A stretch of 43,275 nt of DNA from Pseudomonadota bacterium (GTDB taxonomy: Bacteria > Pseudomonadota > Gammaproteobacteria > CALCKW01), in the NCBI GenBank assembly GCA_039196715.1, contig JBCCUP010000036.1, positions 1-43,275 of the forward strand, read 5' to 3'. Numbering within the stretch: the first letter of the stretch is position 1; each line of letters starts with the position of its first letter. Positions 1-43,275 of the stretch are shown one piece after another. The notes beneath the pieces are model-generated. The model saw only the letters and a program-made list of their open reading frames with translations. It searched no databases and had not been told where the DNA came from. Both the position numbers and the translations under genes were made by a program.

Positions 1-1104
1 CACCTGCTCCACCGCCGGCAAGCGCCAATCCGGCTGACCTGGACCGGTGCCGATCAGGTGCAGCGTGCCGCGCGACCGACCGAACTCGACCGACTCGAAC
101 ACACCGCTCTGCCGCGTTGCCACCGCACAGGTAGCCCGTGCAGACTTGCATTTCTCGACCACCAGACGCCCCGCGGGCCCGACCGCTGCGAGGGCGGCCG
201 CCTCGGCCACACCCGGCACGCCCACCTCGGCTGCGACAATCGCCGACGGGTTGGCCAGACGCGGCGCCTCGGCAGCGAGGGCCTCGCGTGAGAAAAACCG
301 TGCCGGCACGCCGAGTTCCGCAGCCAGCGCATGGACCGCGGGTTCGTCGGACTTGAGGTCGAGCGACGTCACCGCGGCGATCGCGTGGCGCGAAATGCCG
401 TGCGCCGCGAGCGTGTCGAGCGCCAGGGTGCGCAGCTCCTCGGCCGAGCAACCGCGCTCACAGCCGACACCGAGAACGTGATCGAGCGGTGCGTAGTGCA
501 ACTCACCACGCTCGGACGGCAACGCCTCCGAGGTCACGGTGATGCCCAGCGTGCCGTCGCCGCGCGGCAGGCTGTCGCCGCCTTCGCCCACCACTGGCGG
601 TGCATCGCTGTCGTGGCGCAGGGGTTCCCCCGCCAGCAGCCGGGACACCGCGTTCGGATAGTGCTCGGGGGTGGCAAGGCGGTAGCCCGCACGTGGCTCG
701 TCGAGCGCCACGCCGAGGGTGACATCCGCCGCCGTGGTGATCGCCGCGTGTCCGCCCAACGCGGAGGCGAGGTCGCGGGCGAGTGCGTTTGCCCCCCGGT
801 GGCCACCGATCAACGGCACCACGCTCGATCCGTCGCTGGCGACCGCCAGCACCGGAGGTTCGCGGTGTTTGTCCGCAAGCGCAGGGCCGAGACACCGCAT
901 CAGGATGCCACTGGAGCACACGCCGACGATGCGCACGCCCTCGCGGTAGAGCTGGGGCAACAGCACACTGGCAAGCTCGAAGGCCTCGTCACAGTGCCGC
1001 ACGCGATTGACGCGGCCGTAGACACGCGCTTCCGGCAAGGCGGTCTGCAGCTGCCGCACTGTGGGCTCGGCGATGTTCGCCAGGGTGACAATAGCGGTTC
1101 TCAC
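1..1104 (-). CDS. cbiG: CbiG-CobJ fusion: cobalt-precorrin-5A hydrolase joined to precorrin-3B C17-methyltransferase, 3' end outside window
   Basis: The reading frame is open from a GTG at 1104 to the left edge (368 codons, no stop). Residues 1-340 read as CbiG: the early part contains GVCSSGILMR and PLIGGHRGAN, and the later part GVGCERGCSAEEL and the segment TSLDLKSDEPAV typical of the CbiG C-terminal domain. After a short join the frame continues with GTLHLIGTGPGQPDW, the opening GxGPG loop of a CobJ/CbiH-type SAM methyltransferase, so this is a bifunctional protein cut by the window. CbiG opens the ring-A lactone and releases acetaldehyde in the cobalt-early route; CobJ/CbiH contracts the corrin ring. 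The GTG start overlaps the cobI stop (GTGA), implying translational coupling. The CbiG identity is firm; the methyltransferase part rests on its first residues and on known fusions. Confidence 0.9.
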   Translation of the reverse strand, partial: MRTAIVTLANIAEPTVRQLQTALPEARVYGRVNRVRHCDEAFELASVLLPQLYREGVRIVGVCSSGILMRCLGPALADKHREPPVLAVASDGSSVVPLIGGHRGANALARDLASALGGHAAITTAADVTLGVALDEPRAGYRLATPEHYPNAVSRLLAGEPLRHDSDAPPVVGEGGDSLPRGDGTLGITVTSEALPSERGELHYAPLDHVLGVGCERGCSAEELRTLALDTLAAHGISRHAIAAVTSLDLKSDEPAVHALAAELGVPARFFSREALAAEAPRLANPSAIVAAEVGVPGVAEAAALAAVGPAGRLVVEKCKSARATCAVATRQSGVFESVEFGRSRGTLHLIGTGPGQPDWRLPAVEQV

Positions 1105-1820
1105 ACCGGCTCACTCCGTCGTCGGTTCACTTGTATCAGGGAAAAATACGGTGCGGTGACGTCGCCGAGTTCGGCGAGTGGCAAGCAGGCTTGCTGTGCC
1201 GTGCCCAGCCGTTCCATGTAGGTCGCGTGCGCGGTCAAACCCACTTCGGCGATGACGCCGCGCACCTTCTCGAGGTGACGTCCCACCTTCATGAACACCA
1301 CGTTGTCGTGCGACGCCAGCAGCGCGACCAGCCGGTCACGCGGCAGTGGGGCGGGCGCGACAGCAAAGGTTTCAGACAGCGAGGCGAGCGGCGTCGACGC
1401 CGTTGCGCCACCGGCCATGATCGAGGACACGCCCGGCACTACGACACAGGGATGCTGCGCCACCATCCGACTGTGCAGGTACATGAAGCTGCCGTAGAAG
1501 AAGGGGTCACCTTCGCAGAGCACCACAACACTGTCCCCGGCATCAAGGGCAGCGCCCAGCGTGCGCGCCGCGTCGTCGTAGATCGATTGCACCGGAAAGC
1601 GGTCGGTCTTCATCGGGATGGTGATCGCGTACTCGCGTGTGCCCTCAGGCACGAACTCGGCGACGATCTGGCGCGCGAAACTCGGGCCGGTGTCGGGGGC
1701 CGGATAGGCGATCAGCGAGGCCGCGCGAATCAAACGCAACGCCTTGAGCGTCAGCAGTTCCGGATCGCCAGGCCCGACCCCGACGCCGTACAGTGTGCCC
1801 GCCACGTTCGTCTCAGCCAT
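1101..1820 (-). CDS. cobI: Precorrin-2 C20-methyltransferase (CobI/CbiL)
   Basis: This 239-residue protein is a tetrapyrrole SAM methyltransferase that adds the C20 methyl group to (cobalt-)precorrin-2 in corrin synthesis. Residues 11-24 contain the GVGVGPGDPELLT loop, followed by KALRLIRAASLIAYP. The second family motif, CEGDPFFYGSF, and the third, VPGVSSIMAG, are intact. Length matches the family. An in-frame ATG lies 9 codons upstream (1847), but the ATG at 1820 is preferred because homologues start just before the GxGPG motif and because it leaves only an 8-base overlap with the preceding TauE-like gene. It sits in the riboswitch-controlled cobalamin operon and its stop overlaps the next start. 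Confidence 0.93.
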   Translation of the reverse strand: MAETNVAGTLYGVGVGPGDPELLTLKALRLIRAASLIAYPAPDTGPSFARQIVAEFVPEGTREYAITIPMKTDRFPVQSIYDDAARTLGAALDAGDSVVVLCEGDPFFYGSFMYLHSRMVAQHPCVVVPGVSSIMAGGATASTPLASLSETFAVAPAPLPRDRLVALLASHDNVVFMKVGRHLEKVRGVIAEVGLTAHATYMERLGTAQQACLPLAELGDVTAPYFSLIQVNRRRSEPV

Positions 1821-2565
1821 GCCAGGGAATCCCGTAGAGCGCCGCACCGCCGATCAGCACGTAGGCCACGGTGCGAAAGAGCTTCTCCCGCTCGGGGTCG
1901 AAGAGCCTCGCCCCGGTCCAGCAGGCGAGCATGTAGGGCGGTATCAACAGCACCCCGAGCAACAGCGGCTCGAGCGCAAGCATGCCGAAGCCGGCGAAGG
2001 CCGCGAAAACGATGGCGTCAAAGATCAGCAGGTAGAGGTTCACCGTGGCGCGCACCTCGGCGGCCCTTCCCGGCCCGCTCATGTACAGCAGGATCACCGG
2101 CGGCCCGGGCACACCGGCCACACCGCCGAGCAAACCGCCCAGAGCGCCGACCCCGACCACACCGGGCGGTTGCAGGTAGTGCGCGTAACGCCACCCCGAG
2201 ACCAACACGGCGAGCAGCACGCCCGCAAGCAACGACGTGCCCCAGCGAAAGGCGGTTGGGTCAACGTCAGCCAAGAGCCAGACGCCAACAGGCACGCCGA
2301 CGCACAAGCCCAACGCGAGCATCACGAGGTCAGGGCGGCGGGCGCTGCGCACCGATTCGGGCACCAGCGGCAGCGGCCCGATGAGGTCGTACACCAAGAT
2401 CGTCATGACCACCCACACCGGCGGTATCACCAGCCCCGCAAGCGGCACGTAGACCAGCGCCGTGCCGAAGCCGGCAAAACCCCGCACAAGCCCGGCGAGG
2501 CCGACGGCGAAGCTCAACCACAGCAAATCAGACCCGCTCACGCTGGGCAGCCAGGTTTCAATCAC
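1813..2565 (-). CDS. TauE/SafE-family membrane protein inside the cobalamin operon
   Basis: A 250-residue, very hydrophobic protein with about eight membrane segments. The start contains LVRGFAGFGTALVYVP, the glycine-rich first repeat of TauE/SafE (DUF81) proteins, and the second half repeats it as GGLLGGVAGVPGPPVILLY, the usual inverted duplication of the family. Known members export sulfite, sulfoacetate or related anions, but many are uncharacterised. It overlaps cobL upstream by 8 bases and cobI downstream by 8 bases, so it is made together with cobalamin enzymes. From that context I infer a role linked to the pathway, such as cobalt movement or export of a by-product; the sequence alone does not show the substrate. 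Confidence 0.85.
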   Translation of the reverse strand: MIETWLPSVSGSDLLWLSFAVGLAGLVRGFAGFGTALVYVPLAGLVIPPVWVVMTILVYDLIGPLPLVPESVRSARRPDLVMLALGLCVGVPVGVWLLADVDPTAFRWGTSLLAGVLLAVLVSGWRYAHYLQPPGVVGVGALGGLLGGVAGVPGPPVILLYMSGPGRAAEVRATVNLYLLIFDAIVFAAFAGFGMLALEPLLLGVLLIPPYMLACWTGARLFDPEREKLFRTVAYVLIGGAALYGIPWHG

Positions 2566-3886
2566 GCCGGGCCCCGTCGTGCTGCGCGCGGTCCGCGGAC
2601 GGCGCCGGCAGCCGCGTCCAGCACCACTGCAACACCGCCATCGACGGCTGCAGGGCGGTGTACCGCCCGACCGCCTGACTCGTCGAGACCATCAACCGTT
2701 CGAGATCGCCGCCGTGTCGTGCCTGCGCGGCCACCAACGCGGCCTCGGACGCCAATGTGACGGCGTTGGCCACCAACCGCCCGCCGACCGGCAAGGCCTC
2801 GATGCACCGCGCGATCAGCGCGAGCGCGCGCGCGGTGTCATCCGTACCGCCGTCGCCCCGCCACTGGGTCAGGCCGCCGCCGACGAAGATGGCCGAGGGG
2901 GGTGGCAAGCGGTCGATCACGTCCGCGGTGTCACTGGCGTACACCGCGAGTTGAGGGGTTCCCAGCGCCACGCGGTTGTGCTCGAGCATGCCGACCCTCG
3001 CCGGGTTGCGCTCGACCGCACAGGCCAGCACGGTGCCGGCCGGCGGCGTGCCGGGGGACAGGGCGAGCGCGGCACGCACCCACTCGATCGCCACCGAACC
3101 GCAGCCGGCACCGAGGTCCCACAGACACTGGCCGGGCAGCGGCCGCAACTTGGCCAGGGTCGCCGCCCGCACACTCCGTTTGGTCAATTGGCCGTCGTGG
3201 GCGAACGCCTCGTCCGGCAAGCCTGGCATCGCACCGACGGCGGTGTGCTGCACGGTGTCCGGCACATCGAGCGCCACCAGGTTGAGTTCGGCGTAGCACC
3301 CGATGCCGTCAGCCGGCGACAACCAGGCGCTGCTGGCCTGCCGTGGCCCGCCGAGGTGCTCGAACACCCGCAGCCGCACCGCGTCGAGTTTCAAGTCACG
3401 CAATCGCGCGGCTATCTCTCTCGGGGCGTCGGCGCCGTCGCTCAACAGCAACAGCCTGGCACCGGGGTAGCACCAAACAGCGAGCATGGCCAGGTCGTGT
3501 GCGTGCAGGCTGCGGCAGTGGGTCTGCTCGAGGGGCCACGACAGCGCCGCGGCTGCGAGGCTGAAAGCACCGACCGCTGGCACGACCGTCACCGCGTCGC
3601 CGCCATAACGCGCAATCAGTGTGGTAGCGATGCCGTGCCACTGCGGTTCGCCACTGGCGAGCACCACGACCGATTGACTGCCCCGCGCATCGAGACGTGC
3701 GAAGCTGTCCTGCAGCGGCCGCGACCACGGCACCCGCTCGACGGCTGGCAACGCGGCGTCAAGCAACTCGAAATGGCGCGCACCACCGAGCACCCAATCG
3801 GCGCCGGCCAGCGCGTCGCGCGCGCGCACGCTCAGGGCCGCATCGCCCGCTTCGGTGACCCCCACGACGGTGATCGGCGCGTTCAA
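2558..3886 (-). CDS. cobL: Precorrin-6Y C5,15-methyltransferase (decarboxylating), CobL (CbiE-CbiT fusion)
   Basis: A 442-residue two-domain enzyme that methylates C5 and C15 and removes the ring-C acetate carboxyl of precorrin-6Y. Residues 1-205 are CbiE-like (ITVVGVTEAG near the start, LASGEPQWHG at 77-86, VVPAVGAFSLAAA at 101-113). Residues 225-442 are CbiT-like, with the SAM-binding DLGAGCGS at 257-264 and IFVGGGL further on. I chose the TTG at 3886 because it overlaps the cobH stop (TTGA) and lies five codons before the first CbiE strand; a GTG at codon 9 is an alternative. The open frame continues upstream to 4240, but that part is antisense-like and runs through cobH. The GEPQWHG motif departs slightly from the usual GDPxxyG. 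Confidence 0.92.
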   Translation of the reverse strand: MNAPITVVGVTEAGDAALSVRARDALAGADWVLGGARHFELLDAALPAVERVPWSRPLQDSFARLDARGSQSVVVLASGEPQWHGIATTLIARYGGDAVTVVPAVGAFSLAAAALSWPLEQTHCRSLHAHDLAMLAVWCYPGARLLLLSDGADAPREIAARLRDLKLDAVRLRVFEHLGGPRQASSAWLSPADGIGCYAELNLVALDVPDTVQHTAVGAMPGLPDEAFAHDGQLTKRSVRAATLAKLRPLPGQCLWDLGAGCGSVAIEWVRAALALSPGTPPAGTVLACAVERNPARVGMLEHNRVALGTPQLAVYASDTADVIDRLPPPSAIFVGGGLTQWRGDGGTDDTARALALIARCIEALPVGGRLVANAVTLASEAALVAAQARHGGDLERLMVSTSQAVGRYTALQPSMAVLQWCWTRLPAPSADRAQHDGARRD

Positions 3887-4533
3887 GGCGCAGCGCCCAG
3901 CCGCGCCGCGACGGCGTTGACCACGGCACTGGCGACCGCGGACCCACCGAGGCGACCGCGCACGGTGACAAACGGCAGACCGAGCGCCTCGGCGTCCTCC
4001 GCAAGGGCAGCCTTGGACTCCGCGGCGCCCACGAAACCCACCGGGATGCCGATGACCGCCGCCGGCGACGGCCAACCGGCGTGCAGGCCCTCCAGCAGGG
4101 CAAACAGCGCGGTGGGTGCATTGCCAATCAGCACCACCGCACCGGCGAGTTCGTCGCGCCAGAGTTCGACGGCGGCGGCCGAGCGCGTCGTGCCCAATCG
4201 GTTTGCCAACGCCGGCACATCGGAGTGTGTCAGGCAGCACCGGGGGGCGCTCGCGGCCGTCGGCAGGATCCGCTCGATCACGCCGCGACGCACCATCTCG
4301 CAGTCGCAGAAGATCGGCGCCCCCGCGCGCAGCGCGCGCTCCACCGCCGGCACGAAACCGCCGCCAAACACCACATCATCGGCGATCGGCACGTGGCCGC
4401 AGGCGTGTACCATCCGCACGGCGATGTCGGCTTCGGCCGCATCGAAGCGCGCCAGATTGGCCTCGCGGCGCACGGTCGCAAAGCTCTCGCTGTAGATGGC
4501 CGCGGGGTCGCGCGCGTATTCGTAGCGGCTCAT
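3883..4533 (-). CDS. cobH: Precorrin-8X methylmutase (CobH/CbiC)
   Basis: A 216-residue protein that moves the C11 methyl to C12 of precorrin-8X to give hydrogenobyrinate. The sequence shows the family landmarks: YEYARDPAAIYSESFATVR at the start, VRMVHACGHVPIADD with the catalytic histidine, the segment APIFCDCEMVRRG, and near the C-terminus AVIGIPVGFVGAAESK and VRGRLGGSAVASA. The ATG at 4533 is chosen because homologues begin at this point and because it overlaps the stop of the chelatase gene by four bases (ATGA). The stop in turn overlaps the TTG of cobL. No deviation from the family is seen. Confidence 0.95.
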   Translation of the reverse strand: MSRYEYARDPAAIYSESFATVRREANLARFDAAEADIAVRMVHACGHVPIADDVVFGGGFVPAVERALRAGAPIFCDCEMVRRGVIERILPTAASAPRCCLTHSDVPALANRLGTTRSAAAVELWRDELAGAVVLIGNAPTALFALLEGLHAGWPSPAAVIGIPVGFVGAAESKAALAEDAEALGLPFVTVRGRLGGSAVASAVVNAVAARLGAAP

Positions 4534-6140
4534 GCGGCGCGCCGCACGAGGCTGTCGAGTGCGCGGCTCTCGCCACCGAGCTGCGTGGCCAGGCGTCGGG
4601 CGTGGCCACCGGCGCCGCCGAGCGTGTCGACCACGGTCACAGCGCAACCCGGGTCAGGCAGTGTCTGTCGAGGCACCCGACCGTCGGTGAACAGCCAGAG
4701 TTGCCTGTCGGTGGCGTCACCGGCGGCGCGGTGCACGAGTTCGCGGACCGCGGCAAGCCCAGCCGCCAACGGCGTGCCCCCGCCGCCCTGAACGACCCGC
4801 ACGCACAGTGGCGTCCGTTTGGGCGCGCGGCCGAGCGGCACCAGGGTCTCGACCCCGTCGCCACCGAACCGCAGCACAGCGATGTCACGGCGTTGCCAAT
4901 ACGCCTGGCGGACCAGGTCGGCTACCGCGCCCTGGGTGCGCGCGAGCACGCCACCGCGCAGCATGGACGCTGAACAATCGAGCAAGACAATCCAGGCACC
5001 GCCTTGTTTTCGATACCGCGCACGGTGGCGAATTGCCTCGATCGAGGTCGGCACGCCGCCCGCGTGACGCAGGGTGCTGGCCCAGGCCACGGCGGCGCCG
5101 GTCTCGACCCGGCGCGCTGCACCCGCGCGGTCGCGCGTGGCGGCAGTCTGCCCGCGCGCTCCCCGCCCGACACGGGCCTCCGCGCGCGCAGAGTCACCGT
5201 CTCGCGCCAACGATGGCACGCTGGCAGCCACCGCTGCGCTGTCCGGCCGCGTCGATTGCCGGCTGTCGTTCGGCCGCCGCCCGGTCGGTGGCTCGGGTGG
5301 CTGCTCCGGCAACCGGTGGCGCAAGGCCAAATCACGTGTCACGGCGAGGTCGTCGTCTTCAACCCGCGAACGGCCGTGGAGCGCCGCGTGGGCACGCGCT
5401 GCTGCCAGCCAGGCCAGGTCCCCGCGCAAGCCGTCAACGCCGGCGTCGGCACAGGCCACCGCCACGCGTTCACACATGTGTGCCACGGCCACCGCGGCCA
5501 AACCCGCCCGCGCTGCACGCAAGCGGGCCCGCGCCGCGTCTTCCGCGGCGGCGTGCTCGGCGGCAAAGCGTGCGCCGTCGTGTTGCGCCTGAAGGCGTTG
5601 GTGCAACACGGCGCTGCGCTCGCGCGGGTCCGTCGGCGTGAGCACGTCGACGCACAGACCGAAGCGGTCGAGCAATTGAGGCCGCAAGTCGCCCTCATCC
5701 GGGTTCATCGTGCCGACCAGCACGAAGGCCGCATCGAAACGCCGGCTCACGCCTTCGCGCTCCACCTGCACAACCCCGGACGCCGCGGCGTCGAGCAACA
5801 GGTCGACAAGGTGGTCCGGCAGGAGATTGACCTCGTCGGCATACAGTACGCCGCCGTCGGCACGCGCGAGCAAGCCCGGTTCGGCGCGCACGTGCTTGTC
5901 CTGCAACACCGCTTGCAGGTCGAGCGACCCGACCAGTTTGTCCTCGTCCGCGCCCAACGGAAGGTCGACGAAGGGCGCGCCGTCCAGCCAGGCCGCCAGC
6001 CCACGGGCCATCGAGGATTTCGCGGTGCCACGCGGGCCACGCAACAGCACACCGCCAAGGCTCGGGTCGATGGCCGCGAGTTGCAGCGCGAGCTTTGCCT
6101 CCGCTTGCCCGACGACGGCGCTCAGAGGCAGCCTCACCAC
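4530..6140 (-). CDS. ChlI/ChlD-type fused AAA+/VWA chelatase subunit, probably for cobalt insertion
   Basis: A 536-residue protein joining a ChlI/BchI-like AAA+ ATPase to a ChlD/BchD-like VWA domain. Walker A is GPRGTAKS (35-42), Walker B is GGVLYADEVN (96-105) and the sensor region reads LVGTMNPDEGDLRPQ. An Arg/Pro-rich linker (about 275-345) leads to a VWA domain with a full MIDAS: DCSAS at 388-392, GGGTPLAAG near 455, FTDGR at 484-488. ChlI/ChlD proteins drive metal insertion by a large CobN/ChlH subunit. As first gene of a riboswitch-controlled cobalamin operon it most likely serves a cobaltochelatase; no CobN is in the window. The start is GTG at 6140 (a second GTG follows at once). It is shorter than typical ChlD. 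Confidence 0.88.
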   Translation of the reverse strand: MVRLPLSAVVGQAEAKLALQLAAIDPSLGGVLLRGPRGTAKSSMARGLAAWLDGAPFVDLPLGADEDKLVGSLDLQAVLQDKHVRAEPGLLARADGGVLYADEVNLLPDHLVDLLLDAAASGVVQVEREGVSRRFDAAFVLVGTMNPDEGDLRPQLLDRFGLCVDVLTPTDPRERSAVLHQRLQAQHDGARFAAEHAAAEDAARARLRAARAGLAAVAVAHMCERVAVACADAGVDGLRGDLAWLAAARAHAALHGRSRVEDDDLAVTRDLALRHRLPEQPPEPPTGRRPNDSRQSTRPDSAAVAASVPSLARDGDSARAEARVGRGARGQTAATRDRAGAARRVETGAAVAWASTLRHAGGVPTSIEAIRHRARYRKQGGAWIVLLDCSASMLRGGVLARTQGAVADLVRQAYWQRRDIAVLRFGGDGVETLVPLGRAPKRTPLCVRVVQGGGGTPLAAGLAAVRELVHRAAGDATDRQLWLFTDGRVPRQTLPDPGCAVTVVDTLGGAGGHARRLATQLGGESRALDSLVRRAA

Positions 6141-6276
6141 GCCCTGCCCTGCCGCGCTGGGTTCACGGGATTCGGCTCAAAAGGCACTGGGATTCGGCAA
6201 CGCATGGTTGCTCCGCACGGCCAGCTGGACGGCTGGCCGCATCTGACTGAAACACCCCGTCCAGAGTTACACGGCA
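6141..6276 (-). other. Untranslated leader between the B12 riboswitch and the chelatase gene
   Basis: About 135 bases separate the riboswitch core from the GTG start. I see no open frame worth calling and no T-tract terminator. The last bases before the start are purine-rich (GGCAGGGC) and could serve as a weak ribosome binding site. The expression platform of the riboswitch is expected here, but I cannot tell from the sequence whether it acts on transcription or on translation. Confidence 0.5.
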
Positions 6277-6428
6277 CACAGGCAGGTTTCCTGGCTCGGC
6301 GTCTCCGGCGTTGCGCGCCTTCCCAGGCCAAAGCCCAGTGGCACATGCGCAATCCTCAGCCTGACAGTCGCGGGGGCGGCACGGGATTTCCACCCGTTTC
6401 CCTCTCAGCCACCAACGGGGTTGGGGCC
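6277..6428 (-). promoter_or_regulatory. Cobalamin (B12) riboswitch
   Basis: Read on the minus strand, this segment carries the conserved cobalamin aptamer landmarks in order: GGTGGC and a G/C-rich P2 arm, GAGGGAAAC, GGTGGAAATCCC, GCCGCCCCCGCGACTGT, then the GCCACTGG box (complement at 6338-6345) and the B12 box AGCCAGGAAACCTGCC (complement at about 6282-6297). Such elements sense adenosylcobalamin or a related corrinoid and shut off downstream genes. It lies upstream of the chelatase-cobH-cobL-tauE-cobI-cbiG operon, which is therefore expected to be repressed by the product of its own pathway. Confidence 0.96.
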
Positions 6429-6446
6429 ACCTGATGCAAGCCGTCT

Positions 6447-6452
6447 AGTATA
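6447..6452 (-). promoter_or_regulatory. Possible -10 element of the cobalamin operon promoter
   Basis: TATACT on the minus strand lies about 20 bases before the 5' end of the B12 riboswitch, the right place for a sigma-70 promoter feeding the riboswitch. No -35 box with normal spacing is convincing, so this is a tentative call. Confidence 0.4.
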
Positions 6453-6573
6453 TCGCCCGCGCCCACTCCCGAGCCAGAACCGCGCACCGGGGCGGCGTTG
6501 TCAAACCGACACCCACTTGGCGCAGGACGACGGGAGTCCGACTCCCCCATCCCGTTGTTGCGGCACCGGGTTC

Positions 6574-7491
6574 TCACCCCAGCGGGCGGCTATCGGGCAC
6601 AGCAGCCGACCGCCGCCGTTCACGCGCCCAGATCACGAGACCAGCCGCGATCACCGTGCCGGCACCCACCAGCGTCGCCACGTCGGGCACGTGGCCGAAC
6701 ACGGTGTAGCTCCAGAAGCCCATGAACGGCAGCAAGCTGTAGAGAAACGGCGACAGGACACTCGCCGGCGCGTGCGCGTGCGCACGCGTCATGATCTCGT
6801 GACCCACCCAGGCGAGCCCGCCCACGCCAAGCAACAGGGCCCAGTCGAGCCCGTTGTCGGGTGATTGCCAGACCGACAGCGTGACCGGCCCAAGCGCCAG
6901 CACGCCGAGCAGTCCGGTGTAGAGCTGTTGTGCCTCGGGCGAGACGCGGCCGGCGAGCTTCCGGGTCAGCAGCGTGTAGCCTGCAAACGACAAGGCCGTC
7001 GCCAACGACAACACCATGGCCCAGTGAAACTGCGCGGAGAACGGGCGCATCGCGATCAGCACCCCCACGAAACCCACGGCCACCGCGCCCCAGCGCCACG
7101 GCCCAACCCGCTCACCCAGCACGGGTCCGGACAGTGCGCAGACAATCAACGGCACGGTGAACATGATCGTGGCCGTCAGCGTGAGCGGCAAGTAGCGAAT
7201 GGCGATGAAGTTCAGCACGGTGCTCGCCAGAATGCACAGCGCGCGCAGCACCACCAGCGCCCGTTCGGACGGCGCCACGTGCACCGCCCGTTGGCCGTGA
7301 CGCACGACGACGGCGAGTGAGAGCACGGCGTGCCCGGCGTAGCGCATGAACGCGAGCTGAACTGCGGCAAAGCCAACTGCACTCAACCACTTGACGCTCG
7401 CGTCGACGCCCGAGAACAGGAAATAGGCGCAGAGCATCAGCCCGATCGCAAACACCACGCGGTCGGGCCCGCGCTGCGCTATTGCGTGCAC
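6574..7491 (-). CDS. EamA/DMT-family transporter (first of three)
   Basis: A 305-residue integral membrane protein with about ten hydrophobic segments in two homologous halves, the standard EamA (drug/metabolite transporter) layout. The N-terminal half shows LFSGVDASVKWLSA and LNFIAIRYLPLTLTATIMF, and the second half LSFAGYTLLTRKLAG and SPFLYSLLPFMGFWSYTVFGH. Family members export amino acids, metabolites or metallophores, and the substrate cannot be read from sequence. The GTG at 7491 starts 25 bases after the stop of the beta-hydroxyacid dehydrogenase gene on the same strand, so it is probably co-transcribed and may export an intermediate of that block. A GTG 11 codons further in is another possible start. 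Confidence 0.88.
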   Translation of the reverse strand: MHAIAQRGPDRVVFAIGLMLCAYFLFSGVDASVKWLSAVGFAAVQLAFMRYAGHAVLSLAVVVRHGQRAVHVAPSERALVVLRALCILASTVLNFIAIRYLPLTLTATIMFTVPLIVCALSGPVLGERVGPWRWGAVAVGFVGVLIAMRPFSAQFHWAMVLSLATALSFAGYTLLTRKLAGRVSPEAQQLYTGLLGVLALGPVTLSVWQSPDNGLDWALLLGVGGLAWVGHEIMTRAHAHAPASVLSPFLYSLLPFMGFWSYTVFGHVPDVATLVGAGTVIAAGLVIWARERRRSAAVPDSRPLG

Positions 7492-7516
7492 CGCGGCACG
7501 TCCCGGTGGGGGCAGA

Positions 7517-8395
7517 TCAGTCCGGCGCGAGTGTGTCGATCAGAGTCGACACCATACGGTCACCCGCTCCGGCGTCGACCGCTGCCTCGATCAGGCCGCG
7601 CGCCGCCGACCCGGTCTGCGACGTCAGCCCCGCGTCGGCCGCCATGTCGGTGGCGTAGCGCACGTCCTTGCGGGCGTTGACCAGACTGAACGCGAGCGCC
7701 TCGGGGTTGCCCTTCAGGGCGTACTCGGCGACGAAGCCCATCATGCCGGAGTGGTTGGGCCCGGCGGCGACCACGTCGTAAAACTGCTTGCGGTCGATGC
7801 CAAGGCCGTCACACAGCGCAAACGCCTCCGCTGTGGCCGAGGCAACGGTCATACCGAACAGGTTGTTCAGCAGCTTGATCGTGTGGCCGGTGCCGAGGGC
7901 ACCGAGGTGAAAGACGTTTTCACCCACCACGTCGAACACGGGTTTGACGCGGTCAAACACCGCCTCGTCGCCCGACGCCATGATGTTGAGCTTGCCTTCG
8001 CGTGCGTGGCTTGGCGTGCGACCGAGCGGCGCGTCGAGCATGTGGCCGCCGGCCGCTGCAACGTCGGCGCCGAGCGCCCGCGTCGACCCCGGCAAGGACG
8101 TGCCGAAATCGACCACGACAGCGTCATTTTGCAAGCCTGCAATCACCCCGTCGTCGCCGCGCATGCGCGACTCGACGGACGCGGATGTGTCGACGCACAG
8201 CATGATCAGGTCGCAGGACTCGGCGAGGGCGCGCGCGCTGCCGTACTCGACCGCCCCGCGTGCCACGGCGGCGTCGACCGCCGTCCGGCTGCGGTTGGCA
8301 ACCACGCCGAGCGCGAGTCCGGCACCTTGCAGGCACTCGACCATCGCCGACCCCATGAGGCCAAGACCAATAAAACCGATTCGCTCAAAAGACAT
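7517..8395 (-). CDS. NAD(P)-dependent beta-hydroxyacid dehydrogenase (HIBADH/tartronate-semialdehyde reductase family)
   Basis: A 292-residue protein with an N-terminal Rossmann loop IGFIGLGLMGSAM (residues 6-18), the substrate-contact region VDFGTSLPGSTRAL, DAPLGRTPSHAREGKLNIM and the catalytic GHTIKLLNNLF segment with its lysine. The family oxidises or reduces 3-hydroxy acids such as 3-hydroxyisobutyrate, tartronate semialdehyde, serine or sulfolactaldehyde. The canonical D-[AT]-P-V-S-G segment reads DAPLGRTP here, so the substrate may be unusual. The ATG at 8395 is chosen over an upstream ATG at 8455 because the Rossmann strand follows at once. It lies downstream of the UxaA/GarD-type dehydratase, which suggests a role in sugar-acid breakdown. 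Confidence 0.88.
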   Translation of the reverse strand: MSFERIGFIGLGLMGSAMVECLQGAGLALGVVANRSRTAVDAAVARGAVEYGSARALAESCDLIMLCVDTSASVESRMRGDDGVIAGLQNDAVVVDFGTSLPGSTRALGADVAAAGGHMLDAPLGRTPSHAREGKLNIMASGDEAVFDRVKPVFDVVGENVFHLGALGTGHTIKLLNNLFGMTVASATAEAFALCDGLGIDRKQFYDVVAAGPNHSGMMGFVAEYALKGNPEALAFSLVNARKDVRYATDMAADAGLTSQTGSAARGLIEAAVDAGAGDRMVSTLIDTLAPD

Positions 8396-8475
8396 AGGGG
8401 GCTTCCAGTTGGGTGTCGGGCGCACGGATCCGCGCGTGGGTCGCGCCGCGTGCATTCGAGAAATTGCGAATGCCT

Positions 8476-8481
8476 ATTCTA
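8476..8481 (-). promoter_or_regulatory. Possible -10 element before the beta-hydroxyacid dehydrogenase gene
   Basis: In the 180-base gap between the dehydratase stop (8576) and the dehydrogenase start (8395), the minus strand reads TAGAAT about 80 bases before the start. No clear -35 box accompanies it. It suggests the dehydrogenase and EamA genes may have their own promoter in addition to read-through. Confidence 0.3.
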
Positions 8482-8575
8482 CCGCGTCGACCCGATGCTG
8501 CGCCGCCCTTTTGCGCCGCAGCGCCTCAGCGGGAGCACACGATGGCGGCCTGGGGTTGTGCGCGGCCGTAGCCGG

Positions 8576-10078
8576 TCACACCGTCGCGCCGATCTGCCAG
8601 GGCACGAACTCGAAGTCACCGAGCCCATAGGCTTCGGAGTGGGACGGATCACCGGAGGCCACTTCGAGCAACCGCGCGTAAATTTCACGGCCCACCGTCT
8701 CGACCGGCAGGTTCTCGCTCAGCACGCGCCCCGCATCGATGTCCATGTCATCTTGTTGCCGCGCATAGAGCTGACTGTTAGTGGACACTTTGATGCACGG
8801 TGCCGGCTTGGACCCGAAGGCGGACCCGCGCCCGGTTGTGAACACAACGAGGTTGCAGCCACCCGCGATCTGACCGGTCACGGACACCGGGTCATAACCG
8901 GGTGAGTCCATGAAGGCAAAGCCCGGTTCTGTGACCGCTTCGCCGTACTGATACACGCCGGTCAATTGCGTCGTGCCGCCCTTGGCAGCCGCGCCGAGGG
9001 ATTTCTCCAATATCGTTGTCAAGCCACCTTTCTTGTTACCCGGGCTCGGGTTGTTGTCGAGGCTGCCCCCGTTGCGCGCCGTGTAGTCCTCCCACCAGCG
9101 GATGCGGTCGAGCAGCTTCTCACCGACGTCGCGGTTCACGGCGCGGCGCGTCAGCAGGTGCTCGGCCCCGTAGATTTCCGGTGTTTCAGCGAGCACACCG
9201 GTGCCGCCCTGCGCCGCGAGCAGGTCGACGGCATAGCCAAGCGCGGGGTTTGCTGTGACGCCAGACCAGGCGTCCGAGCCACCGCACTGCAGCGCGACTT
9301 GGAGATCGGATGCCGGACAGGATTCGCGTGCCACCGCGTTGGCGAGCGGCAACATCTCGCGCACCAGCGCCACCCCGCGCTCGACTGTCGCCCTGAGGCC
9401 GTTGCAATCCTGAATGTTCATGGCCTGAAACAGGGGTCCGGATTGCAAGCCGTAGCGCTCGAGCAGCGTGTCGATCTGCAACATCTCGCACCCGAGGCCG
9501 ACCAACAGCACGCCCGCGTGGTTCGGGTGCTGCGCGTACCCGTGCATGACACGGCTCAAGGCCTCGAAGCTCTCTTTGCCGGACATGCCACAGCCGGTGC
9601 CGTGCACGTAGGCGACCACCCCGTCAACGTTCGGGTAGGCACCGAGATCCGCGTCGGTGAAGGCCTGCGCGATGTACCGCGCCGCAGTGGCCGAACAGTT
9701 CACTGACGTCAGTACCGCAATGTAGTTGCGCGTGCCGACCTTGCCGTTTGCGCGGCGGTACCCCTGGAAGGTGTCGACACGGTCGGGCGCAGCGGGTGCA
9801 ATGGCGTCGGTGGCGAAATCGTAGGCCGTCGACACCGGCTGGAAATCGAGGTTGTGCGTGTGCACGTGGCTGCCCGCTTCGATGGCCCCGTTGGCCGTGC
9901 CGATGCGTTGCGCGTATTTGTACAACGGCGCGCCGTCGGCGATGTGTTGCGTCGCCACCTTGTGGCCTTGGGGCACGTCGTCGCGCAGCGTCAGCCCGTT
10001 GATGACGCTGCCTGCGGCCCCGTCTTCGGTCAGGGTGATCACGTTGTCCTGCTCGGACAGTCGCACAAAGGCGTCCAT
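8576..10078 (-). CDS. UxaA/GarD-family sugar-acid dehydratase (altronate or galactarate dehydratase type)
   Basis: A 500-residue protein with both domains of the UxaA/GarD family. The N-terminal SAF domain (1-95) reads VPQGHKVATQHIADG and GSHVHTHNL; the main domain starts with FQGYRRANGKVGTRNYIAVL and includes VAYVHGTGCGMSG, VLLVGLGCEMLQID, LQCGGSDAWSGVTANPALG and AGGCNLVVFTTGRGSAFGS. Members dehydrate altronate, galactarate or similar aldonic and aldaric acids to 2-keto-3-deoxy acids using an iron or other metal centre. A ribosome binding site (GGAG) lies 9 bases before the ATG. It follows the PhyH-family oxygenase gene by 24 bases and probably forms an operon with it. Exact substrate is not settled. 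Confidence 0.9.
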   Translation of the reverse strand: MDAFVRLSEQDNVITLTEDGAAGSVINGLTLRDDVPQGHKVATQHIADGAPLYKYAQRIGTANGAIEAGSHVHTHNLDFQPVSTAYDFATDAIAPAAPDRVDTFQGYRRANGKVGTRNYIAVLTSVNCSATAARYIAQAFTDADLGAYPNVDGVVAYVHGTGCGMSGKESFEALSRVMHGYAQHPNHAGVLLVGLGCEMLQIDTLLERYGLQSGPLFQAMNIQDCNGLRATVERGVALVREMLPLANAVARESCPASDLQVALQCGGSDAWSGVTANPALGYAVDLLAAQGGTGVLAETPEIYGAEHLLTRRAVNRDVGEKLLDRIRWWEDYTARNGGSLDNNPSPGNKKGGLTTILEKSLGAAAKGGTTQLTGVYQYGEAVTEPGFAFMDSPGYDPVSVTGQIAGGCNLVVFTTGRGSAFGSKPAPCIKVSTNSQLYARQQDDMDIDAGRVLSENLPVETVGREIYARLLEVASGDPSHSEAYGLGDFEFVPWQIGATV

Positions 10079-10102
10079 GTTCGGTCTCCGGGTTGCCCAG
10101 CG

Positions 10103-11044
10103 TCAGGCGCAGGCGGGTGTGTTGCCGTCCCAGCGGTGAATGGGAATGTGTGGCTGTTGCGCCAGCCGGTCGCGCGCAGCTCGCCAGGCGTCGCGCATCG
10201 CCTCCCAGTGCGCGACCGGCGTGTGATTCACACTGCGCACAACGAAACTCGGAAAATGCGCGCGGCCGCTCGGTTCGCCCAGGCGGTGGTAGCGCAGGTC
10301 GAAAGACCATCGTATCCCGGTGCTCCGGTTCGGCAGCGAGGCGTGCGGTGTCGAGGGGTGCAGGACCACCAGCGACCCCGCCGGCACCGGCAGCGGGCGG
10401 GCACGGTCCATGTCGAGCAGGCTCGCCGGAATGTGGGTCTGTCCGGCCGGACAGTGGTCGATCAGGCCATCGTCGACGGGCCCCGGGACGACCGTGAGAC
10501 AGCCGTTCTCGACCGTGGCATCGGTCATCGCCACCCAAACGGTCACCATGGGGGTCCGGTCGGCGTCGGCGTGCGCCACGCCCCGATCCTGGTGCCAGGC
10601 CGTGAGCCCCACGTGGGCGCGGTCTTCGGTCGAGGCGAGCTCGTCGGCGGGCGGCTTCAGGCGCACGTGCTGAATCGGGTTGAGCGCGAGTTCGGGGCCA
10701 ATCAACGCGGCGGCGACGTCGAGCAGCGTCGGGTGCGTCATGAGATCGAACACCGCCGGCCCGATGTGAAACGGCGTGTCCGCGTCGATCTCACCGCCTG
10801 GCAAGGAGATGTCGAGGGGCTGAAACCAGTCCACGCCGCCCTGGTGCAGCGCCCGCAACCGGGACAGGAACCCGCCCACCGGCGGCGCAGCCAGCTGCCT
10901 CCGCGCCAGCGCGCTGCCGACCAGCGGGTCCAGGAGACGGTCGTACTCGGCCTCGACCCGGTCCAACAGCGTCGGTTCGACGCACGCCGGCACCACAAGG
11001 TAGCCATCGCGTTCGAACGCCGTGCGTTGTGCATCGCTCAACAT
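10103..11044 (-). CDS. Phytanoyl-CoA dioxygenase (PhyH) family Fe(II)/2-oxoglutarate oxygenase
   Basis: A 313-residue protein with the 2-His-1-carboxylate iron facial triad of PhyH-type oxygenases: H151-Q-D153 in AWHQDRGVAH, and a distal H234 in HPSTPHASLPN followed by R245 in GIRWSFDLRY, the likely 2-oxoglutarate contact. The N-terminus SDAQRTAFERDGYLVVP is also typical. The family hydroxylates small molecules including phytanoyl-CoA, ectoine and phosphonates. The ATG at 11044 starts exactly at the family N-terminus; the frame stays open to 11203 but that stretch looks non-coding. It is the first gene of a minus-strand operon with the UxaA/GarD-type dehydratase, so its substrate may be the same compound or a precursor. 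This is inference from position. Confidence 0.87.
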   Translation of the reverse strand: MLSDAQRTAFERDGYLVVPACVEPTLLDRVEAEYDRLLDPLVGSALARRQLAAPPVGGFLSRLRALHQGGVDWFQPLDISLPGGEIDADTPFHIGPAVFDLMTHPTLLDVAAALIGPELALNPIQHVRLKPPADELASTEDRAHVGLTAWHQDRGVAHADADRTPMVTVWVAMTDATVENGCLTVVPGPVDDGLIDHCPAGQTHIPASLLDMDRARPLPVPAGSLVVLHPSTPHASLPNRSTGIRWSFDLRYHRLGEPSGRAHFPSFVVRSVNHTPVAHWEAMRDAWRAARDRLAQQPHIPIHRWDGNTPACA

Positions 11045-11217
11045 GGGGACGGTCTCCGCTTGCAAGACCCCCAGTATATCGCCCCACGGCGACGCGAACG
11101 GCCCTGGCGCGTGCGTCGCCACCACACGGCACGCCCGGTCGGTGTAGGGGTTTACCCTGATCTGAACTCGTGCACCGAGGGGGCATCCGAGACAGAGCCC
11201 CACTCGAGGATCGCGAT

Positions 11218-12615
11218 ATGTCTCATCTCATCCCAAGCCCGCGTTGGGCTCTGGTGGTCGCCACGTTGGGCAGTTCCCTGTTCGCCGCCACGGTTGGCCA
11301 TGCCGCCGATGACACCATGGCCAAGCCCGACCCCCTGCCCGCATACGTGATCGAGCAGTTCGGCCCGCCGCCATCGGCCCGGGGCACCGTCGACGACGAC
11401 ACGCTGGTGCAGCACCTGCAGACAGCCTTCATCGACAGTGTGGTCGACAGCACCTGGCGCGAGCCGCAGGAAGCCGCCCTCGATGCCCTTGTCGCATCCG
11501 GCGACCCTCGGGTCGTGTGGCCGATGAGCGACTTGATGCGCTTCGTCGGCAACTCGGGTCTGAACGCGGTGCTGGCCGATGCGGCGTCGCAGCTTCTCGG
11601 CATCCAGTACCCGGACGGCAACATCTGGGGCAGCACCACCGACCACCTGATGGCGTGGCGTATCCCCGAGCCGCCGAACTACCTCGAGACCAAGCGCGCC
11701 ATCTTCACCAACCTGGTGCCGGGCTGGGACAAGCTGTTCGTGCCCGGGGACATCGACTGGCGCCACGTCTCCTGGGGCGGCGTTCTGATCGACGACCGCG
11801 CCTTTGACGAGACCGACGAGCTGTGCAATTGCATCCCGGCGGCGGACAACCCGGACGTCACTGACGTGGCCGGCGCCGCGTGGCTGTCCGACGACGCCAT
11901 CGTGTTCGGCCTCTCGGTCAACGGCACGCACCGGGCGTACCCCCGCCGCATCATGGAAGTGCGTGAGATGGTCAACGACACCCTGGGCGGCCGTGACTTC
12001 GGCATCCCCTACTGCACGCTCTGCGGCGCCGCGCAGGCCTACTACACCGACGAGGTGCCCGAGGGCGTTGCGCGCCCGGTGCTGCGCACGTCCGGCCTGC
12101 TGATTCGCTCGAACAAGGTGATGTACGACATCGAGACCCACTCCATTTTTGACACCTTCAAGGGCACCGCCGTCACCGGACCGCTGGCAGAGCAAGGCAT
12201 CTCCCTGCGCCAGGCCAGCATGGTCACCACGACCTGGGGCGCCTGGCGCGATGCGCACCCCGACACCACGGTGCTGGCCGAGCACCTGGCGCTCGGTCGC
12301 GATTTCGACTTCCGCAACAACCGCGATGCCAACGGACCGATCTTTCCGGTCGGCGACACCGACCCGCGGCTGCCCGTTCACGAGGACGTGGTCGGGGTGA
12401 TCAACGCCGCCGGACAACCCATCGCGTTTCAACGCAGCAACGCGATCGCCAGCCTGACGCGCGGCGAAACCGTCGTGGTCGACGGTGTCCACCTCACCCT
12501 CGACGGCGGCGGCGTTCGCGCAGTCGACGCGGACGGCACGGACCTCGGCAGCCACCAGGCCTTCTGGTTCGCCTGGTCGCAGTTCCACCCCGACACCCTG
12601 CTCTGGCCGATGTGA
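11218..12615 (+). CDS. DUF3179-family exported protein
   Basis: A 465-residue protein with an N-terminal signal peptide (hydrophobic ALVVATLGSSLFAATVGHA, cleavage near residue 30). The core matches DUF3179: VFGLSVNGTHRAYPRRIM, then GIPYCTLCGAAQAYY with two cysteines three apart, RTSGLLIRSNKVMYD, and LTTTWGAW-like TTTWGAWRDAHPDT. The function of DUF3179 is unknown; the paired cysteines suggest metal or redox chemistry in the periplasm. The ATG at 11218 is preceded by GAGGA at a good distance. It is a lone plus-strand gene set between two minus-strand sugar-acid blocks and nearly touches the convergent aldolase gene (25 bases). Confidence 0.88.
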   Translation: MSHLIPSPRWALVVATLGSSLFAATVGHAADDTMAKPDPLPAYVIEQFGPPPSARGTVDDDTLVQHLQTAFIDSVVDSTWREPQEAALDALVASGDPRVVWPMSDLMRFVGNSGLNAVLADAASQLLGIQYPDGNIWGSTTDHLMAWRIPEPPNYLETKRAIFTNLVPGWDKLFVPGDIDWRHVSWGGVLIDDRAFDETDELCNCIPAADNPDVTDVAGAAWLSDDAIVFGLSVNGTHRAYPRRIMEVREMVNDTLGGRDFGIPYCTLCGAAQAYYTDEVPEGVARPVLRTSGLLIRSNKVMYDIETHSIFDTFKGTAVTGPLAEQGISLRQASMVTTTWGAWRDAHPDTTVLAEHLALGRDFDFRNNRDANGPIFPVGDTDPRLPVHEDVVGVINAAGQPIAFQRSNAIASLTRGETVVVDGVHLTLDGGGVRAVDADGTDLGSHQAFWFAWSQFHPDTLLWPM

Positions 12616-12618
12616 ACA

Positions 12619-12635
12619 CGCGGCGCACTGCCGCG
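12619..12635. terminator. Small hairpin between converging DUF3179 and dgoA genes
   Basis: CGCGGC and GCCGCG (12619-12624 and 12630-12635) form a six-pair stem with a five-base loop in the 25-base gap between two converging genes. It has no T-tract on either side, so it is at best a weak bidirectional terminator. Confidence 0.3.
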
Positions 12636-12640
12636 TCGAC

Positions 12641-13246
12641 TCAGTCGCCGTGGCAGGCGTCGTACGCTGACACCAGCGCGCGCGCCAACTGGGCCGTGTC
12701 GGTCGCGCTCTGGCCGGGTCGGTAGATCGCACTGCCCACACCGAAGCCGGTGGCCCCGGCCGCCAGCCACTCGCCAAGGTTTGCTGCCGACACCCCACCG
12801 ACGGCGTAGACGCGCGTCTCCGGTGGCAACACGGCACGCAACGCGCGGATACCCCGCGGCTGCACCAGCTCGGCAGGAAACACTTTCAGGAGACTGGCCC
12901 CGGCCTGCAACGCCTGAAAGCACTCACTCGGACTGAACACACCCGGGCAGCTTTGCAGTCCGCGACTGACCGTGGCGTCGATAACCGCCGTGTCGCAGTT
13001 CGGCGAGACGATGAAGGTCCCGCCCGCCGACGCGACCGCGTCCACCTCGTCGGCGCGCAACACCGTGCCCGCGCCGATCTGTGCACGCCTGTCAAACGCG
13101 CGCGAGAGCCGCTCGATCGACACCAGTGGTTCCGGCGAATTGAGCGGCACTTCGATCTGGGTGACGCCCGCGTCGATCAACGCCGACCCAACGGCTTCGA
13201 CCGCATCGGGCGTCACGCCCCGCAAGATCGCCATGAGTTCGCGCAT
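12641..13246 (-). CDS. dgoA: 2-dehydro-3-deoxy-6-phosphogalactonate aldolase (KDPGal aldolase)
   Basis: A 201-residue class I aldolase of the KDPG/KHG family that splits 2-keto-3-deoxy-6-phospho sugar acids into pyruvate and glyceraldehyde 3-phosphate. The sequence has the family elements in order: MAILRGVTPDAV at the start, GVTQIEVPLNSPEP with the catalytic Glu, IGAGTVLRADEV, TFIVSPNCD, FSPSECFQALQAGASLLKVFPAE with the Schiff-base lysine, and YAVGGVSAANLGEWLAAGATGFGVGSAIY. Length equals that of DgoA. It starts 3 bases after the stop of the dgoK gene, which supports KDPGal rather than KDPG as substrate. Confidence 0.94.
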   Translation of the reverse strand: MRELMAILRGVTPDAVEAVGSALIDAGVTQIEVPLNSPEPLVSIERLSRAFDRRAQIGAGTVLRADEVDAVASAGGTFIVSPNCDTAVIDATVSRGLQSCPGVFSPSECFQALQAGASLLKVFPAELVQPRGIRALRAVLPPETRVYAVGGVSAANLGEWLAAGATGFGVGSAIYRPGQSATDTAQLARALVSAYDACHGD

Positions 13247-13249
13247 GGG

Positions 13250-14185
13250 TCAATCCCCGTCGGTTTGGCGTGCCAGGGCCAAGCCGGCCAGCACGCAGTC
13301 GGTGGGGTCGTGCACGACACTGTCGACCTCGATCAGGGCCAGCGCGCGTGCGTATCGCTGAGCGAGCTCGAGCTCACCGATCAGGTGCACCGTGCCGTGT
13401 TGCCGGCACGACGACGCCATCGAGCCGATCTCGACACCGATCAGCCAACCCGACAAACGTGCCAACGCCGCATCGGCCGCGAGGCCATTGAGCAGCGCCT
13501 CGGCCCGCAACCGGAACGCGGCGGTCAACACGTGTCCGGGGGCGTCGAGGGCGTCCCGCACAGCCGCCTCGAACGCGGCCGTGTCGAACAGGCCCGCACG
13601 CGACACCGTCAGCCGCAGCACGGTGTGGTGCCGAAACGCGGCGAAGGCCTCGCCGGTCAACGCCGTCGTGAAGGCGGCCACGCGGCCGCCACGCACCGTG
13701 ACCCATTTGCTGTGGCTGCCGGGCAGGCAGACAAGAGCGTCTGTGGTACCGGAGGTCACCAGCCCCGCGACCTGGGTCTCCTCACCGCGCATGACGTCGG
13801 CCGGTGTGCGTTGCGCCAAGCCCGGCACCACACGCACCGGCGAGCCGTTCAGTTGCCCGATTTCTGTCAACTCTTCTACGGCGAGTGGCGCCTGCCCCAC
13901 CGCCCGGTAGGGCACTTCCTGCCACCCGCCGCGCGCGCCGAGCATGCCACAACACAGGACCGGCACACCGGGATGCGCGCTCAACCACGTACCCACAGCC
14001 CGCTCCAGCACCGCGGGAAAGTCGGCCGGTTGCAAGCCGCCCATGCCGGCGTCGTTCGTCACGGCACCCAGCACACCCCCGTGCCGACCAACCGCCCAGG
14101 CACGCAGACGACTCGTGCCCCAATCCACCGCCACGTGCGACAGCGCGTCGGTGGCGAGCACCGTGGTACCACCCTCAGAGGGCAT
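13250..14185 (-). CDS. dgoK: 2-dehydro-3-deoxygalactonokinase
   Basis: A 311-residue sugar-acid kinase of the DgoK family, which phosphorylates 2-keto-3-deoxygalactonate at O6. The N-terminus VAVDWGTSRLRAWAV is the family phosphate-binding start, followed by GGLQPADFPAVLE, CCGMLGARGGWQEVPY, MRGEETQVAGLV, LVCLPGSHSKWVTV and FAAFRHHTVL, all typical. Its start overlaps the end of the preceding enolase-superfamily gene by 11 bases, and dgoA follows after 3 bases, giving a three-gene operon: acid dehydration or isomerisation, phosphorylation, aldol cleavage. The first dozen residues before VAVDWG are slightly longer than usual. Confidence 0.93.
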   Translation of the reverse strand: MPSEGGTTVLATDALSHVAVDWGTSRLRAWAVGRHGGVLGAVTNDAGMGGLQPADFPAVLERAVGTWLSAHPGVPVLCCGMLGARGGWQEVPYRAVGQAPLAVEELTEIGQLNGSPVRVVPGLAQRTPADVMRGEETQVAGLVTSGTTDALVCLPGSHSKWVTVRGGRVAAFTTALTGEAFAAFRHHTVLRLTVSRAGLFDTAAFEAAVRDALDAPGHVLTAAFRLRAEALLNGLAADAALARLSGWLIGVEIGSMASSCRQHGTVHLIGELELAQRYARALALIEVDSVVHDPTDCVLAGLALARQTDGD

Positions 14186-15338
14186 AGCGCTCGAGCATCG
14201 CGCGGTCGGGGGTCACACCGAGGCCGGGGCCGTTCGGCACGGCGACGGTGCCGCCGTGGTCTTTCACCTGCTGTTGAATGCTCAGCGGCTCGCGCAGCAG
14301 CTCGTCGCGAAACCGATTGTCGGTGGTGTCGAACTCCAGCCAGGGCTCGCGCGCGAAAAGACCACCGGGCACCGGCGGCATCGCCGCGAGCAGGTGCAGG
14401 TTGGTGGCCACCGCAACCGCGGACCCCCACACGTGGTTGACCACCGGCGTGAGGTGGCTGTGCGCCATGCCCAGCACCCGCTGAAATTCGCTGATGCCGC
14501 CAAGCGCACAGACTTCCGTTTGCGCGATGTCGACACAGCCGCGCGACAGCAGTTCGCGCCATCCCCAGCGCGAAAATTCCGCCTCGCCACCGGCGATGTG
14601 GGTGTCGAGCCGGTCGCGCAAGTGCCGGTATCCGTCGAGGTCCTCCGGCGCCACGGGCTCCTCGAACCAGTAGGCCCGCAGCTGGTCGAGCGCACGACCC
14701 ACCGTCAGCGCGTCGTGCGCCGTGTAGCAGTGGTTCGCATCGACCATGAAATCGAAATCGTCGCCGACGCCAGCGCGCACGGCCTCGCACAGGCGGATGT
14801 CATCGCGCGCGCCGAGACCGACTTTCATCTTGGTGGCGACAAAGCCGGCGTCACGGATCGCCGCGGCCTCGTCGCGGAACCGCGCGCAGTGCTCGGCCGT
14901 CGACTCGCGTTTGAGCATCATGCCGTAGCCGTACACCGGGACCCGCTCGCGGAAGGGCCCACCGAGCAGCCGGTGAACCGGTTGGTCGACGATCTTGCCG
15001 AAGAGATCCCACAGCGCGATGTCGACACCCGACAAGGCCTGCAGGGGCATGCCCTTCTGGCCGTGGTCGCGCAGAAGGTTGTAGACGCGGTGCCAGAGCA
15101 CCTCGCGCGCCATCGGGTCCTCGCCGAGCAACAGCGGCTGAATCACCTGCTCGACGATCGCCTTGTTGGCTACCGCCACGTTGCCCGGCCCGAAACACTC
15201 GCCCCACCCCGTCAGCCCGGCGTCGGTTTCCACCTCGACAAGGTGCGCTGTCCGACGCGCGTAGTACTGCTGCGAGTAGCCGAGCTCTTCAGGCAGGTCG
15301 TAGCCGAGCACGTGGCTCGTGATGCGTGTGATTTTCAA
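14175..15338 (-). CDS. Enolase-superfamily (mandelate racemase-like) sugar-acid dehydratase or lactone cycloisomerase
   Basis: A 387-residue TIM-barrel enzyme. The catalytic K170-x-K172 (TKMKVG), metal ligands D200 (MVDANHCY), E226 (WFEEP) and E252 (GGEAEFSRWG), and a late-barrel H302 (NHVWGSA) are all present. From memory the sequence resembles galactarolactone cycloisomerase and related KxK members (RDHGQKG-like loop, LSGVDIALWD, HVWGSAVA, NGPGLGV) more than D-galactonate dehydratase DgoD, which lacks KxK. Yet its operon partners are dgoK and dgoA, so it should yield a 2-keto-3-deoxy acid. I chose the TTG at 15338 because homologues start at MKITRI; GTG codons 6 and 11 codons upstream are alternatives. 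Substrate is open. Confidence 0.88.
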   Translation of the reverse strand: MKITRITSHVLGYDLPEELGYSQQYYARRTAHLVEVETDAGLTGWGECFGPGNVAVANKAIVEQVIQPLLLGEDPMAREVLWHRVYNLLRDHGQKGMPLQALSGVDIALWDLFGKIVDQPVHRLLGGPFRERVPVYGYGMMLKRESTAEHCARFRDEAAAIRDAGFVATKMKVGLGARDDIRLCEAVRAGVGDDFDFMVDANHCYTAHDALTVGRALDQLRAYWFEEPVAPEDLDGYRHLRDRLDTHIAGGEAEFSRWGWRELLSRGCVDIAQTEVCALGGISEFQRVLGMAHSHLTPVVNHVWGSAVAVATNLHLLAAMPPVPGGLFAREPWLEFDTTDNRFRDELLREPLSIQQQVKDHGGTVAVPNGPGLGVTPDRAMLERYAL

Positions 15339-15544
15339 TGGCCCGCCCGCTCCCACACCGGCCAAACACACCGTGAAGCGTCGCTGCTCGGTGCCTCTGC
15401 AGCGTGACGAGATGACGACCGCGCTGAGGCGTGCCCTGTTGAGCACGAGGCAAGGCGGCGGCGACAAAAAAACGGACCGGGCTGACGCATCGATTTACTC
15501 ACGGCAAATGGGCATGTTGACTGACACCGCCAACGCTGAGTCGT

Positions 15545-15568
15545 GCGGTCCGGCGGTCCGGCGGTCCG
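15545..15568. repeat. Three tandem copies of an 8-base unit
   Basis: GCGGTCCG occurs three times in a row, followed by GC, in the 257-base gap between the enolase-superfamily gene start (15338) and the dctM stop (15596). The unit contains the palindrome-like CGGTCCG. It could be slippage-prone spacer DNA or part of an operator or terminator; nothing else in this gap reads as a gene. Confidence 0.85.
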
Positions 15569-15595
15569 GCCAACAGAAGGCGCCTCTGCGTTTTC

Positions 15596-17179
15596 CTACC
15601 GCAGCATCATGGTCAGCTCGGGGAAAAACAGCACCGCCGTCAGGATCACGAGCTGCAGCAGGATGAACGGCAGGAAGCCCCGAAAGATCTGCGGCAAGGT
15701 GATGTGCGAGGGTGCAACGGACTTGAGGTAGAAGGCCGCGGGTCCGAACGGTGGCGACAGGAAACTCACCTGCATGTTGATGCAGAAAAGGATGCCGAAC
15801 CAGACGGGGATGAAGGAGCGCGCGTCGACCAGCGGCGAGAACATGCCAAGGTCCGCCACCGGCAACTTCAACACGATCGGCAGGAACACCGGCATGACGA
15901 GCAACACGATGCCGACCCAGTCCATGAACGCCCCGAGAAACAGGAAGATCAGCATCATCATCAACAACACGCCGAGCGTCGGCAGTTCGGCACCGACGAT
16001 CAGGTTGGCGACGTAGGTCGGGCCACCGGCTATCGTGTAGGCGCCGGCCAGCGCCGTGGCCCCGAAGGTGACCCAGATGATCGTGCCGGTGGATTTGAAG
16101 GTCCGCATCAGGGCTTCGTGCACGAGGTTGAAGGAGAACTCGCCGCGGAAGATGATCAGCACCAGCACCGCGATGCAGCCCATGCCCGCCGCTTCGGTGA
16201 TGCCCGTGATGCCGCCGTAGATCGAGCCGAGGACCACAAACACCACCAACAGCGGCGCCACCAGGCCCTTGCCGATGCGCCACGCCTCGCGGACGCGGGC
16301 CGGTCCCATGACAAACAGCAGGTACGCCAACAGCACGCCTGCACCGATCAGCGCCTGGGTAACAAAGGCGTTGCTGACCATCGAGGTGTCGTCTTCGATG
16401 CGATCGAAGTACTGCAGGAACACCGCGCGCACGACCAGCAGTACCAGACCGCCCGTGACCAGCAACGAGATCAGGATCGAGCCGTTGATGAGCTTGGCGC
16501 GCCCGTCCATGTCGTCGGGGTTTGGCTCGGACAAGGGCGCGAGGTCCGGGTTGATGCGCGTGCGGATGATGATGTACACCATGTACAAGCCGGCCAACAT
16601 GAAGCCCGGTACGAACGCGGCCTTGAACAACGCGTGGATCGACGTCTCCGTGATCAGCCCGTACATGATCAGCACGATCGAGGGCGGGATCATGGTGCCG
16701 AGCGACCCGGACGCGCAGATGGTGCCGATCGCCAGGTTCTGGTTGTAGCCAAGCCGCAGCATCTGCGGCAACGCGATCAGGCCGAGCAACACCACTTCAC
16801 CGCCGATGATGCCGGACATCGCCGCCATCACCACGGCCATCACCGAGGTCACCAGCGCGATGCCGCCGCGGGTGCGGTTCAGCCAGAGGCTCAGGCTGCT
16901 GTACATGTCGCGCGCGATGCCGGAGCGCTCCAGCAAGGTCGCCATGAAGATGAACAGCGGCACCGATATGAGCACGTAGTCGGTGGTGAGCCCGTACATG
17001 CGCTGCGCGAGAATGCTGAGCGGGCCGCGGCCGAAGTCGCGAAACAGCAGGTCCGGCCCGAACTTCATGACCAGCACCGCAACCGCCAGAATGCCCGAGG
17101 CGAACCCGAGCGGCATGCCGATGGCGAGGAGCACCAGCATGCCAATCAGCAAGACCAGTGAGATGGTTCCGATATCCAT
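15596..17179 (-). CDS. dctM: TRAP transporter large permease (DctM-type)
   Basis: A 527-residue membrane protein with about twelve to fourteen hydrophobic segments, longer than a basic DctM (about 430), as is usual for the COG4664 (mannitol/chloroaromatic, FcbT3-like) branch. Visible hallmarks are SVPLFIFMATLLERSGIARDMY, IGGEVVLLGLIALPQMLRLGYN, GTICASGSLGTMIPPSIVLIMYG and, in the second half, TEAAGMGCIAVLVL and WVGIVLLVMPVFLPIV. It forms the Na+-driven channel of the TRAP system with DctQ, 5 bases upstream on the same strand, and DctP. Within a sugar-acid gene island it most likely imports the acid that the enzymes degrade. Confidence 0.95.
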   Translation of the reverse strand: MDIGTISLVLLIGMLVLLAIGMPLGFASGILAVAVLVMKFGPDLLFRDFGRGPLSILAQRMYGLTTDYVLISVPLFIFMATLLERSGIARDMYSSLSLWLNRTRGGIALVTSVMAVVMAAMSGIIGGEVVLLGLIALPQMLRLGYNQNLAIGTICASGSLGTMIPPSIVLIMYGLITETSIHALFKAAFVPGFMLAGLYMVYIIIRTRINPDLAPLSEPNPDDMDGRAKLINGSILISLLVTGGLVLLVVRAVFLQYFDRIEDDTSMVSNAFVTQALIGAGVLLAYLLFVMGPARVREAWRIGKGLVAPLLVVFVVLGSIYGGITGITEAAGMGCIAVLVLIIFRGEFSFNLVHEALMRTFKSTGTIIWVTFGATALAGAYTIAGGPTYVANLIVGAELPTLGVLLMMMLIFLFLGAFMDWVGIVLLVMPVFLPIVLKLPVADLGMFSPLVDARSFIPVWFGILFCINMQVSFLSPPFGPAAFYLKSVAPSHITLPQIFRGFLPFILLQLVILTAVLFFPELTMMLR

Positions 17180-17184
17180 GGCTG

Positions 17185-17763
17185 TCAGTCCCGGCTGTCG
17201 CTGTCAATGGATTGGGCGCGCCGGATCTCCTCGATCTCGGACACCCACTCTTCGTCGGCAATGCCGGGTTGGTCTTCCTTGCCCCAGTCCATGATCAGGT
17301 TTGACACCGCCTGGACAGTGACGAACACCATCGTGATGAGAATCAGGGGCTGTGATATCGCAGGGATGGGCGGTGCCCAGGCCGAGTCGTAACGCTCCCA
17401 GGTCAGGAAGGCCTTGACCGCTTCGTTGTAGCCGCCCCAGATCGTGGTGAAGGCCCAGACGACGATGAGCACCGCCGAGACGATGTCGAACACCCGCCGC
17501 AGCCAGAGCGGCACGATGTCGTACAGGAGCGTGATGCGGATGTGCGAGCGCTGTTGCATGGCGTAGACGCCGGCCGACAGGTAGATCCAGCCGCCCATCC
17601 ACAGGCTCATCTCGTTGACCCAGATCGTCGGCTTCTCCAGCACGTAGCGCATGAAGACCTCATACACAATCATGGTGACGATCAGGGCCGGAAACAGGTA
17701 CGTGATCCGGCTCAGGCGCCAGTTGATCTGATCAACCCACCCGCGTCTTTCGTGTTCGATCAT
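17185..17763 (-). CDS. dctQ: TRAP transporter small permease (DctQ-type)
   Basis: A 192-residue protein with four membrane segments, the DctQ pattern. It contains YEVFMRYVLEKPTIWVNEMS, the most conserved DctQ stretch, and YAMQQRSHIRITLLYD. The C-terminal tail is long and acidic, as in the larger (COG4665) branch. The ATG at 17763 is chosen over a TTG two codons upstream. It lies between dctP, from which a hairpin terminator separates it, and dctM, 5 bases downstream. Confidence 0.94.
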   Translation of the reverse strand: MIEHERRGWVDQINWRLSRITYLFPALIVTMIVYEVFMRYVLEKPTIWVNEMSLWMGGWIYLSAGVYAMQQRSHIRITLLYDIVPLWLRRVFDIVSAVLIVVWAFTTIWGGYNEAVKAFLTWERYDSAWAPPIPAISQPLILITMVFVTVQAVSNLIMDWGKEDQPGIADEEWVSEIEEIRRAQSIDSDSRD

Positions 17764-17855
17764 GCTCAATCCTCGTCATCGGACGCCCGATCCCGACACC
17801 GACCGGACCTCTGCGCCGCACGGGCAACGGCGAACGCTGCCGGCCCGTCCGGCTG

Positions 17856-17894
17856 AAACAAAACAAGCCGGGATCACTCACGCAACCCCGGCTT
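17856..17894 (-). terminator. Intrinsic terminator between dctP and dctQ
   Basis: On the minus strand, just after the dctP stop, AAGCCGGG and CCCGGCTT (complement arms 17887-17894 and 17865-17872) form an eight-pair stem with a 14-base loop, followed by GTTTTGTTT. This is a standard Rho-independent terminator or attenuator. Placed inside the TRAP operon it would let much more DctP than DctQM be made, as is common for binding-protein genes. Confidence 0.88.
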
Positions 17895-17915
17895 GCAGTA
17901 GCACCCGTCGGTGCC

Positions 17916-18926
17916 TTACTTCATCAGACCCATGTTGGTCAGGAAGTCGATGTGCGACTCCAGCAGGGCTTTTGCGTCGTCGTTGTCGGCAAACTCGGTC
18001 CAGCCGATCTTGACCGCTTCACGGTACTTGCCGAGCTCTTCGGGAGACCACTCGTACAGGTTGACGCCCTTGGCACGAAGGTCCTTCGCGGTTTGCGCGT
18101 TCTTCACTTCGTTCGCGGTGGCGTTGCGCAGAGCGAGCGCTTCCATCGCGATCTTCATGATGTGCTGGTGGTGCGCCGGCATGTCATCCCACACGGCCTT
18201 GTTACACGCCAGGTGGTCCGCAGGCATGGAGTGGAAGCCCGGGTAGTTGGTGTGCTCGGCGATGTCGTAGAGGCCAAGACCGACGTTGTTGGTCAGGTTG
18301 GCCGCATCGGCACCGTCGATGATACCGGTCTCGAGCGCGGTGAAGATCTCGTTGAAATCCATCACGATCGGCGAGGCGCCCATGGCCGCGAAGACCTTGG
18401 TTGCCAGGCCCGGCGGAGAGCGGAATTTCCAGTCCTTGAAGTCAGCCACGCCGGCGATCGGCTTGGTTGACGACAGTGACTCGGGGCCCGGGATCCACCA
18501 GCCGACGAACTCCATGTCGTACTTGTTGTACAGCGCCTGAACCTTGTCGAAACCGCCAGCGTGCAGCATCCACGCGAGCTGCTGGTAGGGGTTGGTGTAG
18601 CCGCCGAGCAGGTCGCCGGCGAACTGGAACGCCGGGTTCTTGCCGGTCTGGTAGCCGCCGCCGGTCATGTCGCAGTCGAGGATGCCGTTGACCGCGGCGT
18701 CGAAGGTTTCAACCGACTTGACCACAGACGACGAGTAGAACATCTCGATCTGGATTTCGCCGTTCGACATCTTCTGGACGTCTTCGACCCACTCGGCCGC
18801 CATCTGACCGGACAGGGTTTCGGGTGAGAAGTGTGTCTGGATGCGCAACGACGTGGTGTCTGCAACGGCCGCCGTAGACAGTCCGGCAGCCAGCGCAGCC
18901 GTGAGCAAAGCGTTCTTGAGTTTCAT
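17916..18926 (-). CDS. dctP: TRAP transporter periplasmic substrate-binding protein (DctP-type)
   Basis: A 336-residue exported protein with a signal peptide (MKLKNALLTAALAAGLSTAAVA, cleavage after about residue 22). The mature part has SLRIQTHFSPETLSGQMAAEW, GWWIPGPESLSSTKPI, FKDWKFRSPPG with the conserved carboxylate-binding arginine, and DGADAANLTNNVGLGLYDIA, typical of the COG4663 branch that includes alpha-keto acid binders such as TakP. It captures an organic acid and delivers it to DctQM. A good ribosome binding site (GGGAG) precedes the ATG. The divergent neighbour is the GntR regulator, with about 186 bases between the two starts. Ligand is not known; a sugar acid or keto acid fits the context. 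Confidence 0.94.
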   Translation of the reverse strand: MKLKNALLTAALAAGLSTAAVADTTSLRIQTHFSPETLSGQMAAEWVEDVQKMSNGEIQIEMFYSSSVVKSVETFDAAVNGILDCDMTGGGYQTGKNPAFQFAGDLLGGYTNPYQQLAWMLHAGGFDKVQALYNKYDMEFVGWWIPGPESLSSTKPIAGVADFKDWKFRSPPGLATKVFAAMGASPIVMDFNEIFTALETGIIDGADAANLTNNVGLGLYDIAEHTNYPGFHSMPADHLACNKAVWDDMPAHHQHIMKIAMEALALRNATANEVKNAQTAKDLRAKGVNLYEWSPEELGKYREAVKIGWTEFADNDDAKALLESHIDFLTNMGLMK

Positions 18927-19011
18927 CAAGCAAAGTCTCCCTGATGGTGCGCGTGGTTGCGCTGTTCTGAAAAAAAGGGTGGTGCCGCTTCTTGTCGTCG
19001 ACTTGCACGGC

Positions 19012-19040
19012 ACACTATCAGTGCATAACCTGCGAATCAA
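19012..19040 (-). promoter_or_regulatory. Possible sigma-70 promoter of dctP
   Basis: Minus strand: TTGATT (complement 19035-19040), a 17-base spacer, then TAGTGT (complement 19012-19017), about 85 bases before the dctP start. This divergent region is more AT-rich than its surroundings. A 5-base inverted repeat, TGCAC and GTGCA spaced by 12, overlaps the -10 side and might bind the neighbouring GntR protein. Confidence 0.4.
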
Positions 19041-19112
19041 CAAAGTTTCGAAATTTTCTCTTTTTTTCGAATCTCTGGCAGAATCGCCGGGAACGGCCTG
19101 CACAGGAGCCAC

Positions 19113-19793
19113 ATGGCAAGCCCCGAACCACAACTCGGACCCCCGCAAAGCAGTGCGTTCGAGCGCGTCAAGACCGCGCTCATGACCGGCGGCTTTCACG
19201 CGGGCAGCCGGTTGAAAGCCGAGCAGGTCAAGACCCGTTTCGGGCTCAGCGCCAGCGCTGCGCGCGAGATCCTGTTGCGTCTGACCGGCGAGGGTCTGCT
19301 GGTGCAAGAGGAGAACCGCGGTTTCCACGTGCCCGAGGTATCGATGCGGTCGCTCAACGACGCGATGGAATTGCGCTCGCTGCTCGAGTGCGCCTGTGTT
19401 GAAGGTTCGATTGCGCACGGCGACGTCGAATGGGAAGCACGCCTGACAGCCGCCCACCACAAGCTCGCACACGTCGAGCAGAAGATGCGCGAGGCCACGG
19501 TGCTCGACCCCTTCATCGAGATCTGGACCCGCACGGACAGCGAGTTCCATGAGACGTTGGCATCCGCGTGCCCGTCGACCACCCTGCGCGCGGCCCGGCT
19601 CAACGCGCACGAGCGCTCGCGCATGCACGCCATTTCCATCCTGCCCACCTACGGCTTCCGCGAACGCACCGTGCCCGAACACGCCGACATCCTCGCCAGC
19701 GCCCTCGCACGCGACACACCGCGCTGTCAGGCGGCCATCCGCGCGCACTTCCATGCGCTGGGCGAAGATGCCAACCTTCGGGGCCTGGCATAG
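19113..19793 (+). CDS. GntR-family (FCD) transcriptional regulator
   Basis: A 226-residue regulator. Residues 15-80 form the winged-helix DNA-binding domain (FERVKTALMTGGFHAGSRLK, then LSASAAREILLRLTGEGLLVQEENRGFHVP). Residues 85-220 are an all-helical FCD ligand domain with the metal or acid-binding pattern D-FHETLASACPS-R, then PEHADILASALARDT and AAIRAHFHALG. FCD regulators usually sense organic or sugar acids. It is divergent from dctP and starts a plus-strand run of five sugar-acid enzymes, with the DenD-like gene 23 bases downstream, so it most likely controls both directions. AGGAG precedes the ATG. Confidence 0.93.
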   Translation: MASPEPQLGPPQSSAFERVKTALMTGGFHAGSRLKAEQVKTRFGLSASAAREILLRLTGEGLLVQEENRGFHVPEVSMRSLNDAMELRSLLECACVEGSIAHGDVEWEARLTAAHHKLAHVEQKMREATVLDPFIEIWTRTDSEFHETLASACPSTTLRAARLNAHERSRMHAISILPTYGFRERTVPEHADILASALARDTPRCQAAIRAHFHALGEDANLRGLA

Positions 19794-19816
19794 CGACACC
19801 GAACGAGGTAACCCCC

Positions 19817-20833
19817 ATGACTGAGCACGGCGACGCAGGCACGCGCATCCTGATCCTCGGCGGTGCCGGCATGCTCGGTCAGAAGCTGCTGCAACACCTC
19901 GCGACGCACGGCCTGCCCGGGCAGGCAATCGAATCGGTCTGTCTCTACGACATCGTCGAGCCCGCCGCACCGGAGGGCCTGCCCTTCTCGGTCAGCACGC
20001 GCACGGGCGCCCTGCACACGGCGGGCGAGGCCGACTGGCTGGCCGCGCAGCGCGCCGACGCGGTGTTCCACCTGGCCGCGATTGTCTCAGGCGACGCCGA
20101 GCGGCACTTCGATCGCGGTTGGGACATCAACGCCCGCAGCAGCTGGGCGCTGCTCGAGGCCCTGCGCAACGAGCACCTCGCCAGCGACGGCAGCTACCGC
20201 CCACGCCTGGTGTTCGCCTCGAGCATCGCGGTGTTCGGCGCGCCGTTCCCGGACAAGATCGGCGACGACTTCCACGCCACCCCGTTGACGTCCTACGGGT
20301 CGCAGAAGGCCATGACGGAGTTGCAGGTCGCCGACTACAGCCGCAAAGGATTCGTCGACGGCATCAGCGTCCGTTTGCCCACGGTCACGGTGCGCCCGGG
20401 GAAGGCCAACCTCGCCGCCTCCTCGTTCTTCTCGAGCATCATCCGCGAGCCGCTCAACGGCCAGCGTGCCGTGTTGCCGGTCGACGACTCGGTGCGCCAT
20501 TGGCACGCGTCACCGCGCTCGGCGGCGGGCTTTCTGGCCCACGCTGCCACCCTCGCCCAAGCCGACCTCGGCGGTCGCCCGACGCTCAACATGCCCGGCT
20601 ATTCCTGTACCGTTGCCGAGCAGATCGAGGCCCTGCGCAGCGTCGCCGGTGGCGACGTGGTCGCGCGCATCGTGCACCAACCGGACCCCGAGGTCGCGGC
20701 TATCGTGCACAACTGGCCGCGTAACTTCGACGTCCAGCGCGCGCCGGCACTCGGCTTCCGAAGCGAAGCGAGCTACGAAGACATCATCCGCGTCTACATC
20801 GAAGACGACTTGCCCCACCACCCGCCAACCTGA
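19817..20833 (+). CDS. DenD-like NAD-dependent sugar-acid dehydrogenase (extended SDR)
   Basis: A 338-residue extended short-chain dehydrogenase. The NAD-binding loop GGAGMLG is at residues 15-21, VFHLAAIVSGDAE follows, and LVFASSIAVFGAPFPD and PLTSYGSQKAMTELQ hold the catalytic Ser and Tyr-x-x-x-Lys. The stretches RLPTVTVRPGKANLAASSFF and SVRHWHASPRSAAGFL are, from memory, characteristic of D-erythronate dehydrogenase DenD and its close relatives. DenD normally works with OtnK, OtnC and OtnI, none of which is here, so a different sugar acid or an aldose may be the real substrate. It follows the GntR gene by 23 bases and precedes the SDR by 12. Confidence 0.9.
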   Translation: MTEHGDAGTRILILGGAGMLGQKLLQHLATHGLPGQAIESVCLYDIVEPAAPEGLPFSVSTRTGALHTAGEADWLAAQRADAVFHLAAIVSGDAERHFDRGWDINARSSWALLEALRNEHLASDGSYRPRLVFASSIAVFGAPFPDKIGDDFHATPLTSYGSQKAMTELQVADYSRKGFVDGISVRLPTVTVRPGKANLAASSFFSSIIREPLNGQRAVLPVDDSVRHWHASPRSAAGFLAHAATLAQADLGGRPTLNMPGYSCTVAEQIEALRSVAGGDVVARIVHQPDPEVAAIVHNWPRNFDVQRAPALGFRSEASYEDIIRVYIEDDLPHHPPT

Positions 20834-20845
20834 GGAACGCGCCCT

Positions 20846-21589
20846 GTGACCGAACGACTCGCCGGAAAACGCACCCTGATCACCGCCGCCGGCCAAGGCA
20901 TCGGTCGCGCCACTGCGCTCGCCATGGCGGCCGAGGGCGCACACGTGATCGCGACCGACATCAGCGCCGACACCCTGGCTGAGCTGGCGCGAGACAGCGA
21001 AAACACAATCGAGACCGCGGTGCTCGACGTGCTGGACCCGGCCGCCATCCGCGCGATGCTGCCCGACCTCGCCGCGGACGTGCTGTTCAACTGCGCTGGC
21101 GTGGTGCACCACGGCAGCCTGCTGGACGCGACCGACGAAGACCTCGACTTCGCGATCGACCTCAACATCCGCGCCATGTGGCACACCTGTCGCGCTGTGC
21201 TGCCGGGCATGCTCGAGCGCGGCACCGGCTCGATCATCAACATGTCGTCGGTGCTGTCATCCGTGATCAGCGCGCCGAACCGCTGCGTCTACACGGTCAC
21301 CAAGGCCGCCGTGGTCGGGCTGACCAAGTCGATCGCCCACGAGTACGTGACACAGGGCATTCGTTGCAACGCGATCTGCCCCGGCACCGTCGACAGCCCG
21401 TCGTTCCGCGAGCGGGTTGCCGCGACTGGCGACGCGGTGCAAGGCATGAAGGATTTCGTCGCCCGGCAGCCCATGGGACGGGTCGGCAAGGCCGAGGAAA
21501 TCGCGGCGCTCGCGGTCTACCTCGCCTCGGAGGAAAGCGCGTTTACCACCGGCCAGGCCCTGGTCATCGACGGGGGCTGGACTTCGTGA
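20846..21589 (+). CDS. SDR-family dehydrogenase, probably 2-keto-3-deoxy-acid dehydrogenase
   Basis: A 247-residue classical short-chain dehydrogenase. The cofactor loop is [12 protein letters not shown] (13-24), the NAD-type acidic residue follows in [15 protein letters not shown] is the NAG motif, and the active site is NMSSVLSS with Y149-x-x-x-K153. The end [15 protein letters not shown] is typical. The sequence resembles the subgroup containing 2-keto-3-deoxy-L-fuconate dehydrogenases and human DHRS6. Next to an IlvD/Edd dehydratase and a FAH hydrolase, the likely job is oxidising a 2-keto-3-deoxy acid at C4 to a 2,4-diketo acid. The start is GTG at 20846; the stop overlaps the next GTG (GTGA). 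Confidence 0.9.
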
Positions 21590-23379
21590 GCGACGCCGAG
21601 CGGCCGCTGCGCTCGCGCGCCTGGTTCAACAACCCCGACGACCCGGAGATGACGGCGCTCTACCTCGAGCGGTACCTGAACTACGGCCTGACGCGCGAGG
21701 AACTGCAGGGCGGAAAACCCATCATCGGCATCGCGCAGACCGGCTCAGACCTGTCGCCCTGCAACCGCCACCACGTCGAGTTGGCCCGTCGCGTGCGCGA
21801 CGGGGTGATCGAGGCGGGCGGCACCGTGATCGAGATTCCGGTGCACCCGATCCAGGAGACCGGCAAGCGCCCGACCGCGATGCTCGACCGCAACCTCGCC
21901 TACCTGTCGCTGGTCGAGTCGCTCTACGGCTACCCGATCGACGGCGTGGTGCTGAACATCGGCTGCGACAAGACCACCCCCGCCCTGCTGATGGCGGCTG
22001 CGACCGTCGACATCCCGGCCATCGCGCACTCGGTCGGGCCGATGTTGAACGGGTTCTACCGCGGCGAGCGCACCGGAAGTGGCACCATCGTCTGGAAAGC
22101 GCGGCAACTGCTCGCCGCCGGCGACATCGACGACAACGGCTTTACCGACCTGGTGGCCTCCAGCGCGACCTCGGTCGGCTACTGCAACACCATGGGGACA
22201 GCCACCACGATGAACTCGCTGGCCGAGGCCCTCGGCATGCAGTTGCCGGGGGCGGCCGCGATCCCCGCACCCTACCGCGAGCGCGGTCAGATGGCCTACC
22301 GCACTGGCCAGCGCATCGTCGAGATGGTGCGTGCCGACCGCAAACCGTCCGACGTGATGACCCGCGAGGCCTTCGAGAACGCCATCGTCGTCAACTCCGC
22401 GATCGGCGGCTCGACCAACGCACCGATTCACCTCAACGCGATTGCGCGCCACATCGGTGTGCCACTCGACAACGACGACTGGCAGCGCCTCGGGCTCGAC
22501 ATCCCGTTGCTGGTCAACCTGCAGCCGGCCGGCAGCTACCTCGGCGAGGACTACCACCGCGCCGGGGGCGTCCCGGCGGTGATCGCGGAGTTGCTCGAGG
22601 CGAACCTCCTGCCCCACCCGGACGCGCTGACTGTCAACGGCCGCAGCCTGGCCGACAATTGCCGTGGCGCCGAGATCATCAGCCCGGATGTCATTCACAG
22701 GGCTGCAACGCCACTTCAGCAGCAGGCCGGCTTCGTCAACCTGCGCGGTAACCTGTTCGATTCGGCGATCATGAAGCTCAGCGTGATCACACCGGAGTTT
22801 CGGGCGCGCTATCTCGAGAACGCCGACGACCCCAATGCCTTTGAAGGGCGCGCCATCGTGTTTGACGGGCCCGAGGATTTTCACCGGCGGATCGACGACC
22901 CGGCCTTGCAGATCGACGCCGACTGCCTGCTGGTGATGCGCGGCGCCGGACCGATCGGCTACCCCGGGGGGGCAGAGGTCGTCAACATGCGCCCGCCCGA
23001 CTACCTGATCAAACAGGGCATCAGCGCTCTGCCGTGCATCGGCGACGGGCGTCAGTCGGGCACCTCCGGGTCGCCGTCGATCCTCAACGCGTCTCCGGAA
23101 GCCGCTGACGGTGGCGGGCTTGCGCTGCTGCAGACCGGCGACCGCGTGCGCATCGACCTCAACGCCGGCACCGCCGACATGCTGCTCGACACCGCGACGC
23201 TCGACGCACGGCGCGCGGCGCTGGACGCGGCCGGGGGCTACCAGAGCCCGGCGGACCAGACACCCTGGCAACGCCTGTTCCGGCGCGAGGTCCGACCTTT
23301 CAGCGAGGGCATGGTGCTCGGCGACGCGCCCGATTTCAAACGCATCGCGGCGGGCAGCCTGCCGCGCAACAACCACTGA
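21586..23379 (+). CDS. IlvD/Edd-family Fe-S sugar-acid dehydratase
   Basis: A 597-residue enzyme of the dihydroxy-acid/aldonate dehydratase family. The iron-sulfur ligands fit Cys59 (SPCNRHH), Cys127 ([10 protein letters not shown]) and Cys200 ([13 protein letters not shown]). [35 protein letters not shown] and [20 protein letters not shown] are also family blocks. The length and the SDLSPCN and [13 protein letters not shown] segments place it with the L-arabonate/D-xylonate-type sugar-acid dehydratases rather than with IlvD itself. The start is the GTG at 21586, coupled to the SDR stop (GTGA); an in-frame start further upstream exists but lies inside the SDR gene. Product should be a 2-keto-3-deoxy acid that the neighbouring SDR could oxidise. 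Confidence 0.93.
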
Positions 23380-23392
23380 TGGAAGTCCACCC

Positions 23393-24230
<838 letters not shown>

Positions 24231-24238
<8 letters not shown>

Positions 24239-25202
24239 CACCGCACCTCAGCCTGCCGTGCTCTACGTCGGCGGCGTACCACCGCACGCACTCGACGCCT
24301 TGCACCAACACTTCCGCGTGCACACGCTGGCCGACATCGTCGATCGCGACGCGTTCGTCGCCGAACACGGCGCCACCGTCTTCGGCGCGGTCACCAACGG
24401 ACACGACGGCTTCTCGACCGACTGGATGGACGCCCTGCCGGCGTTGAAGGTGATCTCCTGCTGCGGCGTCGGCTACGACGCCATCGACGCGAACGCCGCC
24501 GCCGACCGGGGCATCATGGTGACCCACACACCGAACGTGCTGAACGCCGACGTCGCCAATACCGCGATCATGCTCATGCTCGCCACCAGCCGGCAGTTGC
24601 TGCGCGACGACGCCTGGGCGCGCAGCGGCGCCTGGGCGGCCAAGGGTGCTGCTCCGCTGACGCGCTCGATCGAGGGGGCCACGGTTGGGATATTGGGGCT
24701 CGGCCGCATTGGCGAATCGCTGGCGTCCAAACTGCAAGCCTTCAATTGCCAGGTCCACTACCACACCCGGACCCGCCGGGACCACGTCGACTACACCCAC
24801 CACACCAGCGCGGCGTCACTTGCCGAGGCCTCCGACTACCTCGTGGTGATCACGCCGGGTGGTGCGTCCACGCAACACCTGGTCAACCGCGAGGTGCTCG
24901 ACGCGCTCGGCCCCGACGGGACGCTCATCAACGTCTCGCGCGGCTCAGTGGTCGACGAGGCCGCGCTGGTCGATGCCATCACCGAGGGACGCTTGCACAT
25001 GGCCGGGCTCGACGTGTTCGAGCACGAGCCGACCATCCCGGAAGCCCTGACCCGGAGCGACCGCGTGGTGCTGCTGCCGCACGTCGGCAGCGCAACGGTC
25101 GAGACCCGCCGTGCGATGGGCGACCTCACCGTCGACAACCTCCTGAGCTGGCGGCGCGACGGCGCCGTGTTGACGCCGGTGCCCGAGTGCGCCGCGCACT
25201 GA
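24231..25202 (+). CDS. D-isomer-specific 2-hydroxyacid dehydrogenase
   Basis: A 323-residue NAD(P)-dependent dehydrogenase of the glyoxylate/hydroxypyruvate reductase type. It has VISCCGVGYDAID near residue 80, the Rossmann loop GILGLGRIGESLA, LINVSRGSVVDEAAL with the catalytic Arg, GLDVFEHEP with the Glu and LLPHVGSATVETR with the His. It overlaps the FAH gene by 8 bases, so it is coupled to it. In the proposed pathway it would interconvert the two-, three- or four-carbon hydroxy acid released by the FAH enzyme (for example glycolate, glycerate or lactate) with its keto form. The substrate is inferred, not visible. Confidence 0.92.
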
Positions 25203-25215
25203 GCGGCGCCGTGGC

Positions 25216-26115
25216 CTAGTCGGGTTGCGCGGCCGCGCGCCGCGTGCCCTCCAGTGCGGCCACCGCCGCCCCCGCCAACACGAGAGGTGCCGCCAACAGG
25301 AAGCTCGTGGAGAGAGGCAACCGAAAGATCAGAAGGTCGGCCAACAGCGGCCACAGCAGTGCGAGGTACTCGAACGGCGCCAGGCGGGACGCTTCGGCGT
25401 AGCGAAACGACAGTGTCATCGCGATGTGGGCGAATCCCCCGAACAACCCTGCGCTCACCAGCAACAGCAAGGTGCTCCCCTCAGCCCACACCCACCCGAG
25501 CGGTACCGTGAACATCGATCCCACCATGGACGCCAGTACGAAGTAGAGTGCAATGGCACCCGGACTCTCTGTCTTGTTCAGGCTGCGTACCATGATCAAG
25601 GCAAGGGCTGACAACGCGGCCGATGCCAGACCGAGCGCGATACCGAGCAGTCGCGTGCGCTCCAGTTCGCCACCGCCAAGCTCGGGCCACACGAGCATCA
25701 GCACACCGCTGAAACCCAGAATCAACCCGGCCACACGCCACACGGTCAACCGCTCTGACAACAGGATAACCGCTGCCACGGCAGTGAGCATGGGCGAGAG
25801 CTGCGCAATCAGAATGGCCTCGGCGATGTTGAGCCGGGCGAGGGCCGCGAATGCGGCAAACAACGCGAGTGCACCGAAGCTGGAGCGAAGAAAGTGATCG
25901 AACGGGCGCCGGGTCGCGAGCCCACCCGGAAACTCGTTGCGCCACCACAAGAAGAGAACCAGTGGGATCAAGGCAAAGAACGAGCGGAAAAACACGATTT
26001 CGCCGAGCGGCACATCCTCACTGACCGCTTTGACACTCACATACATGCCTGCCATGAACACGCCGGACAGAATGCGCAGCCCGATTCCGACTCCGGGTTG
26101 ATCAGACAAACTCAC
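25216..26115 (-). CDS. EamA/DMT-family transporter coupled to the ABC importer operon
   Basis: A 299-residue membrane protein with ten predicted segments in two EamA halves. It contains GVFMAGMYVSVKAVSEDVPLG-like start residues, AALARLNIAEAILIAQLSPML, GLILGFSGVLMLVWPE, and the second-half MTLSFRYAEASRLAPFEYLALLW. It resembles the RarD/YdcZ-like and PA4834-like exporters only at family level. Its GTG start overlaps the stop of the ABC permease (GTGA at 26112-26115), so it is the last gene of the ABC operon and translationally coupled to it. That pairing of importer and exporter hints at a shuttled carrier molecule; this is inference. Confidence 0.88.
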   Translation of the reverse strand: MSLSDQPGVGIGLRILSGVFMAGMYVSVKAVSEDVPLGEIVFFRSFFALIPLVLFLWWRNEFPGGLATRRPFDHFLRSSFGALALFAAFAALARLNIAEAILIAQLSPMLTAVAAVILLSERLTVWRVAGLILGFSGVLMLVWPELGGGELERTRLLGIALGLASAALSALALIMVRSLNKTESPGAIALYFVLASMVGSMFTVPLGWVWAEGSTLLLLVSAGLFGGFAHIAMTLSFRYAEASRLAPFEYLALLWPLLADLLIFRLPLSTSFLLAAPLVLAGAAVAALEGTRRAAAQPD

Positions 26116-26906
26116 GGTTCGACTTCATGCCGAGCCAGCGCGTCCCGAAGCGCGTCACCGCACAAGTTGATCGCAAGCACGCACACCACCACCGCCATAC
26201 CCGGCCAGATCATCTGCAAGGGTGTCGAGCGCATGTGAATGCGCGCGTCGAGCAGCATGGTGCCCCACTCGGGTGTCGGGGGCTGCACACCGAAGCCGAG
26301 AAAACCGAGCGCAGAGATGCCGAGAATGGCGCGCGCGAACATGCCGGTCCAAACCACCGTCAGCGACGGGAGCAGCGACGGCAGGTAGTGCCAACGCGCG
26401 ATCGCAAGCGGCGAGAGCCCTGCGAGCCGTGCCTGCACCACGTACCCACGGTGCTGCACCGACAACCCGATACCGCGTGCGACGCGGCAATATCGCATCC
26501 AGCTCACCACACTCAACGCAAAAACCAAGGTGCCGGTACCAGCGCCAAGCAATCCGGCGATCACCACGGCAGCAACAAGCTCCGGGAACGCGAGAAACGT
26601 GTCGGTCACGCGCATGATGGCCCAATCGACGGCCTTGCCACCCATCGCCGAGATCAGACCGAGTACCGTGCCGATCACCAGGCCGATGACGGACACCAGA
26701 AACGCAAGCCCGAGCGACCACCGCGCACCGTGCAGCAACCGCGACAAGATATCCCGTCCGAGCGCATCGGTGCCGAGCAACCAATCACCGCTCGGCGGCT
26801 GCAAGCGCTTGGGGATGTTGATCGCGGTTGGATCGTAGGGCGCAAGCAGCGGCCCGACCACCGCAACCAGCAGGCACGCGATCACCAACCACGCCACGCT
26901 ACGCAT
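26112..26906 (-). CDS. ABC importer permease, DppC/NikC/OppC type
   Basis: A 264-residue permease with six membrane segments. The N-terminal region includes LLAPYDPTAINIPKRLQPPS and WLLGTDALGRDILSRLLHGARWSL, the most typical DppC/NikC block, and the EAA-type loop ARLAGLSPLAIARWHYLPSL is present. It overlaps the DppB-like gene by 8 bases when started at the ATG at 26906; a longer start at 26930 is possible but would add eight residues overlapping the upstream gene. It pairs with the DppB-like protein to form the membrane channel of an oligopeptide/nickel-type importer. Confidence 0.93.
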   Translation of the reverse strand: MRSVAWLVIACLLVAVVGPLLAPYDPTAINIPKRLQPPSGDWLLGTDALGRDILSRLLHGARWSLGLAFLVSVIGLVIGTVLGLISAMGGKAVDWAIMRVTDTFLAFPELVAAVVIAGLLGAGTGTLVFALSVVSWMRYCRVARGIGLSVQHRGYVVQARLAGLSPLAIARWHYLPSLLPSLTVVWTGMFARAILGISALGFLGFGVQPPTPEWGTMLLDARIHMRSTPLQMIWPGMAVVVCVLAINLCGDALRDALARHEVEP

Positions 26907-27837
26907 CGCGATCACCCATCCGTGGGTCAATCACCCGGTAGAACACATCAATCAACAGGTTGACAACGACGAACAACACGGCCGCCAGGACCACAACGGC
27001 CTGCACCTTCGGAAAATCCCGCGCCTCGATCGCATCTACGAGAAAGCTGCCGAGCCCGGGCCGGGAGAAGATCACTTCGATCATCACCGCGCCCTCAAGC
27101 AGAAACGCGAGTTCCAGGCCGAGCACGGTCACGACCGGCACCGCCGCGTGCGGTGCAATGTGGTCCCGGTTGATGGCACGGGGTTCGACACCGCGTCGCT
27201 CAAACGCGGGCAGAAAGGGTTGCAGGCGCGCCTCGAGGATCCCGGAGCGGATGATGCGTGTCAGCGAGGCTGCCACCCCGAGCCCGAGTGTGGCGGCGGG
27301 CAGAATGGCGTGTGCCGCCGTGCGCGCGCCCATCGCGGGCAGCCAACTGAGCTTCACGGCAAACAGCAGAATCAGCAGCAGCCCGAGCCAGTAGGCCGGT
27401 ATCGCGGCCCCGAGGGAGGCCACCGCGACGGCCGCCCGATCGAGCAGGCTGCCCGGGTGTCGCGCCGCGAGTATGGCGAGCGGCAGCGCGACAGCGAGAC
27501 CGATCACGAGCCCGGCAAACGCGAGCGGGACGGTGTAGGCCGCAGCGGACGCGAGGTCCGGTCCCACGGGCCGACCGGACACCGACGAATAGCCGAAATC
27601 GCCGACCAGAAGCGGGCCGACCCAATCGACAAACGCCCCCCAGAACCCCTGGTTGAGCCCCGATTCCGCTCGAACCAGATCCACAACCTCTCGGGTCACC
27701 AGGGCATCATAGCGCGCGAGTGCGATCGCGAGCGCCGGGTCACCGGGCGCGAACCACAACAGCGCAAACGTCGCGAGCGCCGCCCCGCTCAGCACCACGG
27801 CCGCGCGGCAGAGAAACCCGATGAGCACGTGCCTCAC
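26899..27837 (-). CDS. ABC importer permease, DppB/NikB/OppB type
   Basis: A 312-residue permease. It has the long periplasmic loop after the first membrane segment (ALARYDALVTREVVDLVRAESGLNQG), GDFGYSSVSGRPVGPDL, five further segments, and GAVMIEVIFSRPGLGSFLVDAI, typical of DppB/NikB. The usual EAA loop is altered around FERRGVEPRAINRDHIAPHA. The start is a GTG at 27837 that overlaps the stop of the ATPase gene (GTGA); a second GTG three codons on is possible. The open frame extends far upstream to 28383 but that part is antisense-like. Partner of the DppC-like permease. Confidence 0.92.
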   Translation of the reverse strand: MRHVLIGFLCRAAVVLSGAALATFALLWFAPGDPALAIALARYDALVTREVVDLVRAESGLNQGFWGAFVDWVGPLLVGDFGYSSVSGRPVGPDLASAAAYTVPLAFAGLVIGLAVALPLAILAARHPGSLLDRAAVAVASLGAAIPAYWLGLLLILLFAVKLSWLPAMGARTAAHAILPAATLGLGVAASLTRIIRSGILEARLQPFLPAFERRGVEPRAINRDHIAPHAAVPVVTVLGLELAFLLEGAVMIEVIFSRPGLGSFLVDAIEARDFPKVQAVVVLAAVLFVVVNLLIDVFYRVIDPRMGDRDA

Positions 27838-28559
27838 GCCGCGCGCTCCACCGCACCGAGCGCCACCGCGGCGTCCAACAACCGTCGACCGTAGGCGGAC
27901 TGCGGTTCGGCGATGAAGTCTACCGACCCGGTCACCTCTTCCATGTGCCCGTTGCGCAACACCGCGATGTTGTCGCTGTGCGCAGCGGCGTACCCCAGGT
28001 CGTGAGTCACCACCAAGGCGGTGAAGTTGTACTCCTGTTGCAACTCCGAGATCAGTCGTGCCGTGTGTTTTTGCGTCACAGCGTCGAGCGCGGACAACGG
28101 CTCGTCGAACAACACGAGTGGCGGTGCGGCAATCAACGCACGCAAGATCCCCACCCGTTGTGCCTGTCCGATGGACACCTCGTGGGGCCGCCGATCGAGC
28201 AAGGCCACCGGCAGCTCCAACCGACCACAAAGCCGGTCGAGTTGACTCGCGTCCGGCGCCGCGCCTCTGGCCACCACCGGTTCGAACACGGAGCGGCGCA
28301 AAGGCAAGGCCGGGTTGAATGCCGCGCGCGGTTCCTGCATCACGAGCGAGGGTCGACACGCCGACACCGGCGCACCGTTCCAACGCACTGCGCCGCTGGC
28401 CGGCTCCACGAGCCCGAGGACCGCCGCCAACAGGGTCGACTTGCCGGCGCCACTCTCGCCCACCACCGCGAGCGTTTGTCCGGGTTCGACGGAGAACGAG
28501 ATGTCTGACAACGTCTGGTGTGCATCGCGCCGCACACAGAGCGCATCGGCCCTCAACAT
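27834..28559 (-). CDS. ABC importer ATPase 2 (DppF/NikE-like)
   Basis: A 241-residue ATP-binding protein. Walker A is GESGAGKST, the Q-loop lies in LVMQEPRAAFNP, the Walker B region is LVLFDEPLSALD and the H-loop is VVTHDLGYAAAHS. The ABC signature reads EVSIGQAQR, so the third position of the usual LSGGQ is isoleucine. The protein is shorter than typical DppF (about 330) because it lacks the long C-terminal oligopeptide extension, as in NikD/NikE. It overlaps the first ATPase gene by 7 bases and the DppB-like gene by 4. It powers the importer together with ATPase 1. Confidence 0.92.
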   Translation of the reverse strand: MLRADALCVRRDAHQTLSDISFSVEPGQTLAVVGESGAGKSTLLAAVLGLVEPASGAVRWNGAPVSACRPSLVMQEPRAAFNPALPLRRSVFEPVVARGAAPDASQLDRLCGRLELPVALLDRRPHEVSIGQAQRVGILRALIAAPPLVLFDEPLSALDAVTQKHTARLISELQQEYNFTALVVTHDLGYAAAHSDNIAVLRNGHMEEVTGSVDFIAEPQSAYGRRLLDAAVALGAVERAA

Positions 28560-29236
28560 GGCAGTGACACCCAGCTTCGGTGTTGCGTCAGGGCAAGCGC
28601 CGCGTCGGTTTTCGGTTGAGCCAGCAACGCCGTGGTCGCTGCGTCCTCAACCACTCTGCCTGCGTCCATGACCATGAGCCGATCGACACGCCGCGCGGCC
28701 AGCCCGAGATCGTGCGTGATCAGCAACGCCGCGGTGTCGGTGTCCGCGAGCGTGGTGTCGAGCAAGTCCATGGTGTCCGCCGCGACAACGGGGTCGAGTG
28801 CGGATGTCGGCTCATCGAGCACGATCAGGGCCGGCGTGCCAATCAGCGCAAGCGCGATGACGAAGCGCTGTTGCATGCCTCGGCTCCAGCCCCAGGGTCG
28901 CTTGCCCAGGTCGCCGTGCTCGATGGCAAGCGTCGAAAACACCGACGCTCGACGCGCGTCGTCGGGTGCCAGGCCGAGTGCCCGCTCCGCTTCGCGCCAG
29001 TGAAACCCCATGCTGCGCAGCGGATCGAGCGCGTCGTCCGGGCTCTGTGGCACAAAGGCGACGTGCTCTCCGCGCGCGCGCATCGCATCGACGAGCGCGT
29101 GGCCGAGCGTGGACTTGCCGGATCCGGAGGCACCCACCAGTCCCACACGCTCACCGCGCTCAAAGGTCAGCGCCGTGTCGTGGAGGGTGATCCGGCCTGA
29201 GCGCACCGCGCTCAGGCCGGAAACAGACAAGCTCAT
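28553..29236 (-). CDS. ABC importer ATPase 1 (DppD/NikD-like)
   Basis: A 227-residue ATP-binding protein. Walker A is GASGSGKST, the Q-loop region is VAFVPQSPDDALDPL, the Walker B region is LIVLDEPTSALDP and the H-loop is LITHDLGLAARR. The ABC signature reads GWSRGMQQR, with arginine where the first glycine of SGG usually stands. The ATG at 29236 overlaps the stop of the binding-protein gene by four bases (ATGA); an in-frame ATG 10 codons upstream lies inside that gene and is unlikely. Heterodimer partner of ATPase 2; short like NikD. Confidence 0.92.
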   Translation of the reverse strand: MSLSVSGLSAVRSGRITLHDTALTFERGERVGLVGASGSGKSTLGHALVDAMRARGEHVAFVPQSPDDALDPLRSMGFHWREAERALGLAPDDARRASVFSTLAIEHGDLGKRPWGWSRGMQQRFVIALALIGTPALIVLDEPTSALDPVVAADTMDLLDTTLADTDTAALLITHDLGLAARRVDRLMVMDAGRVVEDAATTALLAQPKTDAALALTQHRSWVSLPC

Positions 29237-30756
29237 TCCGTGAGTGTGGTCTCGTGGGTCACCCAATAGGTTTCGGTCGGGTGCACGGCGTAACCGCTCA
29301 AGCCGGCGCGCGCCACGTTGGTCTGACTCACGTGGAACACCGGAATCATCGCGGCGTCTTCGGCGATGATCGCCTGCACCTTGTCGAAGATGTCCTTCCG
29401 GGTTGCGTGGTCAAAGTTCTCGCGACCGTCGGCGAGCAGCTGGTCCAACTCGGGGTTGGCGTATTGCCCGGCGTTCGAACCGCCGTCCGACTTCAACAGC
29501 GCCTCGAGCACGGCACCGGGGTCGCCCTGCGGTGTGGTGACCCAGGCTTGCAGGAAGAGATCAGCCGACCCGTCGGCGACGGCATCGTTGCTCGCACCGT
29601 ACTCGCCCACCTTCACGCTGGATGTCACACCGATTGCCTGCAGGTACGCCTGAGTGATTTCGGCTGTCGGCGCCAGCGCGGCGCGGCTGGAGTAGGTCAC
29701 GATGTCAATCTCGAGCGGCTCGCCATCGAGCATCCACGTGCCACCGTCCTTGACGGCGCCCGCCTCGGCAAGCAATGCCTCGGCTTGCGCGGGGTCGTAG
29801 GTCGCGGGGATGTCAGCCGCCCAGCCTTTGCCATCCGGAAAAACCGTGCCAGCGGGCACACCGCCCACGCCGGAGAGCGCTGCGTCAACGATGCCCTGGC
29901 GGTCGATCGCAAGCGACACGGCGCGGCGGATCAGCGGATTGGCCAGCGGGCCGCTCGCCGCGTTGACCGTGTAGAAGTACAGGCGTGCTGTCGGGGACGC
30001 AAAGCCTTGGGCGCCGTCCGACTGGATACGCGCGAAGTCGGTCTCGGGGTAATTGATGACCATGTCGACTTCACCCGCCTCGAACGCGAGCGCGGAGGAC
30101 GCCGGATCACCGGAGACGACCACGCGCACCTCGGACAAGCCGGGTGTGCCAAGACGGTAGTTGGCATTCGCTTCGGCGCGGTAGAGCTGTTTCGGCACCG
30201 CTTCCTTGAACACGTACGGGCCCGTCGCGTTGATCGGGAACGCGTCCGACGCCGAGCCGAGAACGGCAATCGCCGGCTCTGACAGCGTCCACGGAAAGGC
30301 CGCATTCGGGCTGTTGGTTTCGAACACGACGACCGCGTCGCCGTCAGCGCTCACACTGGCAAGGTCGAGCAGCTTGGAGACCCGGGCGTTGTGGCCCGCG
30401 TTGCCCTCTTCGGAAATGGCCGTGATGGCGTCTGCGACGGCTTGCGCAGTGACCGCCGTGCCGTCGTGAAACAGCACACCTTCTCGCAGGGTGACACGCC
30501 ACGTGGTCGGCGACGCCTGTTCGATGCCGGCGGCAACGCGCGGGTAGAGGTTCAGGTCGTAGTCGATTCCCATGAGGGTTTCGGTAACGCCGGTCTGGTT
30601 TGACAACCAGCCGTTGTAACCTGCGCGCGGGTCGGGCACTTCGTCGCCCGGGCCCCAGGTGGCGGCGATGGTCAGCGTCTGTGCCTGGGCAGCAGCGCCA
30701 AGGCTCAGGCCGAACGCCACCGCCGCAGCGGTGATGAATCGGTTTATAGGTGTCAT
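29233..30756 (-). CDS. ABC importer periplasmic binding protein, SBP_bac_5 family (nickel/dipeptide type)
   Basis: A 507-residue exported protein with a signal peptide (RFITAAAVAFGLSLGAAAQA, cleavage near residue 25). The mature part follows SBP_bac_5: TGVTETLMGIDYDLNLYPRVA, SPTTWRVTLREGVLFHDG with the family signature, INATGPYVFKEAVPKQL, NPLIRRAVSLAIDRQGIV and FLQAWVTTPQGDPGAVLE. Such proteins bind peptides, nickel, heme or metal-metallophore complexes. It is the first gene of the ABC operon and faces an Rrf2 regulator across about 194 bases. AGGAAT lies 10 bases before the ATG. The ligand is not visible; a nickel or cobalt complex is possible given the operon make-up. Confidence 0.92.
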   Translation of the reverse strand: MTPINRFITAAAVAFGLSLGAAAQAQTLTIAATWGPGDEVPDPRAGYNGWLSNQTGVTETLMGIDYDLNLYPRVAAGIEQASPTTWRVTLREGVLFHDGTAVTAQAVADAITAISEEGNAGHNARVSKLLDLASVSADGDAVVVFETNSPNAAFPWTLSEPAIAVLGSASDAFPINATGPYVFKEAVPKQLYRAEANANYRLGTPGLSEVRVVVSGDPASSALAFEAGEVDMVINYPETDFARIQSDGAQGFASPTARLYFYTVNAASGPLANPLIRRAVSLAIDRQGIVDAALSGVGGVPAGTVFPDGKGWAADIPATYDPAQAEALLAEAGAVKDGGTWMLDGEPLEIDIVTYSSRAALAPTAEITQAYLQAIGVTSSVKVGEYGASNDAVADGSADLFLQAWVTTPQGDPGAVLEALLKSDGGSNAGQYANPELDQLLADGRENFDHATRKDIFDKVQAIIAEDAAMIPVFHVSQTNVARAGLSGYAVHPTETYWVTHETTLTE

Positions 30757-30918
30757 GCGGGTATTCCTGTATCGTGACTGAAAGTCTGTGGCGGTTGGTA
30801 ATTGGCTGCCGGTTCAGGCGAACCACCGTGTCGGGGCGGTCAACGCCGTGACACGGTCGGCTGCGGAACAGCAAGCGCGAGGAAACTACCCGAGCCACCG
30901 GTTTCATGCAACCCCTTT

Positions 30919-30933
30919 TGTTACATGATGACA
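30919..30933. promoter_or_regulatory. Possible operator in the divergent ABC/Rrf2 promoter region
   Basis: TGTTA and TGACA, spaced by five bases, form an imperfect 5+5 inverted repeat that ends 17 bases before the ATG of the Rrf2 gene. Its size and place suit a dimeric winged-helix regulator that represses both directions. One match pair is broken and no promoter boxes are certain, so confidence is low. Confidence 0.35.
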
Positions 30934-30950
30934 GCCGCTACACTCGCGCC

Positions 30951-31370
30951 ATGAAACGCAACGGTCGGCTGGCGCTCGCTTTACACACCCTCAGCCACAT
31001 GGCGAGCGATCCTGCACGCACCCAAACCTCTGCCGACATTGCCCAGCACGCCGGCACAAACGCCGTGGTCGTTCGGCGCGTTCTCGGGCGTCTGCGAGAC
31101 GCCAATCTCCTGCATTCCGAGAAGGGACACGCCGGGGGCTGGCGGCTGGCGCAAAACCCCGACGACATTAGCCTCGCCGACGTGTACCTGGCACTGGACC
31201 AACGTACCGTCGACACCGTTGTCGACACCTGTTCACTGTCCTGCGCAATCGAACACGCCTTGCACGACCGCGTCTCGGCCGTGATGGCGGATGTCGAACA
31301 GACGCTGGTTGAACGGTTGGGCGAAACGACCATCGCCGATATCTGCAGTGCCCCTGCACGCACCGCATAG
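30951..31370 (+). CDS. Rrf2-family transcriptional regulator
   Basis: A 139-residue winged-helix protein. RLALALHTLSHMA, RTQTSADIAQHAGTNAVVVRRVL and LLHSEKGHAGGWRLAQNPDDISLADVYLAL are classic Rrf2 blocks. It has cysteines in DTCSLSCAIE and near the end in ADIC, so an Fe-S cluster or redox sensing as in IscR or NsrR is possible, but the spacing is not that of either and resembles YwnA-like members. I start at the ATG at 30951 rather than 30906 because homologues begin with the first helix. It is divergent from the ABC operon, which it probably regulates. Six bases separate its stop from the convergent barrel-protein gene. Confidence 0.9.
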   Translation: MKRNGRLALALHTLSHMASDPARTQTSADIAQHAGTNAVVVRRVLGRLRDANLLHSEKGHAGGWRLAQNPDDISLADVYLALDQRTVDTVVDTCSLSCAIEHALHDRVSAVMADVEQTLVERLGETTIADICSAPARTA

Positions 31371-31376
31371 ACACTT

Positions 31377-32048
31377 TCAGAACGCCCACCCCAGGTGCAC
31401 TTGCAGCGACACCGGCTCGTAGTCGATCGGCCCGACGGTGCCGGTGCCGGACTCGGCGTCGAGGGTTTCACCGGTGAGCGACGCCACCCGCAGTTCGCCG
31501 CCGACAAACCAGCGCTCATTGAGCGGCCGGACCACACCGGCGAGCAGTTGGGCGCCCCAGGCCCCGCCTTGCTCGAAGGACCGCTCGCCGCCGGCCGGTT
31601 CGTAGTCGATATCGAGTTCCTGGGTGATGAACACGCCGGCACCGACGTAGCCCTCACCGCCCAACACCGGCCCGAAGTACCGCCGGGCGTTAAGGAAAAA
31701 GGTGTTTGACGCGTAGTTGCCGCCGCTGAGCGGCGTGCCACCGACGGTCGGCACGAGTTCCGTGTCGTTGCTCCGGTACTCCCAGGCGATCTCGCTTTCC
31801 CAACCGTTGGCGTAGCGGTGACGCAGTCCGAGACCGCCACTGAAGCCGCCGTCGTTGTGCACGCGGTAGGCGCCGTCGATGTCGCCCGTGCCGCTGATCT
31901 CGGTCGAGACGTCCGGCAGGTGGCTGGCGCCAACGCTGGCGACGAGACGCCAGCCCGTGGGGGGCTCGGCGTGAACGGGCACGCTGGCAACCGCGGCGGT
32001 CAGGGCGACGGCAACCGGGGCCGCCATTCGAGTCAGTGGGTGGATCAT
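31377..32048 (-). CDS. Outer-membrane beta-barrel protein
   Basis: A 223-residue protein with a signal peptide (PVAVALTAAVASVPVHA, cleavage after about residue 28) and a small beta-barrel pattern: alternating hydrophobic strands such as WRLVASVGASHLP, FSGGLGLRHRYANGWESEIAWEY, TFFLNARRYFGPVLGGEGYVGAGVF and a terminal LQVHLGWAF ending in phenylalanine, the usual signal for outer-membrane assembly. It resembles the porin-like or OmpW-sized barrel families in length but I cannot assign one. GGAGAG lies before the ATG. Function unknown; possibly stress or adhesion related. Confidence 0.82.
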   Translation of the reverse strand: MIHPLTRMAAPVAVALTAAVASVPVHAEPPTGWRLVASVGASHLPDVSTEISGTGDIDGAYRVHNDGGFSGGLGLRHRYANGWESEIAWEYRSNDTELVPTVGGTPLSGGNYASNTFFLNARRYFGPVLGGEGYVGAGVFITQELDIDYEPAGGERSFEQGGAWGAQLLAGVVRPLNERWFVGGELRVASLTGETLDAESGTGTVGPIDYEPVSLQVHLGWAF

Positions 32049-32214
32049 GGTGCTCTCCAAGGGTGAACTGAGGGTGGCACACGCCGCAACGGCCTTGCCT
32101 GTCGGTTACCCTAGCGACGCCCCTGCGGCAATCCGAGTGCCGGTCGCACGAGCGGTGCAAACGCTGCACGAACGGCGGGCCGTTGCACCAACGGCACCGA
32201 CGGCACGGGCGGTT

Positions 32215-33123
32215 TCAGGCGTCGGGCGGGGTCGCGGCCGAGCGGTGCACGACGCCTTGGCCGAAGCGTTCGATCACGTCGCGCGCGCGACGCCGGCTCA
32301 CCGGCACGCGGTCACCGGTGCTCAGCACACAGACCGTTGTGCTGCCCTGGCGGATAACCCGCTCGACGTGTGCATCGGCAATCCAGTGCGAGCGGTGAAC
32401 CTGCAGACCGATGTCGGACAGCTCGCTGACCGCGTCGCGCAAGCGGCCGAGCACCGTGAAGCGCCCGGTTGTGGTCACGACCTGCAGGTAATGCAGGTCC
32501 GCCGAGATCGACACGAAATCACCGAGGGCGCGTGTCGGCAGCCGATCCCGCAACGATTCCGGCAGCACGGCGTCGGCAGGCGGCGGGCCGTCGTCCGGCG
32601 GTGCTGGCACGGCCGCCGCGTCGACGGCTGCAGGCCCCGACGCCGGTGGGCACGCTGGTGCCGTCGCTGGCGACACAGCGTCTCGCCAGAGCGGCCCGTT
32701 GATCAGCGCCCACCCGCACATGACCCACGGCAAGGTGCCGAGGAATTCGGCCAGCAGGGCCCCCGCCCCACTGCCCGCCGCCAGGCGGTCGAGCGCGCCG
32801 TCAACGTCGGCATCACCCGCCAGGGGCCAGAGCCACTCGAGTGCCTGGAAACCGGGCGCGGCAAAGGCCGTGCCGATCAGCCCGCACAACACCCACGTCC
32901 AGAGCGTCCGACCGGGCGCCGCGCGTGTGAGCAACTCCCCGGCGAGCCAGAGCGCTGCGAGACCGAGCAGTACGTGCAACGCCCAGTACACCGTCCGAGA
33001 CGGCCAGGCCAACGCCCCGGTCTCTGCCGGTTGCGCAACAACGAGCAGCGCCACCAGGGCCACCGCGCCAAACGTCAGCCGTTGCGCAGTCAGCGAGACG
33101 AAGGCGGCTCGCACGGCGGTCAT
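32215..33123 (-). CDS. Membrane-anchored LytTR-family transcriptional regulator
   Basis: A 302-residue protein. The first half holds four predicted membrane segments (LTFGAVALVALLVVAQ, TVYWALHVLLGLAALWLAGEL, TLWTWVLCGLIGTAFAAPGF, ALLAEFLGTLPWVMCGWALI). After a Pro/Ala-rich linker, residues 190-295 form a LytTR DNA-binding domain: FVSISADLHYLQVVTTTGRF, SELSDIGLQVHRSHWIADAHVERV and DRVPVSRRRARDV. LytTR proteins bind DNA as beta-rich domains and usually respond to membrane or peptide signals. The ATG overlaps the stop of the EamA-family gene (ATGA), so both come from one transcript. What it senses is unknown. Confidence 0.9.
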   Translation of the reverse strand: MTAVRAAFVSLTAQRLTFGAVALVALLVVAQPAETGALAWPSRTVYWALHVLLGLAALWLAGELLTRAAPGRTLWTWVLCGLIGTAFAAPGFQALEWLWPLAGDADVDGALDRLAAGSGAGALLAEFLGTLPWVMCGWALINGPLWRDAVSPATAPACPPASGPAAVDAAAVPAPPDDGPPPADAVLPESLRDRLPTRALGDFVSISADLHYLQVVTTTGRFTVLGRLRDAVSELSDIGLQVHRSHWIADAHVERVIRQGSTTVCVLSTGDRVPVSRRRARDVIERFGQGVVHRSAATPPDA

Positions 33124-34079
33124 GGGGCGTCGTCGTGCTCTGAGCTGCGCATCGGCGCCGCGGCCACGCCGCGCACGTTGCGGGTGCGCAGGTTCGGTTG
33201 CACACGCGAGACCTGCACTTCGCGCACGACAATCAGCACGCCCGCGAGCACTGTGATCGCGGATCCGGCGACGGTCATGGCATCGATCGATTCGGCAAAG
33301 AAGACGTAGCCGAGGAGCACCGCCCAGATGAGCTGACTGTACTGCATCGGCGCGACCAGCGCCGCCGGTGCGGTGCGGTAGGCGGTCAGCAGGAGGTACT
33401 GCCCAATCATCGCCAACACACCGGTCAGGCACATGAGCGCGAGGTCCTGCAGCGGCATCGGCCGGTAGACAAACAGGAGGCCCACCCCCGACACCAGGAT
33501 GTTGGCAAGCAGCGGGAACACCATCATCGTGCCCGCCTGCTCCTTGCCGCCGAGCCGCCGCGAGATCACCGAACCGAGCGCGATGTGGAAGGCGCCGATG
33601 ATCGCCGCGAGGTGCCCCCAGTGCACCGATTCGACGCTCGGCCGCAGCACGATCAGCACACCGGCGAAGCCGAGCAGAATGGCCACACCCCGGAAGATGT
33701 GGATCCGCTCGCCGAGCATCGGCACCGCGAGCAGCGAGATCAGCAGCGGTGCGGTGAAAATCACCACGTACACCTGCACGAACGGCAGCACCGTAAATGC
33801 CGTGAACACCAGACAGACGGCTGCGACGGCGCAGTAGGCCCGCAACAGCACCCAACCGGGGTGTTTTGGGCGAAACGACCGTTCGGTGCGGTCAAACACC
33901 TGCACCAGAGAGAACGGCACGTAGCCGAACAACATCGCGAAGAAGAGCACCTGGAAGGCCGAGTAATTGCCGAGGCTCTTGACCAGCGCGTCCTGCACCG
34001 AAAACACCGCGAACCCGACCAGTGCGCACAGCACCCCGCGCGTCACACTGTCCTGGGCCGTTGTCCGCAACACCGTCAT
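33120..34079 (-). CDS. EamA/DMT-family transporter coupled to the LytTR regulator
   Basis: A 319-residue membrane protein with ten segments. It shows GVLCALVGFAVFSVQDALVK, ILLGFAGVLIVLRPSVESV, LGSVISRRLGGKEQAGT and LLTAYRTAPAALVAPMQYSQLIWAVLLG, all typical of EamA proteins of the S-adenosylmethionine/RarD-like group, though the substrate is not visible. Its stop overlaps the start of the LytTR gene. The C-terminal tail after residue 290 is charged and cytoplasmic. It is the third EamA protein in the window, each in a different operon. Confidence 0.9.
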   Translation of the reverse strand: MTVLRTTAQDSVTRGVLCALVGFAVFSVQDALVKSLGNYSAFQVLFFAMLFGYVPFSLVQVFDRTERSFRPKHPGWVLLRAYCAVAAVCLVFTAFTVLPFVQVYVVIFTAPLLISLLAVPMLGERIHIFRGVAILLGFAGVLIVLRPSVESVHWGHLAAIIGAFHIALGSVISRRLGGKEQAGTMMVFPLLANILVSGVGLLFVYRPMPLQDLALMCLTGVLAMIGQYLLLTAYRTAPAALVAPMQYSQLIWAVLLGYVFFAESIDAMTVAGSAITVLAGVLIVVREVQVSRVQPNLRTRNVRGVAAAPMRSSEHDDAP

Positions 34080-34119
34080 GCTCCCCTCGTGCTCACGACC
34101 ACAGAGTGTAGCGGCGGCC

Positions 34120-34308
34120 TCACTCGTCGTCGCGGTACAACTGCACCTGTATGACGCCGTCCACGTCTTCCCATGTAGCGACGTCGATCGGGCGACAACA
34201 CACCTGGCAGTCCTCGACGTAACGCTGATCCGGCACCGATTCGTCGATGATCAGGTCCAGCACCTCGCCACAATAGGGGCAGCCTTGTCTTGTTTCTCGT
34301 GTTTGCAT
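34120..34308 (-). CDS. CPXCG-motif small zinc-ribbon protein
   Basis: A 62-residue protein with two Cys pairs, GCPYCGE and [12 protein letters not shown], that should bind one zinc or iron atom, followed by the acidic end QVQLYRDDE. This matches the CPXCG cysteine-rich family that is common in Gammaproteobacteria and of unknown function. The start at 34308 directly follows, on the same strand, the FAD oxidoreductase stop at 34311. The surrounding open frame to 34887 is antisense to that gene and not real. Confidence 0.85.
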
Positions 34309-34310
34309 AC

Positions 34311-35438
34311 TCACCCCGTGCGGTCGATGCCGGGCGAGACCACGCCGGCCGAGGTTGGCCCGCCGTGAAAGGCACACAACCCCGACGCCGGAACCCGCCC
34401 CGCCACGGCATCGGCGACCACACCGCCGTGCACCGGCAGGTGCAGCACCGGCTCGGGCGAGGCCAACAACCAACAGCGCGCGGACGTGTCGAGTGGCGCG
34501 TAGCAGGCGCCGCCATCGGGCGCCACCGCACGGTCGCGGTGCCAGCTGCGAATCACGCCCACCTGGCCGACACCGGTGCACACCGCCGCGGCCCGCGTGC
34601 GCACGGCCACGGCGTCGGCGTCCACCGCCACACCGAGTGCCGCGGCGTCGAGCAACAGCGACCCGTCGCCGGCCTGGGTGAACTGGCTGGTGGCAAACGG
34701 CAGGAACGGTGCGAGCGCCTGGGTTTGCACCACACTGTGTGCGCTCGACCGCAGCCGGGGTGTCACGCCGTCGCCGGGCGGCACCAGCGCGGCGCCGTCG
34801 ATCCCGCAGGCGATCGCCACACGACCGCACCCGACCGCCAGTCCGCGCGCCATCACCACCCACTCCCCACCCTGCTCGCGCACCCATTGCACACGGCAGT
34901 GGGGTCGGTAGTCCACCTTGAGCCGGACCAGGGCAAGCCCGAGCGCGCGCCGCACCGCCTGCGGGTTGACCCGGGCGTCATCGCGGCAGTAGCTCGCGCC
35001 AGCGAGCGTGCCGTCGAGCCGCGGCACCAATCGCCGCAAGGCGGCCGCGTCCAACATTTCAAACGCCGACGGTGCCGACGGTGCCGCGCGGTTCGACGCC
35101 AGCAACGCCGCCTGCCGGGCTGCACAGTCGGTCTCGGTTGCACAGAGGTGCAAGCCGCCGTCCCGTCGGTATTGCAGGTGGCAGCCGGCGATGTCGGCGA
35201 GTTCGGTGTCGAAATCCACCCAGCTCTGCACCGCCAACTGGGTGAGTTGCGCCGCACCCTCACCAGCCAGACGTGCGTCCTGCACCATCAGCGGCGCAAC
35301 GGCCGGTGCGAGGTCGGTGAGCGGGTCGCGCGCGTCGAGCAGGACCACACGCAACCCGCGGCGCGCCAGACCGTAGGCCAGGGCCGCGCCGGTGAGCCCG
35401 GCACCGACGACGGTGACGTCAGCGGCGAGCGCGGTCAT
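34311..35438 (-). CDS. FAD-dependent oxidoreductase (D-amino-acid dehydrogenase/DAO family)
   Basis: A 375-residue flavoprotein. The N-terminus [28 protein letters not shown] is an unmistakable GxGxxG FAD-binding fold ending in the acidic residue. The middle contains [28 protein letters not shown], as in DAO-family oxidases and dehydrogenases, and the C-terminus [18 protein letters not shown]. The family oxidises amino acids or related amines; the substrate is not clear. The ATG at 35438 is chosen because the Rossmann strand begins five residues in; the frame is open upstream to 35585. It is divergent from aroQ with about 100 bases between. Confidence 0.87.
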
Positions 35439-35541
35439 GTTGGCGTAGCGTTTGCGGAGACATGGGGCCATTGTACCCGCCGCACCAGTCGAAACACGCG
35501 GTGCCGGTATACTCTGCACACCGGTTTCGAGGAGAGCGCGC

Positions 35542-36000
35542 GTGAGCCGCACCGTCCACATACTCAATGGGCCCAACATCAACATGACGGGCCAGCGCGA
35601 CGCGAGCCTGTACGGTTCGACCGGCTACACGGACCTCTGCAACACGCTGGTCGCCGAGGCGGCATCGCTGGGCCTGGAGGCGGTGATCCGCCAGACCAAC
35701 AGCCAGGGCGAACTGATCACCTGGGTACAACAACTCGCCCGACACCCTGAACCGCTGATCATCAACGCCGGGGGGTACACTCACACGTCGATTGCCCTGA
35801 TGGATGCCCTGGCGCTGTGCCAGGCGCCGGTGGTCGAGGTGCACATGTCCAACGTGCACGCCCGCGAAGAGTACCGCCGCCACAGTTTCGTGTCCCAGGT
35901 TGCGCGCGGCGTGATCGCCGGGTTCGGCGCCGAGAGTTACTCACTCGCGCTTGCGTGGGTCGCGCGCCAGCCGACCCCGCCCGAGGTCCACCACGCCTGA
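35542..36000 (+). CDS. aroQ: Type II 3-dehydroquinate dehydratase
   Basis: A 152-residue protein with all landmarks of the dodecameric type II enzyme: LNGPNINMTGQRDASLYG with the catalytic Arg and Tyr, IRQTNSQGELI, INAGGYTHTSIALMDAL with the catalytic His, and VEVHMSNVHAREEYR with the distal His and Arg. It converts 3-dehydroquinate to 3-dehydroshikimate. The usual NPGAYTH or NPGGYTH reads NAGGYTH here, a mild change. The GTG at 35542 follows a GAGGAGAG ribosome binding site; the frame is open upstream to 35452 but homologues begin at this point. It stands alone, not beside accBC as in many Gammaproteobacteria, so it could serve a catabolic role. Confidence 0.93.
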   Translation: MSRTVHILNGPNINMTGQRDASLYGSTGYTDLCNTLVAEAASLGLEAVIRQTNSQGELITWVQQLARHPEPLIINAGGYTHTSIALMDALALCQAPVVEVHMSNVHAREEYRRHSFVSQVARGVIAGFGAESYSLALAWVARQPTPPEVHHA

Positions 36001-36014
36001 CAGTGTGCTCGGAT

Positions 36015-36797
36015 TCAACCCGAGAGGTCGTTCAGGTCCCAGTCGTAACTCAGGAAGTCGAGGTCGTAGGCCCCCTCCCGAATCAGCCGTTGCCCGGCTG
36101 CGTCGTCGGCGAGGATCACCGCGTGGCGCGCGAAAAAGGCCTTGAGGTCGTCCCAGTCGTCGCCGTACCAGTCGAAGATCTTCGAGACCTGCAAGTCGTC
36201 ACCGCGCAGTCGGTTGCGTGACCGGTCGGACAGGAATCGGACAATGCTGTCTTCGAGCTGGATCTCCAGGCGCTCGGCGGTGAAGGCATCGGTGCGCAAG
36301 GCCGGGCAGCCGATCGAGGCACAGACCACCGCCGCGTGGATGCGCGGCTCGTCGAACACGCCCGCTTCGCGGATCATCTCGTGCTCGATCTCATCGAGCG
36401 TGCGGGGTTGACCCAGCAGTTTGCCGATCTCGATTTTCCAGGGACTCTTGAAAAACCCGCCGATCTGCTTGATCGATTTGAGATCGGGGTACTTTGTCAG
36501 CACCAGGTCGATGGTGAACGCGTTGTAGGCGTTGATCAGAAACGCGAGCTGCTGATCACGGCTCCACTTGCGGTAGGCGCGCGGCGTGACGGCGCTCAGG
36601 GTCTGCAGATACGCGTCGAGTGCCGCCTGGTCAGCGGCCATGCCGGCGTAGTCGACCTGCGACGCCACACCGTCGATCCAGCGCACGTGCTTGTCGAGCA
36701 ACTCGGACCAGGCCGTGTGCTCGTGGTCGAAAGGTTTCGCGAGCAACGCCGGGCTCAACAGCAACAGCGCAATCAGCGACAAGACACGGCTGAACAT
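36015..36797 (-). CDS. DUF547-family exported protein
   Basis: A 260-residue protein with a signal peptide (RVLSLIALLLLSPALLA, cleavage near residue 20). The body matches DUF547: WSELLDKHVRWIDG, QQLAFLINAYNAFTIDLVL, GGFFKSPWKIEIGKLL, LDEIEHEMIR, and PRIHAAVVCASIGCPALRTDAF with a pair of cysteines and a histidine, then SKIFDWYGDDW. The function is unknown; the conserved HAA-V-C and C residues suggest a metal or thiol active site in the periplasm. The ATG at 36797 is chosen because the signal peptide begins there; an ATG at 36818 is possible. It converges on aroQ with 14 bases between. Confidence 0.88.
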   Translation of the reverse strand: MFSRVLSLIALLLLSPALLAKPFDHEHTAWSELLDKHVRWIDGVASQVDYAGMAADQAALDAYLQTLSAVTPRAYRKWSRDQQLAFLINAYNAFTIDLVLTKYPDLKSIKQIGGFFKSPWKIEIGKLLGQPRTLDEIEHEMIREAGVFDEPRIHAAVVCASIGCPALRTDAFTAERLEIQLEDSIVRFLSDRSRNRLRGDDLQVSKIFDWYGDDWDDLKAFFARHAVILADDAAGQRLIREGAYDLDFLSYDWDLNDLSG

Positions 36798-36924
36798 GGG
36801 GGACCTCGCGGTGTGCATCGGTTGCCTCTGTGACTGGACACGCGCGAGAAAGTGCCGCGCCCGGTAGCAGGTGCGGCCGACGCAGTCGTGTCCTGTCCCC
36901 TGTATCGGCCGCCGCGCCCCAAAC

Positions 36925-36953
36925 CAAAAAAGGGAGCACAGGGCTCCCTTCTT
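36925..36953 (-). terminator. Intrinsic terminator of the rpsO-pnp operon
   Basis: On the minus strand, about 45 bases after the pnp stop, AAGGGAGC and GCTCCCTT (complement arms 36943-36950 and 36930-36937) form an eight-pair stem with a five-base loop, followed by TTTTTTGG. This is a textbook Rho-independent terminator. The remaining gap up to the DUF547 start (36798-36924) shows nothing else that I can name. Confidence 0.93.
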
Positions 36954-36996
36954 CGGCAGCGGACCGGTCGGCAGACCGCCCCGTATGGCGGTGGCC

Positions 36997-39090
36997 TCAG
37001 GCCTCGGCGGCGTCGGCCGCGAGGGCCTTCATGCTGAGACGGATTCGGCCCTGCTTGTCCACCTCGAGCACCTTGACCTTGACGGTCTGGCCCTCGGAGA
37101 GTTCGTCCGAGACGTTCTGAACGCGCTCCTCGGAAATCTGCGAGATGTGTACCAGCCCGTCCTTGCCCGGCAGGATGTTGACGAACGCACCGAAGTCCAT
37201 GATTCGGACCACCTTGCCCTCGTACACGCTGCCGACCTCGACGTCCGCGGTGATCGACTCGATGCGCGCTTTGGCGTCTTCGCCGGCACTGCGGTCGACC
37301 GAGGCGATGCGGATCCAGCCGTCGTCCTCGATGTCGATGGACGCACCGGTCTCCTCGGTGATCGCGCGGATGACTGCGCCGCCCTTGCCGATGACGGCCG
37401 CGATCTTCTCGGGGTCGATCTTGATCGAGAGGTAGCGCGGCGCGAAATCGGAGAGCTCGGCCCGCGGCGCATCGATGCACTGGTTCATGGCTTCGAGGAT
37501 GTGCAGGCGGCCCGCTTTGGCCTGCTCCAGCGCCTGCTGCATGATCTCGCGCGTGATGCCCTGGATCTTGATGTCCATCTGCAGCGCCGTGATGCCGTCA
37601 GCCGAACCGGCGACCTTGAAGTCCATGTCGCCGAGGTGGTCCTCGTCACCGAGGATGTCGGAAAGGACCGCGAAGTTGTCGCCTTCCTTGACCAGGCCCA
37701 TCGCAATACCGGCCACCGGCGCGCTGATCGGCACACCGGCGTCCATCAGCGCGAGCGAGGAGCCGCAGACCGAGGCCATCGAGCTCGAGCCATTCGACTC
37801 GGTGATTTCGGACACCAGGCGAATGGTGTACGGGAAATCCTCGACGTTCGGCATCACGGCGAGCACGCCGCGCTTGGCGAGCTTGCCGTGGCCGATCTCT
37901 CGGCGCTTCGGCGAACCCATGAAGCCCGCTTCACCGACACAGTACGGCGGGAAATTGTAACGCAGCAGGAAGGGCTCCTTGTACTCGCCCGTGAGCGCGT
38001 CGATGATCTGCGAGTCGCGTGCGGTGCCGAGCGTGGCGGTGACAATCGCCTGGGTCTCACCGCGGGTGAACAGCGCCGAACCGTGGGTGCGCTTGAGCAA
38101 TCCGGTCTGCATGTTCAGGGCACGCACGGTGTCGTGGGCACGGCCGTCGATGCGCGGTTCGCCCGCGCTCACGCGCGAGCGCACGATGCTCTTCTCGAGC
38201 GCGGAGAAAGCGCCACGCACATCGTCTTCGCTGTACCCGCCGTCGCTCACGACCGCGTCGATCGCCGCGTGGCGAAGCACGGACAGCTTCTCGAGACGCT
38301 CGGTTTTCTCGACAATGCGGTAGGCCTCGCCGATGCCGTCGCCGACAGCGGCCTTGACCTGGTCTTCGAGAGCCTGGTCTTTCGCCGGCGCACTCCATGC
38401 CCAGCGGGGCTGGCCGGCCTCGGCGACGAGTGCGTTGATGGCGGAGATGGCGACCTGCATTTGCTCGTGACCGAACATCACGGCACCGAGCATCACCTCT
38501 TCGGAGAGCAGCTTGGCTTCGGATTCCACCATCAACACGGCGTCCTCGGTACCCGCCACCGTCAGCAGCAGGTCGGAACTCTGCAGCGCAGTCTTGGTGG
38601 GGTTGAGGATGTAGTTGCCGTTCTGGTACCCGACCCGCGCGGCGCCAATCGGGCCGTCGAAGGGAATGCCCGAGAGCGACACCGCCGCCGACGCAGCGAG
38701 CATGGCAAGCACTTCGGTGCCGAGCTCCGGGTCGACGGACATCACGGTGATGATGACCTGAACTTCGTTCTTGAACCCTTTCGGGAAAAGCGGCCGCAAG
38801 GGGCGGTCGATCAGACGGCTGGTCAGGACCTCCTCTTCATTGGGGCGCGCCTCGCGCTTGAAGAACCCGCCGGGGATCTTCCCTGCTGCGTAGGTCTTTT
38901 CCTGGTAGTTGATGGTCAGCGGAAAGAAATCCTGACCGGGCTTGGCTTCGCGCCGCCCCACCACGGTTGCAAGCATTTGGGTATCACCCATGCTCGCCAT
39001 GACGGCTGCGGAGGCCTGCCGGGCAATCTCACCGGTTTCCAGGGTGACGGTCTGGTCGCCGAAACTGAAGCTCTTGGTCGCTTTTGACAC
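36997..39090 (-). CDS. pnp: Polyribonucleotide nucleotidyltransferase (PNPase)
   Basis: A 697-residue exoribonuclease of the degradosome that phosphorolyses RNA 3' to 5'. Two RNase PH domains (about 1-235 and 320-545) flank an all-helical linker; [29 protein letters not shown]-region residues, [15 protein letters not shown] and [21 protein letters not shown]-like blocks are visible. The KH domain follows with [18 protein letters not shown], then the S1 domain with [20 protein letters not shown] and [11 protein letters not shown]. Length matches the family (about 700). It follows rpsO by 20 bases on the same strand, the common bacterial arrangement, and probably shares its promoter and autoregulation. 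Confidence 0.97.
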
Positions 39091-39110
39091 GGGTGTACCT
39101 GTTGGGTGGT

Positions 39111-39383
39111 TTATCGGCGCAGGCCGAGCTTTTTGATGAGGTCGAAGTAGCGGCCTTGATCCTTGCGCTTCAGGTAGTCGAGCAGCTTGCGGCGCTGGTT
39201 GACCATGCGAAGCAACCCGCGGCGCGAGTGGTGGTCGTGTTTGTGCGACTTGAAGTGCTCGGTGAGGTGCGAAATGCGACCGGACAGGAGAGCGACCTGG
39301 ACTTCCGGCGAGCCTGTGTCGGTGGCTCCCCGCTGGTTGTCTGAGACAATTTGAGCTTTCTGCTCAGCGCTGAGGCATGACAT
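39111..39383 (-). CDS. rpsO: 30S ribosomal protein S15
   Basis: A 90-residue protein matching S15 along its full length: [58 protein letters not shown] and [24 protein letters not shown]. It binds 16S rRNA early in assembly of the small subunit. The ATG at 39383 is the family start; the frame is open to 39437 but that would lie in the leader. The CGGAG ribosome binding site (complement 39396-39400) is about 12 bases away, slightly long. Together with pnp it forms a standard rpsO-pnp operon. Confidence 0.97.
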
Positions 39384-39400
39384 CGTGTTATTGAACTCCG

Positions 39401-39415
39401 AACACGTGACGTGTT
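39401..39415. promoter_or_regulatory. Palindrome in the rpsO leader
   Basis: AACACGT and ACGTGTT flank one central base, forming a perfect 7+1+7 palindrome just upstream of the rpsO ribosome binding site. In RNA it could fold as a short stem (AACAC/GTGTT) next to the binding site, a natural place for S15 autoregulation, or act as a DNA operator. Which one cannot be told from sequence. Confidence 0.5.
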
Positions 39416-39448
39416 GAGTGGTGTGTGATCGATACAAGTAAACACGAC

Positions 39449-39479
39449 ATTATAACAATTACCCACCCACTCTGCGCAA
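39449..39479 (-). promoter_or_regulatory. Promoter of rpsO-pnp
   Basis: The minus strand has a perfect TATAAT (complement 39449-39454) about 65 bases before the rpsO start, with TTGCGC (complement 39474-39479) 19 bases upstream of it as a possible -35 box. The AT-rich patch stands out from its GC-rich surroundings. The -10 is clear, the -35 weak. Confidence 0.7.
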
Positions 39480-39773
39480 GGCGCGCACACGGCCCGTCCG
39501 AACCGGCGTGTGGAGCCGCCCCGCCACCGAGCTCACCCCCGGGCGCCGCAAATTGACATCGACGTGTCAATTTGTTGGCTTTGACGCCGTCATCAACTCG
39601 AATCCGGCGCAGGGAACGCGAACCCACCGACAGCATCCTTCACCGGACTGAAAGCCGTCCGGCACCACATCTGGCGGGTGAATTGCAGGAGAACCGGGAA
39701 CCCCGCTCGTCGCCTGCGTGCGACGTTGCCGATGTGAATGGGCCGCGAGGCCCCACGGACAAGGCGATTCACC
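39480..39773. other. Intergenic region between rpsO and glgA
   Basis: The gap between the rpsO and glgA starts is about 390 bases and contains the rpsO leader and promoter on the left, and a perfect long inverted repeat at 39549-39574. The remaining part (39575-39773) has no gene with family features. An in-frame ATG at 39738 opens the glgA frame earlier, but the 12 extra residues look non-homologous. I see no tRNA or small RNA in it. Confidence 0.5.
39549..39574. promoter_or_regulatory. Perfect 10+6+10 inverted repeat upstream of glgA
   Basis: CAAATTGACA (39549-39558) and TGTCAATTTG (39565-39574) are exact complements, separated by six bases. AT-rich arms with a TTGACA/TGTCAA core in a GC-rich genome point to a regulator's operator; the arm also contains a TTGACA that would be a consensus -35 box on either strand. 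No T-tract follows, so a terminator is unlikely. It lies about 200 bases before glgA and about 95 bases upstream of the rpsO -10. Confidence 0.65.
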
Positions 39774-41270
39774 GTGCCACTACAACACACCATCTTGTTT
39801 GCCGTCAGTGAAGCCGCACCGCTGGTGCGCACCGGCGGATTGGCTGACGTCGCAAACGGATTGCCACGCGCACTGCACGCCGCCGGTCACGATGTCCGCA
39901 TCGTCCTGCCGGCCTACCCCGATGTCGCCAGCGGCGTGCCGCAGCAGCGCATCGTCGGCCAAGCGAACGTGGCGCTCGGCACGGCCACTATCCGGCAGGG
40001 CCTGATGCCGGACAGCAACGTGCCGGTGCTGACCGTGGACCACGCGTGCTTCTCCGCCCGAAAGGGTTCGCCCTACTGCGACGAAAACGGCCGCGACTGG
40101 GCCGACAACGCATCGCGCTTTGCTCTGTTCGCGCAGGTCGCCACCGCGATTGCCATGGGCCGCGCCGGCCTCGACTGGCGGCCGGATCTGGTGCACTGCA
40201 ACGATTGGCAGACGGGCCTGATCCCGGCGTACCTCTCCGAGGAGGTCGACCGCCCCGCCACGCTGTTCACAGTGCACAACCTGCGCTACCAGGGGATCTA
40301 CAGCCGCGAGACCTTCGACACCCTGAAGCTGCCCGCCCACTGGTGGGACATGGAAAAGCTCGAGTTCCACGGCGACTTCTCGTTCATGAAGGGTGGCCTG
40401 GTGTTCGCCGACCGCATCAACACCGTCAGCCCGAGCTACGCCAGCGAGATTCAGACCCCCGAGTTCGGCTGCGGTCTCGACGGTCTGATGCAGCACCGCG
40501 CCGAAGACATGTGGGGCATCCTCAACGGGATCGACACGGCGTTCTGGGACCCGTCCCAGTCACCGCACCTCGCGCACCACTACGACACCTGGAATCTCGT
40601 CGCCAAACGCGCCAACAAGCGCGACCTGCAGCGCGAACTGGGGCTCTCGCCCGACCCCGACAGCCTGCTGCTCGTGCTCGCGGCACGCCTCGACGAGCAG
40701 AAAGGCATCGATCTCGTGATCGACGCGCTGCGCAACAGCCCGGGCCTCAACTGCCAGCTGGCGGTGATGGGGCACGGCAGCAACCCGCTGGTCGAGGACC
40801 TGCTGGAACTCGCCGACGCCCAGCCCGACCGCATCGCGGTGCGCCTGGGCTTCGACCAGGGCTTCTCCCACCGGTTGTTCGCCGGCGGCGACGCCTTTCT
40901 GATGCCGAGCCGCTTTGAACCCTGCGGCTTGACCCAGATGTTCGCGCTGCGTTTCGGCACCCTGCCGATTGCCCACCGCGTCGGCGGCATCAGCGACACC
41001 GTGTTCGACAACGCCAGCGGCCACGCACGCAGCAACGGCTTCACGATTCGAAACCTCACCGGCCGTGCGGTGGCAACCGCCATCGAGCGCGCGATCCACT
41101 GCTACCGCAACGAACCCATCCGCTGGGCGCGCCTGCAACAGAACGGCATGGGCTGGGAATTCAGTTGGCGTCGCAGCGCGCGCGGCTACCTGGCGTGCTA
41201 CGCCGAAACCCTCGCGGTCAACAACCACCGCAAGCGCCAGGGTTTCCGGCCGCAGCTGGTGCACGGCTAG
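39774..41270 (+). CDS. glgA: Glycogen synthase (ADP-glucose type, GT5)
   Basis: A 498-residue glycosyltransferase that adds glucose from ADP-glucose to glycogen chains. ILFAVSEAAPL at the start, LVHCNDWQTGLIPAYL, FTVHNLRYQGIYS, VSPSYASEI, GILNGIDTAFWDPS, RLDEQKGIDLVID, and PSRFEPCGLTQMFALRFGTLPI are all GlgA blocks in order. The usual substrate motif KTGGLADV reads RTGGLADV (R19), replacing the lysine that contacts ADP-glucose in known enzymes. I prefer the GTG at 39774, directly before the first strand, over the ATG at 39738. It stands alone: no glgB, glgC or glgP neighbours. A long inverted repeat lies upstream. Confidence 0.94.
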   Translation: MPLQHTILFAVSEAAPLVRTGGLADVANGLPRALHAAGHDVRIVLPAYPDVASGVPQQRIVGQANVALGTATIRQGLMPDSNVPVLTVDHACFSARKGSPYCDENGRDWADNASRFALFAQVATAIAMGRAGLDWRPDLVHCNDWQTGLIPAYLSEEVDRPATLFTVHNLRYQGIYSRETFDTLKLPAHWWDMEKLEFHGDFSFMKGGLVFADRINTVSPSYASEIQTPEFGCGLDGLMQHRAEDMWGILNGIDTAFWDPSQSPHLAHHYDTWNLVAKRANKRDLQRELGLSPDPDSLLLVLAARLDEQKGIDLVIDALRNSPGLNCQLAVMGHGSNPLVEDLLELADAQPDRIAVRLGFDQGFSHRLFAGGDAFLMPSRFEPCGLTQMFALRFGTLPIAHRVGGISDTVFDNASGHARSNGFTIRNLTGRAVATAIERAIHCYRNEPIRWARLQQNGMGWEFSWRRSARGYLACYAETLAVNNHRKRQGFRPQLVHG

Positions 41271-41348
41271 GCGCCGCGAACCGGCCACCTCACGCCACGG
41301 CGCGACGCCACACGATCCGCTCGAGTAACGCCCGAGGCGGTTCGCTCA

Positions 41349-43164
<1,816 letters not shown>

Positions 43165-43184
43165 TGACCAAACGCCATTCAAAC

Positions 43185-43206
43185 ATGTCAGGTTCGTCAT
43201 GTTCGG
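43185..43206. promoter_or_regulatory. Inverted repeat upstream of the lipoprotein gene
   Basis: AACATG and CATGTT, spaced by about ten bases, form a 6+6 inverted repeat about 80 bases before the lipoprotein start. It could be an operator. A second, GC-rich hairpin (GCGCCCCC at 43245-43252 with GGGGGCGC at 43266-43273) lies at the window edge; its context is cut off. Confidence 0.35.
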
Positions 43207-43275
43207 TCGGGCGCGGAGCCGGGTGGGCCACCGCACACCCCCGCGCGCCCCCACGCCCCGGTGGCGGGGGCGCCC

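Follow-up and report, generated by a model that had tools for sequence, protein, structure and literature searches.

A probable DauB-type 3,6-anhydro-D-galactonate cycloisomerase gene between a TRAP transporter and dgoK-dgoA in a gammaproteobacterium

The window, that is, the whole stretch of 43,275 nucleotides analysed, carries on its minus strand an enolase-superfamily gene placed between the genes of a TRAP transporter and those of a sugar-acid kinase and aldolase, in the transcript order DctP, DctQ, DctM, enzyme, dgoK, dgoA. The locus and its surroundings contain the following genes:

7517-8455, minus strand: 3-hydroxyisobutyrate-dehydrogenase-family protein (PF03446, PF14833), frequent in TRAP-type loci
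8576-10078, minus strand: UxaA/GarD-type sugar-acid dehydratase (PF20629, PF04295; TIGR03248 at 400.9 bits, under the cut-off of 731), frequent in TRAP-type loci and present in 17 of 80 loci (best 80 of 485)
10103-11203, minus strand: PhyH-type dioxygenase (PF05721), frequent in TRAP-type loci and present in 13 of 80 loci (best 80 of 485)
12641-13246, minus strand: DgoA/DauD, 2-keto-3-deoxy-6-phosphogalactonate aldolase (NF006600, the NCBIfam KDPGal aldolase model, 272.6 bits, cut-off 207; best solved relative 2v81, a 2-dehydro-3-deoxy-6-phosphogalactonate aldolase)
13250-14185, minus strand: DgoK/DauC, 2-keto-3-deoxy-galactonate kinase (PF05035 DGOK, 289 bits against a cut-off of 25)
14175-15338, minus strand: DauB-like enolase-superfamily enzyme (MR/MLE, KxK type) with a likely TTG start (PF13378, 197 bits; PF02746, 62 bits)
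15596-17179, minus strand: TRAP transporter large permease DctM (TIGR00786 at 248.7 bits, under the cut-off of 268)
17185-17769, minus strand: TRAP transporter small permease DctQ (NF007374, E 4.5e-6, under the cut-off; a conserved partner in relatives)
17916-18926, minus strand: TRAP substrate-binding protein DctP (best solved relative 4pe3, a TRAP DctP subunit, E 4e-48)
19113-19793, plus strand: GntR/FCD regulator, in divergent orientation to the TRAP operon (PF07729, PF00392)

The gene at 14175-15338 encodes an intact enzyme of the mandelate-racemase group. The TTG at 15338 is its likely start, because all of the 80 relatives sampled (best 80 of 485, with loci from named genomes) match from residue 1 and the DauB protein of P. 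carrageenovora begins at the same position. The gene overlaps dgoK by 11 bases, and dgoK is separated from dgoA by 3 bases. With both kinase and aldolase above their cut-offs, a DgoK-DgoA (De Ley-Doudoroff) module is present, and its kinase is the single DGOK gene found in the window's genome.

The aldolase, kinase and enolase-superfamily genes had been placed here by the first-pass annotation, which the profiles NF006600, PF05035 and PF13378/PF02746 confirmed. Its view that the enzyme is not of the DgoD type also held: the enzyme scores 171.3 bits against NF010624 (cut-off, 311) and shares about 30% identity with the galactonate dehydratase encoded on the carrageenan plasmid of P. carrageenovora, a protein without KxK. 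DgoD or close kin was therefore rejected as an identity, and the finding that had been named as counting against this view, close similarity to an experimentally established galactonate dehydratase, did not appear. Moreover, no DgoD-type gene above the NF010624 cut-off was found in the window's genome, which at 96% completeness makes the absence likely rather than certain.

Among solved structures, the top relatives of the enzyme are 4ggb/4hpn (300 bits), followed by 5olc. According to PMC5698469, the former is Gci, the galactarolactone cycloisomerase of A. tumefaciens, and the latter is Zobellia DauB (ZGAL_3156), a 3,6-anhydro-D-galactonate cycloisomerase, though the structure listing says 'Galactonate dehydratase'. 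The enzyme shares 63.9% identity with P. carrageenovora DauB, against 43.3% with Gci (4ggb) and 37.6% with Zobellia DauB (5olc), so the resemblance to lactone cycloisomerases pointed out earlier is real, Gci being the top solved relative. The nearest named relative, from the uncultured Granulosicoccaceae bacterium L009, is 83% identical and has the same layout. A class-wide search, which did not reach a Paraglaciecola copy, found a close relative in 4 of 369 genomes, three of them from the window's own genus, the window's genome included.

A search of 72,556 plasmids returned 278 records with a match to the enzyme, four of them at 60-80% identity. The best match is DauB (PCAR9_p0041) on the carrageenan plasmid of P. 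carrageenovora, where an aldehyde dehydrogenase, the enzyme homologue, a KDGal (2-keto-3-deoxy-D-galactonate) kinase and a KDPGal aldolase stand in a row. According to PMC6262041, these four were named dauA, dauB, dauC and dauD by similarity, and growth of the strain on 3,6-anhydro-D-galactose was reported; DauB was assigned there by similarity and position. The four dau activities were measured in Zobellia (PMC5698469), P. atlantica enzymes of this route have been characterised (PMC5943477), and the T6c operon has been described (PMC6952198). In each of the other three plasmid matches an aldehyde dehydrogenase gene lies directly upstream, and one of these plasmids, that of Sulfitobacter sp. 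SK012, also carries the kinase and aldolase downstream. To P. carrageenovora DauA these three dehydrogenases show 52-56% identity, whereas a GabD control reaches 34-37% against any of the four and 34-35% against the three. The enzymes of the route in P. atlantica T6c are reportedly the subject of Lee et al. 2016.

The trio of the window thus corresponds to the known 3,6-anhydro-D-galactose pathway from which the opening step, that of the aldehyde dehydrogenase DauA, is missing. The pairing with dgoK-dgoA, taken as unusual by the first-pass annotation, is the dauB-dauC-dauD arrangement, and with the dau pathway recognised most of the trio's strangeness is gone. A profile scan of the neighbouring genes recognised no carrageenan enzymes beside the enzyme.

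The KxK, D, E, E and His ligands, which had been read correctly from the letters, align with the catalytic residues named for Gci and Zobellia DauB in PMC5698469: K170, K172, D200, E226, E252, H302, W304 and D91 of the enzyme correspond to K164, K166, D194, E220, E246, H296, W298 and D87 of Gci. All are identical in every one of the best 80 of 485 relatives, except W304, which is found in 79. Residue 274 is T in the window protein and P in all 80 of these relatives. Furthermore, S22, Q23, Y26 and E254 are common to the same 80 relatives and Zobellia DauB and absent from the four Gci examined. However, the Azospirillum, Pantoea and fucose-type relatives also have S22, as well as E254 where aligned, which among the proteins compared leaves only Q23 and Y26 together as particular to DauB proteins. 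The conserved positions shared with Zobellia DauB alone number 21 and those shared with Gci alone 25, a balance by which the substrate is not proved by sequence alone.

Those 25 positions, together with the rank of 4ggb/4hpn (300 bits, 43%), would suit a Gci-like lactone cycloisomerase acting on galactaro- or glucaro-lactone. Such a function is very unlikely here and was rejected as the main reading, since Gci forms its own branch in a quick tree, and position 254 is W in the four Gci but E in the enzyme and in all of the best 80 of 485 relatives. In addition, kdgD lies beside the Gci-branch genes in all three annotated cases inspected, whereas here dgoK-dgoA takes that place and the neighbouring genes scanned held no kdgD-type match. 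To our knowledge, dgoK-dgoA would not use the product of Gci.

In the quick tree, which leaves out the distant second enzyme (Roseib2) of one genome (L095), 85 rows (the window, P. carrageenovora and 83 relatives) form one branch (support 99) to which neither Gci nor Zobellia DauB belongs; the latter falls outside on a long branch and is of unsure placement. Two gene contexts were counted among the best 80 of 485 relatives. A DauA-like dehydrogenase gene lies directly upstream of the enzyme in 21 of 80 and a TRAP binding-protein gene in 24 of 80, with none having both; dgoK is in the fetched stretch in 18, directly downstream in 12 of these, yet in only 1 of the 24 transporter-linked loci. These counts are minima, as the stretches reach at most 10 kb on each side and some are short. 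L009 stands outside the 24, because there, as in the window, the enzyme gene comes after DctM, with all the TRAP genes ahead of it. Cultured roseobacters with the TRAP type of context include Ruegeria arenilitoris (L049) and Shimia sp. SK013 (L077). TRAP-linked and dehydrogenase-linked members are intermixed in the tree (fewest label changes, 6 and 10), and a simple reading is one enzyme activity with two feeds. The recurrence of the architecture in other genomes points to more than chance, and a KDGal kinase, nearby or not, is present in all 47 genomes tested. Farther out, Azospirillum has a roughly 42% identical enzyme adjoining the same TRAP layout, Pantoea has one of similar identity adjoining dgoK-dgoA, the 9 kb inspected there being free of anhydrogalactose genes, and a 38% relative adjoins an L-fucose mutarotase gene.

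From kinship, residues and gene order, all read directly from the data, we infer the substrate and the chemistry: the enzyme is probably (at roughly 0.66) a DauB-type 3,6-anhydro-D-galactonate cycloisomerase making KDGal. In the proposed mechanism, a lysine of the KxK motif would abstract the proton from C2 of 3,6-anhydro-D-galactonate, the metal held by D200, E226 and E252 would steady the enediolate, the ring oxygen on C3 would depart as the C6 hydroxyl with the help of H302, and the resulting enol would give KDGal. KDGal would then be phosphorylated by DgoK, and DgoA would cleave the phosphorylated product into pyruvate and glyceraldehyde-3-phosphate. With the DauA-like dehydrogenase missing, the acid itself would enter through the adjoining TRAP transporter. 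This reading draws on the 63.9% identity to the DauB of a dauA-B-C-D operon in a strain growing on 3,6-anhydro-D-galactose (PMC6262041), on the single branch shared with that protein, on the upstream dehydrogenases in 21 of the best 80 of 485 relatives and the mixing of contexts, on the invariant S22, Q23, Y26 and E254, on the kinase found in 47 of 47 genomes, and on the partition of DauA-like genes described below. Against it count the lower identity to the solved DauB than to Gci (38% and 43%), the balance of positions shared with either, the assignment of P. carrageenovora DauB by similarity and position, the TRAP clusters that lack the enzyme, the occurrence of the roughly 42% relatives in soil and plant bacteria (Azospirillum, Pantoea), where algal sugars are unlikely, the absence of GH127 from the window's genome, the T274 substitution, and the scarcity of dgoK in the transporter-linked loci among the best 80 of 485.

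The first-pass annotation had also proposed, as one of two options, that the enzyme dehydrates a different acid to KDGal, the other being that KDGal arises elsewhere and the enzyme supplies a related intermediate. The formation of KDGal from another acid stands as most likely; the plain dehydration does not, as ring opening of 3,6-anhydro-D-galactonate is likelier given that enzyme, KDGal kinase and aldolase reproduce the published dauB-dauC-dauD arrangement. The acids then put forward for testing were galactonate, gluconate, fuconate and galactaro-lactones, and 3,6-anhydro-D-galactonate was missing from them.

That the enzyme dehydrates an open-chain C6 aldonate (D-galactonate or an epimer at C2 such as D-talonate) imported by the TRAP transporter, and so replaces DgoD as the source of KDGal, is nonetheless an unlikely reading rather than a negligible one. 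It would account for the lack of a DgoD above cut-off elsewhere in the genome, and it agrees with the presence of UxaA and IlvD/Edd-type sugar-acid dehydratases in the same locus and with the Pantoea relative. TRAP transporters commonly carry acids. However, residues and tree group the enzyme with the dehydrogenase-linked DauB genes at 64-71% identity, and P. carrageenovora has in its cluster a separate protein as its dedicated galactonate dehydratase (30% identity, no KxK). Lower still stands the chance that the enzyme uses some other acid, such as L-fuconate or a different deoxy or anhydro aldonate, with its product passing to the nearby SDR, FAH-hydrolase or 2-hydroxyacid dehydrogenase and dgoK-dgoA serving a different input. 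The 38% relative beside the mutarotase gene would fit it, as would the SDR, IlvD/Edd, FAH and 2-hydroxyacid dehydrogenase genes in the window and near several relatives; yet the SDR/IlvD/FAH set is also found without the enzyme, and the overlap of its gene with dgoK, 11 bases long, suggests that enzyme and kinase have a product in common.

For the preferred DauB-type reading, the missing DauA bears on the input of the pathway, not on the reaction of the enzyme. A Sulfitobacter DauA-like query was compared with 35 genomes, namely the window's, that of L009, all 24 TRAP-linked ones and 9 of the 21 dehydrogenase-linked ones. A DauA-like protein (66-82% identity) was found in all nine of the last group, as expected for genomes chosen by their dehydrogenase, and in none of the 26 TRAP-linked genomes (many of them drafts), where the best match, at 38%, is at background level. 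In the window and its genome, where the best match reached 35-37%, a DauA-like gene is absent. The TRAP-linked genomes are thus without the dehydrogenase by which the sugar would be oxidised to the acid, which makes direct import of the acid a plausible replacement; 3,6-anhydro-D-galactonate itself may be taken up by the adjoining TRAP transporter. The solved relatives of DctP (best, 4pe3) are listed without a ligand name and gave no clue to its substrate. Among the dehydrogenase-linked genomes (from the best 80 of 485), 9 of 21 also have a DctP gene; in these nine TRAP clusters the enzyme is of full length in one, a 77-residue remnant in another and missing from seven. Such a loss would fit redundancy. 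The clusters without the enzyme also mean that the TRAP cluster has other work and that its cargo is not fixed by the enzyme. On plasmids of Thalassococcus and Loktanella, for example, the enzyme is missing from clusters whose TRAP genes lie next to uronate, threonate or IlvD/FAH-type genes. Thus the transporter may carry several sugar acids. A literature search, which covered few subscription papers, yielded no paper recognised as linking a DauB-type enzyme with a TRAP transporter.

The window's genome (4.95 Mb) has 19 sulfatase matches and no GH127, an anhydrogalactosidase family of the Zobellia pathway. Judged by GH127, the bacterium seems ill equipped to release anhydrogalactose from carrageenan on its own; this would suit a scavenger but is no proof of one. 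We tentatively suggest that 3,6-anhydro-D-galactonate could be a free marine exometabolite, which many roseobacters and some gammaproteobacteria might import by TRAP and open with DauB, needing neither carrageenases nor the sugar dehydrogenase, in a cross-feeding pathway that starts one step later. If such uptake is true, part of the red-algal carbon is exchanged among species in the form of an oxidised anhydro sugar acid and not as a sugar. The DauB-type reading also provides a concrete, testable substrate for a large marine protein group whose present annotation goes no further than mandelate racemase/muconate lactonizing enzyme family.

Compared with known systems, DgoD (PRK14017/NF010624) belongs to the same superfamily and would also feed dgoK-dgoA. 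The 3,6-anhydro-L-galactonate cycloisomerase (5xd7) is likewise of this superfamily and carries out the same kind of ring opening, but matches the enzyme much more weakly (103 bits), and its substrate belongs to an L-sugar pathway with different final steps (PMC5943477). Gci shares the named catalytic and metal residues, yet it differs in the kdgD neighbours of its inspected relatives, its W at 254 and its lid residues. DauB has the superfamily and the catalytic residues in common with the enzyme and, as here, a KDGal kinase and a KDPGal aldolase as neighbours; the window differs from it in having an adjoining TRAP transporter in place of an adjoining dauA. The trio itself is already known from carrageenan-eating bacteria, and it is the setting, with a TRAP importer and no DauA, that may be new.

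The window holds a second set of sugar-acid genes, which was recognised by profile matches and neighbour grouping, together with a DUF3179 gene beside dgoA, a riboswitch and a doubtful tRNA call:

19568-25202 (+), second sugar-acid gene set
11170-12615 (+), DUF3179 protein (PF11376)
6264-6449 (-), cobalamin riboswitch (Rfam, 109.7 bits versus a gathering score of 31.5)
27707-27799 (-), tRNA-Ala call of 93 bases (ARAGORN)

The second set encodes a D-erythronate-dehydrogenase-type NAD epimerase (NF043036, over the cut-off), an SDR, an FAH hydrolase, a 2-hydroxyacid dehydrogenase and an IlvD/Edd-type dehydratase, the last assigned via its grouping with a PF00920-holding protein. The set resembles a non-phosphorylating route for keto-deoxy acids.

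The DUF3179 gene is placed between dgoA and the PhyH dioxygenase and UxaA dehydratase genes, on the strand opposite to both, and it also adjoins dgoA in the nearest named relative, an uncultured Granulosicoccaceae bacterium (L009). The tRNA-Ala call is probably false, as it is enclosed by a long ORF (26899-28383) and no tRNA was found by Rfam at gathering scores across the whole window.

Residue 274 of the cycloisomerase-like enzyme (14517-14519 (-)) is threonine, while proline occupies this position in all 80 aligned relatives; on this alignment, T274 is a local oddity of the window's genome.

In many marine alphaproteobacteria, a GMC oxidoreductase and an ABC sugar transporter lie upstream of the pair formed by a DauA-like dehydrogenase gene and the enzyme. 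The GMC oxidoreductase arrangement was found at three loci (L093-L095) plus 16 of the 80 loci representing the best 80 of 485 relatives, with a small partner gene accompanying the oxidoreductase in annotated cases. The Ruegeria meonggei genome (that of L055) carries a 77-residue remnant of the enzyme flanked by the TRAP genes DctP and DctQ (L114, 7055-7285), and a full-length copy elsewhere that adjoins a DauA-like gene. Pairing of TRAP genes with a relative of the enzyme was also observed in a non-marine host, the rhizosphere bacterium Azospirillum brasilense:

L101 (plasmid p3), 2894-7849, a relative at 42% identity, preceded by DctP and followed by DctQ, DctM and GntR
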